From: Nocardioides albus
Lineage (GTDB): Bacteria > Actinomycetota > Actinomycetes > Propionibacteriales > Nocardioidaceae
Direction of reading: 5' to 3'
Assembly (NCBI RefSeq): GCF_014648255.1
Contig: NZ_BMQT01000002.1
Location: 310,001 to 374,000 of the forward strand
DNA length: 64,000 nucleotides
A program made the translations under genes and the position numbers. Shown piece after piece: positions 1 to 64,000 of this stretch; position 1 is the stretch's first letter, and each line of letters opens with the position of its first letter. A model generated the notes under the pieces. The model did not search any database and was not told the origin of the DNA. It saw only the letters and a list, made by a program, of their open reading frames with translations.

Positions 1-819
1 AGTGTCCACGTCGACCGGAGCCGACTTGGCCGCCGGAGCAGGCGTCGGCGCCGGGGGAGGAGTGGCCGGTGCGGCAGGAGCCGCCGGCGTCGAGCTCTGA
101 GCACGGCGCCGCCGGGCGGCGAGCATGTCGTCGGTGACGGCCGGCTCCGGCGCCGGAGCCGGGGCCTCGAGCTTCTCGCCGGTCAGCCAGCGGGCGTCGT
201 CGTTCTCGAGCTCGACGAAGTTTCCGGGGATGTCGTAGGTCAGCTCGGCGATGCCGGAGCGTTCGGGCGTCTCGTACTCACCGGTGAGCTTCCAGCGGCC
301 GTCGGGACGCCGGTAGGAGTCCCAGTTGACCGAGTCGGGGTCGGTGTACATCGTCTGGAAGTGAGCGCCGACCGCCTCGCCCAGGGTGCGGGCGGTGCTG
401 GAAGCCTCACCGGGCCGACGTCGTACGGAAGCCTGCTGGGCACGCTGCGCCATGTGCTCGCGCTCGGCGAGAACGGGGCCGGCGAAGGCCAAGATCTTCT
501 CGACCGTGGTGCCGGCGACAGCGGCGACCTCCTCGGCACTCTCGCCCGCACGGATGCGGGTCTGGATGTCACGGGGCCGCAGGCTGCTGCTCGGGGTCTT
601 GTTCACGGTTTGCTCCGATCGGCGGGTCGACACAGCCTCGAGTGCTGCACGGAGACGGTCGTCGATGTCGGCGGTGTATTCACGGTCCTCGTCATCGACG
701 AGAAGCATGCGTAGACCATCGTCACTGACCGAGATGAGCCGCAGAAGGACGGGTCCAGCCTCATCCGGAGCCTGCTCTTCGAGCTGGCCCGGAGTCAGGG
801 GCAATCCTTCGGCTGACAT
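1..819 (-). CDS. sepH: Septation protein SepH (DUF3071), 3' end outside window
   Basis: The gene runs off the left edge, so 273 codons are visible. The N-terminal half matches SepH, an actinobacterial division protein that in Streptomyces binds FtsZ and promotes Z-ring assembly. Visible features are an acidic start (MSAEGLPLTPGQLEEQ), an LLVDDEDREY stretch and a helix-turn-helix-like segment around residues 80-120 (RPRDIQTRIRAGESAEEVA). After about residue 190 the protein becomes low-complexity and rich in Ala and Pro (PAPAPEPAVT, then APAAPATPPPAP), as expected of the disordered SepH linker; the family's C-terminal part would lie outside. The ATG at 819 follows a GAGAAGAGG run with very short spacing. 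It is divergent from the channel gene at 944. Family assignment is confident; completeness cannot be judged. Confidence 0.88.
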   Translation of the reverse strand, partial: MSAEGLPLTPGQLEEQAPDEAGPVLLRLISVSDDGLRMLLVDDEDREYTADIDDRLRAALEAVSTRRSEQTVNKTPSSSLRPRDIQTRIRAGESAEEVAAVAGTTVEKILAFAGPVLAEREHMAQRAQQASVRRRPGEASSTARTLGEAVGAHFQTMYTDPDSVNWDSYRRPDGRWKLTGEYETPERSGIAELTYDIPGNFVELENDDARWLTGEKLEAPAPAPEPAVTDDMLAARRRRAQSSTPAAPAAPATPPPAPTPAPAAKSAPVDVDT

Positions 820-829
820 CCTCTTCTCA

Positions 830-835
830 ATTCTA
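830..835 (-). promoter_or_regulatory. Possible -10 element of sepH
   Basis: On the minus strand TAGAAT fits the actinobacterial TANNNT -10 consensus. It ends ten bases before the sepH ATG, so the leader would be only a few bases. No convincing -35 is visible. This is pattern reading only. Confidence 0.35.
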
Positions 836-943
836 GATACGGTTGTGACGACCCTACGCCACTGACCTGCATCGTATGGGGTGCCCATGCGGCGTGGTCG
901 TGGCATTTGGGGTTTTTGGGACCTGCGAGGCGACCATTTGGCA

Positions 944-1573
944 GTGGAACAGACGCTGACCCTTCTCGTGCTCGACCTGGTCGGGTGCTTCGTCTTCGCG
1001 CTCTCGGGCGGCCTGATGGCGGTCCGCAAGGAGCTCGACATCTTCGGGGTGATCGTCCTCGCCTGCGTCACCGGCCTCGGCGGCGGCTTCCTCCGCGACA
1101 TGGCCATCGGCGCGACACCGGTCGCTGCGCTCTCCGACTGGCGCTACCTCGTGGTGCCGATGACGGCCGGTCTGCTGACCTTCTACTTCCACCCGGCGCT
1201 GGGCCGGCTCGGGACGCTGATCAACGTCTTCGACGCCCTGGGTCTGGGTCTCTTCGTCATCGCCGGGGCGGTCAAGGCGCTCGACTTCGGGCTCTCTCCG
1301 CTCGCCGCCGCGGTCATGGGCCTGGCCACCGGCGTCGGCGGCGGTGCGATCCGCGACGTGCTCGCCGGCCAGGTGCCGGTCATCCTGCGCCGCAGCGTCT
1401 TCTACGCGATCCCGGCCTTCGCCGGTGCGGCGATCGTGGCCTTCGGTCTGTTCCTCGCGATGCCCCAGTCGCTGGTGATGGCCACTGCCTTCGTCGTGTG
1501 CGTCGGCTGGCGGCTGCTGGCGATGTGGCGCCACTGGGAGGCGCCGCTGCCGCGGGGGTCCGCCTCGGTCTGA
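944..1573 (+). CDS. Trimeric intracellular cation (TRIC) channel family protein, UPF0126 type
   Basis: About 209 residues and almost entirely hydrophobic, with seven predicted membrane segments. It contains two copies of a GGGxxRD signature, the family hallmark: LGGGFLRD near residue 48 and VGGGAIRD near residue 137. Other family features are FALSGGLMAVRKELDIFGV at the start and FDALGLGLFVIAG in the middle. Bacterial members are homotrimeric cation channels in the cytoplasmic membrane. The reading frame is open from GTG 881, but the family begins just before the first membrane helix. GTG 944 or TTG 938 fit better; TTG 938 has a GAGG seven bases upstream. It is divergent from sepH, and its physiological role here is unknown. 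Confidence 0.85.
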   Translation: MEQTLTLLVLDLVGCFVFALSGGLMAVRKELDIFGVIVLACVTGLGGGFLRDMAIGATPVAALSDWRYLVVPMTAGLLTFYFHPALGRLGTLINVFDALGLGLFVIAGAVKALDFGLSPLAAAVMGLATGVGGGAIRDVLAGQVPVILRRSVFYAIPAFAGAAIVAFGLFLAMPQSLVMATAFVVCVGWRLLAMWRHWEAPLPRGSASV

Positions 1574-1588
1574 GGCGCCTCGCCGTGC

Positions 1589-2131
1589 TCAGTGGTCGGA
1601 ACAGCAGGGGATCTGGTGGCGCACCTCGAACGGCACCAGGCCGTCTGCCGAGCGCTGGACCAGCAGTACGCAGCGCCCCTCACGCCACACCGGTCGCGCG
1701 AACCCGGTGAGATCGAGAGTGTCGTCCGGGTCCAAGGCGGTCCCGGCCAGCCCCTCGACGATGTCGACGACGCTGTCCGACTCCACCGTCGCCACCGTGG
1801 TCACGGTCTCGATCCTGGTGCGGCCGGGGTAGCGGGCCAGGCGCCCGGCGCTGCGCGCGGCGGCCTCGTTGATCGCGGGGGAGTCGGTGGTGACGTACGC
1901 CTGGGGGAGCCCGTCGGCGAGCAGAGCGGTCAGCTCCTCGACCGCCGGGCCGTCGGGCCAGTCCAGGACGGCGACGAGGCGGGCGGTCGGCTCGCGCACG
2001 ACATGGGTGCTGATGACGTACGCATCCTCGGGCTGCCCCGCGCCGAGCACCTCGTCCAGGCGGTGGACGAGATGCTCGGCGGCGGCGAGGTCCCGGGCGT
2101 CGGCGTCGACGGCCAAGGGTCGGGTGGTCAT
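1589..2131 (-). CDS. Hypothetical protein, translationally coupled to the PHP protein gene
   Basis: A 180-residue soluble protein I do not recognise. It starts MTTRPLAVDADARDL and shows no signal peptide or membrane helix. Residues 5-125 look alpha/beta, with repeated short strands such as YVISTHVV and RLVAVLDW. The C-terminus is Arg/Val rich with a vicinal CCSDH end that could bind metal. Its ATG at 2131 overlaps the stop of the upstream PHP gene as ATGA, so the two are almost certainly co-translated and probably function together. The longer open frame reaching 3583 is the mirror of the PHP gene and was discarded. Confidence 0.7.
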   Translation of the reverse strand: MTTRPLAVDADARDLAAAEHLVHRLDEVLGAGQPEDAYVISTHVVREPTARLVAVLDWPDGPAVEELTALLADGLPQAYVTTDSPAINEAAARSAGRLARYPGRTRIETVTTVATVESDSVVDIVEGLAGTALDPDDTLDLTGFARPVWREGRCVLLVQRSADGLVPFEVRHQIPCCSDH

Positions 2132-3897
2132 CGAGTCGGGACGACCCAGACCGGGTTGGTGTAGAACCACAGGTCGACCCACGGGTCGGCGTCGCCGACG
2201 ACGTCGATCGCGGGGCCGGCCGGGTCGACGCTCGCGCCGAGGTAGCCGGGCTGGGACCGGTTGGCGTCGGTGCCGCGGACACGTACATAGAACGCCTCCT
2301 CGACCCGACCGAGGTCGTAGCGCAGCTGGAAGGTGCCGCTGCGGCCCGAGGTGTCGGTCTGCTCGATGACCTTCGTGTCGGGCGCCTTCCAGGTGTCGCG
2401 GTCGGAGACGTACGTCGGGTCGACCGCTCCCCGGATCACGTCGACCCGGTTGAGGCTGGGGAGGAACTGCGACCAGTTCGGGACGTCCTGGGCGGCGATG
2501 GTGACGACCAGCGAGATCCGGCTGCCCTTCTTCGCCTTCAGGGTGCCGCCGAGGCTCTCCGAGCCACCGTCGGAGGAGACGACGCGGACGTCGACCGACT
2601 TCACCAGCGCACCGTGGTCGACCCAGACGCGGCCGTTGCGCAGGCCCTTCATGACCGCGCCGTAGCTGCGTTCGGAGGCGCCGACGTGGGTGCGGCTGTA
2701 GTAGCCCGGCCAGTAGTCGCCGGCGGTGGTGTTGAGGGAGCCGGCGTAGACCGGGTCGCCGTAGCGGCCGTTGGCGTTGAACGAGGCCGAGTCGGACCCG
2801 TCGGGGCGGCGCGAGGTGGTGCCCCAGTTGACGTGGGAGTCGGAGTTGGCGCTGATCGACCACGGCTTGCCCTCGGCGAGCAGCGAGTCCCACAGGCCGC
2901 CGACGGTCGAGGTGAACCAGTCGAAGCCGCCCCAGGAGCGGTAGGACTCGGCCGGGTAGCCGGGGAAGGAGTTCGGGCCCGGGCTGTTGCCGTAGTAGCC
3001 ACGGGCGCTGCCCGGGCCGTAGCCGGCGGGCAGGCCTGCAGCCTGGTGACCGGGGGCGCCCTCCCAGCCGATCGCGACCCGCGGGTCGGCGTCGCGCCAG
3101 GCGCGGACCTCGTGGGGGCTGTCGATGCCGTTGCGGGCAGGGTGGTTGGCCAGGAAGAGCGCGTCCGGGACGCGGCGCTTGTCGACCTGCTTGCCGAGCC
3201 ACTGGATGCCGGCGACGGCGAGCGCCTCGTTCTGCGGGGTGTTGCCGCTGGCGCCCTTGACGGAGCCGTCGTAGTCGTTCTCGAACTGCTTGAGCACCGC
3301 GACCTCGTTGGCGCCGGGCGCGACGAAGACGGTGCCGTGCTCGGCGGCCGGGATGTTCCACTCCAGCCCTTGGAAGATCAGGGTGTCCTTGAGCACCTTG
3401 CGCGCAGCCACGATGTCGGGGTTGACCAGGTCGACCCCGATCCGGGCGTGGGTCGCCCCGCCATGGTCGGTGATGACCAGCCAGTCCAGGCCGTACGCCG
3501 CGCCGTGCTGGGCCTGGTCGATGACCCGGTACATCGCGTCGGAGCTGTGCTGGGTGTGGATGTGGTGGTCGCCGGCCAGCCAATATCGGATCTTCGCCCG
3601 GTCGCCGCCCCTCGTGGTGGCGACGGTGGCGGCCTCGGCCATCGCCGGGGTCACGCCGGTCATGCCGGCCATCCCGGCGGTCACTGCGCCGGCGATCCCG
3701 GCCGCGCGAAGCAGGTTGCGTCGGGTGACCTCGGCGGGCCGCAGGTCGCCGTCGGACGCGTCCGACGAGGCGGCGAGGGTGATCTCGTCGACCTCGTGGG
3801 AGTGCGTGTGGCCGTGCTCAGGGCCGTGCTCATGGCCGTGCTCGTGGCCGTGAAGGTGGCTGTGATCGTGGGAGTGGGGGCGGTGCTCGTTCGACAC
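2128..3897 (-). CDS. PHP-domain metal-dependent phosphoesterase with histidine-rich N-terminus and Tat signal
   Basis: A 589-residue protein. Residues 1-36 hold 14 histidines in HxH and HGHEHGHEHG repeats. A twin-arginine motif follows at 58-64 (TRRNLLR) with a hydrophobic stretch to about residue 90, so export in folded form by Tat is likely. The PHP domain begins near residue 105. GDHHIHTQHS (HxH), ITDHGG and NSDSH supply the expected metal ligands of a polymerase-histidinol-phosphatase fold. The last 200 residues are beta-rich and of unknown type. GTG 3897 is chosen because GGAGG lies seven bases upstream; the frame stays open to 4773 but has no credible start there. It is coupled by an ATGA overlap to the next gene. 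The substrate is unknown. Confidence 0.82.
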   Translation of the reverse strand: MSNEHRPHSHDHSHLHGHEHGHEHGPEHGHTHSHEVDEITLAASSDASDGDLRPAEVTRRNLLRAAGIAGAVTAGMAGMTGVTPAMAEAATVATTRGGDRAKIRYWLAGDHHIHTQHSSDAMYRVIDQAQHGAAYGLDWLVITDHGGATHARIGVDLVNPDIVAARKVLKDTLIFQGLEWNIPAAEHGTVFVAPGANEVAVLKQFENDYDGSVKGASGNTPQNEALAVAGIQWLGKQVDKRRVPDALFLANHPARNGIDSPHEVRAWRDADPRVAIGWEGAPGHQAAGLPAGYGPGSARGYYGNSPGPNSFPGYPAESYRSWGGFDWFTSTVGGLWDSLLAEGKPWSISANSDSHVNWGTTSRRPDGSDSASFNANGRYGDPVYAGSLNTTAGDYWPGYYSRTHVGASERSYGAVMKGLRNGRVWVDHGALVKSVDVRVVSSDGGSESLGGTLKAKKGSRISLVVTIAAQDVPNWSQFLPSLNRVDVIRGAVDPTYVSDRDTWKAPDTKVIEQTDTSGRSGTFQLRYDLGRVEEAFYVRVRGTDANRSQPGYLGASVDPAGPAIDVVGDADPWVDLWFYTNPVWVVPTR

Positions 3898-4013
3898 GTT
3901 GATTCCTCCGCGTGAGATGTGGCGTCTCCGCGTGCCCGAGCAGCGGCGCCCGTCGAGCCAAGCGCCACCGGATGGCCGGGGTGCGTCCGCGGGTTGCCCG
4001 CCCGATGAACATT

Positions 4014-4118
4014 GCCGAGGCGTCACCCACGTCGGCCGAGACGTCACTCCCGTCGGTCGAGGCGTCGCCCCCGTCGTTCGAGACGTCACATACGCAGACC
4101 GAGACGTCACCCACTTGC
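4014..4118. repeat. Five tandem 21-bp direct repeats between divergent genes
   Basis: Five consecutive 21-bp units start at 4014, 4035, 4056, 4077 and 4098. All share the core CGAGRCGTCRC; the outer bases vary. A 21-bp period equals two helical turns, so the cores sit on one face of the DNA. The array lies between the PHP gene (minus) and DUF3159 (plus) and directly abuts the palindrome at 4117-4140. This looks like an array of protein-binding sites. The arginine-rich heptads encoded by the plus frame are a by-product of the repeat. Confidence 0.85.
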
Positions 4119-4140
4119 GAGTAAGGCTACCCTTACTCGC
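4117..4140. promoter_or_regulatory. Perfect palindrome overlapping the -10 of the DUF3159 gene
   Basis: Two 10-base arms, GCGAGTAAGG and its exact complement, flank the spacer CTAC. A TANNNT -10 element (TACCCT, 4128-4133) lies inside it, and the GTG start at 4141 follows seven bases later, as in leaderless genes. A bound repressor would therefore block transcription. The core GTAAGGCTACCCT resembles DtxR/IdeR-type iron boxes, but this is a visual comparison only. Confidence 0.7.
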
Positions 4141-4803
4141 GTGAAGACAGCCGGCCGCCGAGACGATGACGCCGAGACCCTCGCAGACCTCCTGGGAGGC
4201 GCTCGCGGAGCGATCGACGCCACCATCCCGCCGGTCGCGTTCGCGGTCGGCTGGCTGGTCAGCAGAGAGCTGTGGGTGGCGACCGTGGTCTCCCTGGTGG
4301 TCGCTGCGATCGTCGCGGTCTGGCAGTGGCGCAAGGGCCGCAAGCCGCGCGCCGTGCTGCTGGGCGTGGCCGGGGTAGCGGTCGCCGCGATGATCGCGCT
4401 GCGTACAGGACGGGCGGAGGACTTCTTCGTGGTCCAGCTCGCCGCCAACGCGGCGAGCGCCCTGGTGTGGTTGGTCAGTATCGTGTTCCGCTGGCCGCTG
4501 CTGGGTGTGGTCGTCGGCCTCATCCTGCGGCAGCGCGGAGCCTGGCGGCGCGACCCGGCGCTGCTGCGCGGATACTCCCGCGCGAGCTGGGTCTGGGTCG
4601 GCCAGTACGTCGTCCGGGTCGCGGTCTTCGCACCGCTGTGGTGGTCCGGCGACGTGTTCGCCCTGGCCGTGGCGAGGGTCGCACTCAGCTGGCCGTTGGT
4701 CGCGCTGTGCCTGCTGGTGAGCTGGATCGTCCTGCAGCGCTCGCTCCCGCCCGAGCATCCCGGGCTGCGGCACCCTCAGGTGCCCGAAGGCGTCCTCAGG
4801 TGA
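4141..4803 (+). CDS. DUF3159 family membrane protein
   Basis: A 220-residue integral membrane protein with about six hydrophobic segments from residue 25 onwards. It has the DUF3159 pattern: an N-terminal TLADLLGGARGAIDATIPPVAF, then a WQWRKGRKPRAV loop, RTGRAEDFF and RGYSRASWVWVGQY. The family is confined to Actinobacteria and has no established reaction. GTG 4141 is taken as the start, probably leaderless, because the -10 element lies seven bases upstream and there is no Shine-Dalgarno sequence. The frame is open back to 4012 but that part only translates the 21-bp repeats. The 3' end overlaps the convergent LysR gene by eight bases. Confidence 0.85.
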   Translation: MKTAGRRDDDAETLADLLGGARGAIDATIPPVAFAVGWLVSRELWVATVVSLVVAAIVAVWQWRKGRKPRAVLLGVAGVAVAAMIALRTGRAEDFFVVQLAANAASALVWLVSIVFRWPLLGVVVGLILRQRGAWRRDPALLRGYSRASWVWVGQYVVRVAVFAPLWWSGDVFALAVARVALSWPLVALCLLVSWIVLQRSLPPEHPGLRHPQVPEGVLR

Positions 4804-5665
4804 GGGCGGCCCGGAGCAGGTCGTAGAGACGCCTGGTGGCGCGCTGCTGGTCGCCGTCGCGGATCACCAGCGCGAGCCCGGCCCGCACCTCGGCGTCGAC
4901 GATAGGGGTGGCGACCAGGTCGGTGCCGCCTGCCATGGACCCGGCAAGGACGCAGACGCCCAGGCCGCGGGCGGTGAGCCCGAGCAAGGTCTCGGGGTTG
5001 GACCCGGACAGGTCGACCTTCGGCTCCACGTCTGCCCGCGCGCACGACTGTTCGAAAGCCGTACGGATGCCGGTGCCCGGTGGGATGCACAGCACGGTCT
5101 CCTCGTGGAGATCGGCGAGCCGCGGCTGGCCGCCGGCCAGGCGGTGGCCGGGAGGGGTGATCACGGCGAGCTGCTCGTTGCTGACGGACTCCGTGGCCAG
5201 GCCGTCGATGACGGGACCTGCGTGAGAGATCAGGCCAAGATCGAGCTCCCCGGCCAACGTACGCCGCTGGAGGCGGTCCGAGGTGTCCTCCACGAGCTCG
5301 ACGGTGACACCGGGATGCTCTTGGTGGAAGGCCGCGACGGCGTCGAGGAATCCGGGGATCGTGCAGCCGGCGATCATCCCGAGGCGGACGCGGCCGCGGA
5401 TCAGGTCGCGTAGCTCGTCGGCGCTCTGCCGCACCCCCTCGACCGCGCGGATCGCCTCGCGGGCGCGGGGGAGAAGCGTCTCGCCGGCGTGGGTGAGTCG
5501 TATGGTGCGCGGTCCCCGGACGAGCAGGTCGTGCCCGAGCTCGCGCTCGAGCTTGGCCAGCTGGGCGCTGATGCCCGACTGGCTGACGTGGAGCCGTTGC
5601 GCCGCGGCCGTGAACGAGCCGTGGTCGACGACGGCGACGAAGTAGCGGAGCTGGCCTATTTCCAT
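4796..5665 (-). CDS. LysR-family transcriptional regulator
   Basis: A 289-residue protein with the usual two-part LysR layout. A winged helix-turn-helix occupies residues 1-60 (MEIGQLRYFVAVVDHGSF, then SQSGISAQLAKLERELG). A periplasmic-binding-protein-like effector domain follows from about residue 90 (RVRLGMIAG, then LDLGLISHAG). ATG 5665 gives the standard LysR beginning; ATG 5671 and TTG 5683 are in frame just upstream and none has a Shine-Dalgarno sequence. It is divergent from the NTF2-like gene at 5765, the normal arrangement for a LysR regulator and its target. The effector is unknown. It ends overlapping DUF3159 on the other strand. Confidence 0.88.
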   Translation of the reverse strand: MEIGQLRYFVAVVDHGSFTAAAQRLHVSQSGISAQLAKLERELGHDLLVRGPRTIRLTHAGETLLPRAREAIRAVEGVRQSADELRDLIRGRVRLGMIAGCTIPGFLDAVAAFHQEHPGVTVELVEDTSDRLQRRTLAGELDLGLISHAGPVIDGLATESVSNEQLAVITPPGHRLAGGQPRLADLHEETVLCIPPGTGIRTAFEQSCARADVEPKVDLSGSNPETLLGLTARGLGVCVLAGSMAGGTDLVATPIVDAEVRAGLALVIRDGDQQRATRRLYDLLRAALT

Positions 5666-5674
5666 CACCATTGA

Positions 5675-5689
5675 TGCTAGCAAGTAGCA
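5675..5689. promoter_or_regulatory. Candidate LysR operator
   Basis: A TGCTA-N5-TAGCA inverted repeat lies ten bases upstream of the LysR start, in the 99-bp region shared with the divergent NTF2-like gene. Position and symmetry suit an autoregulatory LysR site, although the spacing is not the classical T-N11-A. Confidence 0.4.
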
Positions 5690-5764
5690 GAACTATCTGT
5701 TTGAGTGTTCGCTCGGCTCGGGACAGGCTGGGAGATGAAAGCCGAACCGACCTGAGGAGATCCG

Positions 5765-6118
5765 ATGACCGCATCCGCTGCCGAGCTCGCCGAGGCGTAC
5801 TTCACCGCCTGGCAGGAGCGCGACTTCACCCGCCTCCACACGCTGCTGGCCGACGACGTGAGCTTCGCCGGCCCGCTCGCCACGATCGAGGGCGCCGACG
5901 AATGCGTCGCCGGACTCGAGGGCATGGCCCAGGTGCTCGACAAGATCGAGGTGAAGGAGCGGCTCGCCGACGGGCCGAGCGTGATCACCTGGTTCGATCT
6001 GCACACCACCGTCGCCGAACCCGCCCCCACCGCCAACTGGATGCGCGTCGAGGACGGATTGATCGCCGAGATCCGGGTCGCCTTCGACCCCCGCGGGATC
6101 CTCGCCGCTCGCGGTTAG
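5765..6118 (+). CDS. Nuclear transport factor 2 (SnoaL-like) family protein
   Basis: A 117-residue single-domain protein of the cone-shaped NTF2-like fold. The opening helix AELAEAYFTAWQERDFTRLHTLLADDVSFAGP is typical of SnoaL-like proteins, which may be isomerases, hydratases or only ligand-binding proteins. Tandem GAGGAG six bases before the ATG supports the start. It is probably the regulated target of the divergent LysR gene. The alpha/beta hydrolase gene converges on it, with a gap of five bases. The substrate cannot be deduced. Confidence 0.82.
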   Translation: MTASAAELAEAYFTAWQERDFTRLHTLLADDVSFAGPLATIEGADECVAGLEGMAQVLDKIEVKERLADGPSVITWFDLHTTVAEPAPTANWMRVEDGLIAEIRVAFDPRGILAARG

Positions 6119-6123
6119 GCGAC

Positions 6124-6918
6124 CTACTGGCCGCGTGACTGCGTCCGGGCGGTCTCGCGGATGACCTCGGCCACCAGGTCGGGATCATCGTTCATCGGTA
6201 CGTGCCCGCAGCCCGCCAGCCATCGGTGGGTCGCGTGCGGGAGGCGCCGCGCGGCCACCTTCGCCTGATAGGGGAGAAGGGTGAGGTCGCGCGTCGCCCA
6301 GGCGATGGTGGTCGGTACGTCGGTCTGCACCGTCCCGGGATAGCGGTAGGCGCTGCTGAAGAAGGTCTTGATCCCCTCGCGCGAGGCGACCATGTTGGCT
6401 GTGTCGCCCGCCGCGACCGCGGGGTCGATCCGCTCCGGGTGGGCGAAGAAGCAGCCCATCGTGGCCGTACGCACCACCCGCGACTGCAGCACCGTCCCCG
6501 CCACCGGCGCCAGCGGCCGCGCGACCGCCTGGATGCCGGCGAAGAGGCCCCTCACATAGAGGTAGTCGACGCCGTTGACCCAGAACCCGGCAGGGGAGAG
6601 CGCCGTCACCGACCGGGCGTGCCCGGAGTCGCCCATCTCCAGGGCGAGCAGCCCGCCGAGGCTGTTGCCGGCCACGTGCGGCCGCTCGATCTCGAGCGCG
6701 ACCCGGAGTGCGTTGAGCTCGTCCGTCACGGCCGCCCGCACCGTACGCCCCGCCAGGTCGAACGCCGGTGACTCACCGTGCCCCGGCAGGTCGACCGTGA
6801 TCACGTCGAACTCCCCGGCCAGCCGCTCCACCACCCCGCCCCACGCCTGCCGACGGTGCGCGATGCCGTGGATCAGAAGCAGCGGCTCCCCGCTGCCGGT
6901 CCGTTCGTACGCGAGCAT
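6124..6918 (-). CDS. Alpha/beta-fold hydrolase
   Basis: A 264-residue enzyme of the alpha/beta hydrolase superfamily. Visible are the oxyanion loop LLLIHGIAHRRQAW (residues 13-26), VDLPGHGES (43-51), the nucleophile elbow GNSLGG (about 84-89), an acid loop near TRDLTLL, and the catalytic histidine in GCGHVPMNDDP near the C-terminus. There is no signal peptide, so it is cytoplasmic. GGAG eight bases before ATG 6918 supports the start. The lid region (100-190) is of general hydrolase type and does not reveal the substrate. It converges with the NTF2-like gene, so it is a separate transcription unit. Confidence 0.85.
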   Translation of the reverse strand: MLAYERTGSGEPLLLIHGIAHRRQAWGGVVERLAGEFDVITVDLPGHGESPAFDLAGRTVRAAVTDELNALRVALEIERPHVAGNSLGGLLALEMGDSGHARSVTALSPAGFWVNGVDYLYVRGLFAGIQAVARPLAPVAGTVLQSRVVRTATMGCFFAHPERIDPAVAAGDTANMVASREGIKTFFSSAYRYPGTVQTDVPTTIAWATRDLTLLPYQAKVAARRLPHATHRWLAGCGHVPMNDDPDLVAEVIRETARTQSRGQ

Positions 6919-7029
6919 CCTCGCTCCTTCGGTTGCCTCTGGGTGTCCTGCCGATGGCCGGGAGCCTACGTCTCGGCAGGGCCCGAATGTGGGTCCGGCG
7001 GACCGATGCGCTAATGTTTCACCCGCAAC

Positions 7030-7101
7030 GCGTGATTGGCGCAGTGGTAGCGCACCTCGTTCACACCGAGGGGGTCACTGGTTCGAACCCAGTATCACGC
7101 A
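7030..7101 (+). tRNA. tRNA-Val (anticodon CAC)
   Basis: The 72-base gene folds into a full cloverleaf. The 7-bp acceptor stem is GCGTGAT with ATCACGC, with discriminator A at 7101. The D-arm is GCGC-AGTGGTA-GCGC. The anticodon stem CCTCG/CGAGG encloses loop TTCACAC, so the anticodon is CAC and reads GTG. The variable loop is five bases, and the T-arm ACTGG-TTCGAAC-CCAGT is perfect. CCA is not encoded. Confidence 0.96.
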
Positions 7102-7108
7102 CAAGCGA

Positions 7109-7150
7109 AACCGGGCCTTGACTAGGAGTTCTGCTAGTCAAGGCCCGGTT
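7109..7150 (+). terminator. Hairpin terminator downstream of tRNA-Val
   Basis: A perfect 17-bp stem (7109-7125 with 7134-7150) has an 8-base loop and is followed by CGTTTTGG. It starts eight bases after the tRNA and also stands between the tRNA and the 3' end of the minus-strand MFS gene, so it may act in both directions. Confidence 0.85.
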
Positions 7151-7203
7151 CGTTTTGGTTCATGGGCGTGCGGCTGCTTGGGCTGCCCGATCAGACTGCG
7201 CGA

Positions 7204-8577
7204 TCAGTCGTTCAGAGACGCCGCGGGAGCGGCGCCGGCTTCGACGGCAAGGCGGGCTTTGCCGGTCGCGGGGCCGAAGATCGCAAGCGCGAGCGCCCCG
7301 ACCACCCAAGTGCCGGCGATGAAGTAGAAGACGGCCTGGTAGCCCAGCCCGCTGTAGAGACCGGCGATGATCAACGGGCCTGCGGCGTTGGAGAGCCGGC
7401 CGAGACCGTATGAGAGCGACGTGCCGAGTGAGCGGCCCCTGGTGTCGTAGAGCTCGGGGGAGTAGGCGTAGGCAAGGGCCGTATAGCCGCGCTCGAACAG
7501 GTTCACCAGGAACCCGAAGGCGACGATCAGCAGCGGGGTGAAGGTGAGCCCGTAGAGCAGACCGGAGCCGGCGATGATCAGGCCGAAGACGACCAGGCAC
7601 CACTTGCGCTCGTAGCGGTCGGTGACCAGCGAGGCTAGGAAGGAGCCGAGCGGGGCGCCGATGGTGGTCAGCGCGACGTAGAAGATCGAGTCCTCGACGC
7701 TGACGCCCTCGGCCGCGAGCAGGGTGGGTGCCCAGGAGGAGAAGCCGAAGAAGCCGATCGTCTGGGAGATCCACAGCACCGAGAGCAGGATCGTCGGGTA
7801 GAGGAATCGCTTGTCCTTCAGCATCGCCAGTCCGGCTCGGGTGGCAGGGCCGGCGTCGAATGGCGGCAGCGGTTCGGGGAGGGTGCCGTGCTCGACGGTC
7901 GCGTCGCGCTCCAGGCCGGTCAGAATCTCCTCTGCCTCCGCATGGCGCCCCCGCGACTCTAGCCATTGCGGCGACTCCACCAGGCGGCGTACGAAGAAGA
8001 GGAAGAGGACACCGAGAGCGCCCCACAGGAATACCAGGCGCCAGGTCCAGTCCGCGATCGGGACCACCGCGGAGGCGATCAGGTTGGTTGCGGGGGTGCC
8101 GCAGATGCCAATCATGATGACGTACGCCTGGAACTTGCCGCGCTTGGCGCGCGGGAAGAGCTCATTCATGTAGACCACGGCGACCACGGTCATCGCGGAG
8201 AGTCCGGCGCTGGTCATCACCCGGAAGAAGCCCATCGAGACGATGTCCCAGGCGAAGACGCTGGCGAAGGACCAGATGGAGAACCAGATGGTGGTCGCCA
8301 CGAGCGTACGTTTCCGGCCGAGCCGGTCTGCCAGGCCGCCGGCGACCACGGAGCCGATGAACATGCCGACGAACGAGAGCGAGGTGACGTAGGCGATGTG
8401 GTTGATCGTCACGCCCCACTGCTCGCGCATCACCGGTGCTGTCGTGGCGAAGGTGTTGATGTCGGCGAACTCGAAGAAGTAGGCGAACGCCAGAGCCACG
8501 GTGGCGGCCTTGTGGAACCTGGAGATCGGCAACCGGTCGAGCCGGTTGGCGGCGTTGGTGGGGGTGAGGTCAGGCAC
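7204..8577 (-). CDS. MFS transporter of the aromatic-acid/sugar porter type, last gene of the OMA/PDC operon
   Basis: A 457-residue transporter with 12 predicted membrane helices in two six-helix halves. The MFS signature GGLADRLGRKRT sits between helices 2 and 3 near residue 80, and the equivalent loop TDRYERKW is in the second half. MNELFPRAKRGKFQ and SPELYDTRGRS are the porter motifs after helices 4 and 10. It overlaps the PDC hydrolase gene upstream by eight bases, so it belongs to that operon. It probably imports the pathway substrate, perhaps an aromatic acid, 2-pyrone-4,6-dicarboxylate or a related tricarboxylate. The specificity is inferred from context only. Confidence 0.85.
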   Translation of the reverse strand: MPDLTPTNAANRLDRLPISRFHKAATVALAFAYFFEFADINTFATTAPVMREQWGVTINHIAYVTSLSFVGMFIGSVVAGGLADRLGRKRTLVATTIWFSIWSFASVFAWDIVSMGFFRVMTSAGLSAMTVVAVVYMNELFPRAKRGKFQAYVIMIGICGTPATNLIASAVVPIADWTWRLVFLWGALGVLFLFFVRRLVESPQWLESRGRHAEAEEILTGLERDATVEHGTLPEPLPPFDAGPATRAGLAMLKDKRFLYPTILLSVLWISQTIGFFGFSSWAPTLLAAEGVSVEDSIFYVALTTIGAPLGSFLASLVTDRYERKWCLVVFGLIIAGSGLLYGLTFTPLLIVAFGFLVNLFERGYTALAYAYSPELYDTRGRSLGTSLSYGLGRLSNAAGPLIIAGLYSGLGYQAVFYFIAGTWVVGALALAIFGPATGKARLAVEAGAAPAASLND

Positions 8578-9487
8578 TGTGCTCTCCTTCGGGCCAGTAC
8601 AAGTGCATGGGGTTGTCCACGAGCAGCGCCTGCTGCAGCTCGGGGGTAGGGGCGATGTGAGGGATGTGGTCGACCAGCAGGCCGTCGTCGGGCATGTGAT
8701 CCTTGAGGTTGGGGTGGGGCCAGTCGGTGCCCCAAAGAACGCGGTCGGGGAAACGTTCGACGACCGTTCGGGCGAACGGGACGACGTCCCGATAGGCCTG
8801 CCGCTGACCGTCGAGCGCCGGCGGGCCGGTCACCGTGAGACGCTCGGGGCACGAGACCTTCACCCAGACGTCGTTCGCCGCGACGAACGCGAGGAACTCG
8901 GCGAACTCGGGGCCGTCCGGGTCCCGGGTCACGTCGGGACGGCCCATGTGGTCGACGACCAGCGGGACCGGCAGACTCGCGAAGAAGTCCTTCAGGCCGG
9001 GTAGGTCGGCGGCCTCGAAGTAGATCACCACGTGCCAACCGAGCGGTGCGATCCTCGCCGCGATCGTCTCTAGCACCTCGGTCGGGGTGACGTCGACGAG
9101 GCGCTTGACGAAGTTGAAACGTACGCCGCGCACGCCGGCCTTGTGGAGCCGGACGAGCTCATCGTCGGTGACGTCGGCCCCCACCGTCGCGACGCCGCGG
9201 GCGCGGCCCCCGGAGTGCTGGAGCGCGTCGACCAGGGCGCTGTTGTCGGCACCATGACAGGTCGCCTGGACGAGGACGTTGCGGGCCAGCCCGAGACGGT
9301 CGCGGAGAGCGAAGAGCTGGTCCTTGGAAGCGTCGACCGGGGTGTACTTCCGCTCGGGCGCGAACGGGAACTCTGCGGCGGGACCGAACACGTGACAGTG
9401 CGCGTCGACCGCGCCTTCGGGGAGTTTGAAGGCGGGCTTGGTTGGTCCTTCGAACCAGTGCAGCCAGCCGGGGGTGACCGTGACCAT
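8570..9487 (-). CDS. ligI: Amidohydrolase, probable 2-pyrone-4,6-dicarboxylate hydrolase
   Basis: A 305-residue TIM-barrel amidohydrolase of the LigI type. VDAHCHVFGP near residue 28 carries the HxH motif, DHMGRPD near 180 the barrel histidine, and WGTDWPHPN near 248 the conserved aspartate, all at LigI positions. The reaction opens the pyrone ring of 2-pyrone-4,6-dicarboxylate to 4-oxalomesaconate. The neighbouring aldolase, hydratase and tautomerase use exactly that product, which strengthens the call. It follows the aldolase gene by four bases and overlaps the MFS gene. A different lactonase activity remains possible without a direct comparison. Confidence 0.78.
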   Translation of the reverse strand: MVTVTPGWLHWFEGPTKPAFKLPEGAVDAHCHVFGPAAEFPFAPERKYTPVDASKDQLFALRDRLGLARNVLVQATCHGADNSALVDALQHSGGRARGVATVGADVTDDELVRLHKAGVRGVRFNFVKRLVDVTPTEVLETIAARIAPLGWHVVIYFEAADLPGLKDFFASLPVPLVVDHMGRPDVTRDPDGPEFAEFLAFVAANDVWVKVSCPERLTVTGPPALDGQRQAYRDVVPFARTVVERFPDRVLWGTDWPHPNLKDHMPDDGLLVDHIPHIAPTPELQQALLVDNPMHLYWPEGEHSA

Positions 9488-9491
9488 CGGA

Positions 9492-10175
9492 TCAGTCCTT
9501 GTAGGTGAGGCCGAGCTCGGCGAGCTTCCGGCGCATGTCGTAGATGTCGAGGCCGAGCTCGCCGGCTTCGAAGCGTGTCCGCTTGTCGGCCTCGGCGTCT
9601 TCGCGCCTGCGCGACGCCTCGGCGACCTCGGCCGCGCGTGCGGCCGGGACGACGACTACGCCGTCGGCGTCGGCGACGACGACGTCGCCGGGGTTGACCA
9701 GCGCGTTCGCGACGGTGACCGGGACGTTGACCGAGCCGAGGGTCGCCTTGACGGTGCCCTTGGCGTTGATCGCGCGGGAGAAGACCGGGAAGTCCATCTC
9801 GCGCAGCTCGTCGAGGTCACGGCAGCCGCCGTCGATGATCAGCCCGCGGGCGCCGCGGCTACGCAGCGAGGTGGCCAGCAGCTCGCCGAAGAATCCGTCC
9901 TCGGACTCGGTCACGCAGCCGGCCACGACGACATCGCCGTCCTGGACCTGCTCGGCGGCGACGTGCAGCATCCAGTTGTCGCCGGGCTGGAGCAGCACGG
10001 TGACGGCCGTGCCGCAAAGCCTCGCACCCTCGTAGATCGGGCGGATGTAGGGCCGCATCAGTCCGAGCTGCCCCATCGCCTCATGGATCGTGGCGACGCC
10101 GAACTGCGCCAGGGCGTCGACGGCCTCACGGTCGGCGCGCGTGATGTTGGTGTGAACTACTCCGAGCTCGTGCAC
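9492..10175 (-). CDS. ligK: 4-carboxy-4-hydroxy-2-oxoadipate aldolase / oxaloacetate decarboxylase (RraA-like fold)
   Basis: A 227-residue class II pyruvate aldolase of the LigK/GalC/ProA type. Recognisable segments are VATIHEAMGQLGLM (residues 28-41), the metal and substrate loop VVAGCVTESEDGFFGELLATSLRSRGARGLIIDGG..RD (about 85-122), and NPGDVVVADADGVVVVP near 160. It would split 4-carboxy-4-hydroxy-2-oxoadipate into pyruvate and oxaloacetate, the last step of the protocatechuate 4,5-cleavage and gallate routes. It lies between the hydratase gene (28 bases) and the pyrone hydrolase gene (4 bases). The family also contains RNase E inhibitor RraA, but the length and loop suit the aldolase. 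Confidence 0.85.
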   Translation of the reverse strand: MHELGVVHTNITRADREAVDALAQFGVATIHEAMGQLGLMRPYIRPIYEGARLCGTAVTVLLQPGDNWMLHVAAEQVQDGDVVVAGCVTESEDGFFGELLATSLRSRGARGLIIDGGCRDLDELREMDFPVFSRAINAKGTVKATLGSVNVPVTVANALVNPGDVVVADADGVVVVPAARAAEVAEASRRREDAEADKRTRFEAGELGLDIYDMRRKLAELGLTYKD

Positions 10176-10203
10176 GTGGTGGTCTCCTTGATCGGGGGCG
10201 CGC

Positions 10204-11241
10204 TCAGCGGCCCTGGGCGGTGAGCCGCTGGTCGAGGCGGGGGTAGACGCGCCGGGCGTTGGTCTCGGTCAGGGCGGCGAGCTCGGCCTCGGTGAGGGCG
10301 TTGCGGGCGGCGTACGTCTCGACGTAGCGGCGGGTGTCGTCGAAGTGGTGACCGGTGTCCGGGTCGATGCCTCGTACGGCGCCGATCATCTCCGAGGCGA
10401 ACAGCACGCTGCTGTGCGGAACGACGTCGAGGAGGAGGTCGATCCCGGGCTGGTGGTAGACGCAGGTGTCGAAGAAGACGTTCCTCAGCAGCGTCTCTGT
10501 GCGATCCGGCTTGTCGAGTGCCTGGGCGAGCCCGCGAAAGCGACCCCAGTGGTACGGCACCGCGCCGCCGCCGTGGGGGATCACCAGACGCAGATCGGGG
10601 AAGTCGGCGAAGAGGTCTCCGGTCAGCAGCTGCATGAACGCGGTCGTGTCGGCGTTGAGGTAGTGCGCCCCGGTGGTGTGGAAGGCCGGATTGCAGCTGG
10701 TGGAGACGTGGATCATGGCCGGTACGTCGAGCTCGGAGAGCTTCTCCCAGACCGGGTACCAGGACCTGTCGGTCAGCGGAGGGGAGTCCCAGCGGCCGCC
10801 GGAGGGGTCGGGGTTGACGTTGACCGCGACCGCGCCGAGCTCGGTGACCGCCCGCTCGAGCTCCGCGACGGTGGTCGCGGGGGAGACGCCGGGCGACTGC
10901 GGGAGCATCGCGCCGGCGGCGAACCGGGTCGGGTAGAGGTCTGCCACCCGGGTGCACAGGTCGTTGCAGATCCGAGCCCACGCTGTGGAGGTCTCGAGGT
11001 CGCCGATGTGGTGGGCCATGAACGATGCCCGCGGGGAGAAGACGGTCATATCGATGCCGCGCTCGTCCATCTGCCGCAGCTGGTTGGCCTCGATGGTCTC
11101 TCGGATCTGGTCGTCGGAGATCCGTGGCCCGGCGGGGTCCGGGGCCTTGCTCGGGTCGGTGAGTGCGGCGACCTGGGCGTCGCGCCACTCACCCAGCGGC
11201 GCCGGGGCCGTCGTGTAGTGGCCGTGGATGTCGATGATCAT
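10204..11241 (-). CDS. ligJ: Amidohydrolase, probable 4-oxalomesaconate hydratase
   Basis: A 345-residue amidohydrolase-2 protein of the LigJ type. MIIDIHGHYTTAP supplies HxH at residues 6 and 8, MIHVSTSCNPAFHTTGAHYLN carries the next histidines near 185, IPHGGGAVPYHWGR is the characteristic loop near 225, and LFASEMIGAVRGIDP follows near 290. It hydrates 4-oxalomesaconate to 4-carboxy-4-hydroxy-2-oxoadipate. The ATG overlaps the stop of the tautomerase gene as ATGA, so the two consecutive pathway steps are translationally coupled. Relatives with decarboxylase activity exist, but the pathway context decides for the hydratase. Confidence 0.83.
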   Translation of the reverse strand: MIIDIHGHYTTAPAPLGEWRDAQVAALTDPSKAPDPAGPRISDDQIRETIEANQLRQMDERGIDMTVFSPRASFMAHHIGDLETSTAWARICNDLCTRVADLYPTRFAAGAMLPQSPGVSPATTVAELERAVTELGAVAVNVNPDPSGGRWDSPPLTDRSWYPVWEKLSELDVPAMIHVSTSCNPAFHTTGAHYLNADTTAFMQLLTGDLFADFPDLRLVIPHGGGAVPYHWGRFRGLAQALDKPDRTETLLRNVFFDTCVYHQPGIDLLLDVVPHSSVLFASEMIGAVRGIDPDTGHHFDDTRRYVETYAARNALTEAELAALTETNARRVYPRLDQRLTAQGR

Positions 11242-12398
11242 GCGGAGGCTTTCTCGGTCGGGGCATCGGCGGCACCCGGGACCATGGCCTGCCCGGCCAT
11301 GATCAGGCGAGCCGTACGCAGCAGGGCGGATCGGATAACGGTCGTGGGGTCGTCGGGGTCCAGCCCGAGGGTCACGCTGAACTCACCGCTGGGGTGCTCG
11401 ACGCTGAGCGTGGTCTCGGGGCCGTCCGCGGTCGCGGTGACGGGGGGAGCGATGGCGAGGTCGTAGGCGACGGAGCCGGGCAGCACGGCCGCGGTCGCCG
11501 CGGTGACGGCCGCCAGAACGCCGATCGAGCGGTGGGTGCGGTGCGGGATCAGGCTGCGGGTGCAGATCGCGCCGCCGTTCCTCGGGGCGGAGACGAGCGT
11601 CATCTTCGGATAGCTCTTCGCTGTCACGTCGCCCAGGCCCATCGCATGACCGGTGACGATCCGAAGCGCCTCGACCCGGGCCTTGAGCGCGTCGTCGGTG
11701 TCGATCTCCTCGAGGCTCTCGGCGCCGGTCGCGCCCAAGTCGCGGGCGTCGACGATCACCAGCGGCTGGCCGTTGTCGATCATGGTGACGTCGATCTGAC
11801 CGACGCCGGCGACGTCCACGGTGTCGCGTACGTTGCCGGTCGGCAGCAGGCTCCCGGCCACCGATCCGGCGGTGTCGAGGAACCCGATCCGCACCGGCGC
11901 CGCCGTGCCCGGGACGCCATCGATGCGGGTGTCGCCGTCGTATCGTACGAAGCGCTGGCCGTCCGGCCCGGCTGGAGTCTCAACGGTGATTTCGGCGACC
12001 GCGCCGGTGTTGCGGGTCAGAACGCGAGCGGTGGTGGTGTCACCGGTGGGGGCGACCATCCCGGTCTCGATCGCGAACGGGAGCACCGCAGCCAGCATGT
12101 TCCCGCAGTTGGAGGTCGTGTCGACCCGGTCCGAGTCGGGCTGGAGCTGGGCGAAGGTCCACTCGACGTGGACGCCTGATGCGGTCCCCGGGGCGACGAT
12201 GCCGACCTTGCTTGTCAGAGGGTGTCCGCCGCCAAGGCCGTCGACCTGGAGCGGGTCGGGGGAGCCCATCACTGCCAGCAGCACCGCGTCGCGGCTCGCG
12301 GTGTCGGCGGGCAGGTCGCGGGCGTCGAAGAACGGTCCGCGGGAGGTCCCACCGCGCATGAGGAGACACCGCACAGGCGCCCGGTCTCTCTGGTCCAT
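11238..12398 (-). CDS. galD: 4-oxalomesaconate tautomerase (PrpF/GalD family)
   Basis: A 386-residue protein of the PrpF isomerase family. It begins with RCLLMRGGTSRGPFF (residues 9-23) and has GLGGGHPLTSKVGIV near 55, the TSNCGNML catalytic loop near 92, KSYPKMTLVSAP near 270 and RTHRSIGVLAAV near 295. GalD converts the keto tautomer of 4-oxalomesaconate to the enol form needed by the hydratase. It is the first gene of the operon. ATG 12398 has an AAAGGGG ribosome site; the frame is open to 12449. The promoter lies in the region shared with the divergent GntR gene, which contains two likely operators. Confidence 0.85.
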   Translation of the reverse strand: MDQRDRAPVRCLLMRGGTSRGPFFDARDLPADTASRDAVLLAVMGSPDPLQVDGLGGGHPLTSKVGIVAPGTASGVHVEWTFAQLQPDSDRVDTTSNCGNMLAAVLPFAIETGMVAPTGDTTTARVLTRNTGAVAEITVETPAGPDGQRFVRYDGDTRIDGVPGTAAPVRIGFLDTAGSVAGSLLPTGNVRDTVDVAGVGQIDVTMIDNGQPLVIVDARDLGATGAESLEEIDTDDALKARVEALRIVTGHAMGLGDVTAKSYPKMTLVSAPRNGGAICTRSLIPHRTHRSIGVLAAVTAATAAVLPGSVAYDLAIAPPVTATADGPETTLSVEHPSGEFSVTLGLDPDDPTTVIRSALLRTARLIMAGQAMVPGAADAPTEKASA

Positions 12399-12427
12399 GG
12401 TTGCTGCCCCTTTCGTGGGGTGTGTCT

Positions 12428-12443
12428 CGTGACGCTCGTCACG
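12428..12443. promoter_or_regulatory. Palindrome between tautomerase gene and GntR gene
   Basis: CGTGACG and its complement CGTCACG are separated by CT, 30 bases upstream of the tautomerase start. It has a different sequence from the ATTGT-type operators nearby and might serve another regulator. Confidence 0.35.
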
Positions 12444-12461
12444 GACCATAGATCATCTACA

Positions 12462-12477
12462 AGATTGTTAGCAATCT
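12462..12477. promoter_or_regulatory. Candidate GntR operator 1
   Basis: The perfect inverted repeat AGATTG-TTAG-CAATCT contains ATTGTTAGCAAT, which differs at only two of twelve bases from operator 2 at 12533. It lies 64 bases upstream of the tautomerase start. Such short TTGT/ACAA-like palindromes are typical of GntR-FCD regulators. Confidence 0.6.
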
Positions 12478-12532
12478 CGTTGACCAAATCATGAACGAGC
12501 AGGTGATCGCGGCCTCGGGCCCAGCGCGCGGT

Positions 12533-12544
12533 ATTGTCAACAAT
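12533..12544. promoter_or_regulatory. Candidate GntR operator 2
   Basis: The inverted repeat ATTGT-CA-ACAAT lies 39 bases upstream of the GntR ATG, well placed for autorepression. It shares ten of twelve bases with operator 1. Confidence 0.6.
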
Positions 12545-12583
12545 GTTCGAATCGACGTTGAGCGTGATGACAGAGAGGACGCG

Positions 12584-13210
12584 ATGGACGACGCCCAGGT
12601 GCGCGAGGCGCTGCGGGAGGCGATTCTGAGGGGAGAGTTCGTGCCCCGGCAGCGTCTGGTCGAGGTCGACCTGTGCGAGCGATTCGGGGCTAGGCGGTTC
12701 GCAGTGCGTGCGGCGCTCCAGGATCTGACTGCCGAAGGCCTGGTCGAGCGTCAGCCGAATCGCGGGGCGCGGGTCCGTGAGGTCAGCCTGGACGAGGCCA
12801 TCGAGATCAGCGAGATCCGCCGTGTCGTCGAAGGCCTCGTGGCCGCGCGAGCGGCCGAGCGGCTGACTGATGCCGACGCGAGTCGATTGAAGTCGATCGG
12901 CCAGCAGATGCGGACGGCCGTCGAGACAGGTGAGGCCGGGACGTACAGCGATCTCAATGCCGAGCTGCACGCGACGCTGCGTGAGATCGCTCGGCACGAG
13001 ATGGCCAACCGGATCATCGCGCAGTTGCGTGGACAGATGGTTCGCCACCAGTTTGCGCTCTCTCGCGTGCCGGGGCGCTCTGTCGCCTCGCTCGCCCAGC
13101 ACGAAGCAGTGATCGATGCCGTCGTCGCCCGTGACCCGGCAGCGGCAGAAACGGCGATGCAGGCACACATCACGTCGGTGATCGAAGCGCTCCGCGCGCT
13201 CGGACGGTAG
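12584..13210 (+). CDS. GntR-family (FCD) transcriptional regulator of the OMA/PDC operon
   Basis: A 208-residue regulator. The N-terminal winged helix covers residues 1-65 (AILRGEFVPRQRLVEVDLCERFGARRF, then EGLVERQPNRGARV). The C-terminal all-helical FCD domain carries the metal-binding histidine pattern in DLNAELHATL, RHQFAL and QHEAVIDAV. ATG 12584 is preferred over the open frame from 12491 because GAGAGG lies about six bases upstream. It is divergent from the lower-pathway operon, and two matching palindromes lie between them. It probably represses the operon until a pathway intermediate binds. The ligand is unknown. Confidence 0.86.
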   Translation: MDDAQVREALREAILRGEFVPRQRLVEVDLCERFGARRFAVRAALQDLTAEGLVERQPNRGARVREVSLDEAIEISEIRRVVEGLVAARAAERLTDADASRLKSIGQQMRTAVETGEAGTYSDLNAELHATLREIARHEMANRIIAQLRGQMVRHQFALSRVPGRSVASLAQHEAVIDAVVARDPAAAETAMQAHITSVIEALRALGR

Positions 13211-13356
13211 CAAGGCAAGTCGCTGTGTCGCCCGCCTGAATCGAGCTCACGACCGTAGTGGCCAGCAAACTGTCGGCGCCTACCGCTACCTTCTGGCGTA
13301 CCGCAGATCGCGGTCGGCTCCCTGCAGGGGTCGAAGACCTCTGAGGAGTACGGGCG

Positions 13357-16300
13357 ATGGCGAACATCCTGGGCAGACTGGTGGGCGGCAAGGGGCCGTC
13401 GCGAGAGCTGCGGGACGCGCTGAAGGCGCTGCTGCTCGAGTCCCAGGAGCTGTTCGACCAGGCGGTCGGCTATGTGCACGACGGGTCGACGCCTGAGGTG
13501 CTGATGGCTCTCGATGGTCGGGATACGAGTGCGGTGAACACGGTCATGGGTGCCCCGGGAAGCGCGACTTCCTACCGCTGGGTCGACCAGGCGCTGGCCG
13601 GCCGGACGCGAGAGGTCACCGAGTGCACCCCGGACCGCATCAGCGCGGCCCGTTCCAACCTCTATGAGGTGGACGGGAGCCTCACGATCGAGCAGGAAGT
13701 ACGCCTCGCCCGGCTGCTGACCGCGATCGCCACCGATGTCGAGGGCGCCAGGGAGGGTGTCCCAGCCTGGCTGACCGTGCTGGTGAACGACGTTGCGACC
13801 TCGGCTGCTGCCCATCAGCGATGCAAGCACCCCTCGGCCGGCAGGCGGGAGCGGTGGACTGCGGAGCATGTGGAGCGAGTCGCCCGCGAAGGTGGTCTGG
13901 CCGACCCGGTGACGATGACCCTTCGAGTGCTGCTCGAGGACCCGGCCCCCAGCACGTGGCGAGACAACCCGCTGGCGCTCTTCCACCAGGGACACGGTCT
14001 CGAGACCTACCTGGTCGACCACCCTGCAGAGGTGGCGGCTGCCGTCCCGAAGCTGAGCGCTTCCGGCCGTACGGTCTTCTTGACGATCGTCTCCGAGCGG
14101 CATGTGCCGACGTTCGTCGACGTCGTCGCGAGCCTGGTGGCAGACCCGGCCAAGGGCGTGCGCAAGGAGGCCGGGCTTCTCATCGCCAAGGCTGATGAGA
14201 AGCAGCAGGTCGAGCTGTTGGCACCGCTGCTAATCACGGCCCCGAGCGCCGTCCTGGGTGATCTGGCCGACCGGGTCGCCGCCCTCCCCGGCGGTGCGCC
14301 GGCGATCGAGGAACGACTGGCCCAGGTCAAGGGCGCACGAGCGGCGGCTCTGACCAAGGCGCTGGATCGCGCGAAGGTCCTAGAGGCTCCGGTGGCCGCG
14401 ATCGAGGTGCCGCCGTTCGAGGAGCTCGCCGGGACCGACCTCACCGATGACCTCGTGCGGCTTGCTGAGGCAGCAGTGACCGAGACCATCGCACGAACCG
14501 AGAAGGTCCTCGCGCAGAACGACCAGTACGACCCCCACGGCTGGCGACGGGAGGCGGCCAAGCGGCAACGCAAGGAGGCGGCGGGTCTGACCCCGAGAGA
14601 CTTCCGTCGACTGGGCGAGGTTCTCGGCGGCACCGAGGACGCTGGTGACCCCGGTGTACGGCGGGCCGCGATGTTCGTGACGGGCAACCACCTGCTGAGC
14701 AACGTGCCCGGCGCGACGCTTTTCCACTGGCTCCGTCTGGCCGCGCTCATGCACAAGGGCCGGAGCTTCTCCTGGTATCACGTCGTGCCGCATCTGACCC
14801 CGGAGGTCGACGTACGCGCGATCGCCGCGGCCCTGCACGGCGCAGGTCTGTCGCCGACCGAGGTCGACGAGGCGGTCGACGCCTTCGTCTTCTCGAGGTG
14901 GCACTGGATCGGCGAGCCGCTCGAGCCGGCGGCGGTGTGGCCCTATTACGCGGAGCGCCTGGAGGTGCTCGACCGGCACCTGGCAGGTGTCGACACCGGC
15001 TCGCCCGCACCCGCACGCGCCCTCGAGATCCTCGCGGCCTTTCCGACGGTGCCGGTCGAGCTGTTGCCACGGGTCACCAGTCTCGCGCTGGGGGAGGGGA
15101 AGACCTTCCGCCACGCTGCACAGGTGACCCTCGAGGCCCATCCAGGCGTACGCCTCCTCGCCGAGCAGGGCCTGACCGACAGCAAGACCGAGGTCCGTAC
15201 GACGGCGGCGGTCTGGGTGCGGCGGCTCGGCGACCCCGACTCCCTCCCAGCGCTGCGGACCGCCCTCGCCAAGGAGAAACGGGAGGTCGCCCGGGCCGCT
15301 CTGCTCTCCGCCCTGGAGGCCCTCGGCGAGGACATCTCCGAGCACCTCTCCCCGGAGCGCCTTCTCGCCGAGTCGGCCAGAGGCCTCAAGGCGAAGCCTC
15401 CTGCGAGCATGTCCTGGTTCCCCTACTCAGGACTGCCACAGGTCAGCTGGGCCGACGGCACGCCGGTGCCACCCGAGGTCGTACGTTGGTGGGCGGTCCT
15501 TGCGGTCAAGCTCAAGGCGCCGAGCGGTGCCGGGCTGATCGAGCGCTACGTCTCGCTTCTCGACGAGCCGAGCAGGGCGAGTCTCGGCAGCTTCGCGCTG
15601 AGCGCGTGGATCGCGCAGGACACCCTGAACCCGACCCAGGAGGAGTCGCGGGTCTACGCCGAGGAGCGTGCCCAGCGCTCCTACGACTCGGCGCAGAAGG
15701 GGATCAAGCAGCACCCGACGAACCAGTGGGCCCAGGAGCAGGCCGCGATGTCGGTCGAGGACCACTACCGCGCCTACTACCGCCGCCACCAGGCGACCTA
15801 TCTGGGTTCGGCAACGGCGGACAAGGGCTTGCTCGCGCTCACTGTCGGAATGCCCGGCGGGGAGCTGGCCACGGCGGTTCAGCGGTATCTCAAGACCCAC
15901 ATCGGCCGCCGCTCGCAGGCCGAGTCGCTGGTGCGTGCGCTCGCCGCGAACGGCGAGCAGGCAGCGGTCCAGCTGCTGCTCGCGATCTCGAGACGGTTCA
16001 AGCAGGCCTCGGTGCAGGAGGTCGCCCGGGACCTGGCGGAGCAGCTCGCCGAAGACAGAGGCTGGACCGCCGACCAGCTGGCCGACCGTACGATCCAGAC
16101 CGCCGGCTTCGACGATGACGGCGTGCTCCGCCTCGACCTGGGCAACCGGGTGATCACCGGCCGGATCACCGAGAAGTTCACCCTCGAGCTGAGCAACGCC
16201 GAGGGCAAGGTGATCAAGGCGCTGCCGGCGACCCGCGCCGATGACGACCCGGAGCTCTACAAGGCCGCGAAAGCACAGCTGAGCGCCAGCCGGAAGGAGC

Positions 16301-17040
16301 TGAAGGCGGTCGTCGCGCTGCAGACCGCACGCCTCTACGAGGCGATGTGCACCGGCCGCACGTGGACCTCCGAGGAGTTCACCGAGTACGTCGCCGGCCA
16401 CCCGGTGATGTCCCGGCTCGCCGCTCGTCTGCTGTGGGTCTCCGACCCCGGCACTCCGACGCAGCGCGCCTTCCGCCCCGGCGACGGTGCGCTCATCGAT
16501 GCCGACGACGAGGACGTCGAGCTCTCGGCAGGTGGGCAGGTCGGGCTGGCGCACGCGGTGACGCTCGGTGCCGAGGCGTCGGCGACGTGGCGCGAGCACC
16601 TGGCTGACTATCAGGTCGCACCGCTGTTCGACCAGCTCGACGGCGTCCTGCCCACGATCGCAGCGGGTGCGACCTCGATCGATGACCACAAGGGCTGGTT
16701 GACCGACAGCTTCTCGATCCGCGGACGGGCCACGAAGCTCGGCTATGTACGCTCGGCGGCCGAGGATGCGGGCTGGTTCACCGCCTACTGCAAGCCCTAC
16801 CCGAGCGTGGGTCTCCGGGTCGACCTCGAGTTCACCGGTGCGTACCTGCCGGAGGAGAACATCGCCGCTGCGATGACCGAACTCGTCGTCGTGCGCACCG
16901 ACCGCAAGCTCGGCAAGCTGGGGAAGGTGCCGCTGTCCGAGGTGCCCACCGTGCTGCTCGCGGAGGCCTACCGCGACTACGTGCACGTGGCGGAGGCCGG
17001 TTCCTTCGACGCCGACTGGGCGAAGAAGAGCTCCTACTGA
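13357..17040 (+). CDS. DUF4132 protein (YehI-like), first gene of the MoxR/VWA/SWIM operon
   Basis: A very large, 1227-residue soluble protein with no signal peptide or membrane helix. The central 600 residues read as alpha-helical HEAT-like repeats (for example TEVRTTAAVWVRRLGDPDSLPALRTALAK near 610-640). The C-terminal 250 residues match DUF4132, including TWREHLADYQVAPLFDQL near 1080, then IRGRATKLGYVRSAAEDAGWF. Length and domain match E. coli YehI (about 1210 residues), which stands beside the same partner genes. GAGGAG lies seven bases before the ATG. The next gene begins two bases after its stop. The function is unknown; a scaffold or substrate receptor for the AAA+ machine is my inference. 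Confidence 0.8.
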   Translation: MANILGRLVGGKGPSRELRDALKALLLESQELFDQAVGYVHDGSTPEVLMALDGRDTSAVNTVMGAPGSATSYRWVDQALAGRTREVTECTPDRISAARSNLYEVDGSLTIEQEVRLARLLTAIATDVEGAREGVPAWLTVLVNDVATSAAAHQRCKHPSAGRRERWTAEHVERVAREGGLADPVTMTLRVLLEDPAPSTWRDNPLALFHQGHGLETYLVDHPAEVAAAVPKLSASGRTVFLTIVSERHVPTFVDVVASLVADPAKGVRKEAGLLIAKADEKQQVELLAPLLITAPSAVLGDLADRVAALPGGAPAIEERLAQVKGARAAALTKALDRAKVLEAPVAAIEVPPFEELAGTDLTDDLVRLAEAAVTETIARTEKVLAQNDQYDPHGWRREAAKRQRKEAAGLTPRDFRRLGEVLGGTEDAGDPGVRRAAMFVTGNHLLSNVPGATLFHWLRLAALMHKGRSFSWYHVVPHLTPEVDVRAIAAALHGAGLSPTEVDEAVDAFVFSRWHWIGEPLEPAAVWPYYAERLEVLDRHLAGVDTGSPAPARALEILAAFPTVPVELLPRVTSLALGEGKTFRHAAQVTLEAHPGVRLLAEQGLTDSKTEVRTTAAVWVRRLGDPDSLPALRTALAKEKREVARAALLSALEALGEDISEHLSPERLLAESARGLKAKPPASMSWFPYSGLPQVSWADGTPVPPEVVRWWAVLAVKLKAPSGAGLIERYVSLLDEPSRASLGSFALSAWIAQDTLNPTQEESRVYAEERAQRSYDSAQKGIKQHPTNQWAQEQAAMSVEDHYRAYYRRHQATYLGSATADKGLLALTVGMPGGELATAVQRYLKTHIGRRSQAESLVRALAANGEQAAVQLLLAISRRFKQASVQEVARDLAEQLAEDRGWTADQLADRTIQTAGFDDDGVLRLDLGNRVITGRITEKFTLELSNAEGKVIKALPATRADDDPELYKAAKAQLSASRKELKAVVALQTARLYEAMCTGRTWTSEEFTEYVAGHPVMSRLAARLLWVSDPGTPTQRAFRPGDGALIDADDEDVELSAGGQVGLAHAVTLGAEASATWREHLADYQVAPLFDQLDGVLPTIAAGATSIDDHKGWLTDSFSIRGRATKLGYVRSAAEDAGWFTAYCKPYPSVGLRVDLEFTGAYLPEENIAAAMTELVVVRTDRKLGKLGKVPLSEVPTVLLAEAYRDYVHVAEAGSFDADWAKKSSY

Positions 17041-17042
17041 TC

Positions 17043-18173
17043 ATGAGCACGGACAGAGAGACACAGCAGATGACGCAGCAGAGCCAGGAACAGCGACTCC
17101 CCGCTGAGGTGCGCTACGCCGACGAGCTGGCGAGACTGGCGAAGGCCGACGCCGACAACGGTGCTGAGCTGCCGCCGGGCTGGCGGTTGAGCCCGCGCGC
17201 CGTGCGCGCCTTCATCGTGGGGGACTCCGCGCTCGGCGTGACCCGCAAGTTCTACGGTGACGACCCGCTCGTGGACCGGGCAGTCGTCTCGCTCCTGGGC
17301 CGTCAGGGCCTGATGCTCGTGGGGGAGCCCGGCACCGCGAAGTCGATGCTCTCCGAGCTGCTGGCGGCCGCGGTGTCGGGCACCTCGAACCTGACGATCC
17401 AGGGCACCGCGGGCACCACGGAGGACCACGTCCGCTATTCGTGGAACTACGCGCTGCTGATCGCCGAAGGGCCGAGCGAGCGCTCTCTGGTGCCCTCTGC
17501 CATCCACACCGGGATGAGCGAGGGCAAGGTGGTCCGGTTCGAGGAGATCACCCGGTGCGCACCAGAGATCCAGGACACCCTGGTCTCGATCCTGTCGGAG
17601 AAGCAGCTGATGGTGCCCGAGCTCGGCAGCGAGGTCCGGGTCGCGGCGCGGCCGGGGTTCAACATCATCGCCACCGCCAACCTCAAGGACCGCGGTGTCC
17701 ACGAGATGTCCGCCGCGCTGAAGCGGCGGTTCAACTTCGAGACCGTTGCGCCGGTGCGTGACCGTGACTTCGAGATCGAGCTGGTCGAGCGGCGACTCAC
17801 CGCCGAGCTGGGACCAGCCGGCGTCCGACCGGACTTCTCCCGCGACGTACTCGAGGTGCTGGTCACGGTCTTCGCCGATCTGCGGGTCGGTGCGACCAAG
17901 GACGGCACCCCGGTCAAACGCCCCGAGACGGTGATGTCGACCGCCGAGGCGGTCAACGTCGCCATCGCGGCGTCGCTGGAGGCCCGCTACCTCGGCGACG
18001 GCACCGTCACCGCCGCCCAGGTCGCGCGGCAGGTCGCGGGTGTGGCCAGCAAGGGTGAGGAGGAGGACGCCCGCAGGATGCGTCATTACGTGGACAACGT
18101 CGTCCGTGAGCGCGCTCGTCGCGACCGTCGCTGGAAGGACTTCTTCGACGCGGCGGACCCGCTGTGGCGTTGA
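17043..18173 (+). CDS. MoxR-type AAA+ ATPase (YehL-like)
   Basis: A 376-residue AAA+ ATPase. Walker A is GEPGTAKS (residues 94-101). The Walker B position reads VVRFEE (163-168), with Glu where most MoxR proteins have Asp. Sensor 1 is IIATAN (208-213), and the arginine-finger region LKRRFNFE is near 226-233. MoxR ATPases usually remodel or activate client proteins together with a von Willebrand A (VWA) domain protein, which is encoded by the next gene. The start lies two bases after the DUF4132 stop and the 3' end overlaps the next gene by ten bases, so the genes are one transcriptional and translational unit. It corresponds to E. coli YehL. Confidence 0.88.
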   Translation: MSTDRETQQMTQQSQEQRLPAEVRYADELARLAKADADNGAELPPGWRLSPRAVRAFIVGDSALGVTRKFYGDDPLVDRAVVSLLGRQGLMLVGEPGTAKSMLSELLAAAVSGTSNLTIQGTAGTTEDHVRYSWNYALLIAEGPSERSLVPSAIHTGMSEGKVVRFEEITRCAPEIQDTLVSILSEKQLMVPELGSEVRVAARPGFNIIATANLKDRGVHEMSAALKRRFNFETVAPVRDRDFEIELVERRLTAELGPAGVRPDFSRDVLEVLVTVFADLRVGATKDGTPVKRPETVMSTAEAVNVAIAASLEARYLGDGTVTAAQVARQVAGVASKGEEEDARRMRHYVDNVVRERARRDRRWKDFFDAADPLWR

Positions 18174-21100
18174 CCGTGGAGCGGTGGGACCGGCTGGCGA
18201 CACCGGCACCAGAGCGCCTGGCCCGGGCGGCCGCAGATCTGGCCCGGCTGCGCGAGGAGCGCGGGATCATCCTGATCCCCGTACGCCACCACAGCCCCGC
18301 CTGCGCGGTGGCCGTGCGTGCCGCGATCGAGGAGGTCCGCCCGGCGGCCGTGCTGGTCGAGGGGCCCGAGGAATACACGGCGCTGCTGCCGGCCCTGCTC
18401 GATGAGCGCACCGTGCCGCCGGTGGCCGTGCTCAGCCTGGAGGGGTCCGGGAGCGGACCTTCCGGCTTCTACCCGCTGGCCCGGTTCTCGCCGGAGTGGG
18501 TGGCGCTGCGCGCCGGAAACGAGGTCGGCGCAGATCTTGCCTTCATCGACCGACCCTGGGGTGAGCGGGAGCGTGCCGAACCGGCTCCGTCCGACGATGG
18601 CGAGGACCCGTTCGCGCATACGTTGATGGGCGAGCGCTACCTGGCCCACTCACAGACCGTGGCCGCGATGGCGGCCAGGCTCGGCTGCCGCGACCACGAC
18701 GAGCTCTGGGACCACCTCTTCGAGACCCGCCCGAGCGGCGAGCTGCTCCACTGGCGGAACCTGTTCGAGGACGTCTTCGCCTGGGCAGCGCTGTCTCGTC
18801 TCGACTACGAGGACCAGGTTCTCGCTGCGGAGGGCTCCCTCGATCGAGAGGCTCGGATGGCGGCGCGCGCGGCTGAACACGCGGCGCATGGCGATGGTCC
18901 GGTCGTCGTGGTCACCGGCGCGTTCCACACGCTCGCGATCATCGAGGCGTTGGTAGGTGCTCCTGAAGGCGAGATGGTGCGCGAACGGCAGCCGGCAGCC
19001 GGCTACGGCGAGCTGGCGACGGCCGAGGCGTGGCTGGTGCGCTACGACCACGAACGCCTCGACGGGCTGCGCGGCTACGGGGCCGGGATGCCTTCGCCGG
19101 GGTTCTACGAGCGGCTGTTCGCCAGTCACGAGCAGAGTCTGGCGGGCCACTCCATCGGGACGTTGTCCACCGAGGTCCTCATCGACGTCGCCGCGGCCGC
19201 GGCTTCCCGCGACCACACCGTCAGCGTGGCCGAGACGATGGCCGCGGCCGAGCACGCCGTGCGGCTCGCGGCACTGCGAGAGCGCCCCCGGCCGAGCCGT
19301 ACGGACGTGCTCGACGCCATCACCTCCTGCCTGGTCAAGGACGACTCCGTTGCCGTCGGCCCGGCGGAGCGTCCGCTGGGCCTTGCCGTGGCGGAGATCT
19401 TCGGCGGTCGCGCGCTGGGCCAGCTGCCACCCGGCAGCGTCTCGCCGCCACTGGTCCGCGACGCGCGCGCCCGCGTCGAGCGTGCCCGCCTCGATGTCAC
19501 CGACTCGGTGCCGCGCGTGGCCCGTCTCGACGCCCGCCGCAACCCTGCTCATCGTGAGCGCCGCCAGGTGCTGGCCCTGATGGCATACGTCGGCAGCGGC
19601 TTCGCCAAGCAGCTGACCGGCCCCGACTACATCGCCGGCCGCGGTCTCGGCACGCTGCTGGAGGAGTGGGAGTACGCCTGGACCCCGCTCGTGGAGGCGG
19701 CCCTCGTGGAGTCCGGTCACCTGGGTGCGACGCTGGACGCTGCTGCCCTTGCGCGTCTGCGGGCCGCCGAGTCCGAGCTGTCCGCCGAATCACGTTCGGC
19801 CGACGCCGTCGCGGCGTTGATCGCGCAGGCCGTGGTGATCGGGCTGACCGACCATCTTCCTCGGCTGTCGGCACTGCTGCGCAGCACGCTCGACGTCGAC
19901 CCGGCGCTGGCCTCGGTCGTCGCCGGGCTCCATCGTCTGCACCACCTCTGGCGGGCCCGCGGCGAGCTCGACATCGGGAACGATGCGGACGAGATCCTCT
20001 CGCTCCTCGACCACGGTCTGGCCGCCGCCGCCTACCTGGTGCCCGACCTCGGCGCGGTGACGGCTGCGGACGAGGACGCAGCCGTGGCGACGATCGTCTC
20101 CCTGCGTACGCTGCTCCGCGACACTGAACGGACCGATGCCGCCGGCCGAGCGCTGACTCGGCTACGGATCGACGAGGACGCCGCCCCAGGCGTACGCGGG
20201 GCGCTCCAGGCGCTCGCCTTCGTCGACGGCGTGCTGTCGGAGGCCGAGTTCGTCACTGCTGCCCGCGCACGACTCGCCACCGGCGCGGATCCCGAGCAGT
20301 CGACCCGCTATCTGGGCGGGATGATGCGCGCCGCCCCCGATCTGCTGCTGCACACCCCTGAGCTGTTCGACGCGGTCGACGACGGCTTGAGGGCGATGGA
20401 CTCCGAGGGCTTCGTGGCAGTGCTGCCCGATCTGAGGCGCATGTTCACATGGCTGAAGCCGAGCGAGACCGGCCGCCTCGCGGAGCGGGTCGCTGCACGG
20501 ACCGGTGCCCGAGCCGAACAGCTCGACGTACACGTCTCGCTGACCGAGGCTGACCTGGCTCGAGGTCTCGCCGCGGAACAGGCGTTGGTCGCCGTGCTGG
20601 CGCGCGACGGCCTGTCCCACTGGCTCGCACCTGACGAGGCGGCAAGCCGGCGACCGGCGGAGAACGTCACCGCGGAGAACGTCGCGGCGGAGCCGGTCGC
20701 CACGAAGAAGCGAGCCATCGACCAGGAGGCCGCGAGGCGCTGGCGCCTCGTGCTCGGTCGCTACAGCCAGGACGCACTGCCCGTCCAGGCCGACGACGGC
20801 GGGCTGGAGCGGGCGCTGAGCTACCTCTACGACCGTGAATACACCGGACGCGGCCATCAGCTCGGTGGCGGCCGCGGACGCGGCGGGTCGCTGGACCCGA
20901 GCGCGCTACGGGCCCTGGACTGGCTGGGCACCGCGGGGGAGCTCTTCCCGAAGGCGACCTTCGAACGGATGCAGGTCGACGCTATCGGCCGCTACGGCCT
21001 GACCGAGGTTCTCGGCGACCCCGGCGCCGTCGAGGCGCTCGAGCCGAGTCGCGAGCTCGCCACTGCGCTGCTCCAGGTCCGCGGCAAGCTCGACGAGCGG

Positions 21101-21838
21101 TCCGCAGCGGGGATGCGCCGAGTGATCGCGAAGGTCGTCGAGGACGTGGTCCGCCGGCTTCGGCCCCGGTTCGTCACGGCGGTCGGCGGCCGCATCGACC
21201 GCTCCCGCCGCTCGATGCACCGAGTGGCCCGCAACTTCGACTGGAAACGTACGCTGCGGGCCAACCTCTCCCACTACAGTCCCGAACACCAGCGGCTGCT
21301 GATCCACGACGTCCGTTTCTCCGCGCGCGCGAAACGGTCGTTGACCTGGGACGTCGTCGTGCTCGTCGACCAGTCGGGCTCGATGGCTGCCTCGCTCCTC
21401 TACTCCGCGGTCTGTGCCGGGATCCTGACCGGGCTGCCCGGGATCAACGTCCGCCTGGTCCTCTTCGACACCAGCATCGTCGACATGTCCCACCTGGCCC
21501 ACGATCCGGTCGAGGTGCTGCTGACCGCCCAGCTCGGCGGCGGCACCAACATCGCCAAGGCTGTGCGCTATGCCGAGCAGGAGATCCGCAACCCGTCCCG
21601 CACCGTCGTCGCGCTGGTCAGCGACTTCGAGGAGGGCGGCTCCGTCTCCGAGCTGCTGGCCACGGTGAGAAGGCTGAAGAGCAGCGGCGTACGCCTGCTC
21701 GGGCTGGCCGCGCTCGACGAGGCCGCTGAGCCGGCCTATGACCGTGGCACCGCCCGCCGGCTGGCCGAGGCCGGGATGGAGATCGCGGCGCTCACCCCGG
21801 AGCGTTTCGCCGAGTGGCTGGGGGAGGTGCTGTCATGA
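18164..21838 (+). CDS. DUF5682 - VWA fusion protein (YehM plus YehP equivalent)
   Basis: A 1224-residue protein. Residues 1-500 fit DUF5682: IILIPVRHHSPACAVAVR near 28 and VLVEGPEEY near 63 resemble the TraB/ChaN-like fold. The middle is helical. The last 170 residues are a complete VWA domain with an intact metal-ion-dependent adhesion site: D1069-x-S1071-x-S1073 (VDQSGSM), T1128 (GGGTN) and D1154 (VSDFEEG). In E. coli the two halves are, as I recall, separate proteins, YehM and YehP. GTG 18164 overlaps the ATPase gene by ten bases and the stop overlaps the SWIM gene as ATGA. The VWA part is the expected partner of the MoxR ATPase; DUF5682 has no known reaction. Confidence 0.82.
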   Translation: MALTVERWDRLATPAPERLARAAADLARLREERGIILIPVRHHSPACAVAVRAAIEEVRPAAVLVEGPEEYTALLPALLDERTVPPVAVLSLEGSGSGPSGFYPLARFSPEWVALRAGNEVGADLAFIDRPWGERERAEPAPSDDGEDPFAHTLMGERYLAHSQTVAAMAARLGCRDHDELWDHLFETRPSGELLHWRNLFEDVFAWAALSRLDYEDQVLAAEGSLDREARMAARAAEHAAHGDGPVVVVTGAFHTLAIIEALVGAPEGEMVRERQPAAGYGELATAEAWLVRYDHERLDGLRGYGAGMPSPGFYERLFASHEQSLAGHSIGTLSTEVLIDVAAAAASRDHTVSVAETMAAAEHAVRLAALRERPRPSRTDVLDAITSCLVKDDSVAVGPAERPLGLAVAEIFGGRALGQLPPGSVSPPLVRDARARVERARLDVTDSVPRVARLDARRNPAHRERRQVLALMAYVGSGFAKQLTGPDYIAGRGLGTLLEEWEYAWTPLVEAALVESGHLGATLDAAALARLRAAESELSAESRSADAVAALIAQAVVIGLTDHLPRLSALLRSTLDVDPALASVVAGLHRLHHLWRARGELDIGNDADEILSLLDHGLAAAAYLVPDLGAVTAADEDAAVATIVSLRTLLRDTERTDAAGRALTRLRIDEDAAPGVRGALQALAFVDGVLSEAEFVTAARARLATGADPEQSTRYLGGMMRAAPDLLLHTPELFDAVDDGLRAMDSEGFVAVLPDLRRMFTWLKPSETGRLAERVAARTGARAEQLDVHVSLTEADLARGLAAEQALVAVLARDGLSHWLAPDEAASRRPAENVTAENVAAEPVATKKRAIDQEAARRWRLVLGRYSQDALPVQADDGGLERALSYLYDREYTGRGHQLGGGRGRGGSLDPSALRALDWLGTAGELFPKATFERMQVDAIGRYGLTEVLGDPGAVEALEPSRELATALLQVRGKLDERSAAGMRRVIAKVVEDVVRRLRPRFVTAVGGRIDRSRRSMHRVARNFDWKRTLRANLSHYSPEHQRLLIHDVRFSARAKRSLTWDVVVLVDQSGSMAASLLYSAVCAGILTGLPGINVRLVLFDTSIVDMSHLAHDPVEVLLTAQLGGGTNIAKAVRYAEQEIRNPSRTVVALVSDFEEGGSVSELLATVRRLKSSGVRLLGLAALDEAAEPAYDRGTARRLAEAGMEIAALTPERFAEWLGEVLS

Positions 21839-23571
21839 CCGGGTGGGCGACCGCGTATGCAGGATGCGACGACGCGGCCATCGTCGAGATGGCGAACGCC
21901 GGGCTGCTGCGCCGTGGACGGAAGGACGCAGCAGCGGGACTGGTCGCCGTGGTCGAGGAGACCGGCGACGGGGTCGTGGTGAGCGTCGGCACCGGCGGCG
22001 CACAGGTCCGGCTCGGGGCGAAGGGGCCTGCCGCCGCCGTGTGCAGCTGTCCCACGGCTGGCATCTGCCAGCACATCGTGTCCGCGCTGCTGTGGGCGGG
22101 CGACCAAGCCGGCGACGCCCCGGCCCCCACAGCGGAACCGCAGGCGCAGCCGGCGGTGGAGGCACCGAAGGCCAGGACCTCGAGCGCCACCAGCCGGAAG
22201 CTCTCCGCGGAAGCCCGGCGTCGTAGCGAGGCGATCGCGGAGACCCGTGCGAGCATCGAGCCGTTGGTCGCGACCGGGCTGGCCCACCTCGGCGCAGATG
22301 ACGCCGCGCAGCTGCTCGCCGTCGCCGGCCGTGCGCGAGCCGCCGGCATCGAGGCGGTCAACGGGGTTCAGCTGTCTGCGGCGGTGCGCGCCGCGGCGGG
22401 TCTCGTCGGAGACCTCGCAGACCGCGACGACACGGTCGACGAGGCACAGGTGCTCGAAGCGCTGGCCGAGATCTGGGCGCTGACCGAGGCGTTGCCGTCG
22501 CGACGTCCCGAAGGTGCCGCCAAGCCCGCGACCGAGGAGCTCGATCTGCCGCGTCTGGTGCCGCTCGGCGCGCGGTGGTGGACCTCGCCCGGCGGCGGCC
22601 GCGGCGTCACGTTCATGGGCTGGGATGCCGCGGCGGCACGTGTGCGCACGGTGACGACCGGCCGCAGCGCCGGTGCCGACCCGGCCTTCCAGCGCAGCTG
22701 GGACACCCCGGTCCTGTGGGGCTGCTCCTTCTCGCGGCTGTGCGGTGGTGAGGTCGCGCTCGGCAACGTACGCCTCAACCCGGACGGCACGCTCGCTGCC
22801 TCCGGCCGTCCGCGGGTCTCTACCGGCGCCGCGTTGAGCACCGACGCGCTGCTTCCGATCGCCGCGGCGACCGAGGCCGACCCTGCCCCGGCCGACGTCG
22901 TCGGGTTCGGCAGGCGGGCAACGCAGGTGCGCCTGGTGATGGTTCGAGACTCGGGGGACGTCGGCGTCGATGAAGTGCGGCAGGAGATGACCTGGACCGT
23001 CGCGACCGCCGACGGCCACCGTCTTCAGCTGCGCCTCCCGGTTGCCGACGCGCATGGCACCAGCACGCTGCTGAGTGCGGTCGCCGTGTCGAAGAGAGTC
23101 GTGGCTGTCGCTGTCGATCGACATCAGGACCGCGACGAGCCGGTCGGCCTCTTCGTCGAGCGTGAGGGTGGCTCCCTCCACCTGGTCTGCCCGACGATCA
23201 CGCCCCACTGGGAACTCGGGTCGGGCAGCCGATGGACCGCCTGGCGCCAGCTCACCCGACGGATCGAGACGCTCCGCCGACGGGCCGACAGAGTGGCACC
23301 TGTGCGGACGTCTCTCCCCCCGGCCGAGCGTGCCTGCACGATCGTCTCCGACGTGCTCGTGTCGGTGGCCACGACCGGTCGGCTCCGACTGACGCCGTCC
23401 CAGCGCACCGACCTGATCGCGGCCAGCGCGCTGGCCCGCGATCTGGGTATGCGTACGCTCGAGCACGTCCTCGCCGGCCTGACAGAGCCCGAAGGGGAGC
23501 GGATCTCACCTGAAGCGGTGCTCCGGTCGGCGTTCCTCGTGGCCCGTGCCCGTGCAGTCCTCAGCGCTTGA
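21835..23571 (+). CDS. SWIM zinc-finger protein (YehQ-like)
   Basis: A 578-residue soluble protein. A SWIM zinc finger lies near the N-terminus with all ligands present: C70-x-C72-x5-C78-x-H80 in the stretch CSCPTAGICQH. An alanine/proline-rich linker (about 92-115) separates it from a helical region and a long beta-rich C-terminal part without recognised motifs. SWIM domains bind DNA or proteins. The gene is last in the operon, coupled to the VWA gene by an ATGA overlap, in the same position as E. coli yehQ. The frame opens at 21814, but ATG 21835 is clearly the coupled start. Confidence 0.85.
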   Translation: MTGWATAYAGCDDAAIVEMANAGLLRRGRKDAAAGLVAVVEETGDGVVVSVGTGGAQVRLGAKGPAAAVCSCPTAGICQHIVSALLWAGDQAGDAPAPTAEPQAQPAVEAPKARTSSATSRKLSAEARRRSEAIAETRASIEPLVATGLAHLGADDAAQLLAVAGRARAAGIEAVNGVQLSAAVRAAAGLVGDLADRDDTVDEAQVLEALAEIWALTEALPSRRPEGAAKPATEELDLPRLVPLGARWWTSPGGGRGVTFMGWDAAAARVRTVTTGRSAGADPAFQRSWDTPVLWGCSFSRLCGGEVALGNVRLNPDGTLAASGRPRVSTGAALSTDALLPIAAATEADPAPADVVGFGRRATQVRLVMVRDSGDVGVDEVRQEMTWTVATADGHRLQLRLPVADAHGTSTLLSAVAVSKRVVAVAVDRHQDRDEPVGLFVEREGGSLHLVCPTITPHWELGSGSRWTAWRQLTRRIETLRRRADRVAPVRTSLPPAERACTIVSDVLVSVATTGRLRLTPSQRTDLIAASALARDLGMRTLEHVLAGLTEPEGERISPEAVLRSAFLVARARAVLSA

Positions 23572-23598
23572 GACAGTTGATGCCCATGGCGGCGGTGG

Positions 23599-24252
23599 TC
23601 ATCCAGCTGACGGTGGGGGACACCAGACCATCGTCTGCTGATGAACCGGCTTCCCCTGATACCTGACCCCTGGAACCAGCGGTGTCGACCCGTGAGCGCG
23701 AAAACCGCACTTCTCGAAGAATCGCGTCGCCCGGGTGTTCTCGACCAGTGTCTGCAGATAACAGCCAGGAACCTGCGCCTCCGTGAGCCAGTCCTGCCAG
23801 GCGCGCATGAGTTCCAAGGCGACGCCGGTCCCACGCGCCTGCGGAGCGAGGTTGATGTGCAGGTGGGCTGGCCATCGCGGATCCGCGGCTTCGCCGGAGG
23901 CGAGCTCGCCGCCTCGTAGCTTTCCGGTGGCGACATCGATGAGGCTACGTACGAAGAACGGCATCGACCGCGGCCTGAGCATCACCTTGTGGCGGATGAT
24001 CGCCTGCGTCAACAGCTCGTCCTCGCCAGGGAGTGGCGCGCTGTCGGGACAGCCGGTGAGGTAGCCGACGAGCTCGTCATCGACCTCGGCGAGGAAGAGG
24101 GTGTCGGGGCAGTGGTCGATGTAGGGATCGAGATAGACCATCTGCTCTGAGGGCAGGTGTCTCCACAGTTCACCGGTGGGGGAGTCGGCGCCCGCTCGCG
24201 CAAACAGATCGATGAGTGCGCCGTGGTCAGCAGGCGTGTAGGTCCTGATCAT
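23599..24252 (-). CDS. GNAT-family N-acetyltransferase
   Basis: A 217-residue protein of the Gcn5-related acetyltransferase fold. The acetyl-CoA loop appears as LAPQARGTGVALELMRAWQDW (about 133-153), followed by GCYLQTLVENTRATRFFEKCGFRAHG, the classical strand-helix ending. LFLAEVDDELVGYLTG near 52-67 is the conserved strand pair. ATG 24252 has AGGAG five bases upstream. It converges on the SWIM gene with a 27-base gap and is a separate unit. The acetyl acceptor cannot be predicted. Confidence 0.85.
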   Translation of the reverse strand: MIRTYTPADHGALIDLFARAGADSPTGELWRHLPSEQMVYLDPYIDHCPDTLFLAEVDDELVGYLTGCPDSAPLPGEDELLTQAIIRHKVMLRPRSMPFFVRSLIDVATGKLRGGELASGEAADPRWPAHLHINLAPQARGTGVALELMRAWQDWLTEAQVPGCYLQTLVENTRATRFFEKCGFRAHGSTPLVPGVRYQGKPVHQQTMVWCPPPSAG

Positions 24253-24338
24253 GCAGCTCCTGTCCGCGGAGAAGTGCCGGATGTCCGGGTGCTCCTGACT
24301 CGTGCCACGAGGTTAGCTGACCCGCCCACTCAACCCCT

Positions 24339-24358
24339 TGTGCTAGTGCAATGTCACA
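24339..24358. promoter_or_regulatory. Hydroxyproline operator copy 1
   Basis: The right half TGTCACA and central GTGCAA match copy 2 exactly; the left half is degenerate (TGTGCTA). It lies 64 bases upstream of the symporter GTG. Confidence 0.6.
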
Positions 24359-24421
24359 CCGTAGTGTTACCGACCGCTGTGTGACTCCAGTCACTTGATG
24401 CCGAGACTGAATGAGGTTGTC

Positions 24422-25888
24422 GTGGATCTACTGGTCAAGATCAATGAGTGGTTGTGGAACCCCTTGATCGTGCTGTCCCTGGGGTTGGGGCTCTTCCTGA
24501 CCATCCGCACCCGCGTCCTGCAGGTGCGACGACTGCCGGACATGCTGCGGCAGCTCCGTGGGGGTAGCTCGTCCGCCGAGGGGATCACCTCGTTCCAGGC
24601 GCTCGCGTTGACGTTGTCGAGCCGCATCGGCGTCGGCAACATCGCGGGCGTCGCGACCGCGATCTACGCAGGCGGGCCGGGAGCGCTGTTCTGGATGGGG
24701 GTGATGGCCTTTCTCGGCGGCGCGACGGCCTTCGTGGAGTCCACGCTCGCCCAGATCTACAAGGAGCGCGTCGGGGGCCAGTTCCGCGGCGGGATCCCGT
24801 ACTACCTCGAGAAAGGACTCGGTCTGCGTTGGCTGGGCGTGGTCGCGGCGGTGACAGCGGTGAGCCTGTACGCCGTGCTCGCCCCTGGCATCCAGTCCAA
24901 CAACATCGCGGCGAGCTTCGAAGGTGCGTTCGGTGTGCCGACCTGGATCACCGGCCTCGTCATCGTGGCCGCGTTGGGCTTCATCGTCCTCGGCGAGCGC
25001 AAGCGCATCGTCGGGTTCGCCGACAAGGTAGTGCCGTTCATGGCGGCCGCCTACATCGTCGCCGCTGTCGTGGTGCTCGCCGTGAACATCACCGAGCTGC
25101 CGGAGGCGGTGACCCTCGTGGTGTCCAGCGCGCTCGGGCTCGACTCGGTGTTCGGCGGCATGGTCGGTGCGGCCATCGCCTGGGGCGTTCGGCGCGCGAT
25201 GTTCTCGAACGTCGCCGGCGTGGGGGAGGGGACCTACGGATCGGCGGCCGCCGAGGTCTCCCACCCTGCCAAGCAGGGGCTCGTGCAGTGCTTCTCGATC
25301 TACGTCGACACCCTGATGGTGTGCATGGCGACCGGGTTCATGATCATCGTGACCGGCAGCTACAACGTCGCCACCGCGGGCGGCGAGATGGTGGTGAACC
25401 ATCTCGACGGCGTCGAGGCCGGTCCGGCCTACACGCAGACCGCCCTCGACACGGTCGGCGCCGGCGCTGGAGGTCCGGTCGTGGCGATCGCGCTCGCGCT
25501 GTTCGCGTTCACGACGCTGGTCGCCTTCTACTACATCTGCGACACCAGCCTGACCTACCTGCTGCGTGGCACCAACCGTGCGGCCAGCATGGTGCTCAAG
25601 CTCGTGCTGCTCGGGATGACGTTCTTCGGCGCGGTCCAGGCGGCCGACCTGATCTGGGCGATCGGTGACGTCGGCTACGCGAGCCTCGCCTGGGTCAACC
25701 TGGTCTGCCTGCTGTTCCTGCTCAAGCCTGCGCTCGCGGCGCTGCGTGACTACGACGAGCAGCGGCGCGCAGGTGTCGACCCGACCTTCGACCCGGTCCG
25801 GCTGGGCATCCCTCACGCCGACTACTGGGTCGCTCGCCAGGCCGAGGCTGCGGAAACGGATGCTGCTGGCGGGGTCAGGCGACACTGA
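24422..25888 (+). CDS. Alanine/sodium symporter (AGCS) family transporter, first gene of the hydroxyproline operon
   Basis: A 488-residue, highly hydrophobic protein with about 11 membrane helices. It has the AGCS pattern: NPLIVLSLGLGLFLTIRTR at the start, a signature variant LTLSSRIGVGNIAGVATAIYAGGPGALFWM, VESTLAQIYKER, and RRAMFSNVAGVGEGTYGSAAA. GTG 24422 is chosen because GAGG lies five to six bases upstream and the family starts here; ATG 24398 has no ribosome site. AGCS proteins import small neutral amino acids with Na+ or H+. Placement behind operator copy 1 and before the catabolic genes suggests 4-hydroxyproline as the substrate, which is inference. Confidence 0.85.
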   Translation: MDLLVKINEWLWNPLIVLSLGLGLFLTIRTRVLQVRRLPDMLRQLRGGSSSAEGITSFQALALTLSSRIGVGNIAGVATAIYAGGPGALFWMGVMAFLGGATAFVESTLAQIYKERVGGQFRGGIPYYLEKGLGLRWLGVVAAVTAVSLYAVLAPGIQSNNIAASFEGAFGVPTWITGLVIVAALGFIVLGERKRIVGFADKVVPFMAAAYIVAAVVVLAVNITELPEAVTLVVSSALGLDSVFGGMVGAAIAWGVRRAMFSNVAGVGEGTYGSAAAEVSHPAKQGLVQCFSIYVDTLMVCMATGFMIIVTGSYNVATAGGEMVVNHLDGVEAGPAYTQTALDTVGAGAGGPVVAIALALFAFTTLVAFYYICDTSLTYLLRGTNRAASMVLKLVLLGMTFFGAVQAADLIWAIGDVGYASLAWVNLVCLLFLLKPALAALRDYDEQRRAGVDPTFDPVRLGIPHADYWVARQAEAAETDAAGGVRRH

Positions 25889-25906
25889 GCAGAGAATTCA
25901 CCCTTG

Positions 25907-25926
25907 TGTGACAGTGCAATGTCACA
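25907..25926. promoter_or_regulatory. Hydroxyproline operator copy 2 (perfect inverted repeat)
   Basis: TGTGACA-N6-TGTCACA is a perfect 7-6-7 inverted repeat, 34 bases upstream of the deaminase ATG. It is the best copy of a motif found at three promoters of this cluster and is the likely binding site of the GntR protein at 32331. Confidence 0.75.
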
Positions 25927-25960
25927 TAGCATTTGCGAGACATCGGAACGAGGAGAACTC

Positions 25961-26860
25961 ATGACCCACAAGCCCTGGCGCGGCATCACCGTCGCGACCG
26001 CACTGCCCCTGACCGACGACCTGGCCGTCGACTTCGACGGATTCGCGGACCACGTTCGCTGGCTCGCCGAGAACGGAATGGACGGGGTCGCCCCGAACGG
26101 GTCGCTCGGTGAATACCACAACCTCACCGACGAGGAGCGTGCTCGAGTCGTCGAGATCGCGGTCGAGGCCTCGCCGGACGGGTTCGGCGTGATGCCCGGC
26201 GTGGCGGCGTACGGCTCGCAGGAGACGTGTCGCTGGATCGAGCAGGCCGCCTCGGCCGGTGCGCAGTCGGTGCTGCTGCTCCCGCCGAACGCCTACCGCG
26301 CGGACCGCGAGACGGTGATCGCGCACTACAGGGCTGCCGCCTCCGTCGGCCTGCCCGTCGTGGCCTACAACAACCCCTACGACACCAAGGTCGATCTCAC
26401 CCCCGACCTGCTGGCCGAGCTCCACGGCGAGGGCCTGATCGTGGCGATCAAGGAGTTCACCGGAGACGTACGCCGCGCCTACGAGATCCGCGAGCTGGCA
26501 CCTGAGCTGGACCTGTTGATCGGGTCCGACGACGTCCTCCTCGAGCTCGGCCTAGCCGGCGCGGTCGGATGGATCGCCGGCTACACGAACGCCTTCCCGC
26601 GTGCCTGCAAGGAGCTCTACGACCTGGCGACCTCCGGGCGCGCCGAGGACATCGAGAAGGCCCTGCCGATCTACCGCGACCTGCACTCGCTGCTGCGCTG
26701 GGACTCCAAGACGGAGTTCGTGCAGGCGATCAAGCTGTCGATGGACCTCGCCGGCCGTCGTGGCGGCCCGTGCCGCCCGCCGCGGCTCCCGCTCGCCCCG
26801 GAGACCGTCGAGCGCGTCACCGCGGACACCAAGGCCGCGATCAGCAAGGGCTTCAACTGA
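25961..26860 (+). CDS. DHDPS-family protein, probable 1-pyrroline-4-hydroxy-2-carboxylate deaminase
   Basis: A 299-residue class I lyase of the dihydrodipicolinate synthase family. NGSLGEYHNLT (near 45) is the substrate loop, VVAYNNPYDT (near 130) carries the catalytic tyrosine, and GLIVAIKEFTGD (near 158) carries the Schiff-base lysine. In hydroxyproline degradation this family member deaminates 1-pyrroline-4-hydroxy-2-carboxylate to 2-oxoglutarate semialdehyde. The next gene encodes the dehydrogenase for that product. ATG 25961 has AGGAG at good distance; the frame is open from 25904, inside the operator. Without the cluster it could only be called a DHDPS-like lyase. Confidence 0.85.
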   Translation: MTHKPWRGITVATALPLTDDLAVDFDGFADHVRWLAENGMDGVAPNGSLGEYHNLTDEERARVVEIAVEASPDGFGVMPGVAAYGSQETCRWIEQAASAGAQSVLLLPPNAYRADRETVIAHYRAAASVGLPVVAYNNPYDTKVDLTPDLLAELHGEGLIVAIKEFTGDVRRAYEIRELAPELDLLIGSDDVLLELGLAGAVGWIAGYTNAFPRACKELYDLATSGRAEDIEKALPIYRDLHSLLRWDSKTEFVQAIKLSMDLAGRRGGPCRPPRLPLAPETVERVTADTKAAISKGFN

Positions 26861-26941
26861 TCTCCGCGGGTGTGCCGTCCTGACCGACCTCGGTCAGGAC
26901 GGCAGACCCACCACACCGACCGCAGAGGAGAACCGAGAGCC

Positions 26942-28405
26942 ATGGAACTGACCGACGTCGCCCGTGAACGGCTTGTCGCGGATGCCGTCCGCGCCGGCGA
27001 GATCTGGGCGCAGACCGCACCGGCGGAGCGTGCCACCGTGCTGGACGCGGTCGCCGACGCGCTCGACGCGGCCGCCGACACCCTGGTCCCGATCGCGATC
27101 GCCGAGACGCACCTACCCGAGCCGCGGCTGCGCGGGGAGCTGAAGCGGACCACGTTCCAGCTCCGGCTGCTCGCCGAGTCCGCAGCCGCGGGGGAGCACC
27201 TCGACGTCCGGATCGACCACGCCGACGACGACTGGCCGATGGGTGCGCCCCGCCCGGACCTGCGGCGTACGGCGGTGCCGTTGGGGCCGGTCATCGTGTT
27301 CGCCGCCTCGAACTTCCCGTTCGCGTTCAGCGTCGCCGGCGGCGACACCGCCTCTGCCCTTGCGGCCGGATGTCCGGTCATCGTCAAGGCCCACGGAGGG
27401 CACCCGGAGCTCTCGATCGCGACCGCCGAGGTCGTCACTGACGCGCTGGGGGCGGCCGGTGCTCCGGAGGGACTGTTCGCCCTCGTCGAGGAGGCGCCGG
27501 ACGCGCGGGCGATCCTGACCCATCCGGAGATCAAGGCCGGCGCCTTCACCGGCTCGATCCCCGCTGGACGTACGCTGTTCGACCTCGCTCAGGCGCGACC
27601 CGAGCCGATCCCGTTCTACGGCGAGCTCGGCAGCGTGAACCCGGTCTTCGTCACCGAGCGAGCGGCGACGCTGCGACCCCAGGAGATCGCCGACGGGTTC
27701 CTGACATCGTTCACGCTCGGTGCCGGACAGTTCTGCACCAAGCCCGGTGTGCTCCTGGCGCCGGTCGGCTCCGCCGTGGTCGAGCGGCTGAGCGCTGCGG
27801 CCCTCCCGGCGGCGGCGCCGCTTCTCAACGACCGCATCGTGGCCGGTCATCGCCAGGTTCTCGACCAGCTCCTCGAGCACCCGGGGGTGACCGCGCTCGC
27901 GGGCGGCGGCCAGGAGCCGACCGATCCACCGTCACCGAGCCTGCTGGCGACCACGGCCGACGCCCTCCTCGAGGACGTCGACGGCATCCTGACCGAGTGC
28001 TTCGGGCCGACGGCGGTCGTGGTGACCTACCGCGACGAGAAGCAGCTGGTCGAGGTCGCCCGTGCCCTCGACGGCCAGCTCACCGCGACGGTCGCGGGGG
28101 AGACGGATGACGAGATCGTCCCCGAGCTGGTCGCGACGCTCGCCCGAAAGGCGGGCCGAGTGCTGTGGAACCAGTGGCCGACAGGCGTCTCGGTGACCCA
28201 TGCCCAGCAGCACGGAGGTCCCTACCCGGCGACCACCGCCCCGGGGACCACCTCGGTGGGAACCGCGGCACTGGGCCGCTTCGTACGCCCGGTCGCCTGG
28301 CAGGGTTTCCCTGACACGCTGCTGCCCGACGAGCTCCGTGATACCCCGCACCACCCGATCGACCGGCGCATCGACGGCCGGCTCATTCCAGGAGGGACCG
28401 CATGA
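26942..28405 (+). CDS. 2,5-dioxovalerate (alpha-ketoglutarate semialdehyde) dehydrogenase
   Basis: A 487-residue NAD(P)-dependent aldehyde dehydrogenase of the KGSADH branch. Catalytic residues are visible: Asn in VFAASNFPFAFSV (near 121), Glu in PFYGELGSVNP (near 224) and Cys in GAGQFCTKPG (near 264). It oxidises 2-oxoglutarate semialdehyde to 2-oxoglutarate, the last step of hydroxyproline breakdown. The 81-base gap from the deaminase gene holds GAGGAG a little far from the ATG. The stop overlaps the epimerase start as ATGA. The C-terminal LPDELRDTPHHPIDRRIDGRL is usual for this branch. Confidence 0.9.
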   Translation: MELTDVARERLVADAVRAGEIWAQTAPAERATVLDAVADALDAAADTLVPIAIAETHLPEPRLRGELKRTTFQLRLLAESAAAGEHLDVRIDHADDDWPMGAPRPDLRRTAVPLGPVIVFAASNFPFAFSVAGGDTASALAAGCPVIVKAHGGHPELSIATAEVVTDALGAAGAPEGLFALVEEAPDARAILTHPEIKAGAFTGSIPAGRTLFDLAQARPEPIPFYGELGSVNPVFVTERAATLRPQEIADGFLTSFTLGAGQFCTKPGVLLAPVGSAVVERLSAAALPAAAPLLNDRIVAGHRQVLDQLLEHPGVTALAGGGQEPTDPPSPSLLATTADALLEDVDGILTECFGPTAVVVTYRDEKQLVEVARALDGQLTATVAGETDDEIVPELVATLARKAGRVLWNQWPTGVSVTHAQQHGGPYPATTAPGTTSVGTAALGRFVRPVAWQGFPDTLLPDELRDTPHHPIDRRIDGRLIPGGTA

Positions 28406-29403
28406 GAACCACCCGCGTCATCCACGCCGTCGACTCCCACACCGAGGGGATGCCGACCCGCGTCGTCACCGGCGGTGTCGGGGTCTTCCCCGGGGCCACG
28501 ATGGCGGAGCGACGGGAGTGGTTCATCGAGAACAACGACGAGCTGCGTACGTTCTTGATGTGCGAGCCCCGCGGTCACGCATCGATGAGCGGCAGCATCC
28601 TGCAGCCACCGACCCGGCCCGACGCCGACTTCGGGGTGCTCTTCATCGAGGTGAGCGGACTGCTCCCGATGTGCGGCCACGGCACCATCGGGACGGCGAC
28701 GGTCCTGGTGGAGACCGGGATGGTGCCGGTGGTGGAACCGGTCACGACGATCCGGCTCGACACCCCGGCGGGCCTGGTGGTGGCCGACGTCGCGGTGGAG
28801 GACGGGCATGCCCGGTCGGTGACGATCAGGAACGTCCCGTCGTTCGTGCTCGGTCTGGACCAGAGCGTCGAGGTCCCGGCGTACGGAAGCGTCGGCTACG
28901 ACATGGCGTTCGGCGGCAACTTCTACGCCGTCGTCGACCTGGAGAAGCTCGGACTTCCCTTCGACCGCGCGGCCAAGGGGCAGCTGCTCGACGCCGGGCT
29001 GGCGATCATGGACGCGATCAACGAGCAGAACCGACCGCAGCATCCGGAGCGGCCCGACATCTCGGGCTGTCACCACGTCTATCTCAAGGCACCGGGCTCG
29101 ACGGCGCAGCACTCGCGTCACGCGATGGCGATCCACCCCGGATGGTTCGACCGCTCGCCCTGCGGGACCGGCACCAGCGCCCGGATGGCGCAGCTGCACG
29201 CCCGCGGTGAGCTCGCCCTCGAGACCGACTTCGTCAACGAGTCGTTCATCGGCACCACCTTCACCGGACGCTTGGTCGAGAAGACCGAGGTGGGCGGCAT
29301 CGAGGCCGTCGTCCCGACGATCACCGGCAGGGCCTGGATCACCGGCACGGCCCAGTACATGCTCGACCCCGACGACCCGTTCCCGGCCGGGTTCGAGCTG
29401 TGA
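28402..29403 (+). CDS. lhpA: 4-hydroxyproline 2-epimerase (proline racemase family)
   Basis: A 333-residue protein of the proline racemase superfamily with both catalytic cysteines: LPMCGHGTIG near residue 93 and DRSPCGTGTSARMA near 256. Two cysteines mean racemase or epimerase activity; the dehydratase subgroup has threonine at the second place. It converts trans-4-hydroxy-L-proline to cis-4-hydroxy-D-proline, the entry step. It is coupled on both sides, by ATGA to the dehydrogenase upstream and by GTGA to the D-amino-acid oxidase subunit. Proline racemase activity is not excluded by sequence, but the operon points to hydroxyproline. Confidence 0.9.
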   Translation: MRTTRVIHAVDSHTEGMPTRVVTGGVGVFPGATMAERREWFIENNDELRTFLMCEPRGHASMSGSILQPPTRPDADFGVLFIEVSGLLPMCGHGTIGTATVLVETGMVPVVEPVTTIRLDTPAGLVVADVAVEDGHARSVTIRNVPSFVLGLDQSVEVPAYGSVGYDMAFGGNFYAVVDLEKLGLPFDRAAKGQLLDAGLAIMDAINEQNRPQHPERPDISGCHHVYLKAPGSTAQHSRHAMAIHPGWFDRSPCGTGTSARMAQLHARGELALETDFVNESFIGTTFTGRLVEKTEVGGIEAVVPTITGRAWITGTAQYMLDPDDPFPAGFEL

Positions 29404-30563
29404 CGATCTCCGGTACGCATCCAGACGTCGTCGTCATCGGCGCCGGCGCCCTCGGAGCCGCGACCGCCTGGTTCGCGACGCGTGCCGGCCTCACGGTCGA
29501 GGTCGTCGAGCGCGGGTCGATCGTCAGCGGCACCACCAGCGCCTGCGAGGGCAACCTGCTGGTCTCCGACAAGGAGGCCGGCCCCGAGCTCGATCTGGCC
29601 CTGCTCTCGCATGACCTGTGGCGTGGCGAGCTCGGTGAGCTCGGCGGGCTGTGGGAGTTCGAGGAGAAGGGCGGGCTCGTGGTCGCCGCCACGTCCGGCG
29701 GCATGGCCGGGCTCACGGAGCTGACCGAGCGGCAGCGTGCGGCAGGGATCGAGGTGCGCGAGGTCGCGGCCGACGAGATCCACCACTACGAGCCCCATCT
29801 GACCCCGGAGCTGGCCGGCGCCGCGTTCTACCCCCAGGACTGCCAGGTCCAGCCGATGCTGATGGCCGCCCACCTGCTCCGGCTGGCCCGCCAGCAGGGC
29901 GCGCGCGTACGCACCGGCACCACGGTCACCGGGTTCCTCCGCGACGGTGATCGAGTCACCGGGGTTCGCACCGACTGCGGCGACATCTCCGCAGGACATG
30001 TCGTCAACGCCGCCGGGACCTGGGCGGGAGAGATGGCCGCCTTGGCCGGCGTCGACGTACCCGTCCTGCCCCGACGTGGCTTCATCCTGGTGACCGAACC
30101 GCTGCCGCCGACCGTGTTCCACAAGGTCTACGCCGGTGAGTACGTCGCCAGCACCCAGAGCTCGGACGAAGGGCTGCAGACGTCGACCGTCATCGAGGGC
30201 ACGCGGTCAGGCACCGTGCTGATCGGGTCCTCACGTGAGCGGGTCGGCTTCGATCGGACCGTCTCGCTGTCGGCGCTGCGTGAGATCGCGAGCAAGGCGC
30301 TGGCGCTCTACCCGAGCCTGGCACCCGTCTCCTTGATGCGTACCTATCTCGGCTTCCGGCCCTACTGCCCGGACCATCTCCCGGTGATCGGCACCGACCC
30401 GCGCGCGCCGGGCCTGGCCCACGTCGCGGGCCACGAGGGAGCGGGCATCGGGCTCTCGGTGGGAAGCGCCAAGCTCCTGGTCGAGGCGATGACCGGGGCG
30501 ACCCCGACGATCGACATCACCCCGTTCCGCCCGGAGCGGTTCAGCCTCCAGGAGGTGTCATGA
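29400..30563 (+). CDS. D-hydroxyproline dehydrogenase, FAD (DAO-like) subunit
   Basis: A 387-residue DadA-like FAD oxidoreductase. The dinucleotide-binding motif is VVVIGAGALGAATAWFA near residues 10-26, with an acidic residue ending the second strand (VEVVERGS). AGTWAGEMAALAG near 204 and the C-terminal GHEGAGIGLSVGSAKLLVEAM are typical of glycine/D-amino-acid oxidases. It should carry out the oxidation of cis-4-hydroxy-D-proline. GTG 29400 overlaps the epimerase stop as GTGA and the end overlaps the ferredoxin-like subunit as ATGA, so the three subunits are made together. Confidence 0.87.
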   Translation: MTISGTHPDVVVIGAGALGAATAWFATRAGLTVEVVERGSIVSGTTSACEGNLLVSDKEAGPELDLALLSHDLWRGELGELGGLWEFEEKGGLVVAATSGGMAGLTELTERQRAAGIEVREVAADEIHHYEPHLTPELAGAAFYPQDCQVQPMLMAAHLLRLARQQGARVRTGTTVTGFLRDGDRVTGVRTDCGDISAGHVVNAAGTWAGEMAALAGVDVPVLPRRGFILVTEPLPPTVFHKVYAGEYVASTQSSDEGLQTSTVIEGTRSGTVLIGSSRERVGFDRTVSLSALREIASKALALYPSLAPVSLMRTYLGFRPYCPDHLPVIGTDPRAPGLAHVAGHEGAGIGLSVGSAKLLVEAMTGATPTIDITPFRPERFSLQEVS

Positions 30564-30835
30564 CCGACCAGGTGAACCTCACCTTCGACGGTGTCACCAT
30601 CACCGCAGCTGCCGGCCAGAGCGTCGGCGCCGCGCTCACCGACGCCGGGATCCGATCCTGGCGCAGCACCCGGCGCGGTGACCGCCCGCGCGGCCTGTTC
30701 TGCGGCATCGGTGTCTGCTTCGACTGTCTGGTGACCGTCGACGGGCGCCCCAACCAGCGCGCCTGCCTGGTGCCGGTCCGCGACGGGATGCGCCTCGAGA
30801 GCGGCGGACTGCGGGAGGTGAGCGCGCGTGGCTAG
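30560..30835 (+). CDS. D-hydroxyproline dehydrogenase, [2Fe-2S] subunit
   Basis: A 91-residue protein of the HcnA/SoxA-like (2Fe-2S)-binding type. The plant-ferredoxin-type cysteine pattern is C-x4-C-x2-C with a fourth Cys 12 residues further on, in the segment LFCGIGVCFDC and then RACLV. It would pass electrons between the two flavin subunits. ATG 30560 overlaps the upstream stop; the stop lies inside the next gene's start region (8-base overlap). The length is normal for this subunit. Confidence 0.88.
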   Translation: MTDQVNLTFDGVTITAAAGQSVGAALTDAGIRSWRSTRRGDRPRGLFCGIGVCFDCLVTVDGRPNQRACLVPVRDGMRLESGGLREVSARG

Positions 30836-32300
30836 GTTCGATCTCGCGGTCGTCGGGGCGGGTCCTGCCGGGCTCAGCGCCGCGGTCACCGCCGCGGAGA
30901 ACGGCCTGACGGTTGCGCTGGTCGACGCCGGTACGCAGCCCGGTGGCCAGTTCTGGCGCCACCCCGACGAGCACCACCCGCGTCCGGACGAGGGCCGAGG
31001 CCAGCATCTGTGGTCCCGCTTCACCGACCTGCGCACCCGGCTGCGCGCACTGGAGTCCGGTGCGGCGACAGCCGGCCGGGTCGAGCTCGTCGTCGGGCAT
31101 CAGGTGTGGTTCGTCGAGACCCTCGCCGAGGGTTTCATGCTCCACCTGTCCGCGACCCATGGCGAGACCCGGCTCCCGCAGGTCCGCGCGGCCTCGTTGG
31201 TGCTGTGCCCGGGCGGCTACGACCGGCAGCTGCCGGTCCCCGGCTGGGAGCTGCCCGGGGTGATGGCCGCCGGCGGTGTGCAAGCGCTGTTGAAGGCACA
31301 CCGGAGCGTCGCCGGGCGGCGTGCGGTCGTCGCCGGGACCGGGCCGTTCCTGCTTCCGGTCGCCGCCGGTCTGGCCCAGGCGGGCGCCGATGTCGTCGCG
31401 ATCTGCGAAGCCGGCTCGCTCTCCGGGTGGGCACGAAGCCCGCTCGGTGCCGCAGGGGTCCCGTCGAAGGCGCTCGAGGCGGTCGAGTACGCCGCGCTGC
31501 TCGCGCGCCACCGGATCCCTTACCGGATGCGTACGGTGATCACCGCGATCCGAGGAGAGAGCGAGGTCGGTTCGGTCGGCCTCGGTCGGCTGGATCGCAA
31601 CGGTCGGCTGCGCACCGATGTCAGCCTCCCGGACCTCGACGTCGACCTGGTCGCCTTCGGCTGGGGCTTCACCCCGTCCCTGGAGCTGGTCACGGCCGTC
31701 GGCGCATCGACCCGGGTGGACGTGGACGAGTCGCTGATCGCCGACGTCGACGACTGGCAGCGGACCGATGTTCCCGGCGCGTACGTCGCGGGCGAGGCGA
31801 CCGGGGTCGGCGGCGCGCTCCTCGCGGTCGCCGAAGGGGAGCTCGCCGCCCTGGCGGCGAGCCGCGACGCCGGCCGTCCGGTCTCGGAAGCACGGGCGCG
31901 AAGCCTGCAACGGCAGATCGCCCGCGGCCGTCGGTTCGCGGCGACGATGCATCGCGCCCACCCGGTGCCCGCCGGCTGGCAGGACTGGCTCGAGCCGGAC
32001 ACCACCGTCTGCCGATGCGAGGAGACGACGCTCGGCGAGATCTGCGCCGCCACGAAGGAGCTCGGCGCCACCGACGCCCGCACGGTCAAGCTGCTGGCCC
32101 GCCCGGGGATGGGCTGGTGCCAGGGCCGGGTCTGCGGTTTCGCTGCGGCGAAGCTGGCCATACCGGTCGGCGAAGCGCTGACCGCATCGGACCTCGCTCC
32201 GCTCGCCAAGCGTACGTTCGCAGCGCCCGTGTCCCTGGAGACGCTCGCAACCACGCCGACCGAGAGCGACAGTGCCACGTCACATGACAATGACGCATAG
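30828..32300 (+). CDS. D-hydroxyproline dehydrogenase, FAD/NAD(P) and BFD-type iron-sulfur subunit
   Basis: A 490-residue pyridine-nucleotide-disulfide-type subunit. FAD motif LAVVGAGPAGLSAAV is at 6-20, a second dinucleotide fold GRRAVVAGTGPFLLPVAAGLA near 165, and the FAD closing motif GAYVAGEATGVGG near 320. A C-terminal BFD-like [2Fe-2S] domain has CRC near 397 and C-x4-C (WCQGRVCG) near 430. This is the HcnB-like partner of the DAO and ferredoxin subunits. GTG 30828 overlaps the upstream gene by eight bases. Operator copy 3 lies inside its last codons. Confidence 0.87.
   Translation: MARFDLAVVGAGPAGLSAAVTAAENGLTVALVDAGTQPGGQFWRHPDEHHPRPDEGRGQHLWSRFTDLRTRLRALESGAATAGRVELVVGHQVWFVETLAEGFMLHLSATHGETRLPQVRAASLVLCPGGYDRQLPVPGWELPGVMAAGGVQALLKAHRSVAGRRAVVAGTGPFLLPVAAGLAQAGADVVAICEAGSLSGWARSPLGAAGVPSKALEAVEYAALLARHRIPYRMRTVITAIRGESEVGSVGLGRLDRNGRLRTDVSLPDLDVDLVAFGWGFTPSLELVTAVGASTRVDVDESLIADVDDWQRTDVPGAYVAGEATGVGGALLAVAEGELAALAASRDAGRPVSEARARSLQRQIARGRRFAATMHRAHPVPAGWQDWLEPDTTVCRCEETTLGEICAATKELGATDARTVKLLARPGMGWCQGRVCGFAAAKLAIPVGEALTASDLAPLAKRTFAAPVSLETLATTPTESDSATSHDNDA
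32265..32284. promoter_or_regulatory. Hydroxyproline operator copy 3
   Basis: AGCGACA-GTGCCA-CGTCACA matches copy 2 at 16 of 20 bases. It lies inside the 3' end of the oxidoreductase gene, 46 bases before the GntR start, and fits autoregulation. Confidence 0.5.
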
Positions 32301-32330
32301 GATCTCCCTGTCCGGAACCAGGAGATGACA

Positions 32331-32999
32331 GTGTCGGTGCACATCAAGAATCTGCAGCAGCTCGAGAAGGTCAGCCTGCGCGAACGCGTCTCGCGGGCGC
32401 TCCGCGCGGCGATCGTGTCCGGCGAGCTCGAACCCGGGGAGGTCTACTCCGCTCCGGCGCTCGGGGCAAAGTTCGGTGTCTCGGCGACTCCGGTGCGTGA
32501 AGCGATGCTCGATCTGGTGCGGGAGAACCTGGTGACGACGGTGCCCAACAAGGGTTACCGCATCACCACGATGGACGAAGCGGACCTGGACGACATCACC
32601 GAGCTGCGGATGCTGATCGAACCTCCGCTGGCTGCCAAGGTCACCGCGGAGATCCCGGCCGAGGACATGCCGAAGCTGCGGGACCTGGCGCGCGCGATCG
32701 TGGACGGTGCGCTCGCCGGCGATCTGGTGGCCTACACCGATGCCGACCATGCCTTCCATCTCCAGCTCCTGGACTACGTGGGGAACGCACGCGTCAGTGC
32801 CCTGATCGCCGACCTTCGGGCGCACACCCGCCTCTACGGCCTGTCCTCCCTGGATGGTGGCGAGCTCGAGGAGTCAGCCAGGGAGCACGACCTCATCCTG
32901 GACGCGATCGAGGCGAACGACCCAGACGCGGTCGAACGGCTGATGCGGGCACACATCAGTCAGACCCGCGGCCGCTGGGCGCGACCCGAAGGGTCCTGA
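32331..32999 (+). CDS. GntR-family (FCD) regulator of hydroxyproline catabolism
   Basis: A 222-residue regulator. The winged helix spans residues 15-80 (LRERVSRALRAAIVSGELEPGEVYS, then FGVSATPVREAM). The FCD domain follows with metal-ligand pattern DADHAFHLQLL, AHTRLYGL and EHDLILDAI. GTG 32331 is chosen since AGGAG ends six bases upstream; ATG 32325 would directly touch the ribosome site. It lies 30 bases downstream of the catabolic operon, and the operator motif occurs upstream of it and at two promoters in front of the operon. The inducer is probably hydroxyproline or a pathway intermediate. Confidence 0.87.
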   Translation: MSVHIKNLQQLEKVSLRERVSRALRAAIVSGELEPGEVYSAPALGAKFGVSATPVREAMLDLVRENLVTTVPNKGYRITTMDEADLDDITELRMLIEPPLAAKVTAEIPAEDMPKLRDLARAIVDGALAGDLVAYTDADHAFHLQLLDYVGNARVSALIADLRAHTRLYGLSSLDGGELEESAREHDLILDAIEANDPDAVERLMRAHISQTRGRWARPEGS

Positions 33000-33125
33000 C
33001 CCCGACCGCGCCGGTGTCAAGCGGCCCCACGCGCGACATAGCGCGGTCATGCGGCGCCGATCACAGTCAAACGCGGTCTACGGGTTAGGTTCTGCGGCGG
33101 AAATCCCCCAGATCTTGGAGTTTTG

Positions 33126-34634
33126 ATGTCAGACCTGTCGTACCAAATGCTCACGCTGGTGGCCTACATGGTCGCCATGCTGGGCATCGGCGCCTGGGCA
33201 TACCGGCGCACCTCGAATCTCGACGACTACATGCTGGGCGGCCGTGATCTCGGCCCGATGGTGAGCGCGTTGAGCGCGGGTGCCTCGGACATGTCCGGGT
33301 GGTTGCTCATGGGCCTTCCCGGCGCGATCTATGCGACCGGGCTGATGGAGGGCTGGATCGCTGTCGGTCTGACCGTCGGTGCCTGGCTCAACTGGAAGAT
33401 CGTGGCGCCGCGGCTGCGGACGTACACCGAGGTCTCGGGTGACTCGATCACCGTGCCCAGCTTCCTGGAGAACCGGCTCAAGGACTCCTCGCGTCTGCTG
33501 CGGATGGCCTCCGGGGCAGTCATCCTGGTGTTCTTCACCTTCTACGTGTCCTCGGGCATCGTCGCCGGCGGCGTCTTCTTCGAGAGCTCGTTCAACACCG
33601 ACTTCCACACCGGCATGCTCGTGGTGACCGCTGTCGTCGTGGCGTACACGCTCTTCGGTGGCTTCCTCGCGGTCTCCTACACCGACTTCGTGCAAGGCAC
33701 GATCATGCTGCTCGCCCTGATCCTGGTGCCGGTCGTCGGTGTCTTCGCGACCGGCGGACCCGCCGAGACTCTGGACAGCATCCGTGCCGTCGACCCGTCG
33801 CGGCTGAGCATGGTCGAGGGGGCGACGTTCCTCGGTGTCGTCTCGGCGCTGGCGTGGGGGCTGGGCTACTTCGGTCAACCGCACATCATCGTCCGGTTCA
33901 TGGCCCTGCGTTCGGCAGGTGAGGCCGCCTCCGCGCGACGTATCGGCATCGGTTGGATGCTGCTGAGCCTCTTCGGTGCGGTCGGCACCGCCTTGGTGGG
34001 CATCGCCTACTACCAGCAGAACCCCGACGCGACGCTCACGGACCCGGAGGCGGTCTTCATCGCCCTGGGTCAGATCCTCTTCCACCCGCTCATCGCGGGC
34101 ATCATGCTGGCCGCCGTGCTCGCGGCGATCATGAGCACGATCTCCTCCCAGCTCCTGGTGACCTCCTCGGCTCTGGTCGAGGACCTCTACAAGGCCGTCT
34201 TCAAGAACGACGCCTCCGACCGTCAGCTGGTCATGTTCGGCCGGCTTGCCGTGCTCGGGATCGCCGTCGTGGCCGCGGTCCTCGCCTGGCCGCAGAGGGG
34301 CACCGTCCTCGACCTGGTCGGTTACGCGTGGGCGGGCTTCGGTGGCTCCTTCGGCCCGATCATCCTGCTGGCGCTGTGGTGGCGGAAGCTCACCGCGGCC
34401 GGCGCGCTGGCCGGTCTGGTCGTCGGCGCGGTGACGGTCGTCGTGTGGGGAAACATCGACGCGCTCAGCTCGCAGATGTACGAGATCGTGCCGGGCTTCG
34501 TCCTCAACATGATCGTCGCAGTGGGTGTCAGCTTGCTGACGTACCGGGAGAACCCGGCGATCGAGGCCGAGTTCGACGAGGCGATCCGGCTGCTCGACGC
34601 CGACGGACCGCGCGAAAAGCCGGCGCAGGTCTGA
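33126..34634 (+). CDS. putP: Sodium/proline symporter
   Basis: A 502-residue sodium:solute symporter with 12-13 membrane helices. PutP features are [33 protein letters not shown] (near 35-65), [44 protein letters not shown] and [17 protein letters not shown]. The ATG at 33126 has GGAG five bases upstream. It follows the GntR gene by 126 bases without an operator copy, so it may be separately controlled. It could supply proline or hydroxyproline. The gene ends just before a strong hairpin. Confidence 0.9.
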
Positions 34635-34641
34635 TCCGACA

Positions 34642-34676
34642 GGCCCGGGATCTCGTAGAAACCACGATCCCGGGCC
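34642..34676 (+). terminator. Hairpin terminator after putP
   Basis: An 11-bp perfect stem, GGCCCGGGATC (34642-34652) with its complement (34666-34676), lies seven bases after the putP stop. There is no T-tract, which is common in high-GC actinobacteria. Confidence 0.7.
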
Positions 34677-34689
34677 CGATGGCGTACTG

Positions 34690-34851
34690 TTGATCTTGTT
34701 GAAGGGACGGCTCTGTAAGCCGTCCTTGCCGCACACCACGTCGCGGCTTGTATCTTTTATCTGGTTTTCGGTTCGCTGGACAATCAGCACAGATGGATGT
34801 CTTCAGCGGCTCGGGGCACAGTGCCTCTTGCACCGAACAAAGGAAAAGATC
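34690..34851 (+). promoter_or_regulatory. AT-rich promoter and leader region of the cold shock gene
   Basis: About 160 bases with clearly lower GC than the surroundings (for example TTGTATCTTTTATCTGG near 34749) precede the cold shock gene. A long untranslated leader is usual for cspA-type genes and contributes to temperature control. The exact promoter elements cannot be fixed by eye. Confidence 0.5.
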
Positions 34852-35055
34852 ATGGCTCAGGGCACCGTCAAGTGGTTCAACGCTGACAAGGGCTTCGGCT
34901 TCATCGCGCAGGACGGTGGCGGCGAGGACGTGTTCGTTCACTTCTCCGCTATCCAGACCAACGGTTACAAGTCGCTCGACGAGAACCAGAAGGTCGAGTT
35001 CGACGTCACCGCCGGCCCCAAGGGCCCGCAGGCCGAGAACGTCCGCGTTTCCTGA
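34852..35055 (+). CDS. cspA: Cold shock protein (CspA family)
   Basis: A 67-residue single cold shock domain. Both RNA-binding motifs are complete: KGFGFI (RNP1, near 14-19) and DVFVHF (RNP2, near 27-32). The beginning [17 protein letters not shown] is the standard actinobacterial form. It melts secondary structure in mRNA as an RNA chaperone. ATG 34852 has AAAGGAAAAG upstream. The frame is open to 34690, but that part is the leader. A very strong hairpin follows the stop, so it is monocistronic. Confidence 0.97.
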
Positions 35056-35062
35056 TTTAACG

Positions 35063-35098
35063 CGAAGGCCCCGACTGCTTCGGCAGTCGGGGCCTTCG
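35063..35098 (+). terminator. Terminator with UUCG tetraloop after the cold shock gene
   Basis: A perfect 16-bp stem (35063-35078 with 35083-35098) is capped by TTCG closed by a C-G pair, the extra-stable tetraloop. It starts seven bases after the stop codon. It also separates the cold shock gene from the convergent YciI gene. Confidence 0.92.
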
Positions 35099-35116
35099 TG
35101 CATTTGTGGGGCATGA

Positions 35117-35662
35117 TCACGTACGCCGCCCGCCGGGCTCCCACTGATGGACCTCGATCGCGCTGAACCGACCGGGGGAGAGGACCTGCAGCGCGGCGTC
35201 TGCAGAGGCCGCCTCGAGCAGCACGGCCGCCCCGACGACCACGGCGCCGTCGTCGGACAGGAGCGGTCCGCAGGCGATCAGCTCGTCGCCGTGCGGCAGG
35301 TCGACCGGGTCGGTCGCCGGTTCCGCAAACCCGAGGACGAGGTAGCGATCGGCGTCGGGCCGGCCCTCGCCGAACTCCCACATGGTGCGGCCGAGCGTGT
35401 TCTGCCAGCGGCGCAGCAGCACATCCCGATAGGCCCCTGCCTGGTAGCCGGGCTCCTCGAAGGCGAAGGCACGAGCCGCAGCCGCGTCCGGAAGGTCGAG
35501 GATGTGCACGCTCCCGGTCAGCGTCTCGTCGCTGGTGAACGTCGGTCCGCGGGCGATCATCGTCGCCGCGAACCGGTCCATGTAGGTCCAATGCTCCTCG
35601 ACCATCTCTGTGCGCAGCGGCGTCGAACCTGGGCGGTCGCGGTGGTAGCAGAAGAACTCCAT
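35117..35662 (-). CDS. YciI-like protein, apparently two tandem YCII domains
   Basis: A 181-residue protein, about twice the usual YciI length. The first half has MEFFCYHRDRPGSTPLR, GPTFTSDETLTGSVHILDL and EPGYQAGAYRDVLLRRW. The second half repeats the layout: YLVLGFAE, then CGPLLSDDGAVVVGAAVLLEA and SPGRFSAIEVHQW. This suggests an internal duplication of the ferredoxin-like YCII fold; the second copy has lost part of its N-terminal helix. YciI domains are small enzymes or accessory domains with unsettled chemistry. The gene converges on the cold shock gene. Confidence 0.75.
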   Translation of the reverse strand: MEFFCYHRDRPGSTPLRTEMVEEHWTYMDRFAATMIARGPTFTSDETLTGSVHILDLPDAAAARAFAFEEPGYQAGAYRDVLLRRWQNTLGRTMWEFGEGRPDADRYLVLGFAEPATDPVDLPHGDELIACGPLLSDDGAVVVGAAVLLEAASADAALQVLSPGRFSAIEVHQWEPGGRRT

Positions 35663-35744
35663 GGGCTGAGACTCACCCGCCCCGCCGTCCCGCGCAATCG
35701 GTTATCTCAACGGGTCCGTAGGCTGGGCGGCCAGGAGGGCTGAC

Positions 35745-36173
35745 ATGGTGACCGATCGCGATCGAAACGAACAAGGACGGGCGCAACAGGCTCGGCCGCG
35801 TGACGCGCTCGGCCGTCCTCTGCCGTACGGCGCGGCCGGCGTCGAGCCCATCTCCGAGGAGCCGCTCCCTCCCGACGAGACCCTGGCCTACGCCCGCCGG
35901 CTGCTGGACGACGGGCGCCCCTTCGCGGCCCACGAGGCTCTCGAGGTCCGGTGGAAGTCGTGCCCGGAGGAGGAGCGCGAGCTGTGGCAGGGCCTCGCTC
36001 AGCTGTGTGTCGGCCTGACCCACCACGAGCGCGGCAACACGGTCGGCGCGTCCCGGCTCATCGAGCGCGCGGCGGGTCGGCTCGAGAGGTACGAGCGGGG
36101 TGCTGGCCCGACGTACGGTCTCGACCTCGGTGCGCTCATCGCGTGCTGCCGGGATCGGCTGCTCGGCGCCTGA
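35745..36173 (+). CDS. DUF309 domain protein
   Basis: A 142-residue soluble helical protein. The DUF309 signature is present: FAAHEALEVRWKSCPEEERELWQGLAQLCVGLTHHERGN (about 66-104), with the HExxE..W pattern that may bind a metal. AGGAGG lies six bases before the ATG. The first 45 residues are charged and probably disordered. The family has no known reaction. It is divergent from the YciI gene, and the following oxidoreductase gene starts 73 bases later. Confidence 0.85.
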   Translation: MVTDRDRNEQGRAQQARPRDALGRPLPYGAAGVEPISEEPLPPDETLAYARRLLDDGRPFAAHEALEVRWKSCPEEERELWQGLAQLCVGLTHHERGNTVGASRLIERAAGRLERYERGAGPTYGLDLGALIACCRDRLLGA

Positions 36174-36246
36174 GCACTACCCCTTCTGCGGCATAGACCC
36201 CACGGGCTGTTGACCGCGGAGGTCCTCGCCGTGCTTTGGTGGATCC

Positions 36247-37620
36247 ATGAGCCGCACGGTCGATGTCGACTATCTGGTGGTGGGTGCCGGCGCCATGGGG
36301 ATGGCGTTCACAGACGCTCTGATCGAGCATGCCGACGTGCGGGTGGCGATGGTCGATCGGCGCCACGGTGGCAGCGGACACTGGCTCGAGGCGTATCCCT
36401 TCGTCCGGCTGCATCAGGCCTCCGCCTTCTACGGCGTAGCCTCGACCCTGCTCGGCGGCGGGCACCTGCAGCAGCGCGGACCCGAGGAAGGTCTTCAGGA
36501 GCGGGCGAACCAGGCTGAGATCTGCGCCTACTACGCCCGGGTCCTCGACGGGATGGTGGAGTCGGGCAAGGTCCAGTTCTTCCCGAACTGCGAGTACGTC
36601 GGCGACAGCGCCGTGGTCTCGCACATCTCGGGGGAGCGTCTCGAGATGCCCGGGGCTCGGATCGTCGACGCCCGCTACCTGGCCCCCAGCATTCCCGCCG
36701 AGAAGCCGCCGCCGTTCGGCGTCGGCGAGGGTGCCCGGGTGCTGACGGTCAACGATCTCGCACGGCTCGAGGCGACGCCGAGCCAGTACGTCGTCGTCGG
36801 ATCCGGCAAGACCGCGACCGACGCGTGCATCTGGCTGCTCTCGCGTGGCGTCGACCCTGACGCGATCTGCTGGGTGCGGCCCCGGGACCCGTGGATGATC
36901 AACCGGGCCCTCGTCCAGCCGGATCCCGCGATCTTCCTCGGCATGGCCGCCGACACGATGCAGCTCGCCGAGAGGTCGACGTCGCTCGAGGACCTGTTCC
37001 TCCGGCTCGAGGACGCGGGCATCATGCTCCGCATCGACCGCGCTGTCATGCCGACGATGGCCAAGGCGCCGACGCTGGCGACGTGGGAGCTCGAGCAGCT
37101 GCGTACTCTCGAGAACGTGGTACGCCGCGGCCACCTCCGACACGTCGACCGCGGCAGCCTCATCTTCGCCGACGGATCGCTCGCGGTCGCCGCCGACGCT
37201 CTGGTCGTGCACTGCGCGGCCGACGGCCTGAAGTATCCGCCTCTGCTCCCGGTCTGGCGCCCCGAGGCGATCACGCTGCAGCCGATCCGGGCCGGCTTCC
37301 CCTGCTTCGGCGCCGCGGTCACCGGCTATGTCGAGGCCACCCGCGACGTAGACGCCGAGAAGAACAGGCTCTGCCCGCCGAGCCCGTTCCCCGACACGAT
37401 GGCGACCTGGGCGATGATGAACGTCCTGGGCACCCAGGCAGCCATGTCCTTCTCGTCCGAGCCGGACATCAAGGCGTGGTCGGAAGGGGTAGCCCTCAAC
37501 CCGGCTCGGGTGCCGCCCGGTTATCCCGGATCCGCAGCCCTCGACGACGCGCGCGAACGCCTGGCGCGGCACACCATACCCGCTCTCACCCAGCTGGCCC
37601 AGCTGGCCGCAACGATCTGA
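36247..37620 (+). CDS. NAD(P)/FAD-binding oxidoreductase of unknown substrate
   Basis: A 457-residue protein with two dinucleotide folds, like flavin-containing monooxygenases. The first is YLVVGAGAMGMAFTDAL (residues 9-25), ending VAMVDRRHGGSGHWLEAYPFVRLHQAS. The second is YVVVGSGKTATDACIWLL (about 180-197). WVRPRDPWMINR and the C-terminal FSSEPDIKAWSEGVALNPARV are conserved in related actinobacterial proteins, as I recall. The HWLEAYPFVRLHQ segment resembles that of single-component flavin monooxygenases. No partner gene is close, and the reaction cannot be named. Confidence 0.7.
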   Translation: MSRTVDVDYLVVGAGAMGMAFTDALIEHADVRVAMVDRRHGGSGHWLEAYPFVRLHQASAFYGVASTLLGGGHLQQRGPEEGLQERANQAEICAYYARVLDGMVESGKVQFFPNCEYVGDSAVVSHISGERLEMPGARIVDARYLAPSIPAEKPPPFGVGEGARVLTVNDLARLEATPSQYVVVGSGKTATDACIWLLSRGVDPDAICWVRPRDPWMINRALVQPDPAIFLGMAADTMQLAERSTSLEDLFLRLEDAGIMLRIDRAVMPTMAKAPTLATWELEQLRTLENVVRRGHLRHVDRGSLIFADGSLAVAADALVVHCAADGLKYPPLLPVWRPEAITLQPIRAGFPCFGAAVTGYVEATRDVDAEKNRLCPPSPFPDTMATWAMMNVLGTQAAMSFSSEPDIKAWSEGVALNPARVPPGYPGSAALDDARERLARHTIPALTQLAQLAATI

Positions 37621-37659
37621 GCCCGCGACCATCGGGCGGCGGCCGGACTTGGCGTGTCG

Positions 37660-39795
37660 CTATACGCCGATCTGGGGGAGCTCCATCTCAGCCGGCTTCT
37701 CCACCGACGCCGAGTCCAGCTCCGGAAGCAACCGGTCCAGCCACCTCGGCAGCCACCAGTTCGCGTCGCCCAGGAGCTTCATGGTGGCGGGGACCAGGAT
37801 CAGCCGTACGACGGTGGCGTCGAGGAAGATGGCGGTGGCCAGGCCGACGCCCATCATCTTCACCACCGGGTCGCTGCCGAGGACGAAGCCGGAGAAGACC
37901 GCGACCATGATCAGTGCGGCTGCGGTGATGGTGCGGCCGGTGCCGGCGATCCCTTCGATGACGGCGCGGGTGTTGTCGCCGTGGCGGCGGTACTGCTCGC
38001 GCACGCGCGACAGCAGGAACACCTCGTAGTCCATGGAGAGCCCGAACAGGATCGCGAACATGAACAGCGGGATGAACGACACGATCGGCACCGTCGACTC
38101 CACGCCGATCAGGCCGGCCGCCCAGCCCCACTGGAAGACCATGACGAGCACGCCGTACGCCGCACCGACGCTCAGCAGGTTCAGCACGACTGCCTTCAGC
38201 GGCACCAGCACCGACCGGAACAGCACGGCGAGCAGGAGGAACGACAGCAGCAGTACGGCCGCCACGAAGCGCGGCATCCGCTCCTGCACCCGGTCACCGA
38301 GGTCGGCGAAGGTCGCTGTCTGACCGCCGACATGGGCGGTCGCCGAGCTGCCGTCGAGGACCGTCGGGAAGACCTCGCTGCGCAGCCTCGTGACGGTCTC
38401 CTGGGTGGCGACGTCCTGGGGCGACGTGGTCGGCTGCGCCACCAGCGTGGCCACTCCTGCGGAAAGATCGATGATCGGTTCGCCGACCGCGGTGATGCCC
38501 GGGTCGGCGGCCACCGCCTCGGCCAGCGGCGCCACGACGGACTTGTCCTGCGAGATGTCGACCGCGATCACCAGCGGCCCGTTGGCCCCGGGCCCGAAAC
38601 CCTCGGCGATCAGGTCGTACGCACGGCGTTCGGTCCTCGACTCGGGCTTGGTCCCGTCGTCCGGGAAGCCCAGATTGAGCGCGAGAACAGGTGCGGCCAG
38701 GGCGATCATGAAGACCGCTCCGCCGACAAGGTACGCCGTCGCGTTGCGGGTCACGTGAGCACCCCACCGGTACCAGCCGGTGCTGGGTCGGTGAGCCCCA
38801 TCCCGTCGCCGGCGTCCGTTGATCCACTGGCCTTTGAGTCGCTGGCCCGCCAGCCCGAGCAGTGCCGGCAGCAAGGTGACCGAGGCGAGCACCATCACGA
38901 GCACCATCGCGGAGATGGCGACCCCACCACCGGTCACGAACGGGATCCCCGCGACGAGCAACCCGAGGATCGCCACCACGACCGTGCCGCCGGCGAAGAT
39001 CACGGCCTGTCCTGCGGTTGCCAGGGCTCGGCCGACCGCTTCGGGGACGGGCATCCCCGCAGCCAGGTTCTCGCGGTGCCGGGTGACCAGGAAGAGCGCA
39101 TAGTCGATGCCGACGCCGAGCCCGACCATGGCCGCGAGCTCAGGAGCCCACGCCGGGATGTCGATCAGGTACGTCACCAGCTTCATCGAGGTGATCCCGA
39201 TGACCAGGCCGAACAGCGCCATCCCGATCGGCAGCCCCATCGCGACGAAGGAGCCGAAGGCGATCAGCAGGACGATCATCGCGACGAGGATCCCCGCCAC
39301 CTCGCCGAGCCCGGTGGGGGCCTCCTCGAACGCGAAGAACAGGTCGCCGCCGGTCTCCAGCGTCAGCGACGACTCCTCACGCAGGTCGGCGACGGCGTCC
39401 TTGAGGTTGTCCAGGTCGGAGGCCTCGAGCTCCTCGACCGCCGGGTACTGCACCCGTACGAGCGCGATGTCACCGTCCGGCGAGACGCTGCTCGTCGTAC
39501 CCAGCACGTGCGGGAGCTCCGCGAGGGCCGCCTCGATGGGTGCCACCTGTGTCGTGGCGTCGGGCGCTTCGAGCACGACGTGGGCGCTGACCCCGCCCTC
39601 GTCGGCTTGGGCCTCGGAGAGCAGCTCCGCGGCTTGGTAGGAGTCGAGGCCGGGGGCCTCGAAGCTCTCCTCGAGCTCGCGCCCGAACGCGGCGGAGGAG
39701 GCGATGACGACGAGCGCGAGAACGACCCAGGCACCGATGGCGGTCCAGGGACGGGACGCGGCTGACCGGCCGAGCCGGTAGAGGAAGTTGGACAT
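37660..39795 (-). CDS. MMPL family transporter (RND superfamily)
   Basis: A 711-residue membrane protein with the MmpL layout: one N-terminal helix, an exported domain (residues 45-165), five to six helices (165-340), a second exported domain (about 370-500) and five to six more helices. Core motifs are AMVGLGVGIDYALFLVTRHRE (near 238) and LFGLSMDYEVFLLSRVREQY (near 592), carrying the Asp residues of the proton relay. ATG 39795 is chosen; the frame opens at 39828 without a ribosome site. It exports lipids, drugs or other hydrophobic compounds. It is divergent from the histidine kinase gene, which probably controls it. Confidence 0.88.
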   Translation of the reverse strand: MSNFLYRLGRSAASRPWTAIGAWVVLALVVIASSAAFGRELEESFEAPGLDSYQAAELLSEAQADEGGVSAHVVLEAPDATTQVAPIEAALAELPHVLGTTSSVSPDGDIALVRVQYPAVEELEASDLDNLKDAVADLREESSLTLETGGDLFFAFEEAPTGLGEVAGILVAMIVLLIAFGSFVAMGLPIGMALFGLVIGITSMKLVTYLIDIPAWAPELAAMVGLGVGIDYALFLVTRHRENLAAGMPVPEAVGRALATAGQAVIFAGGTVVVAILGLLVAGIPFVTGGGVAISAMVLVMVLASVTLLPALLGLAGQRLKGQWINGRRRRDGAHRPSTGWYRWGAHVTRNATAYLVGGAVFMIALAAPVLALNLGFPDDGTKPESRTERRAYDLIAEGFGPGANGPLVIAVDISQDKSVVAPLAEAVAADPGITAVGEPIIDLSAGVATLVAQPTTSPQDVATQETVTRLRSEVFPTVLDGSSATAHVGGQTATFADLGDRVQERMPRFVAAVLLLSFLLLAVLFRSVLVPLKAVVLNLLSVGAAYGVLVMVFQWGWAAGLIGVESTVPIVSFIPLFMFAILFGLSMDYEVFLLSRVREQYRRHGDNTRAVIEGIAGTGRTITAAALIMVAVFSGFVLGSDPVVKMMGVGLATAIFLDATVVRLILVPATMKLLGDANWWLPRWLDRLLPELDSASVEKPAEMELPQIGV

Positions 39796-39927
39796 GACTC
39801 CACCGTGGCCCGGCGACGAACGATCCACATCGGGCCAAGGAGTGGGGAGCTCCTTGGCCGAAAGTACGAGGTGAGCATCGTGCTTGTGCCCCGTACGAGG
39901 AGGCCGTCGGCTCGCTAGGGTCGAGAG

Positions 39928-41079
39928 GTGGTGACCGCCTTCGTCCGCTCAGTTCTCGCCGAGCCCCGTGCTCCGGACCCGCCGGCGCGGATGTGGTGGG
40001 ACTGGGCCCTGGTCGGCGCCCTGCTGGTCACGGCCGCGGGCGAGGCGATCTTCCGGTCCGACGTACCGTGGCGCCCCTTGGCCACCGTGGTCGCGTTCCT
40101 GGTGATCCCGGTCCTGCTCTTTCGGCGTACTCATCCACTCCTGGCGACAGCGGTCGGCTTCGGCGGCGGCGCGATGGTGCTGCAGATCCCGACGATCCTC
40201 GACGGCGTCGACGAGGTGGGGCTCAACACCATGGCGTGCGTCCTGCTGTTGCCTTACTCCTTGTATCGCTGGGCATCAGGACGCGAGGCTCTGATCGGTA
40301 CGGCGATCGTCGCGGTCCCGGTGACTCTGGGACTCGCCGCGACCGAGAACGTCGGGGACCTGATCGGCGGCGCCACCGTGGTGATCGCGTCGTTCGCCCT
40401 CGGGGCGGCGATGCGCTACCGCGCGGTTGCGCGCCAGCGCGAGGTCCAGCAGGTTCGTACGCTCGAGCGCGGTGAGCTCGCCCGCGAGCTGCACGACACC
40501 GTCGCCCACCACGTCTCCGCCATCGCGATCCAGGCCCAGGCGGGGCGGGCGGTGGCGGCCACCGACCCGGCTCTGGCGGTCGAGGCGCTGGCCGTGATCG
40601 AGGCCGAGGCGTCGCGTACGTTGTCCGAGATGCGCACGATGGTCCGTGTGCTCCGCGACGGCGACGACGCGGCCGACGCTGTGCCAGCTGAATACGGACC
40701 GCAGCGGGGCATCGGCGACCTGGACGAGCTGGCCCGGATGAGCCCCCTGGTGCAGGTGCAGTGCGTGGGCGATCTCGCCGACCTGCCGCAGCCGGTCGAG
40801 GTATCGGTGTACCGAATCTGTCAGGAGTCGGTCACCAACGCGATCCGGCACGCCCTCTACCCCACGAGGGTCACCGTGGAGGTCCGGGGCGAGGCGGACG
40901 TCGTAGAGCTGCGTGTGCACGACGATGGAGAAGCCGCCCGCCTCTCGACCAACGTGGGCTACGGCCTGCTCGGGATGGCTGAGCGGGCCAAGCTCCTCGG
41001 CGGCGTGTGCCAGGCCGGGCCGGACCCGGCCGGTGGCTGGACCGTCGAGGCGACCCTGCCGCGCGAGGTGTCGTGGTGA
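39928..41079 (+). CDS. Sensor histidine kinase, NarL/DesK type (HisKA_3)
   Basis: A 383-residue kinase. Four to five membrane helices fill residues 20-165 without a large outer domain, so it likely senses in or near the membrane. The phosphoacceptor helix is ELARELHDTVAHHVSAIAIQAQ (about 186-207), with His in the LHD motif. The ATP-binding domain has CQESVTNAIRHA near 299 and GYGLLGMAERAKLLGG near 345. GTG 39928 or 39931 can be the start. The stop overlaps the response regulator as GTGA. The divergent MMPL gene 132 bases away is the likely target. Confidence 0.9.
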   Translation: MVTAFVRSVLAEPRAPDPPARMWWDWALVGALLVTAAGEAIFRSDVPWRPLATVVAFLVIPVLLFRRTHPLLATAVGFGGGAMVLQIPTILDGVDEVGLNTMACVLLLPYSLYRWASGREALIGTAIVAVPVTLGLAATENVGDLIGGATVVIASFALGAAMRYRAVARQREVQQVRTLERGELARELHDTVAHHVSAIAIQAQAGRAVAATDPALAVEALAVIEAEASRTLSEMRTMVRVLRDGDDAADAVPAEYGPQRGIGDLDELARMSPLVQVQCVGDLADLPQPVEVSVYRICQESVTNAIRHALYPTRVTVEVRGEADVVELRVHDDGEAARLSTNVGYGLLGMAERAKLLGGVCQAGPDPAGGWTVEATLPREVSW

Positions 41080-41765
41080 CCAGCCAGGGGACCATCCGGG
41101 TGGTCGTCGCCGACGACCAGCTCCTGGTGCGAACCGGCCTGACGATGATCCTCAACGCGCAGCCCGGGATCGAGGTCGTCGGCGAGGCGATCGATGGTCA
41201 TCAGGCGGTGGCGATGGCGCGTGAGCTGCGTCCCGACGTCTGCCTCTTCGACATCCGGATGCCCGGGATCGACGGCGTCGAGGCCACCCGCCGGCTCGCC
41301 GGCCCCGGCGTCGAGGACCCCCTCGCCATCGTGGTCATCACCACCTTCGATCTCGACGAGTACGTCCACGGGGCCCTCAAGGCCGGCGCGCGAGGCTTCC
41401 TGCTCAAGGATGCCGGGACCGAGCTGCTGGTCCAGGCGATCCATGCAGCCGCGAACGGCGACGCGCTCATCTCGCCCAACATCACCCGCCGCCTGCTCGC
41501 CACGCTGGCCGGCCTGGAGCGAGCCACCCCGCCGGCCCAGCCGATCGAGCCGCTCACCGAGCGCGAGGAGGAGGTCCTGCTCACGGTCGCGCGCGGACGT
41601 ACCAATGCAGAGATCGCCGAGGAGCTGAACATCACCCTGAGCACGGTGAAGAGCCATGTCGCCGCGCTGATGAACAAGCTCGGCGCCCGCAACCGCGTCG
41701 AGGTCGCGATGTGGGCCTACGAGACCAAGCGCGTGAAGGGGGATGGCGATGGCTCAGGGCGATGA
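41076..41765 (+). CDS. LuxR/NarL-type response regulator
   Basis: A 229-residue response regulator. The receiver domain has acidic pocket VVVADDQ (residues 8-14), the phosphorylated Asp in VCLFDIRMPGIDG (about 57), VITTFDLDEY and the lysine in GFLLKDA. A LuxR-type helix-turn-helix follows: LTEREEEVLLTVARGRTNAEIAEELNITLSTVKSHVAALMNKLG (about 163-206). GTG 41076 overlaps the kinase stop as GTGA. Its 3' end overlaps the metallophosphoesterase gene by 17 bases, so all three genes form one operon. Confidence 0.92.
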   Translation: MTSQGTIRVVVADDQLLVRTGLTMILNAQPGIEVVGEAIDGHQAVAMARELRPDVCLFDIRMPGIDGVEATRRLAGPGVEDPLAIVVITTFDLDEYVHGALKAGARGFLLKDAGTELLVQAIHAAANGDALISPNITRRLLATLAGLERATPPAQPIEPLTEREEEVLLTVARGRTNAEIAEELNITLSTVKSHVAALMNKLGARNRVEVAMWAYETKRVKGDGDGSGR

Positions 41766-44595
41766 CTCCGAGACCGGGAGCGCGGACTGGAGTCACACGC
41801 GGGCCTACCTGCAGAGCGACCCGACCAAGTGGAACAGCCTCTCCTGGGTCGCCGCCCGCACCCTCATCGAGTCGGTCAACGACGTCCTGGGACGCGGTGC
41901 GCAGGGGCTCGTGGAGAACCTGCGTGCGCACTGGACGAAGAAGGACGCGCCCCTGACGATCCCTGCCTTCGGGGTCTCGAGATTCCTCGTCATCGGCGAC
42001 ACCGGTGAGCAGGACCCCTCCCAGTACGTCGTCGCGCCCGCCCTGGCGCGAGCCGCGCGCGAGAGCTCGGAGCGGGAGCGTGCCGGGTTCGTACTCGTCC
42101 TGAGCGACGTGATCTACCCCTCCGGCAACGTCAACGACTACGTGGACGGGTTCTACAAGCCATACCGCTCGAACCGGGTGCCGGACCTCGAGGCGCCTCT
42201 CGACGTGCGCGACAAGTTCTCGCTTCCCGAGAACGTCCCGGTCTACGCGATGCCAGGCAACCACGACTGGTACGACGGCCTCTACGGCTTCGCCCACCAG
42301 TTCCTGTACGCGGCGGACGCACCGCCGACCTGGCCCAGCCATCTCCTGGCACCGTCGTTCGACGACACGTTGGGGCGATGGTGCTGGATCCGGGATCGTT
42401 TCGGCCGCATCATGTGGCGCACGCCCAGCGAACCCGCCGGCAGAGCAGCGCCGGCGCGGTGGGGCGAACCAGCCCCGGACGGCGAGCCGGCACCAGAAGC
42501 CCCGCTGCAGCAGGCGCCGTACTTCGTGATCGAGACCGAGCACGTGGACCTGGTGTGCATCGACACCGGCATCGACGGGGCCATCGACGGCCCGCAGTAC
42601 GACTGGTTGAGCTCGCTCGGCGGCGAGAAGCCGAAGATCCTGATGACCGGCAAGCCGCTGCTCGTCAACGGTGAGCGCCGGAAGGGTGAGGTGTCCGGAC
42701 GACCCGGCGAGACCGTCTACGACGTCGTGGCCCACAGACGGCGCCGCTATGTCGCGACGGTGGGCGGTGACACCCACAACTTCCAGCTGTACGACCCGAG
42801 CAGCCCGGACAGCTCCCGCGACGGCCTGTGGCACATCGTCAGCGGCGGTGGCGGCGCGTACACGCACGCCACCCATCCCATCCGGGCGGCCACCTCGGAC
42901 GCGCGGACCGATGCGCGCTTTCGACCGACCCGGCTCTTCCCGCGATCGGCCGAGTCCCTGGCGTACTTCGCCCAGCAGCTGGTTCCCAGCGTCTGGCGGC
43001 TGTTGCTGACCGTCGTGCTGTTCGGCGGGGGAGTGGTCCTGGGCCGGTGGCTCGCCGAGACGGGGTGGAGCGGTGCCGGCGGCGCGGCCATCGCCGCGAT
43101 GATCGTGCTGATGCTGCTGCACCAGGTGCCGCAGCGTCCCGGTCGCAGTCATTTCGTACGCCACCTGCTCCTGCGCCTCGAAGCGCTGGTCGCGGGGGTG
43201 CTGGCGACGCTGTTTCTGCACGATTACCTGCCTGACGCGGCAGGGGAGCTGCTCGTGCTGTTCGGGTCGAGCACCCTGTGGATCTGCCTCAACGCCTGGT
43301 GCATGCGCTGGTCGAGATGGTGGAGCCCTGTCGAACGGGTGCCCGGGTGGTATCACGTCGCGTTTGCGTGCGTACTGGCCGCGCTCGCGGCCCTGGCACT
43401 GGTGCCCTGGGGCTTGTCCGACGTCGGCCAAGACGCACGTACGGTGTCCTGGTGGCTGGTCGTCGCGGTCGGTATCTACGTCGTCGTAGCGATCGCCGGG
43501 TGGCGGAGACGGATCGTCGACGACGTCCACGGCGACAGCGCCGAACGCTGGCTCAAACGCTCGGTCGTGTGGGCCCTGCTCGCTCAAGCGGCCGTCGTGT
43601 CGGGCGAGATGCTGCGGGTGCTGAGCGGCGAAGGGTTGACCTTGCTCTTCGCCAGCGGCCTGCTCGGACTGCTGCCGTGGGCGGCGATCGCGCTGGTGGT
43701 GCTCGCGGCGCTGCTGGCCCCGGACCTCCTCACCCGCCACCTGCGCCACGACCCCGTACGCAGGGCGCAGGCGTGGCTCCGCTGGCGGCGCTGGCTGGCT
43801 CAGCCCCTCGTGTTCCTCGCACCGCCGGTGACGCTGACGCTCTGGTGGCGGATCGCCGACGCTGTCGACTCAGCGTGGATGCGGGCAGCCTTCGCTCTGC
43901 CGGCGCTCATCGTGGTGACCGCAGTCGCCATGCTGGTCGTCGACTGGCTCCGACGGGAGCACCAGCGCCTCTACATGCCGCTGCTGATCGTCGCCATCCT
44001 CGCCGTCGGGGTGCTCCTGCTGGGGGCGGCGGTCCCGGGCCTGCACGACGTACCGGGCTTCTCGGGGCCCGCCCAACTCGCGAACGAGCTCAGCACGTGG
44101 TGGCCGGCCATGGCGGTCGCCGCGGCCCTCTTCACCGCAGTCGCGATCGCCGCTGCCGTCCTCCTCGCCCACCTGGTGTTCCTCGGCGCCTACTCGCTGA
44201 TCGCCGACCCCAAGGCGTGGGTGAGTCCCCGCTACCGCCCGGGCGGCCCGACGCCCTACGACTTCATCAGCCAGGCAGCCGCGACGGCCATCATCGACGC
44301 CGAGCACGATCGGATGGGTGCCCAACCCGCCGTGGTCGACGTCGTCGGCCGGCGAACCAGACGTCGCGCACAGATCGCCTTCCCCGGCCTGAACCCGCCC
44401 TTCGGGCCCATCCAGAAGTTCGTCTCCGAGATCTACTCCCTCGACGAGCCGCCGTTCTTCAAGCACTTCCTCGAGTTCGAGACCTCACCGACCGAGGTCG
44501 TGGTGAAGATCCACCGCGTCCGTGGCGACCAGCCGGTCGAGATCGAAGAGGTGGCGAGGATCGGTCTCACGGCTGCGGCCGCCAGGCGTGACTGA
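41749..44595 (+). CDS. Large polytopic membrane protein with N-terminal metallophosphoesterase domain
   Basis: A 948-residue protein. Residues 75-390 are a calcineurin-like phosphoesterase with FLVIGDTGEQD, VLVLSDVIYP, YAMPGNHDWYDG and VATVGGDTHNF as metal-ligand motifs; the NHD and GGDTH boxes are intact. Residues about 410-830 contain roughly 12 membrane helices. The last 110 residues form a soluble tail (from SPRYRPGGPTPYDFISQAAATAI to the end). ATG 41749 has AAGGGGG six bases upstream and lies inside the response regulator gene. The phosphoesterase side would be cytoplasmic, as there is no signal peptide. The substrate is unknown; a link to MMPL-exported lipids is only a guess. Confidence 0.78.
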   Translation: MAQGDDSETGSADWSHTRAYLQSDPTKWNSLSWVAARTLIESVNDVLGRGAQGLVENLRAHWTKKDAPLTIPAFGVSRFLVIGDTGEQDPSQYVVAPALARAARESSERERAGFVLVLSDVIYPSGNVNDYVDGFYKPYRSNRVPDLEAPLDVRDKFSLPENVPVYAMPGNHDWYDGLYGFAHQFLYAADAPPTWPSHLLAPSFDDTLGRWCWIRDRFGRIMWRTPSEPAGRAAPARWGEPAPDGEPAPEAPLQQAPYFVIETEHVDLVCIDTGIDGAIDGPQYDWLSSLGGEKPKILMTGKPLLVNGERRKGEVSGRPGETVYDVVAHRRRRYVATVGGDTHNFQLYDPSSPDSSRDGLWHIVSGGGGAYTHATHPIRAATSDARTDARFRPTRLFPRSAESLAYFAQQLVPSVWRLLLTVVLFGGGVVLGRWLAETGWSGAGGAAIAAMIVLMLLHQVPQRPGRSHFVRHLLLRLEALVAGVLATLFLHDYLPDAAGELLVLFGSSTLWICLNAWCMRWSRWWSPVERVPGWYHVAFACVLAALAALALVPWGLSDVGQDARTVSWWLVVAVGIYVVVAIAGWRRRIVDDVHGDSAERWLKRSVVWALLAQAAVVSGEMLRVLSGEGLTLLFASGLLGLLPWAAIALVVLAALLAPDLLTRHLRHDPVRRAQAWLRWRRWLAQPLVFLAPPVTLTLWWRIADAVDSAWMRAAFALPALIVVTAVAMLVVDWLRREHQRLYMPLLIVAILAVGVLLLGAAVPGLHDVPGFSGPAQLANELSTWWPAMAVAAALFTAVAIAAAVLLAHLVFLGAYSLIADPKAWVSPRYRPGGPTPYDFISQAAATAIIDAEHDRMGAQPAVVDVVGRRTRRRAQIAFPGLNPPFGPIQKFVSEIYSLDEPPFFKHFLEFETSPTEVVVKIHRVRGDQPVEIEEVARIGLTAAAARRD

Positions 44596-44681
44596 TCGCT
44601 CTCGGCGCGAGTCACGCTGACATGGATTCATCTGCATAGCCGGCCCGAGGCGCGGATCGGCTCTCGGAGGATCCCGGCCGA

Positions 44682-44701
44682 CGAGGAGGAGGCTCTCCTC
44701 G
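44682..44701. terminator. Weak bidirectional hairpin between convergent genes
   Basis: CGAGGAG and its complement CTCCTCG form a 7-bp stem with a 6-base loop between the metallophosphoesterase gene (plus) and the basic protein gene (minus). No T-tract follows. Confidence 0.4.
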
Positions 44702-44717
44702 GGCGGGTGCTGCGAGC

Positions 44718-45218
44718 TCAGCGAGCGTCGCGCTTCGCCTGTCGCTTGCGTCCCGCCGCGCTGCTGGCCGCATCCTTCTTGACCCCGCCGGTCGTCTTCT
44801 TTGCCGTGGCCCGCCGTGCCTTGGTCGGCTCCGGCACCTCAGCTGCCGCGGTCGTCATGGCCGGACCTGAACCCTTCGGCTTGGCGGCCTCGAGGCGTGA
44901 TGCCTTCAGCTCCGCCGCGGCCTCAGACGCCTGCTTCGCGACCGCCTTGCTCACTGACGCGAGGGCTGTTTCGAAGACCTCGGCCTTGGCGCGGTCGCGC
45001 TGGTTCTTGGGATAGCTGAACCCGCGTCCACCACGCTTGACCACATGGCCTCGCGCGTTGCGTCGATAGATCGTCACGTACTTCGCCCGCGTCTCACGGA
45101 TCCTGGCGTGCAGGGCGAGCAGCTCTTCCTCGTCGAGATCGACCAACGCCTGCTTCGAGGTCTCGGCGAGGAGCTGCTGCTCTGCCTCGCTCATCGAATT
45201 GAGCACTGCCTGGTTCAT
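44718..45218 (-). CDS. Small basic protein with histone-H1-like C-terminal tail
   Basis: A 166-residue protein. The first 80 residues are a helical domain (MNQAVLNSMSEAEQQLL, DLDEEELLALHARIRETRAKYVTIYRR) ending in a KRGGRGFSYPKNQRDRAKAEVF segment. Residues 100-166 are an Ala/Lys-rich tail (AKKTTGGVKKDAAS, then AAGRKRQAKRDAR) like eukaryotic H1 and bacterial H1-like proteins. A nucleoid or RNA-binding role is therefore likely. ATG 45218 has AAGGGG five bases upstream. A 14-bp palindrome lies 18 bases before the start. I do not know a named family for it. Confidence 0.78.
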   Translation of the reverse strand: MNQAVLNSMSEAEQQLLAETSKQALVDLDEEELLALHARIRETRAKYVTIYRRNARGHVVKRGGRGFSYPKNQRDRAKAEVFETALASVSKAVAKQASEAAAELKASRLEAAKPKGSGPAMTTAAAEVPEPTKARRATAKKTTGGVKKDAASSAAGRKRQAKRDAR

Positions 45219-45235
45219 GGTTCCCCTTCCATGGC

Positions 45236-45249
45236 CACCTCGCGAGGTG
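45236..45249. promoter_or_regulatory. Perfect 14-bp palindrome upstream of the basic protein gene
   Basis: CACCTCGCGAGGTG is fully self-complementary and lies 17 bases upstream of the ATG at 45218, in its leader or promoter. It could be an operator or a small mRNA hairpin. Confidence 0.45.
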
Positions 45250-45395
45250 ATGCCTGCCATCATGCCGCAGCGACGAGGTTGGTGGCCTCACTTCGCCCAC
45301 ATCGGTAGCTCCCGATCGGACCGGTGGCGGCGAGCCGATCCGGCGTTCGGGGTGCAGGCACGCTCGGAGACGCCTCGTCCTGCGCGTCACCGTAG

Positions 45396-45875
45396 TCACT
45401 TCACCAGCTGTAGCTCCTCGACCCGCAGCTCTGATCCCTCCCGTAGCGGCTCCCACACGCCGGTCGGCTCGAAGCCGTGGACGACATAGAGCCGGCGCGC
45501 GACGTGGTTGCCCTCGGTCACGTGCAGACGTACGTCGAGGTCGCGGTCGCGGCACCAGCTCACCAGATCGGTGAGGAGCCCGGCGGCGTACCCACGGCCG
45601 CGTGCCTCGGGCGCCGTCCACATGCCCCAGACATCGGTGACGGCGCTGTCCGGGGGAGTGAAGATGCCACCCATCGCCACTCCTCGGCCGTCTTCCAGCA
45701 CCAGCAGGATCAGTCCTGGCCCCTCGGCCCGCTGCCGCCAGAAGTCCTCCGTGAGTCCCTGGGTCTCGGCGAGTGTTCTTCTGAAGGCGTCGGGTGAGTC
45801 GGCCAGCGCCCGCAGGCTGACGTTGCGTAAGAGCGACCAGTCATCAGCGGTGATGGTGCATACCTCGACGTTCAT
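45396..45875 (-). CDS. GNAT-family N-acetyltransferase
   Basis: A 159-residue acetyltransferase. DVWGMWTAPEARGRGYAAGLLTDLVSWCRDR (about 86-116) holds the acetyl-CoA-binding RGRGYAAGLL loop; VTEGNHVARRLYVVHGFEPTG is the usual closing part. ISLRAL-type N-terminal elements (VSLRALADSPDAFRRTLAE) match a subgroup acting on small molecules or antibiotics. ATG 45875 is taken as start because the family begins with the beta strand MNVEVCTITADDW; the frame continues to 45971. The acceptor is unknown. It is divergent from the YjbR gene. Confidence 0.85.
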   Translation of the reverse strand: MNVEVCTITADDWSLLRNVSLRALADSPDAFRRTLAETQGLTEDFWRQRAEGPGLILLVLEDGRGVAMGGIFTPPDSAVTDVWGMWTAPEARGRGYAAGLLTDLVSWCRDRDLDVRLHVTEGNHVARRLYVVHGFEPTGVWEPLREGSELRVEELQLVK

Positions 45876-45972
45876 GACACCGAGTGGACAGCAACCCCGT
45901 CGGTATTGCCACCAGTTTTCGAGACCGTCTCGACACCGAAGGACGCGCCTACCGGCGTAAGACTGTGACACC

Positions 45973-45978
45973 TAATCT
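45973..45978 (+). promoter_or_regulatory. -10 element of a leaderless transcript
   Basis: TAATCT matches TANNNT and ends six bases before GTG 45985. There is no Shine-Dalgarno sequence, so the YjbR mRNA probably begins at its start codon. Confidence 0.55.
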
Positions 45979-45984
45979 GACTGT

Positions 45985-46410
45985 GTGGGGAGAACAGGCG
46001 GCCGGCCGGCGCGGGTCGAGGACGTGCACGAGCTTGCCCTTGGCATGCCTCACGTCCGCGTCAACGCGGGGACCCAGAGCAGGCCCATCTATCAGGTGGG
46101 TGGAAAGTCGTTCGTCTTCTTCCGGAACCCGCGTCCTGACGCGTTCGACCCGGACACCGGGCAGCGTTACGACGACGTCATCGTCTTCTGGGTGCCTGGC
46201 GAGGGTGACAAGCTGGCGATGGTGCAGGACGAGTCCTCGCCGTTCTTCACCACTCCGCATTTCGACGGTCACCTGTCGGTTCTGGTCCGAGCGAGCCGGC
46301 TCGGGGAGATCAGCTATGACGAGCTCGCCGAGGTCGTGCAGGAGGCTTGGCTCTCGCGCGCGTCAGCTCGCCGAAGAGCGGCCTGGCTCAGGGAATACCT
46401 ACCGGACTAA
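45985..46410 (+). CDS. MmcQ/YjbR family protein
   Basis: A 141-residue protein of the YjbR/CyaY-like fold. ARVEDVHELALGMPHVRV at the start and the GKSFVFFRNPRPD strand pair are characteristic, as is the C-terminal DELAEVVQEAWLSRASARRRAAWLREY helix. Such proteins are annotated as DNA-binding, but the function is poorly established. GTG 45985 is probably leaderless with a -10 at 45973. It converges with a second YjbR gene 41 bases away. The pair are only distantly similar to each other. Confidence 0.85.
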   Translation: MGRTGGRPARVEDVHELALGMPHVRVNAGTQSRPIYQVGGKSFVFFRNPRPDAFDPDTGQRYDDVIVFWVPGEGDKLAMVQDESSPFFTTPHFDGHLSVLVRASRLGEISYDELAEVVQEAWLSRASARRRAAWLREYLPD

Positions 46411-46451
46411 ACAGAGGCTGAGAACAGTCGGTCGTTGTTCGACGCAGCGCC

Positions 46452-46835
46452 TCAGCCGTCGAACGCCTCGACCAGCTCAGCTGGGGCGGCGGCAAGCCAG
46501 GCGTCGACCAGTAGGTCGCGGAGGTCGCCCGGGGCGATGACGCTGAGCTCGATGAGCACGGCGGGGTAGTTGTTGAAGTGCTCGATGGAGAAGACGCCGT
46601 CGATGCCGGCGGCGAGGACGCCTTCCTTCTCGTGCAGGTCAGCGGTGTTGACCGCGAGGATCGGCGGCGCGGGCGGGGTCTGGTCGTCGAAGCGTTTTAG
46701 GTCGGCTTTGCTGAACGGGCGCAGCCAGGCGATGCTCTTGCCGCGTACCGACCAGGTCGGGTTCCCGTAGCGCTCGCCCTCGGTGACCTCGGGGAGCTCA
46801 TCGATGACCCGAGCGACGTCTTGGAGCGTTGCCAT
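46452..46835 (-). CDS. MmcQ/YjbR family protein (second copy)
   Basis: A 127-residue YjbR-type protein: MATLQDVARVIDELPEVTEGERYGNPTWSVRGKSIAWLRPF shows the typical N-terminal helix and the W.V.GK..AWLRP strand pair; the C-terminal DLRDLLVDAWLAAAPAELVEAF is the closing helix. The start ATG 46835 fits the family length. It converges with the YjbR gene at 45985 and lies 19 bases downstream of the HNH gene on the same strand. The role is unknown. Confidence 0.87.
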   Translation of the reverse strand: MATLQDVARVIDELPEVTEGERYGNPTWSVRGKSIAWLRPFSKADLKRFDDQTPPAPPILAVNTADLHEKEGVLAAGIDGVFSIEHFNNYPAVLIELSVIAPGDLRDLLVDAWLAAAPAELVEAFDG

Positions 46836-46854
46836 TCTTGGAGGCTAGTCTCCG

Positions 46855-48198
46855 TCAGGCGGCAAGTGTGAGCGGTGGGCCGAGGTCTTCGCTGATGTCG
46901 ATTGTGCCGGTCGGGGTGACGACGTACTCGTAGCCGTGGGGGCTGCACCACCTGTAGGTGCCTGCACGGATCCGGTGGTAGCGCCACCCGTGATGCGTCT
47001 TCATCCGGTGGTGCTGTCGGCAGAGGGGAGTCAGGTTGTGGCTGCTGGTCTTGCCGCCGGCGGCGTAGGGGGCTCGGTGGTCGAGGTCGCAATGTTCGGC
47101 GCGGGCTTGGCAGTAGGGGAAGGAGCACTTCTCATGGATCAGTTCGGCTTGACGCCGCTGCCGGGCGGTCGGGACGTACCCGGCTGCTTCGACGTTGTCG
47201 GCCAGGTCGACCACGATGACCGGCTTCACGATGGTGCCAGGAGTGGTGGCCCACTGCTCGAGGCGTTCGATGGTGACCAGGCCGCGGGTGTTGGCGAGGC
47301 GGACCAGGCCAGTGCCGGCCAGGTCGCGGGTGTCGGTGTGGATGACGAGCTCGACCACTCGGGTGACGCCGGGGACACCGTCGAAGGAACCGGAGTTGTA
47401 CGCCCGTCCCAGCACCCCGAGCGCGGCGGCTCGCCGCACGTCCAGGCTGGCGTGGGCGTAGTCATCCTCGTCGAGGAGGCCGTGCGCGATCGAGGCAACC
47501 GCCTGCTCCAGGTCCAGGGCGTCGGCCGCGTCGAGAACGCCGTCCAGATAGCCCAGCGCCAGCACGGCTTGGCCTTGCTCGGCACCGGTGCCGACGAACG
47601 GGGTGGCCTCGTGGGTGGTGATCGTGACGGAGCGGTGCTCGACGCCTTCGGACTCGGCGACGGCAGCAGCGACATCGGGTTCGAACAGCGCAGCGGCCTG
47701 GGTGATGGCGCGCTCCAGCTGGACCGGCCCCATCGTGTGGGCGTACGGCCCGATCTGCTTGTCCACCCAGGTCACGACCTCACGATCGAGGCGTCGGGTG
47801 AGGTCGGCGATCCGACGGGCCCGCCAGGCCAGGAGTGACCCGTCGAGGATCCGGGCCCAGACGTGCTTGAGCCGGTAGCGCAGCTCGACCGCATCGCCCA
47901 GGAACTTCTTCCCTGCATGCGTCGAGCGACCCAGGACCGCGGAGAACTCGACCGCTGCCGCCTCGGAGATCAAGGGGGCTCCGGGGCCCGCCAGGGGCAG
48001 CATTCGGTCGCCGAACACGTCTCCGTCCAGTCCTGCTACTTCTTGGGGAGAGTCGACAGAATGCAGCGCTGCGAACCGTGCGGCGGCGATCAACACATCC
48101 CGTTCAGCCTGCTCCGCGACCGCCCGCGACGTACGCACCGCAGCCAGCAGATCGCTGGTGGTGTCGTCCGGGTCGAGGAGCGCTTCCATAGCCGACAT
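46855..48198 (-). CDS. HNH endonuclease domain protein with DUF222 (13E12-like)
   Basis: A 447-residue protein of the DUF222-HNH family, abundant in actinobacterial genomes and often present in many copies. Residues 1-300 are the helical DUF222 region. The HNH domain is near the C-terminus: CSFPYCQARAEHCDLDHRAPY, then NLTPLCRQHHRMKTHHGWRY, with Cys pairs and the D-H, N and H catalytic elements all present. The function is unclear; mobile-element origin is often proposed. ATG 48198 is used, with 48189 as an alternative; neither has a clear ribosome site. No flanking repeats were found. Confidence 0.85.
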   Translation of the reverse strand: MSAMEALLDPDDTTSDLLAAVRTSRAVAEQAERDVLIAAARFAALHSVDSPQEVAGLDGDVFGDRMLPLAGPGAPLISEAAAVEFSAVLGRSTHAGKKFLGDAVELRYRLKHVWARILDGSLLAWRARRIADLTRRLDREVVTWVDKQIGPYAHTMGPVQLERAITQAAALFEPDVAAAVAESEGVEHRSVTITTHEATPFVGTGAEQGQAVLALGYLDGVLDAADALDLEQAVASIAHGLLDEDDYAHASLDVRRAAALGVLGRAYNSGSFDGVPGVTRVVELVIHTDTRDLAGTGLVRLANTRGLVTIERLEQWATTPGTIVKPVIVVDLADNVEAAGYVPTARQRRQAELIHEKCSFPYCQARAEHCDLDHRAPYAAGGKTSSHNLTPLCRQHHRMKTHHGWRYHRIRAGTYRWCSPHGYEYVVTPTGTIDISEDLGPPLTLAA

Positions 48199-48318
48199 TT
48201 TACCAGTCGGCACCGACAAGAATGACCTGTATTGACCCTGGTCAAATGGCATATAGACGCCATTTTTGAGGTTGGTTTGGCGGGGATGCGCCACGCGTAC
48301 GCAGGTAAGGTCGGTGCG

Positions 48319-48783
48319 ATGACGTCCACGATCGATTCCGTCGCATCTAGGCTGCTCCGGACCCGGGCGGTGGTCCGCGCGCCGATCTGGCTCTATCGGC
48401 ACCGGGTCGGGTGGCTCCTCGGATCCCGGGTGTTGATGCTCGAGCACACCGGTCGACGGTCAGGAGTTCCGCGGTATGTCTGCCTCGAGGTCGTCGAGCG
48501 GCCGAGCGCGGACGATATCGTGGTGGTGAGCGGGTTCGGCACCGGGGCGCAGTGGTATCAGAACCTCCGGGCCGAGCCGTCGTGTCGCGTCAGCATCGGG
48601 ACGCGCACCAACGTCGCAGCCCGGGCACGATTCCTCTCCGAGGAGGAGTCCGCCGCCGCGCTGGGTCGCTATCAGCAGGCGCACCCGAAGGCTTGGCAGC
48701 GGCTGCGCGGTGCGATCGAGGCGGCGGTCGGTCACGAGGTCGATGGACTGCCGATGGTGAACCTGAAGCTCCTAGGAGACTGA
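48319..48783 (+). CDS. Deazaflavin (F420)-dependent nitroreductase family protein
   Basis: A 154-residue protein of the DDN/DUF385 split-barrel type. RVLMLEHTGRRSGVPRYVCLEVVE (about 38-61) and VVSGFGTGAQWYQNLRAEPSCRVSIGTRT (about 71-99) are the two F420-binding signatures. ATG 48319 replaces the open frame from 48232 because TAAGG lies upstream and the family begins here. The stop is followed after one base by the start of a second DDN-like gene, so the two are co-transcribed. Members reduce quinones or nitro compounds with reduced F420. Confidence 0.87.
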   Translation: MTSTIDSVASRLLRTRAVVRAPIWLYRHRVGWLLGSRVLMLEHTGRRSGVPRYVCLEVVERPSADDIVVVSGFGTGAQWYQNLRAEPSCRVSIGTRTNVAARARFLSEEESAAALGRYQQAHPKAWQRLRGAIEAAVGHEVDGLPMVNLKLLGD

Positions 48784-48784
48784 C

Positions 48785-49162
48785 ATGCGTCGCAAGTGGC
48801 TGTGGTTGCTGAAGAACACGCTCAACCGGGTCACGACCCGGGCGGCTCGCTCAGGCCACGGGCCGTTCTCGCTCGTTCGTCACGTGGGCCGGAAGTCGGG
48901 GAAGACGTACGAGACGCCGATCATCGTCGCGCGGATTCCGGAGGGGTTCATCGCGGAGCTGACGTACGGCGAGGACGTCAACTGGTATCGCAACATCGTC
49001 GCGGCCGGAGGGTGTGAGGTGCTGGTCGACGGGCAGTGGCACCAGGTCTCCGCGATCGAGCCCTATCCGTCCGAGGCCGGTCGGGACGCTTTCGGGTATC
49101 CGGCCAAGCTGGTGTTGCAGGTTCTGCAGCGGCACGAGTTCAGGCTGTTGCGTACGTCCTGA
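48785..49162 (+). CDS. Deazaflavin-dependent nitroreductase family protein (second, shorter copy)
   Basis: A 125-residue split-barrel protein with LVRHVGRKSGKTYETPIIVARIPEGFIAELTYGEDVNWYRNIVAAGGCEVLVDG (about 30-83). This is the same two-part signature as the upstream gene but with GEDVNWYRN for GTGAQWYQN. It starts one base after the upstream stop with AGGAG seven bases before the ATG. The tandem arrangement suggests duplication, or subunits of related function. Confidence 0.87.
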   Translation: MRRKWLWLLKNTLNRVTTRAARSGHGPFSLVRHVGRKSGKTYETPIIVARIPEGFIAELTYGEDVNWYRNIVAAGGCEVLVDGQWHQVSAIEPYPSEAGRDAFGYPAKLVLQVLQRHEFRLLRTS

Positions 49163-49214
49163 TCCTGTAGCAAACCAGGTCACGTTGCTGAAGCGCAGGT
49201 GAGAGGATCGCCAG

Positions 49215-49619
49215 GTGATTCCTGCAATCTGTCTCGTTCGATCCGCCGAGCTCAGTGCCGCACCCTATGCGTACGCGTCGGTCGTGGATAGTGGCGTGCG
49301 CCTGGTCTTCCTGGCGGGAGCGTGCCCTCTCGAGAAGGACGGGACGACCGCGGCCGTGGGTGACTACGCGGGCCAGGCTGCGAAGTGCATCGAGACTCTG
49401 CGCGAGGCTCTCAGGGAAGTGGGCGCAACGCTGGAGGACGTGGTGAACACCCGGGTCCTGGTGGCGTCTTCGCAGCGGTCGGATCTCGTCGCGGTGTGGG
49501 AGATCGTGAAGGACGCGTTCGGGGATCATGACGTGCCCAGCACGCTGATGGGTGTGACAGTGCTGGGCTATGAGGATCAACTGGTCGAGATCGAGGCCAT
49601 TGCTGCGGTTTCCGACTGA
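49215..49619 (+). CDS. RidA family protein (Rid/YjgF)
   Basis: A 134-residue protein of the Rid fold. FLAGACPLEKDG, QAAKCIETLREALREVGATLEDVVNTRVLV (about 55-84) and VLGYEDQLVEIEAIAAV are present; the Arg in NTRVLV and the Glu in EIEAIA take the active-site positions of imine deaminases. These trimers hydrolyse reactive enamines or imines from amino acid metabolism. GTG 49215 has GAGAGG eight bases upstream. The nearby ilvD gene is not in the same operon. Confidence 0.88.
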   Translation: MIPAICLVRSAELSAAPYAYASVVDSGVRLVFLAGACPLEKDGTTAAVGDYAGQAAKCIETLREALREVGATLEDVVNTRVLVASSQRSDLVAVWEIVKDAFGDHDVPSTLMGVTVLGYEDQLVEIEAIAAVSD

Positions 49620-49661
49620 CGACCGTCAGGTTCCTCACCACCCGGTGGAAAGTCGCGGCGG

Positions 49662-50153
49662 TCAGGGGTTGGGGTCGAGGTGGGGGAAGCTGCGGTTGAG
49701 CGCCCAGTCGATCCGTACGCGCTGGCTGCGGTCCATCTGGAGGCTGGGGACGACCTCGGGATACAGCCATTCGGCGTGGGTGTTCTCGGCCGACGGAGCG
49801 GGCTCGCCGGCGAGATAGCGGGCGGCGTAGATGATGGAGCACTCCTGACGTACCTCGCCGTTGGTGGTGTTCTCGATGCGGTGGCGCGGGTCGGTCCAGA
49901 TGCCGACCAGGCCGGTCACCTCGATGGTGATGCCGGTCTCCTCGTACGTCTCGCGGACTGCGCAGGCCGTCAGCGACTCACCGGGCTCCATCGCGCCGCC
50001 CGGCATCGTCCAGTTGCCGGTGTCGGTGCGGCGGATCAGCAGGATCCTGCCAGGGTCGTCGAGGACGAATGCGGCGGCGCTGGGCCGGATGCTGTTCACC
50101 GCGGGAGCCGAGGGATCGTTGTGCCAGTCGACTCGTCGGCCCGTGCTGCTCAC
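49662..50153 (-). CDS. Nudix hydrolase
   Basis: A 163-residue Nudix protein. The full Nudix box GX5EX7REUXEEXGU lies at about 64-86 (GAMEPGESLTACAVRETYEETGI) and includes REXXEE. The preceding GRILLIRRTDTGNWTMPGG is the usual substrate-side strand. GTG 50153 gives the common actinobacterial start (VSSTGRRVDWHNDPSAPAVNS) and normal length; the frame stays open to TTG 50246. The substrate is a nucleoside diphosphate derivative not definable by sequence. It converges with ridA. Confidence 0.87.
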   Translation of the reverse strand: MSSTGRRVDWHNDPSAPAVNSIRPSAAAFVLDDPGRILLIRRTDTGNWTMPGGAMEPGESLTACAVRETYEETGITIEVTGLVGIWTDPRHRIENTTNGEVRQECSIIYAARYLAGEPAPSAENTHAEWLYPEVVPSLQMDRSQRVRIDWALNRSFPHLDPNP

Positions 50154-50283
50154 CTCAGGGGAGCGAGGGCGTGGCGGACGTACAGAAGCATCGAATGTCG
50201 GCCGAGATCCCACGGCGACGAGAGTAGCCGAATTTGCCGGGGTCAAGTGCAGAGAAGCAACGCCACGCCGGTCGGGCAGCCAC

Positions 50284-51978
50284 CTAGCTCGTGACGGCGC
50301 CGACCGCGGCCGACTGGACCGTACGCCGATACTTGCCGAGCACGCCGCGCGCGTACCTCGGGGGGAGCGGCTCCCAGCCGACCTTCCTCCGCTCCAGCTC
50401 CTCGGCGTCCACCCCGACCTCGAGGGTGCGGTTGACGACGTCGAGGACGATGGGGTCGCCGTCGCGGACGAAGGCGATCGGGCCGGCGTCGACGGCTTCT
50501 GGGGCGATGTGGCCGACGCAGAGACCCGTGGTTCCTCCTGAGAACCGGCCGTCGGTGATCAACAGGACATCCTTCCCGAGACCAGCGCCCTTGATGGCTC
50601 CGGTGATGGCAAGCATCTCCCGCATGCCCGGGCCGCCCTTCGGGCCCTCGTTCCGAATGACCACGACGTCGCCCGCGACGATGAGCCCCGCTTCGAGGGC
50701 GTCCATCGCGGCCCGCTCCCCGTCGAAGACACGGGCAGTGCCGCGGAAGACGGTGTCGTCGAAGCCAGCTGTCTTGACGACTGCACCCTCAGGGGCGAGC
50801 GAGCCCTTCAGGATGGTGAGACCACCGGTGCGGTGGATCGGCCGCTCGAAGGAATGGATCACGTCGTCGTCGAGCGCGGGCGGGCTCAGCTCCGCGAGGT
50901 TCTCCGCCATGGTCTTCCCGGTCACCGTGAGGCAGTCGCCGTGGAGCAGTCCCGCGTCCAGGAGCGCCTTCATCACGACCGGGATCCCGCCGATCTTGTC
51001 GACGTCGTTCATGACGTACTTGCCGTAGGGCTTGAGGTCGGCGAGGTGCGGGACCTTCTCTCCGATCCGGGTGAAGTCGTCAAGGGTCAGGTCGACCTCA
51101 GCCTCGTTGGCGATGGCCAACAGGTGCAGCACGGCGTTGGTGGAACCACCGAGCGCCATCACGACGGCGATGGCGTTCTCGAAGGCCTCCTTGGTCATGA
51201 TCTGGCGCGCGGTGATGCCCTTCCGCAGCAGCCCGACCACCGCTTCGCCCGAGCGGTGGGCGAAGCCGTCGCGGCGTCGGTCGACTGCGGGAGGCGCGGC
51301 CGAGCCGGGCAATGACATGCCGAGCGCCTCGGCGACAGCAGCCATCGTGTTGGCGGTGTACATACCCCCGCAGGCGCCCTCGCCAGGACAGATCGCCTTC
51401 TCGATGCGGGTGACCTCATCGCGACTCATCTTCCCGGCGATACAGGCCCCGACCGCTTCGAAGGCGTCGATGATCGTGACGTCGCGGCCGTCGACCTGCC
51501 CGGGCATGGTCGAGCCGGCGTAGAGGAAGACCGAGGCGAGATCGAGCCGGGCAGCGGCCATCAACATGCCGGGCAGCGACTTGTCACAGCCGGCGAGCAG
51601 CACGGAGCCGTCGAGCCGCTCGGCGCTCATCACGGTCTCGACCGAGTCGGCGATGATCTCGCGGGAGACCAGCGAGAAGTGCATGCCCTCGTGGCCCATC
51701 GAGATCCCGTCGGAGACCGAGATGGTGCCGAACTCCAGCGGATAACCGCCGGCCGCGTGCACGCCGTTCTTCACCGCCTTCGCGAGCCGGTCGAGGGACA
51801 GGTTGCACGGGGTGATCTCGTTCCACGACGACGCGACGCCGATCTGCGGTTTCGCGAAGTCGTCGTCGCCGAGGCCGACGGCCCGCAACATGCCTCGGGC
51901 AGCGGTGGCCTCCAGGCCATCGGTGACTGCGCGCGACCTGGGTTTGATGTCAGGGGTGTCGGGGCTGAGAGGGTTCAC
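50284..51978 (-). CDS. ilvD: Dihydroxy-acid dehydratase
   Basis: A 564-residue IlvD/Edd family enzyme. Iron-sulfur cysteines are visible in NEITPCN (near 55), [11 protein letters not shown] (near 125) and [14 protein letters not shown] (near 200). Other conserved parts are [30 protein letters not shown] and [16 protein letters not shown]. It converts dihydroxyisovalerate and dihydroxymethylvalerate to the keto acids of valine and isoleucine. GTG 51978 is chosen: a TAGCCT -10 lies seven bases upstream, so the transcript is probably leaderless. The gene stands alone, away from other ilv genes. Confidence 0.93.
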
Positions 51979-51985
51979 AGGTACG

Positions 51986-51991
51986 AGGCTA
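51986..51991 (-). promoter_or_regulatory. -10 element of leaderless ilvD transcript
   Basis: TAGCCT on the minus strand fits TANNNT and ends seven bases before the GTG at 51978, the spacing expected when transcription begins at the start codon. Confidence 0.5.
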
Positions 51992-52074
51992 ACCGGGTGT
52001 GATGCCCTTGGGCATGAGCGCAACCGCGCGAGGTTTGGAGTCGGAGATCTGGACCCACAGGGTCCGTGGAGAGG

Positions 52075-52716
52075 ATGAGCTCAGTGAGCGAGAGCGAGAC
52101 GCCGACTTCCGACGAGTTGGTGCAAGCCCGAGCGCGTCTGCGGGAGACGCAGCGTGACCACGCCCGCACCTTGTACGGCGAGCATCTGACCTCGTACGCG
52201 GAGACGCCAGGGTTCGCCAGCCGACTCGAGGAAGAGATCGAGGCGTGTATGGGACCCGTTGGGGAGGTGTTTGGAGCCGGTCTCTCTGGCGACTTGGAGG
52301 AGGACGCCTTCTGGCTGGCGGTGGACTCTATGCTGTTTCAGGCGGAGAAGCCGAAGATGTCCCTGGCTCAGCGGTATCTGAAGTTCCAGCGAAACCTTCC
52401 GGACCAGGCCCGCGACCTGCTTGACAGATGGGTCGAGAGCCAGACGGGGATGCGGTTCTTCGAGGTCACGCACTCCGACGGACCCTCGGGATCACTCGTC
52501 GAGCTCGGCACTGGGAAGGCGTACGCATCGGTCTTCCCGCGCTACGGGCGATGGGACGAGAGCGGGCTTCGTCGCGGTGACTACGTCGCGGCGCGGCTGC
52601 TTCCGGTGGGCGATGAATGGATGCCGACGACGACGTTGCACGCGTTTCCGAAAGAGGAGCGCTCGGAAATCCTCGCGATCGCTGAGGAGCTTGCTGCGAA
52701 CATACGCGGCGAATGA
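52075..52716 (+). CDS. Hypothetical protein
   Basis: A 213-residue acidic, soluble protein without signal peptide, which I do not recognise. The N-terminal part is helical and charged ([21 protein letters not shown]), followed by a middle segment [31 protein letters not shown] beta-rich C-terminal part [32 protein letters not shown] could be a small barrel. ATG 52075 is preceded by GGAGAGG with very short spacing; GTG 52084 would have better spacing. The gene is divergent from ilvD and ends at a strong hairpin. Codon use is normal for the window. Confidence 0.72.
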
Positions 52717-52717
52717 G

Positions 52718-52762
52718 CCTGGGGAGGGTTGTCCGAACCTGGCTCGGACAACCCTCCCCAGG
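52718..52762. terminator. Strong bidirectional hairpin terminator
   Basis: A perfect 19-bp stem (52718-52736 with 52744-52762) with a 7-base loop begins one base after the hypothetical gene's stop and ends 12 bases before the GH35 gene's stop on the other strand. It can terminate both convergent transcripts. Confidence 0.88.
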
Positions 52763-52774
52763 TAGCGGAGTGCG

Positions 52775-54571
52775 TCAGTCGAGTGCTGTGCCTTCGCCCG
52801 CGTCGTCGACGCCGGTCGGCAGGGTCTCGATGTACTCCTCCGACGGTCCGAAGTCCGGGTCGGGGTGTAGCTCGACGTGCGTCGCCGGGTGGGTGAGGTC
52901 GAGAACGGACACCTGGTTCGTCCCGGGACGCCACAAGGGCGCGGGGGCGTACAGGCGGCGCTGGGGGCCGCGGCTCCACAGGCGGCCGAGCAGGGTGCCG
53001 TTGAGCCAGACGAACCGGTCGCCGTCGCCGGGGACGGCGAGCCATCCGTCGGCGGGTGCTTCGACGTCGATGTCGGCATGGGGGATGCCGTTGAGATCGG
53101 GGGAGTCCCAGCGGTCGAGGGCTGCGGGGTGGTGGTCCCAGCCGTGGACGAGGCGCCGGTCGACCTGGACACCGCCGAGGATCCCCTTGTGCTCACCGAG
53201 CAGCGGGCCGTAGTTGACGCGGCCGAGCGCCTCGACGACCAGGGTCAGGTCGGCGACCCGGCCGAGGCCGGGGAGCGTCAGCACCGCAGGCTCGGCGTCG
53301 TCACGCTCGAGGAGGCCGAGCGTGCGACCGTCGAGGAAGGCGTACGCCCGGTCGTGCAGTCCGCGCACGGTGAGATGGACGTCGTGGCTCGGGAGCGTGA
53401 CCGAGGAGCGGTACGTCACCAGGCCGGTGTCGATGCCGTGCTCCTCGAAGCTCAGCGGAGCCGCAGTGCGCGTCGCCGGCCCGCGGGTCACCAGGGACAA
53501 CAGGTCGCTGCCACCTGACAGCGGCGCCGAGGTGAACGCGTGACGGGGACCAGTCGGCGGCAGCGTGGGCAGCGCGTCGACCGTGCGCCCGGTGGCGGGC
53601 GCCAGGATGTCCCGGTAGACCCGGAACTTCTCCGTGACTCGCCCGTCCTCGCCGATCGGGGCGTCGGAGTCGTAGCTGGTGACCGTGGGCTGGATCCGGC
53701 GGCCGTCGTGGTTGGCGCCCGCCCAGAGGCCGAAGTTGGTGCCGCCGTGAGCCATGTAGACGCTGACCGAGCCGCCGAGGTCGACGATCTCGCGCAGCGT
53801 CGCGGCGGCGCTCTCGGGGGAGCGTACGTGGTGGTTCTCGCCCCAGTGGTCGAACCAGCCGTTCCAGAACTCGGCGCACAGGAACGGCTCGCCCGGCCGC
53901 CGCGAAGCCAGCATCGAGCGGGCCTCGTCGGCGCGACTTCCGAAGGTCGCCGAGGCGAGGGTGCCGTCGACCATGCCGGCGTCGAGCATGACCTCGGTCG
54001 GGCCGTCGGCGGTGTAGAGCAGCTCGGTGATGCCACGATCGAGGAGTCCCTGGCGGAGCCAACGGAGATGGGCGGCGTCGTCGCCGTAGGAGCCGTACTC
54101 GTTCTCCACCTGCACCGCCACGACCGGCCCGCCGTGAGCAGCCTGCAGCGGGACGAGGTGGGGGAGCAGGACGTCGAACCAGCGTGAGACCGCGTCCTGG
54201 TAGACCGGATCGCTGCTGCGTGGCGCCCGGGTGCGGGCGGTCAACCAGGACGGCAGTCCGCCGTTGGTCCACTCGGCGCAGATGTACGGCCCGGGGCGCA
54301 CGATCACGTCGAGCCCGAGGTCGCCGGCGAGGGTGATGAAGCGGGCCAGGTCGCGGGGCCCGGTGAAGTCCGGGGAGCCCTCGTCCTGCTCGTGAAAGTT
54401 CCAGGCGACGTAGGTGTCGACGGTGTTGAACCCGGTCGCGGCGACCCGGCGCAGCCGGTCCTCCCACTGGTCGGGGTGGATGCGGAAGTAGTGGATGGAT
54501 CCGGACAGGATCCGGTGGGGGACGCCGCGCTTCAGGAACTCGCCGTCATGCCAGGTCATCGTGGGGCTCAC
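52775..54571 (-). CDS. GH35 beta-galactosidase, cytoplasmic
   Basis: A 598-residue glycoside hydrolase family 35 enzyme. KRGVPHRILSGSIHYFRIHPDQWEDRL (about 16-42) is the family start; VRPGPYICAEWTNGGLPSWL follows. VQVENEYGSYG (about 156) carries the acid/base Glu and FLCAEFWNGWFDHWG (about 230) the nucleophile Glu. Jelly-roll domains follow after residue 400. There is no signal peptide, so it works inside the cell, where it could split Gal-beta-1,3-GalNAc delivered from outside. GTG 54571 has a -10 (TACCCT) seven bases upstream and is probably leaderless; ATG 54559 is the alternative. It is divergent from the GH101 gene. Confidence 0.88.
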   Translation of the reverse strand: MSPTMTWHDGEFLKRGVPHRILSGSIHYFRIHPDQWEDRLRRVAATGFNTVDTYVAWNFHEQDEGSPDFTGPRDLARFITLAGDLGLDVIVRPGPYICAEWTNGGLPSWLTARTRAPRSSDPVYQDAVSRWFDVLLPHLVPLQAAHGGPVVAVQVENEYGSYGDDAAHLRWLRQGLLDRGITELLYTADGPTEVMLDAGMVDGTLASATFGSRADEARSMLASRRPGEPFLCAEFWNGWFDHWGENHHVRSPESAAATLREIVDLGGSVSVYMAHGGTNFGLWAGANHDGRRIQPTVTSYDSDAPIGEDGRVTEKFRVYRDILAPATGRTVDALPTLPPTGPRHAFTSAPLSGGSDLLSLVTRGPATRTAAPLSFEEHGIDTGLVTYRSSVTLPSHDVHLTVRGLHDRAYAFLDGRTLGLLERDDAEPAVLTLPGLGRVADLTLVVEALGRVNYGPLLGEHKGILGGVQVDRRLVHGWDHHPAALDRWDSPDLNGIPHADIDVEAPADGWLAVPGDGDRFVWLNGTLLGRLWSRGPQRRLYAPAPLWRPGTNQVSVLDLTHPATHVELHPDPDFGPSEEYIETLPTGVDDAGEGTALD

Positions 54572-54578
54572 CCACCCG

Positions 54579-54584
54579 AGGGTA
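54579..54584 (-). promoter_or_regulatory. -10 element of the GH35 gene
   Basis: TACCCT on the minus strand, seven bases before GTG 54571. The 12-bp palindrome at 54592 lies 7 bases further upstream, in the promoter spacer, so its occupant would repress. Confidence 0.5.
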
Positions 54585-54591
54585 TGACAAC

Positions 54592-54624
54592 TTTTGCGCA
54601 AAACGTGTTCAATCCGCGCAAAAC
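54592..54624. promoter_or_regulatory. Palindrome and 20-bp-spaced repeat in the GH35/GH101 promoter region
   Basis: TTTTGCGCAAAA (54592-54603) is a perfect 12-bp palindrome. Its right part GCGCAAAAC (54596-54604) recurs at 54616-54624, exactly 20 bp or two helical turns away. Lying between two divergent glycosidase genes, this is a likely shared operator. Confidence 0.65.
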
Positions 54625-54675
54625 TCTGCATGATGGACAGACCTCGTCAGGCCCACCCCACCATCGGGAGTCACG

Positions 54676-57600
54676 ATGCCGAAGCGTTTCCCCACAGCCC
54701 TCCTCGCGTCCGTGACGGCATTCGCCGGCGTGGTCGCCATCGCGCCCGAGAGCCACGCGGCTCCCACGGGCGCGTTCACGTTGACCTCGCCGATGCTGAG
54801 CGTGCAGGTGGCCGAGGACTTCCCGGCTGTGCTCGGCTACCGGCATACGGCCGGTGGGGAGATCGGCGGCGCAACCATCCCGCCGACCTCCGTACGCATC
54901 AACGGCACCGCACACACAGCGACCGTGACCGGCGAGCAGGTCGACGCCGACACGGCGACCTACCACCTGACCTTCGCCGACCTGCCCGGCGTCGAGCTCG
55001 ACGCGAAGCTCGAGGTGGCCGGCGACGTCGTCACCTTCGCGATCACCGACGTGAAAGACACCGTCGAGCACCGCGTCGGCACCCTCGACATCCCCGGGCA
55101 CGACCTCCTCTCGGTCAGCTCGGACCAGGCCGGTGCGACGGTGAGCACCGCCGTCGTGAGCGCGGACCGCACCAAGAACGGCGACACCCACACCGAGGTC
55201 ACCACGGACCTGGCCACGACCGAGAAGCCGGTCGGATCGGCGTACGCCATCGTCGACACCGATCGGCTGGCCGCCGCGATCGAGACCAACTCGGTCTACG
55301 ACCAGAGCGGCGGCGACTCGACCAACGAGCGCGGCCGGATCTGGCGCAGCGTGAGCGCCACCGACAACGGCCGCCGGGTCGGGCTGTGGAGCGGCCAGTG
55401 GACCTACCGGGCGACCGGGTCGCCCTACGCCGAGGAGCTCCCGTGGGCGAAGGTGACCATCGCCCACGACGCCAACGGTGACCAGGCCGTCGACTGGCAG
55501 GACGGCGCGATCGCGCTGCGCGACATCCAGCGGCCGATGAACGGCGCGGAGGAGACGCCCGAGCGGGTGGTCACCCACATCCCGTTCAACTTCGCCAGCC
55601 AGGCGACGCATCCGTTCCTGCGTACGCTCGATGACGTCAAGCGGGTCTCGCTGGCCACCGACGGGCTCGGGCAGCTGGCCGTGCTGAAGGGCTACGGCTC
55701 CGAGGGCCACGACTCCGCGCACCCCGACTACGGCGGCAACTACAACACCCGCGCCGGCGGGCTCGACGACCTCAACACCCTGGCCCGTGAGGGCGAGAAG
55801 TGGGGCGCCGACTTCGGCGTCCACGTCAACGCGACCGAGGCCTATCCCGAGGCCAAGACCTTCAACGAGACCGTGGTGAACGAGGGCAGCCCCGGCTGGG
55901 ACTGGATCGACCAGTCCTACTACATCGACCAGCGCACCGACCTGGCGACCAGGAACATCGTCGACCGCTTCGCTCGGCTGCGCCGCGAGACGCACCCGAA
56001 CCTCGACTTCCTCTACATCGACGTCTACTACTCCTTCGGCTGGCTCCAGGAGCGACTCGCCCGCGAGCTGCGCGGGCAGGGCTGGAACATCGGCACCGAG
56101 TGGTCCTATCACTTCGAGGAGGACGCGCTCTGGTCCCACTGGGCCAACGACGAGTCCTATGGTGGGGCGACCAACAAGGGCCTGAACAGCCAGATGATCC
56201 GGTTCGTACGCAACGGGCAGAAGGACACCTGGAACCCGGACAAGCTGCTCGGGCACACCGAGATCGTCGAGTTCGAGGGCTGGACCGGCGAGAACGACAT
56301 CGACGCCTTCTACGACAACATCTGGCGGCGGAACCTGCCGACCAAGTATCTCCAGAAGAACCCGATCCTGCGCTGGAGCCCGGACGAGATCGTCCAGGAC
56401 GGCGGCGTACGCGTGGTCAACTCGGGCAAGACCGAGGCGACCCGGAAGATCTATCAGGACGGCGATCTGGTGCTCGACGGCGATGCCTACCTCCTCCCGT
56501 GGGAGGCCAAGGCCGGGGCACGCCCCGGCGGGGCGAAGCTCTACCACTACAACGCCGACGGCGGGTCGACCACCTGGAACCTGGCCCGCGCCTGGAGCCG
56601 GAGCGAGCGGCTCCGTGTCTACGAGCTCACCGAGCAGGGCCGGGTCGAGGCGGGCAGCGTGCCGGTGCGTGGTGGCAAGGTCACGCTCGACGCGAAGGCG
56701 GGGACGGCGTACGTCCTGACCGAGTCCTCCGACACCTCGCCCGACGCACGGTGGGGTCAGGGCAGCCACGTTGTCGATCCCGGCTTCAACGCCGGCGACC
56801 TCGACGCCTGGCGCCCGAGCGGACCGGCCACGACCGGACGGACCTCGACCGGTCAGCAGGTCGCCGTGCTGGGTGCAGGGGAGCAGGCTTCGATCAGCCA
56901 GCGGCTCCACGGCCTGAAGGGCGGACGCAACGCTCTGGGCGTCTGGGTGGAGGTCGAGCCCGGCCACAGCCGCGCCGCCACGGTCACGGTCACCTCCGGC
57001 AAGAAGACCTACACCAACCATGTCGAACGATCGACCGCGAAGAACCTGGTCGCTGCCGACGAGCTGCACAGCACCTACTTCCAGCGTGTGGAGGTCCCCT
57101 TCGACGTCGGCCGGGACGGTACGGCGACCGTCGAGATCTCTGCGGAGGCAGGCTCTGGCGCGGTGCGCATCGATGACGTACGTGTCGTCGCGCGCGGCCG
57201 TGGCCTGCGGGCCGCCCCCGAGGCGAAGATCATCGTCGAGGAGGACTTCGAAGAGGTCGTCCAGGGCTGGTCGCCGTTCGTCAAAGGCACCTCCGGAGGC
57301 GTCACCGACCCGCGTACCCACCTCGCCGAGCGGCACGAGCCGTTCACGCAGAGCGGCTGGAACGGCAAGGTCACCGATGACGTGATCAGGGGCGACTGGT
57401 CGCTCAAGTCCCATGCCGAGAACGGCGGCCTCGTCTACCGAACGGTCCCACAGACCGCACGCTTCGAGCCCGGGCACCGTTACCGGGTCTCCTTCGACCA
57501 CCAGACCGAGCGGGCCGACGACTACGAGTGGGTCACCGGCTACGACTCCGTCGCGAGCGGCGACCCGCGCACGGTCGAGGTCGGTGCTCGCCCGATCGGC

Positions 57601-58542
57601 AAGCAGGTCGAGACGGCCCGGTTCAGCGAGGAGTTCGTGGCCGGCGGCTGCGGCGACTACTGGGTCGGTCTGCGGACCGCCGACGACAACGGCGCGAACG
57701 GCGACATCAGCATCGACGACTTCACCGTCGAGGACCTCGGTGCGGCCGCCGACCCGCCTGCCTGCGCGACCCTCGCCGTCGACGCCGGCGACGAGAAGCT
57801 GCTGCCGGGTGCGGCGGCCGAGGTCACCACCACGCTGACCAGCGACGAGGCCTCGGAGACCGGCGCCGGGACGGTCGGTCTCGAGGTGCCGGAGGGCTGG
57901 ACGGCGGACGCCACCACGCCCGCGGCCTTCGACTCGCTCGCTCCCGGGAAGAGCCACTCGGTAACCTGGAAGGTCACGCCGCCGGCCGACGCGGCCGAGT
58001 CGAGCCATCAGCTCACCGCCTCTGCGACGTACGACTTCGGTGGCGAGACGCGCACGGTGACCCGCTCGGCGACGGTGCAGACCGCGCCGCCCCCGCCGGC
58101 CGCGGACACCTACGCCAGCGATCTCGGCTGGATCTCAGCCACCAACGGCTGGGGGCCGGTCGAGCGCGACACCAGCGTGGGGGAGAACGGCGCCGGCGAC
58201 GGCCGGCCGATCACGCTCGCCGGCAAGGTCTACGCCAAGGGGCTGGGTACGCATGCGGTCTCCAAGGTTCGCTACTACCTCGCCGGCAACTGCAACAGCT
58301 TCACCGCAGACGTCGGGGTGGACGATGCCCAGACTTCGCGGGGCTCGGTGAGGTTCTCCGTGGTCGCGGACGGGACGACGGTCGCCGAGACCGGCACCCT
58401 GGGGCCGGCCAGTGCCACCGTTCCGATCACCGCCGACATCACCGGCGCCGACTACGTCGACCTGGTCGTCGGAGATGCCGGTGACGGGAACGGCAACGAC
58501 CACGCCGACTGGGCCGACGCGACCTTCCACTGCGCCGACTAA
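54676..58542 (+). CDS. Secreted GH101 endo-alpha-N-acetylgalactosaminidase
   Basis: A 1288-residue exported enzyme. Residues 1-28 form a signal peptide with an AxA-type site (ESHAAP). The GH101 catalytic region spans roughly 200-720. The nucleophile is probably D449 in FLYIDVYYSFGW, and the acid/base E475 in NIGTEWSYHFEEDALWSHW. Carbohydrate-binding-like beta-sandwich domains follow (about 690-840 and 850-1030). Then come a NEW3-type domain (near 1035-1140) and a C-terminal NPCBM-like domain (SDLGWISATNGWGPVERD onwards). It releases the core-1 disaccharide Gal-beta-1,3-GalNAc from mucin-type O-glycoproteins. ATG 54676 has GGGAG five bases upstream. There is no LPxTG anchor, so it is released or held by carbohydrate binding. 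Confidence 0.9.
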   Translation: MPKRFPTALLASVTAFAGVVAIAPESHAAPTGAFTLTSPMLSVQVAEDFPAVLGYRHTAGGEIGGATIPPTSVRINGTAHTATVTGEQVDADTATYHLTFADLPGVELDAKLEVAGDVVTFAITDVKDTVEHRVGTLDIPGHDLLSVSSDQAGATVSTAVVSADRTKNGDTHTEVTTDLATTEKPVGSAYAIVDTDRLAAAIETNSVYDQSGGDSTNERGRIWRSVSATDNGRRVGLWSGQWTYRATGSPYAEELPWAKVTIAHDANGDQAVDWQDGAIALRDIQRPMNGAEETPERVVTHIPFNFASQATHPFLRTLDDVKRVSLATDGLGQLAVLKGYGSEGHDSAHPDYGGNYNTRAGGLDDLNTLAREGEKWGADFGVHVNATEAYPEAKTFNETVVNEGSPGWDWIDQSYYIDQRTDLATRNIVDRFARLRRETHPNLDFLYIDVYYSFGWLQERLARELRGQGWNIGTEWSYHFEEDALWSHWANDESYGGATNKGLNSQMIRFVRNGQKDTWNPDKLLGHTEIVEFEGWTGENDIDAFYDNIWRRNLPTKYLQKNPILRWSPDEIVQDGGVRVVNSGKTEATRKIYQDGDLVLDGDAYLLPWEAKAGARPGGAKLYHYNADGGSTTWNLARAWSRSERLRVYELTEQGRVEAGSVPVRGGKVTLDAKAGTAYVLTESSDTSPDARWGQGSHVVDPGFNAGDLDAWRPSGPATTGRTSTGQQVAVLGAGEQASISQRLHGLKGGRNALGVWVEVEPGHSRAATVTVTSGKKTYTNHVERSTAKNLVAADELHSTYFQRVEVPFDVGRDGTATVEISAEAGSGAVRIDDVRVVARGRGLRAAPEAKIIVEEDFEEVVQGWSPFVKGTSGGVTDPRTHLAERHEPFTQSGWNGKVTDDVIRGDWSLKSHAENGGLVYRTVPQTARFEPGHRYRVSFDHQTERADDYEWVTGYDSVASGDPRTVEVGARPIGKQVETARFSEEFVAGGCGDYWVGLRTADDNGANGDISIDDFTVEDLGAAADPPACATLAVDAGDEKLLPGAAAEVTTTLTSDEASETGAGTVGLEVPEGWTADATTPAAFDSLAPGKSHSVTWKVTPPADAAESSHQLTASATYDFGGETRTVTRSATVQTAPPPPAADTYASDLGWISATNGWGPVERDTSVGENGAGDGRPITLAGKVYAKGLGTHAVSKVRYYLAGNCNSFTADVGVDDAQTSRGSVRFSVVADGTTVAETGTLGPASATVPITADITGADYVDLVVGDAGDGNGNDHADWADATFHCAD

Positions 58543-58587
58543 TTCCTGGCCAGGCCCTTAGGCTGTCCGGGACCCAGAAAGAGGCCC

Positions 58588-59373
58588 ATGAGACAACAGC
58601 GACTCAACCAACTGCTCGAGCTGATCAGCGAGCGCGGGCACGTCTCGATCGCGGAGGTGGAGACCGCGCTCGGCATCTCGGCTGCGACCGCGCGCCGCGA
58701 CATCGGCCACCTCGCCGAGCAGCGGCTGGTCACCCGGACGCACGGTGGCGCGACGGCGCTCGGCTCGGCGTACGAGCTCCCGCTGCAGTACAAGATCAGC
58801 CGGCAGGCGGACGCCAAGCTCGCGATCGCGACGGTGGTCGCCGACCTGCTCGTGCCGGGGGAGACGGTGGCGCTCAACGGCGGGACGACCACCAGCGAGG
58901 TGGCGCGCGCGATCGGGCGCCGCCCGGACCTCGCCGAGGACGGCAGCATCACCGTGGTCACCAACGCGCTCAACATCGCCTACGAGCTCTCGATCCGGCC
59001 CAACGTGAACATCGTGGTCACCGGCGGAGCCGCCCGGACCCAGTCGTACGAGCTGGTCGGCCCGCTGAGCGAGGGGGTGCTGTCGAAGATCAACATCGAC
59101 ACCGCGATCCTCGGTGTCGACGGCATCAGCACTCGCGCCGGACTCACCACGATCCACCCTGCCGAGGCCAAGATCAGCGCGGACTTCATCGCGGCGGCGC
59201 AGCGCACCATCGTCGTGGCCGACAGTACGAAGCTCGAACATCCGACGTTTGCGCGCATCCGCGACCTCTCGAGCGTCTCCATGCTCGTCACCGACCGTCC
59301 TGTTCCCGAGCCGCTCACCAAGGCACTGGCTGAGGTCGGAGCGGAGATCGTGGTCACGAGTGATCAAAAATGA
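58588..59373 (+). CDS. DeoR-family transcriptional regulator of the O-glycan locus
   Basis: A 261-residue DeoR/GlpR regulator. The helix-turn-helix is in residues 1-55 (MRQQRLNQLLELISERGHVSIAEVETALGISAATARRDI, then TRTHGGA). The sugar-phosphate-binding C-terminal domain has LNGGTTTSEVARAIG (near 92) and VVADSTKLEHPTFARI (near 210). It lies 45 bases after the GH101 gene and 88 bases before the aga-type operon, and probably represses both until a galactosamine or tagatose phosphate binds. ATG 58588 follows AAAGAGG at short distance. Confidence 0.9.
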   Translation: MRQQRLNQLLELISERGHVSIAEVETALGISAATARRDIGHLAEQRLVTRTHGGATALGSAYELPLQYKISRQADAKLAIATVVADLLVPGETVALNGGTTTSEVARAIGRRPDLAEDGSITVVTNALNIAYELSIRPNVNIVVTGGAARTQSYELVGPLSEGVLSKINIDTAILGVDGISTRAGLTTIHPAEAKISADFIAAAQRTIVVADSTKLEHPTFARIRDLSSVSMLVTDRPVPEPLTKALAEVGAEIVVTSDQK

Positions 59374-59390
59374 GCACTTGAGACCGTTTG

Positions 59391-59420
59391 TTGACATAAA
59401 CGCTCAAAAAGTTGGATGAT
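59391..59420 (+). promoter_or_regulatory. Promoter of the galactosamine-type operon with repeated operator words
   Basis: A perfect -35 TTGACA (59391-59396) is followed 18 bases later by GATGAT (59415-59420). TCAAAAA occurs at 59364-59370 and at 59404-59410, 40 bp or four helical turns apart, the second copy in the spacer. The imperfect palindrome 59385-59402 covers the -35. These are plausible DeoR contacts. Confidence 0.5.
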
Positions 59421-59461
59421 TCGGGTTCAGCCGGCAATACATCGGAGGGTGAACCGACACC

Positions 59462-60382
59462 ATGACCGCATCCGCACCGACGACGCATCTCGCCGCCGAG
59501 ATAGCGACCCAGCCTGCCAACTGGATGGCCGCCCGGGGCACCGCCGAGCGCTACGCCCAGGCGTTGCCGAAGGCAGGGGAGAAGGTCGCGGTCATCGGAT
59601 GCGGGACCTCGCTCTACATGGCACAGGCCTACGCCGCGCTCCGTGAGGGTCATGGTCTCGGCGTCACCGACGCCTGGACGCCGACCGAGGCTCGGATCGA
59701 CCGGGGCTATGACCGGTTGCTGGCGATCACCCGCTCCGGGACCACGACCGAGGTCGTCGACCTGCTCGCCGACGTCCAGGGCAAGATCCCGGCGACGGTT
59801 ATCTCGTCCTCGCCCGGCACCCCGGCCCTCGAGCTGGCCGAGCCGATCCTCACGCCCGAGGTCGACGAGCGGTCGGTGGTCCAGACCCGCTTCGCCACCA
59901 CCACACTGGCCATGCTGCGCTGGCATCTCGGCCAGGACCTGAGCCGTGCCGCCGAGCAGGCCCAGCAGATCATCGACGCCGGCGAGAGCGGGTTCGGCCC
60001 GGAGCTGACCGCCGAGCAGATCACCTTCGTCGGTCGAGGCTGGACCAACGGGGTGGCGCAGGAGGCGGCGCTCAAGCTGCGGGAGTCCGCGCAGCTGTGG
60101 ACCGAGTCGTACCCGATGATGGAGTACCGGCACGGCCCGCTCTCCATCAGCGCCCCCGGCCGGGTCGTGTGGGCCTTGGGCGACCTGGTGCCGGGCTTCG
60201 CCGAGGACGTCGCGACCACCGGCGCAGACCTCCTGCACGAGGAGATCGACCCGCTGGCCGAGCTGGTGCGCGTGCATCTGCTCTGCGTGGCGCGCGCCCG
60301 CGGCGCCGGGCTCGACCCCGACGCCCCGCGCAACCTCACGCGCTCGATCATCCTGAGCCCGCCTGCCGCACAGTCGGCGTGA
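59462..60382 (+). CDS. SIS-domain sugar isomerase/deaminase (AgaS-like)
   Basis: A 306-residue protein with two SIS (sugar isomerase) domains. AVIGCGTSLYMAQAYAAL (near 43) and LLAITRSGTTTEVVDLL (near 83) form the first phosphosugar site; GRGWTNGVAQEAALKLRESAQLWTESYPMMEYRHGP (near 191-226) the second. Related AgaS enzymes convert galactosamine-6-phosphate to tagatose-6-phosphate with loss of ammonia. GGAGG lies 13 bases before ATG 59462, which is rather far. The stop overlaps the ROK gene as GTGA. GlmS-like glucosamine chemistry is excluded by the missing glutaminase domain. Confidence 0.83.
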   Translation: MTASAPTTHLAAEIATQPANWMAARGTAERYAQALPKAGEKVAVIGCGTSLYMAQAYAALREGHGLGVTDAWTPTEARIDRGYDRLLAITRSGTTTEVVDLLADVQGKIPATVISSSPGTPALELAEPILTPEVDERSVVQTRFATTTLAMLRWHLGQDLSRAAEQAQQIIDAGESGFGPELTAEQITFVGRGWTNGVAQEAALKLRESAQLWTESYPMMEYRHGPLSISAPGRVVWALGDLVPGFAEDVATTGADLLHEEIDPLAELVRVHLLCVARARGAGLDPDAPRNLTRSIILSPPAAQSA

Positions 60383-61350
60383 CGTCGATGAGCCAGGCAC
60401 CTCAATCGCGAAGGCGTGCCACCGATCGGACTCTCGCCCTCGCGTTCGACGTCGGCGGCACCTCGGTGCGGGGCGCGGTCGTCGGTGTCGACGATGTGGT
60501 GATGGCCGAGTCGCGGGTGGCCACCCGGACGGGTCCGGCAGTGCTCGACGACATCGCACAGCTGGCCGAGCGGCTGCTCGCCGGGCTGGGCCCGGCGGAC
60601 CGGGTCGAGGTCGCCGGGGTCGGGGTCGCCTTCCCCGGCCTCGTCGACACGGAGTCCGGGACCTCCCTCAAAGCGGTCAACCTCGGTCTCGTCGACACCC
60701 CGGTCGCAGCCCCGCTGGCAGAGCGTCTGGGCCTTCCGGTCGCGGTGTCGCACGACACAGCCGCTGCCGCTGGTGCGATCTGGGCGGATGCCGGATCCCC
60801 GGCGTCCGCGCTGGTCGCCGTGCTCGGGACGGGCGTCGCCGCCGTGACGTACGTCGAGGGCAGGCCGATCGTCGGCTCGTCCGGGCAGGCCGGAGAGCTC
60901 GGCCACCTGGTGGTCGACCCGACCGGCCCGCTGTGCAGCTGCGGGCTGCGTGGCTGCGTGGAGGCGCGCGCGGGCGCTCGCGGCATGCTGGAGACGTACG
61001 CGGCCCTGGGCGGCGACACCGCTGTCACCGGTGTCGCCCAGCTGGTTGCGCGGGCCGGTCAGGATCGGCTCGCCGCCCAGGTCTGGTCCGAGGCGATCAC
61101 CGCCCTCGCCGACGGCTTCCTGGCGGTAGGAGCGTTGCTCGCGCCTGGCGAGATCCTTCTGGGCGGCGGCGTCGCGGACGCCGGCTCGGACCTGCTCGAC
61201 CCGCTGCAGGCCCGGATGCGCGAGCGCGCCGGCGTCACCGCAGTCCCGCCCGTACGCCTCTCCGCCCTCGGCGGTCGAGCCGGCCTGGTCGGCGCGGCCC
61301 GACTGGCACTGGCCTCGATCGGGCCACGTTCGGAGGAGGGAAGCGGATGA
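60379..61350 (+). CDS. ROK-family sugar kinase, probable N-acetylgalactosamine kinase
   Basis: A 323-residue ROK protein without a helix-turn-helix, hence a kinase. LALAFDVGGTSVRGAVV (near 17-33) is the phosphate loop, GVAFPGLVD and the VSHDTAAAAGAIW aspartate follow, and the zinc motif is GELGH then CSCGLRGCVEA (near 190-201). Context suggests it phosphorylates GalNAc or galactosamine after uptake. GTG 60379 overlaps the SIS gene stop; ATG 60388 is an alternative start. Its own stop overlaps the PfkB gene as ATGA. Confidence 0.83.
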   Translation: MTSMSQAPQSRRRATDRTLALAFDVGGTSVRGAVVGVDDVVMAESRVATRTGPAVLDDIAQLAERLLAGLGPADRVEVAGVGVAFPGLVDTESGTSLKAVNLGLVDTPVAAPLAERLGLPVAVSHDTAAAAGAIWADAGSPASALVAVLGTGVAAVTYVEGRPIVGSSGQAGELGHLVVDPTGPLCSCGLRGCVEARAGARGMLETYAALGGDTAVTGVAQLVARAGQDRLAAQVWSEAITALADGFLAVGALLAPGEILLGGGVADAGSDLLDPLQARMRERAGVTAVPPVRLSALGGRAGLVGAARLALASIGPRSEEGSG

Positions 61351-62255
61351 TCCTCACCGTCACGCTGAACCCGGCGATCGACGTGACCTACCGGCTGCCT
61401 CGGCTGACCGTCGGTGAGGTCCATCGGGTCGCCGAGGTGTCCACCAGGCTCGGCGGAAAGGGTGTGAACGTCGCCCGGGTGCTGCACCAGCTGGGGGAGC
61501 CGACCCACGCCGTCGGGCTCGCCGACAACGACTTCGGGAGAGCGCTCGCGCGCGAGCTGCCGGCGACCTTCCTGCCCGAGCTGGACGACGTACGCCGCAC
61601 CCTGGTCGTCGTCGCCGAGTCGACGACCTCGCTGTGGGAGCCCGGGCATCAGACAGCGCCCGGGGCTGACCGACGGCTGCTCGACCTCCTCGCCGACCGG
61701 ATCGGCGAGGCCACGGCGCTCACCGTCTCGGGCAGCCTGGCGCCCGGGGTGCCGACCGACCTGCCGGCGCGGATCGCCCGCCTCGCGGCAGCCGCCGGCG
61801 TTCCGGCGATCCTCGACCTCGACGACGCCGCCCTGGCGGCGGCGGTCGGAACCGGCGCCGTCCTGACGCCCAACGAGGACGAGGCAGCGCGTCTGCTCGG
61901 GCATCATCCGGAGGACCCGGTCGCGGCCGTCGTCGAGCTCGCCGAACGCCACGGTGGCCCGGTCGTGCTGACCCGCGGCCGTGATGGTCTGCTGGCGTAC
62001 GCCGACGGCGCCGTGTGGGAGGTGCGTCCTCCCGCCGGGGTCAGCGGGAACCCGACCGGCGCCGGTGACGCGGCTGCCGCCGGGCTCGCCCGCGGCCTCG
62101 CCGCCGGCAGCGCCTGGCCGGAGATCCTGCGCGACGCAGCGGCACTGGGCGCTGCCGCGGTGGTCGTGCCGATGGCCGGCGAGATCGACCCCGACGCGTA
62201 CAGCTCGTTCCGGACCGAGGTCTCCGTCGAACGCATCGACCTGAGGGGCGTCTGA
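61347..62255 (+). CDS. PfkB-family kinase, probable tagatose-6-phosphate kinase
   Basis: A 302-residue 1-phosphofructokinase-type hexose-phosphate kinase. MILTVTLNPAIDVTYRL at the start, RLGGKGVNVARVLHQLGEPTHAVG (near 34-57), and the catalytic GNPTGAGDAAAAGLARGL (near 234-251). In this pathway it should make tagatose-1,6-bisphosphate; fructose-1-phosphate is the alternative substrate. ATG 61347 overlaps the ROK stop, with GGAGGAGG upstream. The aldolase follows after one base. Confidence 0.88.
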   Translation: MILTVTLNPAIDVTYRLPRLTVGEVHRVAEVSTRLGGKGVNVARVLHQLGEPTHAVGLADNDFGRALARELPATFLPELDDVRRTLVVVAESTTSLWEPGHQTAPGADRRLLDLLADRIGEATALTVSGSLAPGVPTDLPARIARLAAAAGVPAILDLDDAALAAAVGTGAVLTPNEDEAARLLGHHPEDPVAAVVELAERHGGPVVLTRGRDGLLAYADGAVWEVRPPAGVSGNPTGAGDAAAAGLARGLAAGSAWPEILRDAAALGAAAVVVPMAGEIDPDAYSSFRTEVSVERIDLRGV

Positions 62256-62256
62256 G

Positions 62257-63108
62257 ATGCCTCTGGTCCCGATGTCGCTGCTGCTCGACAACGCCCGTGG
62301 AACCGGGGGCGGGCTGGGCGCGATGAACGTCATCCAGCTCGAGCTGGCCGAGGCGATCGTCGCCGGCGCGGAGCAGGCCGGCCGCCCGGTGGTGCTCCAG
62401 ATCTCCGAGAACACCGCCGACTACCGAGGCGCCCTGGCACCGCTGCTGCGGGCGAGCATCGCGATCGCGGAGCGCGCCACGGTGCCGGTCTGCGTACATC
62501 TCGATCATGCGACCAGGGTCGAGCTCGTCGAGGAGGCCGTCGAGCTGGGCTGTCCCTCGGTGATGTTCGACGCCTCGAAGCTCGACTACGACTCGAACGT
62601 GGCGGCCACGGCCAAGGTCGCGGCCTGGTGTCATGAGCGCGGCGCCTCCATCGAGTCCGAGCTCGGCGAGGTGGGTGGCAAGGACGGCGTGCACGCACCA
62701 GGGGTCCGCACCCAGCCGGAGGAGGCCAGGGCGTACGTCGAGGCCACCGGTGTCGACGCGCTCGCAGTCGCCGTCGGCTCCTCCCATGCGATGACGACGC
62801 GGACCGCCAGCCTCGACAACGAGCTCATCGCTCGGCTCGCCGACGCCGTCGACGTGCCGCTCGTGCTGCACGGCTCCTCCGGGGTGCCTGACGAGGGAAT
62901 CGTCGCAGCCATCCGTGCCGGGATGACCAAGGTCAACATCGCGACCCACCTCAACGCCACCTTCACCCGTGCTGTTCGCGCGGCACTGACCGACGAGCAG
63001 AAGATCGACCCGCGCAAGTACCTCGGCGTCGGCCGCGACGCGGTGGCCGGCGAGGCCGCGCGTCTGCTCGCGTTGATCGGCGGACCGAGGGTGGACAGGG
63101 CAGTCTGA
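62257..63108 (+). CDS. Class II aldolase, probable tagatose-1,6-bisphosphate aldolase
   Basis: A 283-residue zinc-dependent class II aldolase. VCVHLDHATRVE (near 80) carries the catalytic Asp and first zinc His; IESELGEVGGKDG (near 131) the conserved Glu; AVGSSHAM (near 168) and LVLHGSSGVPDEGI (near 207) the other two zinc histidines. It splits tagatose- or fructose-1,6-bisphosphate into glyceraldehyde-3-phosphate and dihydroxyacetone phosphate. The last gene of the operon, one base after the kinase stop. The C-terminal DPRKYLGVGRDAV is family-typical. Confidence 0.88.
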   Translation: MPLVPMSLLLDNARGTGGGLGAMNVIQLELAEAIVAGAEQAGRPVVLQISENTADYRGALAPLLRASIAIAERATVPVCVHLDHATRVELVEEAVELGCPSVMFDASKLDYDSNVAATAKVAAWCHERGASIESELGEVGGKDGVHAPGVRTQPEEARAYVEATGVDALAVAVGSSHAMTTRTASLDNELIARLADAVDVPLVLHGSSGVPDEGIVAAIRAGMTKVNIATHLNATFTRAVRAALTDEQKIDPRKYLGVGRDAVAGEAARLLALIGGPRVDRAV

Positions 63109-63109
63109 C

Positions 63110-64000
63110 TCAGCCGCGGTCGCGGCGTACTCCCTGGTAGATGCACCGACGCACGATCCAAGGCTGCAGGACGGTGTTGATCGTCCACGCGGGGAAGCGG
63201 AACGGGCGTCCGTTGGGCGCGAAGACTTGGAGCCCGTCTCGCTGAACGCCGATCACCGAGCCCCAGCGGCGCCGGGGTGGCTGGTAGCTGTCGAGCGGCC
63301 TCCCCTCGAGAACTGCCTTGATGTTGCGAGCGAGGAGTCGGTCGGCGCGGTTCCTCGCGGAGGATCTCAGCTCGTCGGTGGCCGCGACATCGCCCACCGC
63401 GAAGACGCCGCTCTGCCCCTTGACCTGGAGATTCGGATCCACCACGACGAACCCGCGGTCGTCGAGGATCTCCGCGGGAAGCCAGCCGGTGTTGGGGTGC
63501 ACGCGGCCGATGGCCCAGAGGACCGCGTCGGCCTTCGCCGGTGGTTGGCCGGTGCTCCACGTGACCGCGTCGCTGGTGATCTCGTCCCCGACGAAGCCAC
63601 GCGGAAGCTCGGCACGATGGCCCGGGTGCAGCCCGACGCCCCTCTCGACAAGACGCCTCTCCAGGCTCTGCCACGTCTTTCGATGGTGCTGGGGGAGGGC
63701 GCGCTCACCCGAGTAGTAGAGGTCGACCCGCTTGTCCGGCCACCGGCCGCTGATGTTGGCCGCACTGCTGACAGCCGCTGCGCCACCGCCGATGACGATC
63801 ACCGAGGCCGCTCTCCGCAGCTGTTGGTGGACATGCTGCAGGTCGGCATCGATCTGGTCGTCCGTCTGGAAGCCCGGTTTTCTCCAGAATCCGTTGGTGA
63901 CCCCCGTCGAGATCACCAGCAGGTCGTACGGCTCAGGGCGGGTCGTGCCGTCCGGCCGCTCGACATGGACGACCCTGTGGGTGAGGTCGAGACCGACGAG
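63110..64000 (-). CDS. NAD(P)/FAD-dependent oxidoreductase (NDH-2/AIF-like), 5' end outside window
   Basis: About 296 residues of the C-terminal part are visible; the start lies beyond the right edge. Upstream of the internal ATG 63916 the frame continues open to the edge (DLLVISTGVTNGFW). A dinucleotide fold ASVIVIGGGAAAVSSAANI is followed by the FAD-closing motif GVFAVGDVAATDE and a C-terminal RRWGSVIGVQRDGLQVFAPNGRPFRFPAWTINTVLQPWIVRR, as in AIF/FSP1-type quinone oxidoreductases. It converges with the aldolase gene, one base apart, and is not part of the sugar operon. Confidence 0.8.
   Translation of the reverse strand, partial: LVGLDLTHRVVHVERPDGTTRPEPYDLLVISTGVTNGFWRKPGFQTDDQIDADLQHVHQQLRRAASVIVIGGGAAAVSSAANISGRWPDKRVDLYYSGERALPQHHRKTWQSLERRLVERGVGLHPGHRAELPRGFVGDEITSDAVTWSTGQPPAKADAVLWAIGRVHPNTGWLPAEILDDRGFVVVDPNLQVKGQSGVFAVGDVAATDELRSSARNRADRLLARNIKAVLEGRPLDSYQPPRRRWGSVIGVQRDGLQVFAPNGRPFRFPAWTINTVLQPWIVRRCIYQGVRRDRG

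Follow-up and report, generated by a model that had tools for sequence, protein, structure and literature searches.

What task is served by the four intact, co-directional genes that occupy positions 13357 to 23571, on the plus strand, of the 64,000-nucleotide stretch of Nocardioides albus DNA analysed here (the window), and do they represent a new kind of system? The preliminary description of this DNA had proposed an operon of DUF4132, MoxR, DUF5682-VWA and SWIM proteins, and the Pfam matches, the BLASTP comparisons and a conserved CxC...CxH signature agree with that reading (Table 1). It had also given junctions of at most ten bases, which is accurate for genes 1 and 2 (a 2-base gap) and for genes 2 and 3 (a 10-base overlap); for genes 3 and 4 it is accurate only if the in-frame ATG at 21835, which produces an ATGA overlap with the stop codon of gene 3, is the start, the overlap from the earliest possible start (GTG, 21814) being 25 bases. 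The flanks scanned in the window contain a GntR regulator, a GNAT acetyltransferase and, in the majority, catabolic enzymes.

Table 1. Coordinates of the operon features in the window
Feature	Position	Strand	Basis
Gene 1, DUF4132 protein, YehI homologue, 1227 aa	13357..17040	+	PF13569 118.5 bits, BLASTP
Gene 2, MoxR AAA+ ATPase, YehL homologue, 376 aa	17043..18173	+	AAA_5 127.1 bits, BLASTP
Gene 3, whole, DUF5682-VWA fusion, 1224 aa	18164..21838	+	ORF, Pfam, BLASTP
Gene 3, DUF5682 part, YehM-like, aa 1-830	18164..20653	+	DUF5682 364.8 bits, BLASTP
Gene 3, VWA_CoxE part, YehP-like, in frame with DUF5682	20735..21838	+	VWA_CoxE 179 bits, BLASTP
Gene 4, SWIM zinc-finger protein, YehQ homologue	21835..23571 (longest ORF 21814..23571, 585 aa from GTG)	+	BLASTP, CxC...CxH

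The domain assignments proposed beforehand for an HMM check were recovered for DUF4132, AAA_5, DUF5682 and VWA_CoxE, but not for SWIM, since the Pfam scan of gene 4 gave no match, SWIM included, at E ≤ 0.001; the SWIM signature CxC...CxH (C77, C79, C85 and H87) is nevertheless kept in 97% of 77 aligned homologues. The length first reported for gene 1 is correct and its DUF4132 domain is C-terminal (aa 950-1095), but the label of repeat protein depends on a HEAT_2 match under the Pfam cut-off (25.6 vs 27.7 bits), which leaves a HEAT-type scaffold as a possibility. Gene 2 has the P-loop GEPGTAKS (aa 94-101), of which GEPGTAK is kept across the aligned relatives, and FEE at the Walker B position (aa 166-168), and the VWA part of gene 3 carries a MIDAS (D1069-x-S1071-x-S1073, T1128 and D1154) whose DxSxS, T and D are kept in the alignment.

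The set of families and their order are the same as in yehI-yehL-yehM-yehP-yehQ of E. coli K-12, a likeness already drawn in the preliminary description and now borne out by BLASTP, significant for every pair: YehI aligns with gene 1 (30.5% identity over 249 aa, in the C-terminal part only), YehL with gene 2 (49% over 360 aa), YehM and YehP with gene 3 (28% over 822 aa and 45% over 371 aa, respectively) and YehQ with gene 4 (E = 7.5e-8). The K-12 gene yehK and the yehH pseudogene are without counterpart in the window. A co-occurrence survey, suggested earlier as the place where the grouping might fail, covered the 80 best YehL-like loci, drawn from several phyla, and found the five parts complete in 75; the incomplete ones are broken by a contig end (L017, L022, L075 and L080) or have MoxR and DUF5682 alone within 21 kb (L072). 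Because the arrangement is conserved across phyla, chance grouping is excluded. The operon is old. At least 80% of yehL-yehQ is present in 5162 of 5426 E. coli genomes; outside this species the distribution is patchy in the groups sampled, the neighbours of the operon vary from locus to locus, and at least two DUF4132 ORFs of at least 600 aa occur at 25 of the 80 loci. With a YehL-subfamily MoxR with intact P-loop, an adjoining MIDAS-VWA and DUF4132, DUF5682 and SWIM partners all present, the window operon is, judging from its sequence, a member of the YehL subfamily of MoxR already described in the literature rather than a new kind of system.

YehM and YehP are separate proteins in E. coli K-12, whereas in the window a single fused protein corresponds to both; this fusion had been missed in the preliminary description, as had the predicted Tiki-type hydrolase domain with which DUF5682 starts. 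Among 81 loci (the 80 best YehL-like loci and the window) the fusion is unique to the window: in its relatives DUF5682 and VWA are encoded by separate ORFs that overlap or nearly abut, while in the window they are joined by a linker that is in frame and stop-free. An assembly frameshift was considered as the origin of the fusion and weighed against this linker; on the reading frame, we take the DUF5682-VWA fusion of gene 3 as real.

A MoxR ATPase with a VWA partner is also found in RavA-ViaA, NorQ-NorD and CoxD/CoxE, as described in the portions of the literature available. To our knowledge, none of these pairs has DUF4132, DUF5682 or SWIM partners. The previously suggested idea of a MoxR-VWA remodeller is supported, as are the family assignments and the match to yehI/L/M/P/Q, and the operon almost certainly encodes a YehL-type ATP-driven remodelling machine. 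What the machine acts upon is a separate matter. Among the MoxR-VWA pairs characterised so far, several serve in the maturation of an enzyme, according to the available parts of three reports (PMC3893208; PMC9976466; PMC13036017), and by analogy with NorQD for nitric oxide reductase and CoxD for CO dehydrogenase the operon might supply a maturation or metal-insertion chaperone for a single enzyme, in which case the MolR-like DUF4132 could point to molybdenum enzymes. We consider this improbable: a recurrent adjoining enzyme gene is absent, the largest clusters of neighbouring genes spanning only 9/82 and 8/82 loci and neither being by eye an obvious client, and moeA and moeB are without joint response with the Deinococcus DUF4132 genes in the part of the source available (PMC8533742).

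A sister branch of the order SWIM-DUF5691-MoxR-DUF5682-VWA, found in genomes of the window's phylum and in the sampled Burkholderiales and Sphingomonadales, resembles the window operon in its MoxR, DUF5682, VWA and SWIM proteins and has DUF5691 in place of DUF4132. It differs in having its own DUF5682 clade (n = 36), which contains no DUF4132 locus and in which DUF5691 and its SWIM type accompany 29 of the 36 members. A further comparison is with the MoxR-VWA-beta-propeller ternary systems, on whose pattern the operon might be an anti-phage conflict system, the DUF4132 paralogues acting as sensors, MoxR-VWA setting a threshold and DUF5682 being the effector. The multiple DUF4132 ORFs and the patchy distribution would suit such a role, as would a bpMoxR match in the window that barely exceeds its cut-off (27.5 vs 27 bits, over 49 residues only) and 40 records in the plasmid collection, some of them chromosome-sized and 3 with a single region that spans at least 80% of the query. 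However, the propeller partner of the ternary systems has no equivalent in the four proteins of the window (Pfam, E ≤ 0.001), the operon is core in E. coli, PADLOC matches are no better than E = 0.0028, the flanks in the window are mostly catabolic, and no relatives were confirmed in the viral contig collection with the window query, one unannotated phage record appearing in another search. Defence, one of the candidate roles offered at the outset, therefore gains little, and we hold it to be very improbable.

The N-domain of DUF5682 (approximately aa 1-300) very probably adopts a hydrolase fold of the Tiki/TraB/EreA/ChaN type, as predicted from its sequence motifs and structure model. The motif set of these hydrolases is GxxH / E / R(N,D,E)xxM / GxxH. 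The DUF5682 alignment (A2) comprised 76 of the 80 listed locus rows and the window, from which smaller sets were used: 70 of 77 rows, E. coli and six genome-search rows being omitted (A4), and 67 of 70, L012, L014 and L016 being omitted (A5). Across the 70 rows, R41, H42, H43, E66, D129, R228, E229, M232, G252 and H255 are invariant, and 25 columns of the N-domain are invariant across the 67 sequences. E66, R228 E229..M232 and G252..H255 agree with the hydrolase motifs in 70/70 rows, whereas the first GxxH is faced by RHH (R41 H42 H43). Also unlike those hydrolases, the N-domain sits in a MoxR-VWA operon with a long helical repeat behind it. In the structure model, helical repeats follow the N-domain, and they dominate the Foldseek matches of the 830-residue DUF5682 model; since the full model was swamped in this manner, the N-domain was folded alone. 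Its model gave no match at E ≤ 0.001 with Foldseek alone. Among the 50 matches listed by VIA-align, a comparison limited to the families on the VIA list, a Tetrahymena complex IV subunit came first (Z 10.3, 4.7 Å, 206 aligned), and ChaN was matched at Z 8.3 (4.5 Å, 160 residues); HopBA1, BcR135, EreC and toxin domains are among the other rows 1-12, which span Z 10.3 to 5.8 and are followed by a fall to histidine phosphatases (Z 4.4), although values below 8 may reflect merely a common arrangement.

Profile similarity of the N-domain to Tiki/TraB/EreA/ChaN above threshold was not found with Pfam in the 67 members. The ChaN/Tiki superfamily is the non-self family that matches most of them (6/67 at E ≤ 10, best E 0.0027), the TraB model matches 4/67 (E ≤ 10, best E 0.046), and the window's own N-domain scores 14.5 bits against the ChaN model, below the cut-off of 27.7; competing models reach similar E-values (iSirtuin 4/67, best 0.0033; RE_endonuc 1/67, 0.0025). 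A TraB family protein ranks first in the viral-library search, with E = 0.037 only. Searches of PDB sequences with the DUF5682 and N-domain profiles gave no matches, and those with the SWIM profile (E 0.32) and gene 1 (E 0.09 to 0.69) reached chance level only.

The conditions in which such a machine might work are suggested by its association with RNA repair. The three proteobacterial orders surveyed, Burkholderiales, Rhodobacterales and Sphingomonadales, we take to be those of the seed organisms Janthinobacterium, Ruegeria and Porphyrobacter. RtcR is present in 18 of their 23 DUF5682-positive genomes vs 58 of the 716 others, counts uncorrected for kinship and genome size. By order, the proportions are 8/10 vs 28/290 in Burkholderiales (P 7.7e-7), 8/10 vs 20/282 in Rhodobacterales (P 1.0e-7) and 2/3 vs 10/144 in Sphingomonadales (P 0.018, not significant at P 0.15 once the seed genome is removed). 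With seeds removed, 15 genomes have both RtcR and DUF5682 where 2.0 are expected, and the Mantel-Haenszel odds ratio is approximately 34. Weak RtcR matches above the family cut-off were counted as positive (G477, G485, G640, G729 and G177), and Burkholderiales without four such matches and without the seed still give P 2.1e-6; G787, below the cut-off, was scored DUF5682-negative, the PrpR-like sigma-54 activator of L118 was not counted as RtcR, and L117 is the RtcR region of a genome without the operon (G463).

Physical linkage accompanies this co-occurrence. RtcR lies at most 15 kb from the operon in 5 of the 15 non-seed genomes with both (G231, G543, G582, G619 and G809), and Rtc or TROVE genes are close to it at L047, L049, L055, L063, L111-L114 and L123, with examples of RtcR, RtcB, RtcA and TROVE/Ro60 verified by Pfam. 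Bacterial RNA-repair clusters (RtcR, RtcB, RtcA, TROVE/Ro60, SPFH, PrfH-RtcB2) are thus linked to the operon in several proteobacterial genomes, whereas the window operon is unlinked to any: rtcR, rtcB, rtcA and TROVE are absent from the 64 kb, a single, partial RtcB match lies on a different contig of the genome, and 0/30 loci of the window's phylum have Rtc-type genes near the operon. An RtcR match is lacking in 26 of the 50 YehL-bearing genomes searched, and no rtc genes are among the annotated operon neighbours in the 24 kb region of E. coli. Control by RtcR through a sigma-54 promoter of the operon's own was considered and is unsupported, as none scoring at least 6 of 7 was found upstream of 21 RtcR-positive and 26 RtcR-negative operons (47 scanned; 3 of 50 omitted for lack of upstream sequence). 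The same scan found such promoters at 6 of 7 rtc/TROVE starts, the exception being L063, and scores no higher than 5 in five start regions close to sister-branch operons with such linkage. With none at 6 or more upstream of the 47 operons, RtcR is not their general direct driver; at L055, where the operon is directly 3' of rtcB-rtcA on the same strand, read-through into it is possible. The association of RtcR/RtcB with MoxR/VWA/SWIM is unreported in the available portions of the literature searched, with prior mention in RNA-repair surveys possible, and the part available of the CoCoNuT paper describes RtcR superoperons that carry other defence genes (PMC11090510).

Of the roles initially listed (stress response, defence or protein maturation), the one that the association with RtcR favours is a response to stress or damage, and we would place a role in RNA damage only narrowly short of an even prospect. 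The co-occurrence may also reflect a shared lifestyle. The operon would then encode a general proteostasis or stress chaperone, in which MoxR-VWA, bearing a Tiki-like peptidase, would remodel proteins or break up their aggregates, and RtcR would only mark genomes rich in stress systems. Such a chaperone fits a near-universal operon without rtc neighbours in E. coli, and the patchy occurrence and variable flanks elsewhere, but it seems unlikely given that the set almost always includes a SWIM protein and that the odds ratio and the recurrent linkage exceed what a shared lifestyle would lead us to expect. The best explanation of the whole, which we put forward tentatively and with somewhat less than even confidence, is an ATP-driven remodeller-hydrolase that acts on damaged RNA-protein complexes. 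DUF4132 and SWIM would capture a client containing nucleic acid (damaged tRNA, ribosome or other RNP), the VWA would be the adaptor coupling it to the MoxR ring, MoxR would remodel it through ATP hydrolysis, and the predicted hydrolase domain of DUF5682 would cut or reset the exposed protein. Upon RNA damage, this would serve as quality control, either in parallel with RtcB/RtcA repair or in its place.

In the open-licence literature searched, we found no functional study of the YehL subfamily, judging partly by titles, no mention of DUF5682, and rare mentions of DUF4132, none of which, in the portions available, concerns the function of such an operon. The predicted hydrolase fold of DUF5682, the DUF5691 sister branch and the RtcR association go beyond the preliminary description. 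There is a modest chance, and we would not claim more for it, that YehL-type operons, the core one of E. coli included, constitute a branch of the RNA-damage response of bacteria that has escaped notice, in which an AAA+ ATPase would strip or disassemble damaged RNPs and a Tiki-fold hydrolase would cleave the exposed protein, in concert with RtcR/RtcB/RtcA/Rsr in Proteobacteria and on their own in other groups. Almost all E. coli genomes carry the YehL subfamily, which is also present across phyla; since the hydrolase prediction gives residues to alter and the RtcR association gives conditions, its function, an old puzzle, is now testable in a laboratory strain.

Alignment with the E. coli K-12 proteins (NC_000913.3) matched gene 1 to YehI (30.5% over 249 aa), the MoxR gene to YehL (49% over 360 aa), gene 4 to YehQ (23% over 134 aa, E = 7.5e-8), and gene 3 to both YehM (28% over 822 aa) and YehP (45% over 371 aa), which makes gene 3 a YehM-YehP fusion. 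The likeness to the E. coli yeh genes stated in the preliminary description was correct, and the parts of the operon are established at the level of sequence. The start of gene 4 is most likely the ATG at 21835, in an ATGA overlap with the gene 3 stop. The genes directly upstream form a catabolic cluster, and the row at 25904-29403 resembles one for hydroxyproline catabolism. The cspA thermoregulator match (91.8 bits, in a genome of about 70% G+C) may rest partly on coding sequence, since a cold-shock-protein reading frame lies inside it.

Coordinates of the operon genes and of further features in the window, in operon-bearing or related loci (L) and in the window's own genome (G000)
Feature	Position	Strand	Basis
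Gene 1, DUF4132	window 13357-17040	co-directional with the other three	ORF and Pfam
Gene 2, MoxR-type AAA_5 ATPase	window 17043-18173	co-directional	ORF and Pfam
Gene 3, DUF5682 then VWA_CoxE	window 18164-21838	co-directional	ORF and Pfam
Gene 4	window 21814-23571	co-directional	ORF, without Pfam family
Two amidohydrolase genes, 4-oxalomesaconate tautomerase, GntR/FCD regulator	window 8570-12449; 12491-13210	-; +	
Consecutive DHDPS-family, aldehyde dehydrogenase and proline-racemase-family genes	window 25904-29403	+	
cspA thermoregulator (RF01766), full length	window 34674-35097	+	Rfam
NTPase-like ORF, 1299 aa	L027:17194-21093; L028:17195-21094	-; -	
Ro60/TROVE proteins with vWA domain	L047:2819-4390; L112:16260-17810		VWA_CoxE match below cut-off
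PrfH-like (RF-1 domain) gene and second RtcB gene	L114:7018-8830	-	
Last third only of RtcB (profile 272-426), open frame of 139 aa	G000:C7:146264-146671		profile match

Scanning genome contigs with the MoxR alignment confirmed at least 576 relatives, and the best 80 of these, which were retained, include by their titles Actinobacteria, Proteobacteria, Cyanobacteria, Planctomycetes, Verrucomicrobia, Spirochaetes and Polyangium. The complete set of five parts (DUF4132, MoxR, DUF5682, VWA and SWIM) is present in 75 of the 80, a proportion that is not a frequency across all MoxR genes because these loci are the query's closest relatives. Four incomplete sets (L017, L022, L075 and L080) are each ended by a contig boundary, and L072 holds only MoxR and DUF5682 within 21 kb. 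The exact order DUF4132-MoxR-DUF5682-VWA-SWIM occurs in 40 of the 75 complete loci, the remainder mostly having a repeated or moved DUF4132. More than one DUF4132 reading frame of at least 600 aa was found in 25/80 loci, although some may be pieces of one gene. Across seven loci whose copies were compared, identity within a locus ranges from 24 to 73%, and DUF4132 is read as a diversifying component. Three or four tandem DUF4132 frames, some perhaps fragments of single genes, stand ahead of MoxR in L014, L025, L027, L028, L031, L076, L083, L086, L087 and L089. The NTPase-like ORF just downstream of the two Gilliamella operons (L027 and L028) is cut at the locus end, and a GSGKS motif was spotted in it by eye.

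A tree built from the DUF5682 of 122 loci placed 36 that lack DUF4132 in one clade (support 0.87), with no DUF4132 locus within it. The DUF4132-less loci outside it are five: the cut L017, L022 and L080, together with L072 and L152, the last possibly a decaying copy, with SWIM, VWA and a DUF5682 reading with an internal TGA, and no MoxR match found in 15 kb. Beside MoxR-DUF5682-VWA, 29 of the 36 clade loci encode DUF5691 together with a SWIM protein of a different type; DUF5691 is confirmed by Pfam in L111, L112 and L114, and SWIM (PF04434) in L112 and L114. The set of a large scaffold-like protein, SWIM, MoxR, VWA and DUF5682 thus comes in two versions, with either DUF4132 or DUF5691 as the scaffold-like part, suggesting that tasks are divided among the parts in a fixed way. 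A third form (L134, L144-L148 and L150) has MoxR, DUF5682 and VWA, with no DUF4132 or DUF5691 match, and all but L150 of its seven loci have a single ORF for DUF5682 and VWA. Among 81 loci compared, the DUF5682-VWA fusion was seen in the window only, its nearest relatives having separate reading frames; since fused ORFs also occur in six distant sister-clade loci (L134, L144-L148), the fusion in the window is probably a separate event.

Invariant residues in 70 aligned DUF5682 sequences include R41, H42, H43, P45, E66, D129, W182, E187, R212, R228, E229, M232, G252 and H255, and the AlphaFold2 models had a mean pLDDT of 90.8 (aa 1-830) and 89.5 (aa 1-345). Among the first 12 of 50 VIA-align matches of the N-domain model, most with Z-scores below 8, a Tetrahymena complex IV subunit came top (Z 10.3, three entries), with ChaN (8.3), HopBA1 (7.4), BcR135 (6.5 and 6.3), EreC (6.5 and 6.0), the toxin chains 6a7h (6.2) and 6a8j (5.9) and a Pasteurella toxin domain (5.8); histidine phosphatases appear beyond these, at 4.4 and below. 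We take these 12 matches to be one superfamily, and Pfam's own label for the ChaN family is 'Tiki superfamily'. Weak Pfam matches below the cut-off among 67 DUF5682 members were to ChaN (6/67) and TraB (4/67), in competition with iSirtuin (4/67, best E 0.0033) and RE_endonuc (1/67, E 0.0025), and Foldseek returned nothing at E ≤ 0.001. The predicted fold of the DUF5682 N-domain is likely of the Tiki/ChaN hydrolase type.

The system is core in E. coli, with yehL-yehQ matched in 5301 of 5426 genomes (at least 80% of the query covered in 5162), and accessory in the groups sampled. Counting the window's own genome, DUF5682 was found in 12/39 of its close relatives, 3/25 genomes of its genus and 17/198 drawn from its phylum, and further in 10/300 Burkholderiales, 3/147 Sphingomonadales and, above cut-off, 10/292 Rhodobacterales. 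The operon is matched by 40 plasmid-collection records, some chromosome-sized, and by one unannotated phage record, and no relative was confirmed in the viral contigs searched.

Neighbour clustering drew attention to the RNA-repair genes RtcA, RtcB and RtcR, which were initially identified by eye. In profile searches, whose query proteins Pfam confirms as RtcR, RtcB, RtcA and Ro60-type, four of the 80 loci (L047, L049, L055 and L063) had an Rtc or TROVE gene close to the operon. In a locus-independent test, genomes sampled evenly from three orders were searched for DUF5682 and RtcR. With relatedness and genome size uncorrected, RtcR was present in 8/10 DUF5682-positive versus 28/290 other Burkholderiales (Fisher P 7.7e-7), 8/10 versus 20/282 Rhodobacterales (1.0e-7) and 2/3 versus 10/144 Sphingomonadales (0.018, or 0.15 without the seed genome); removal of the three seeds left 15 co-occurrences against 2.0 expected, a likewise uncorrected Mantel-Haenszel odds ratio of about 34. 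Five of the 15 non-seed genomes that carry both genes have RtcR 2 to 14 kb away from DUF5682 (G543, G809, G231, G582 and G619, the last two of which look like close relatives), and regions of four of these five (L111-L114) hold the sister-branch operon with RtcR, RtcB and RtcA in one stretch, together with TROVE in L112-L114 and an SPFH gene in L111. In L114, the PrfH-like/RtcB pair sits between a complete RtcR-TROVE-RtcB-RtcA cluster and the SWIM-DUF5691-MoxR-DUF5682-VWA operon, and in L123 RtcB is 1.6 kb upstream of DUF4132. Since the vWA domain of Ro60/TROVE proteins in linked clusters (L047 and L112) also matches VWA_CoxE, below the cut-off, these proteins are conceivable targets of a MoxR.

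Rtc genes were near the operon in none of 30 loci of the window's phylum, nor in the window itself, and RtcR had no match in 26 of 50 YehL-bearing genomes. No sigma-54 promoter was found upstream of 47 operons by a scan that does detect rtc promoters. The partial RtcB match was the only one returned for the window genome. Independent published findings are no more than suggestive: the DUF4132 protein DRA0166 of Deinococcus radiodurans shows an IrrE-dependent rise with mitomycin C (PMC8533742), and the RtcR-controlled operon responds to tRNA fragments accumulating after DNA damage (PMC7790460).

We envisage that the operon would encode an ATP-driven remodelling machine that includes its own hydrolase and whose targets would be damaged RNA-protein complexes, the RNA client being inferred from the RtcR/Rtc association and the SWIM partner. 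Three alternatives rank lower: general proteostasis, enzyme maturation and phage defence. The YehL subfamily of MoxR is already described (PMC3893208); the operon belongs to this known kind, the YehL family, whose function may be the new part.
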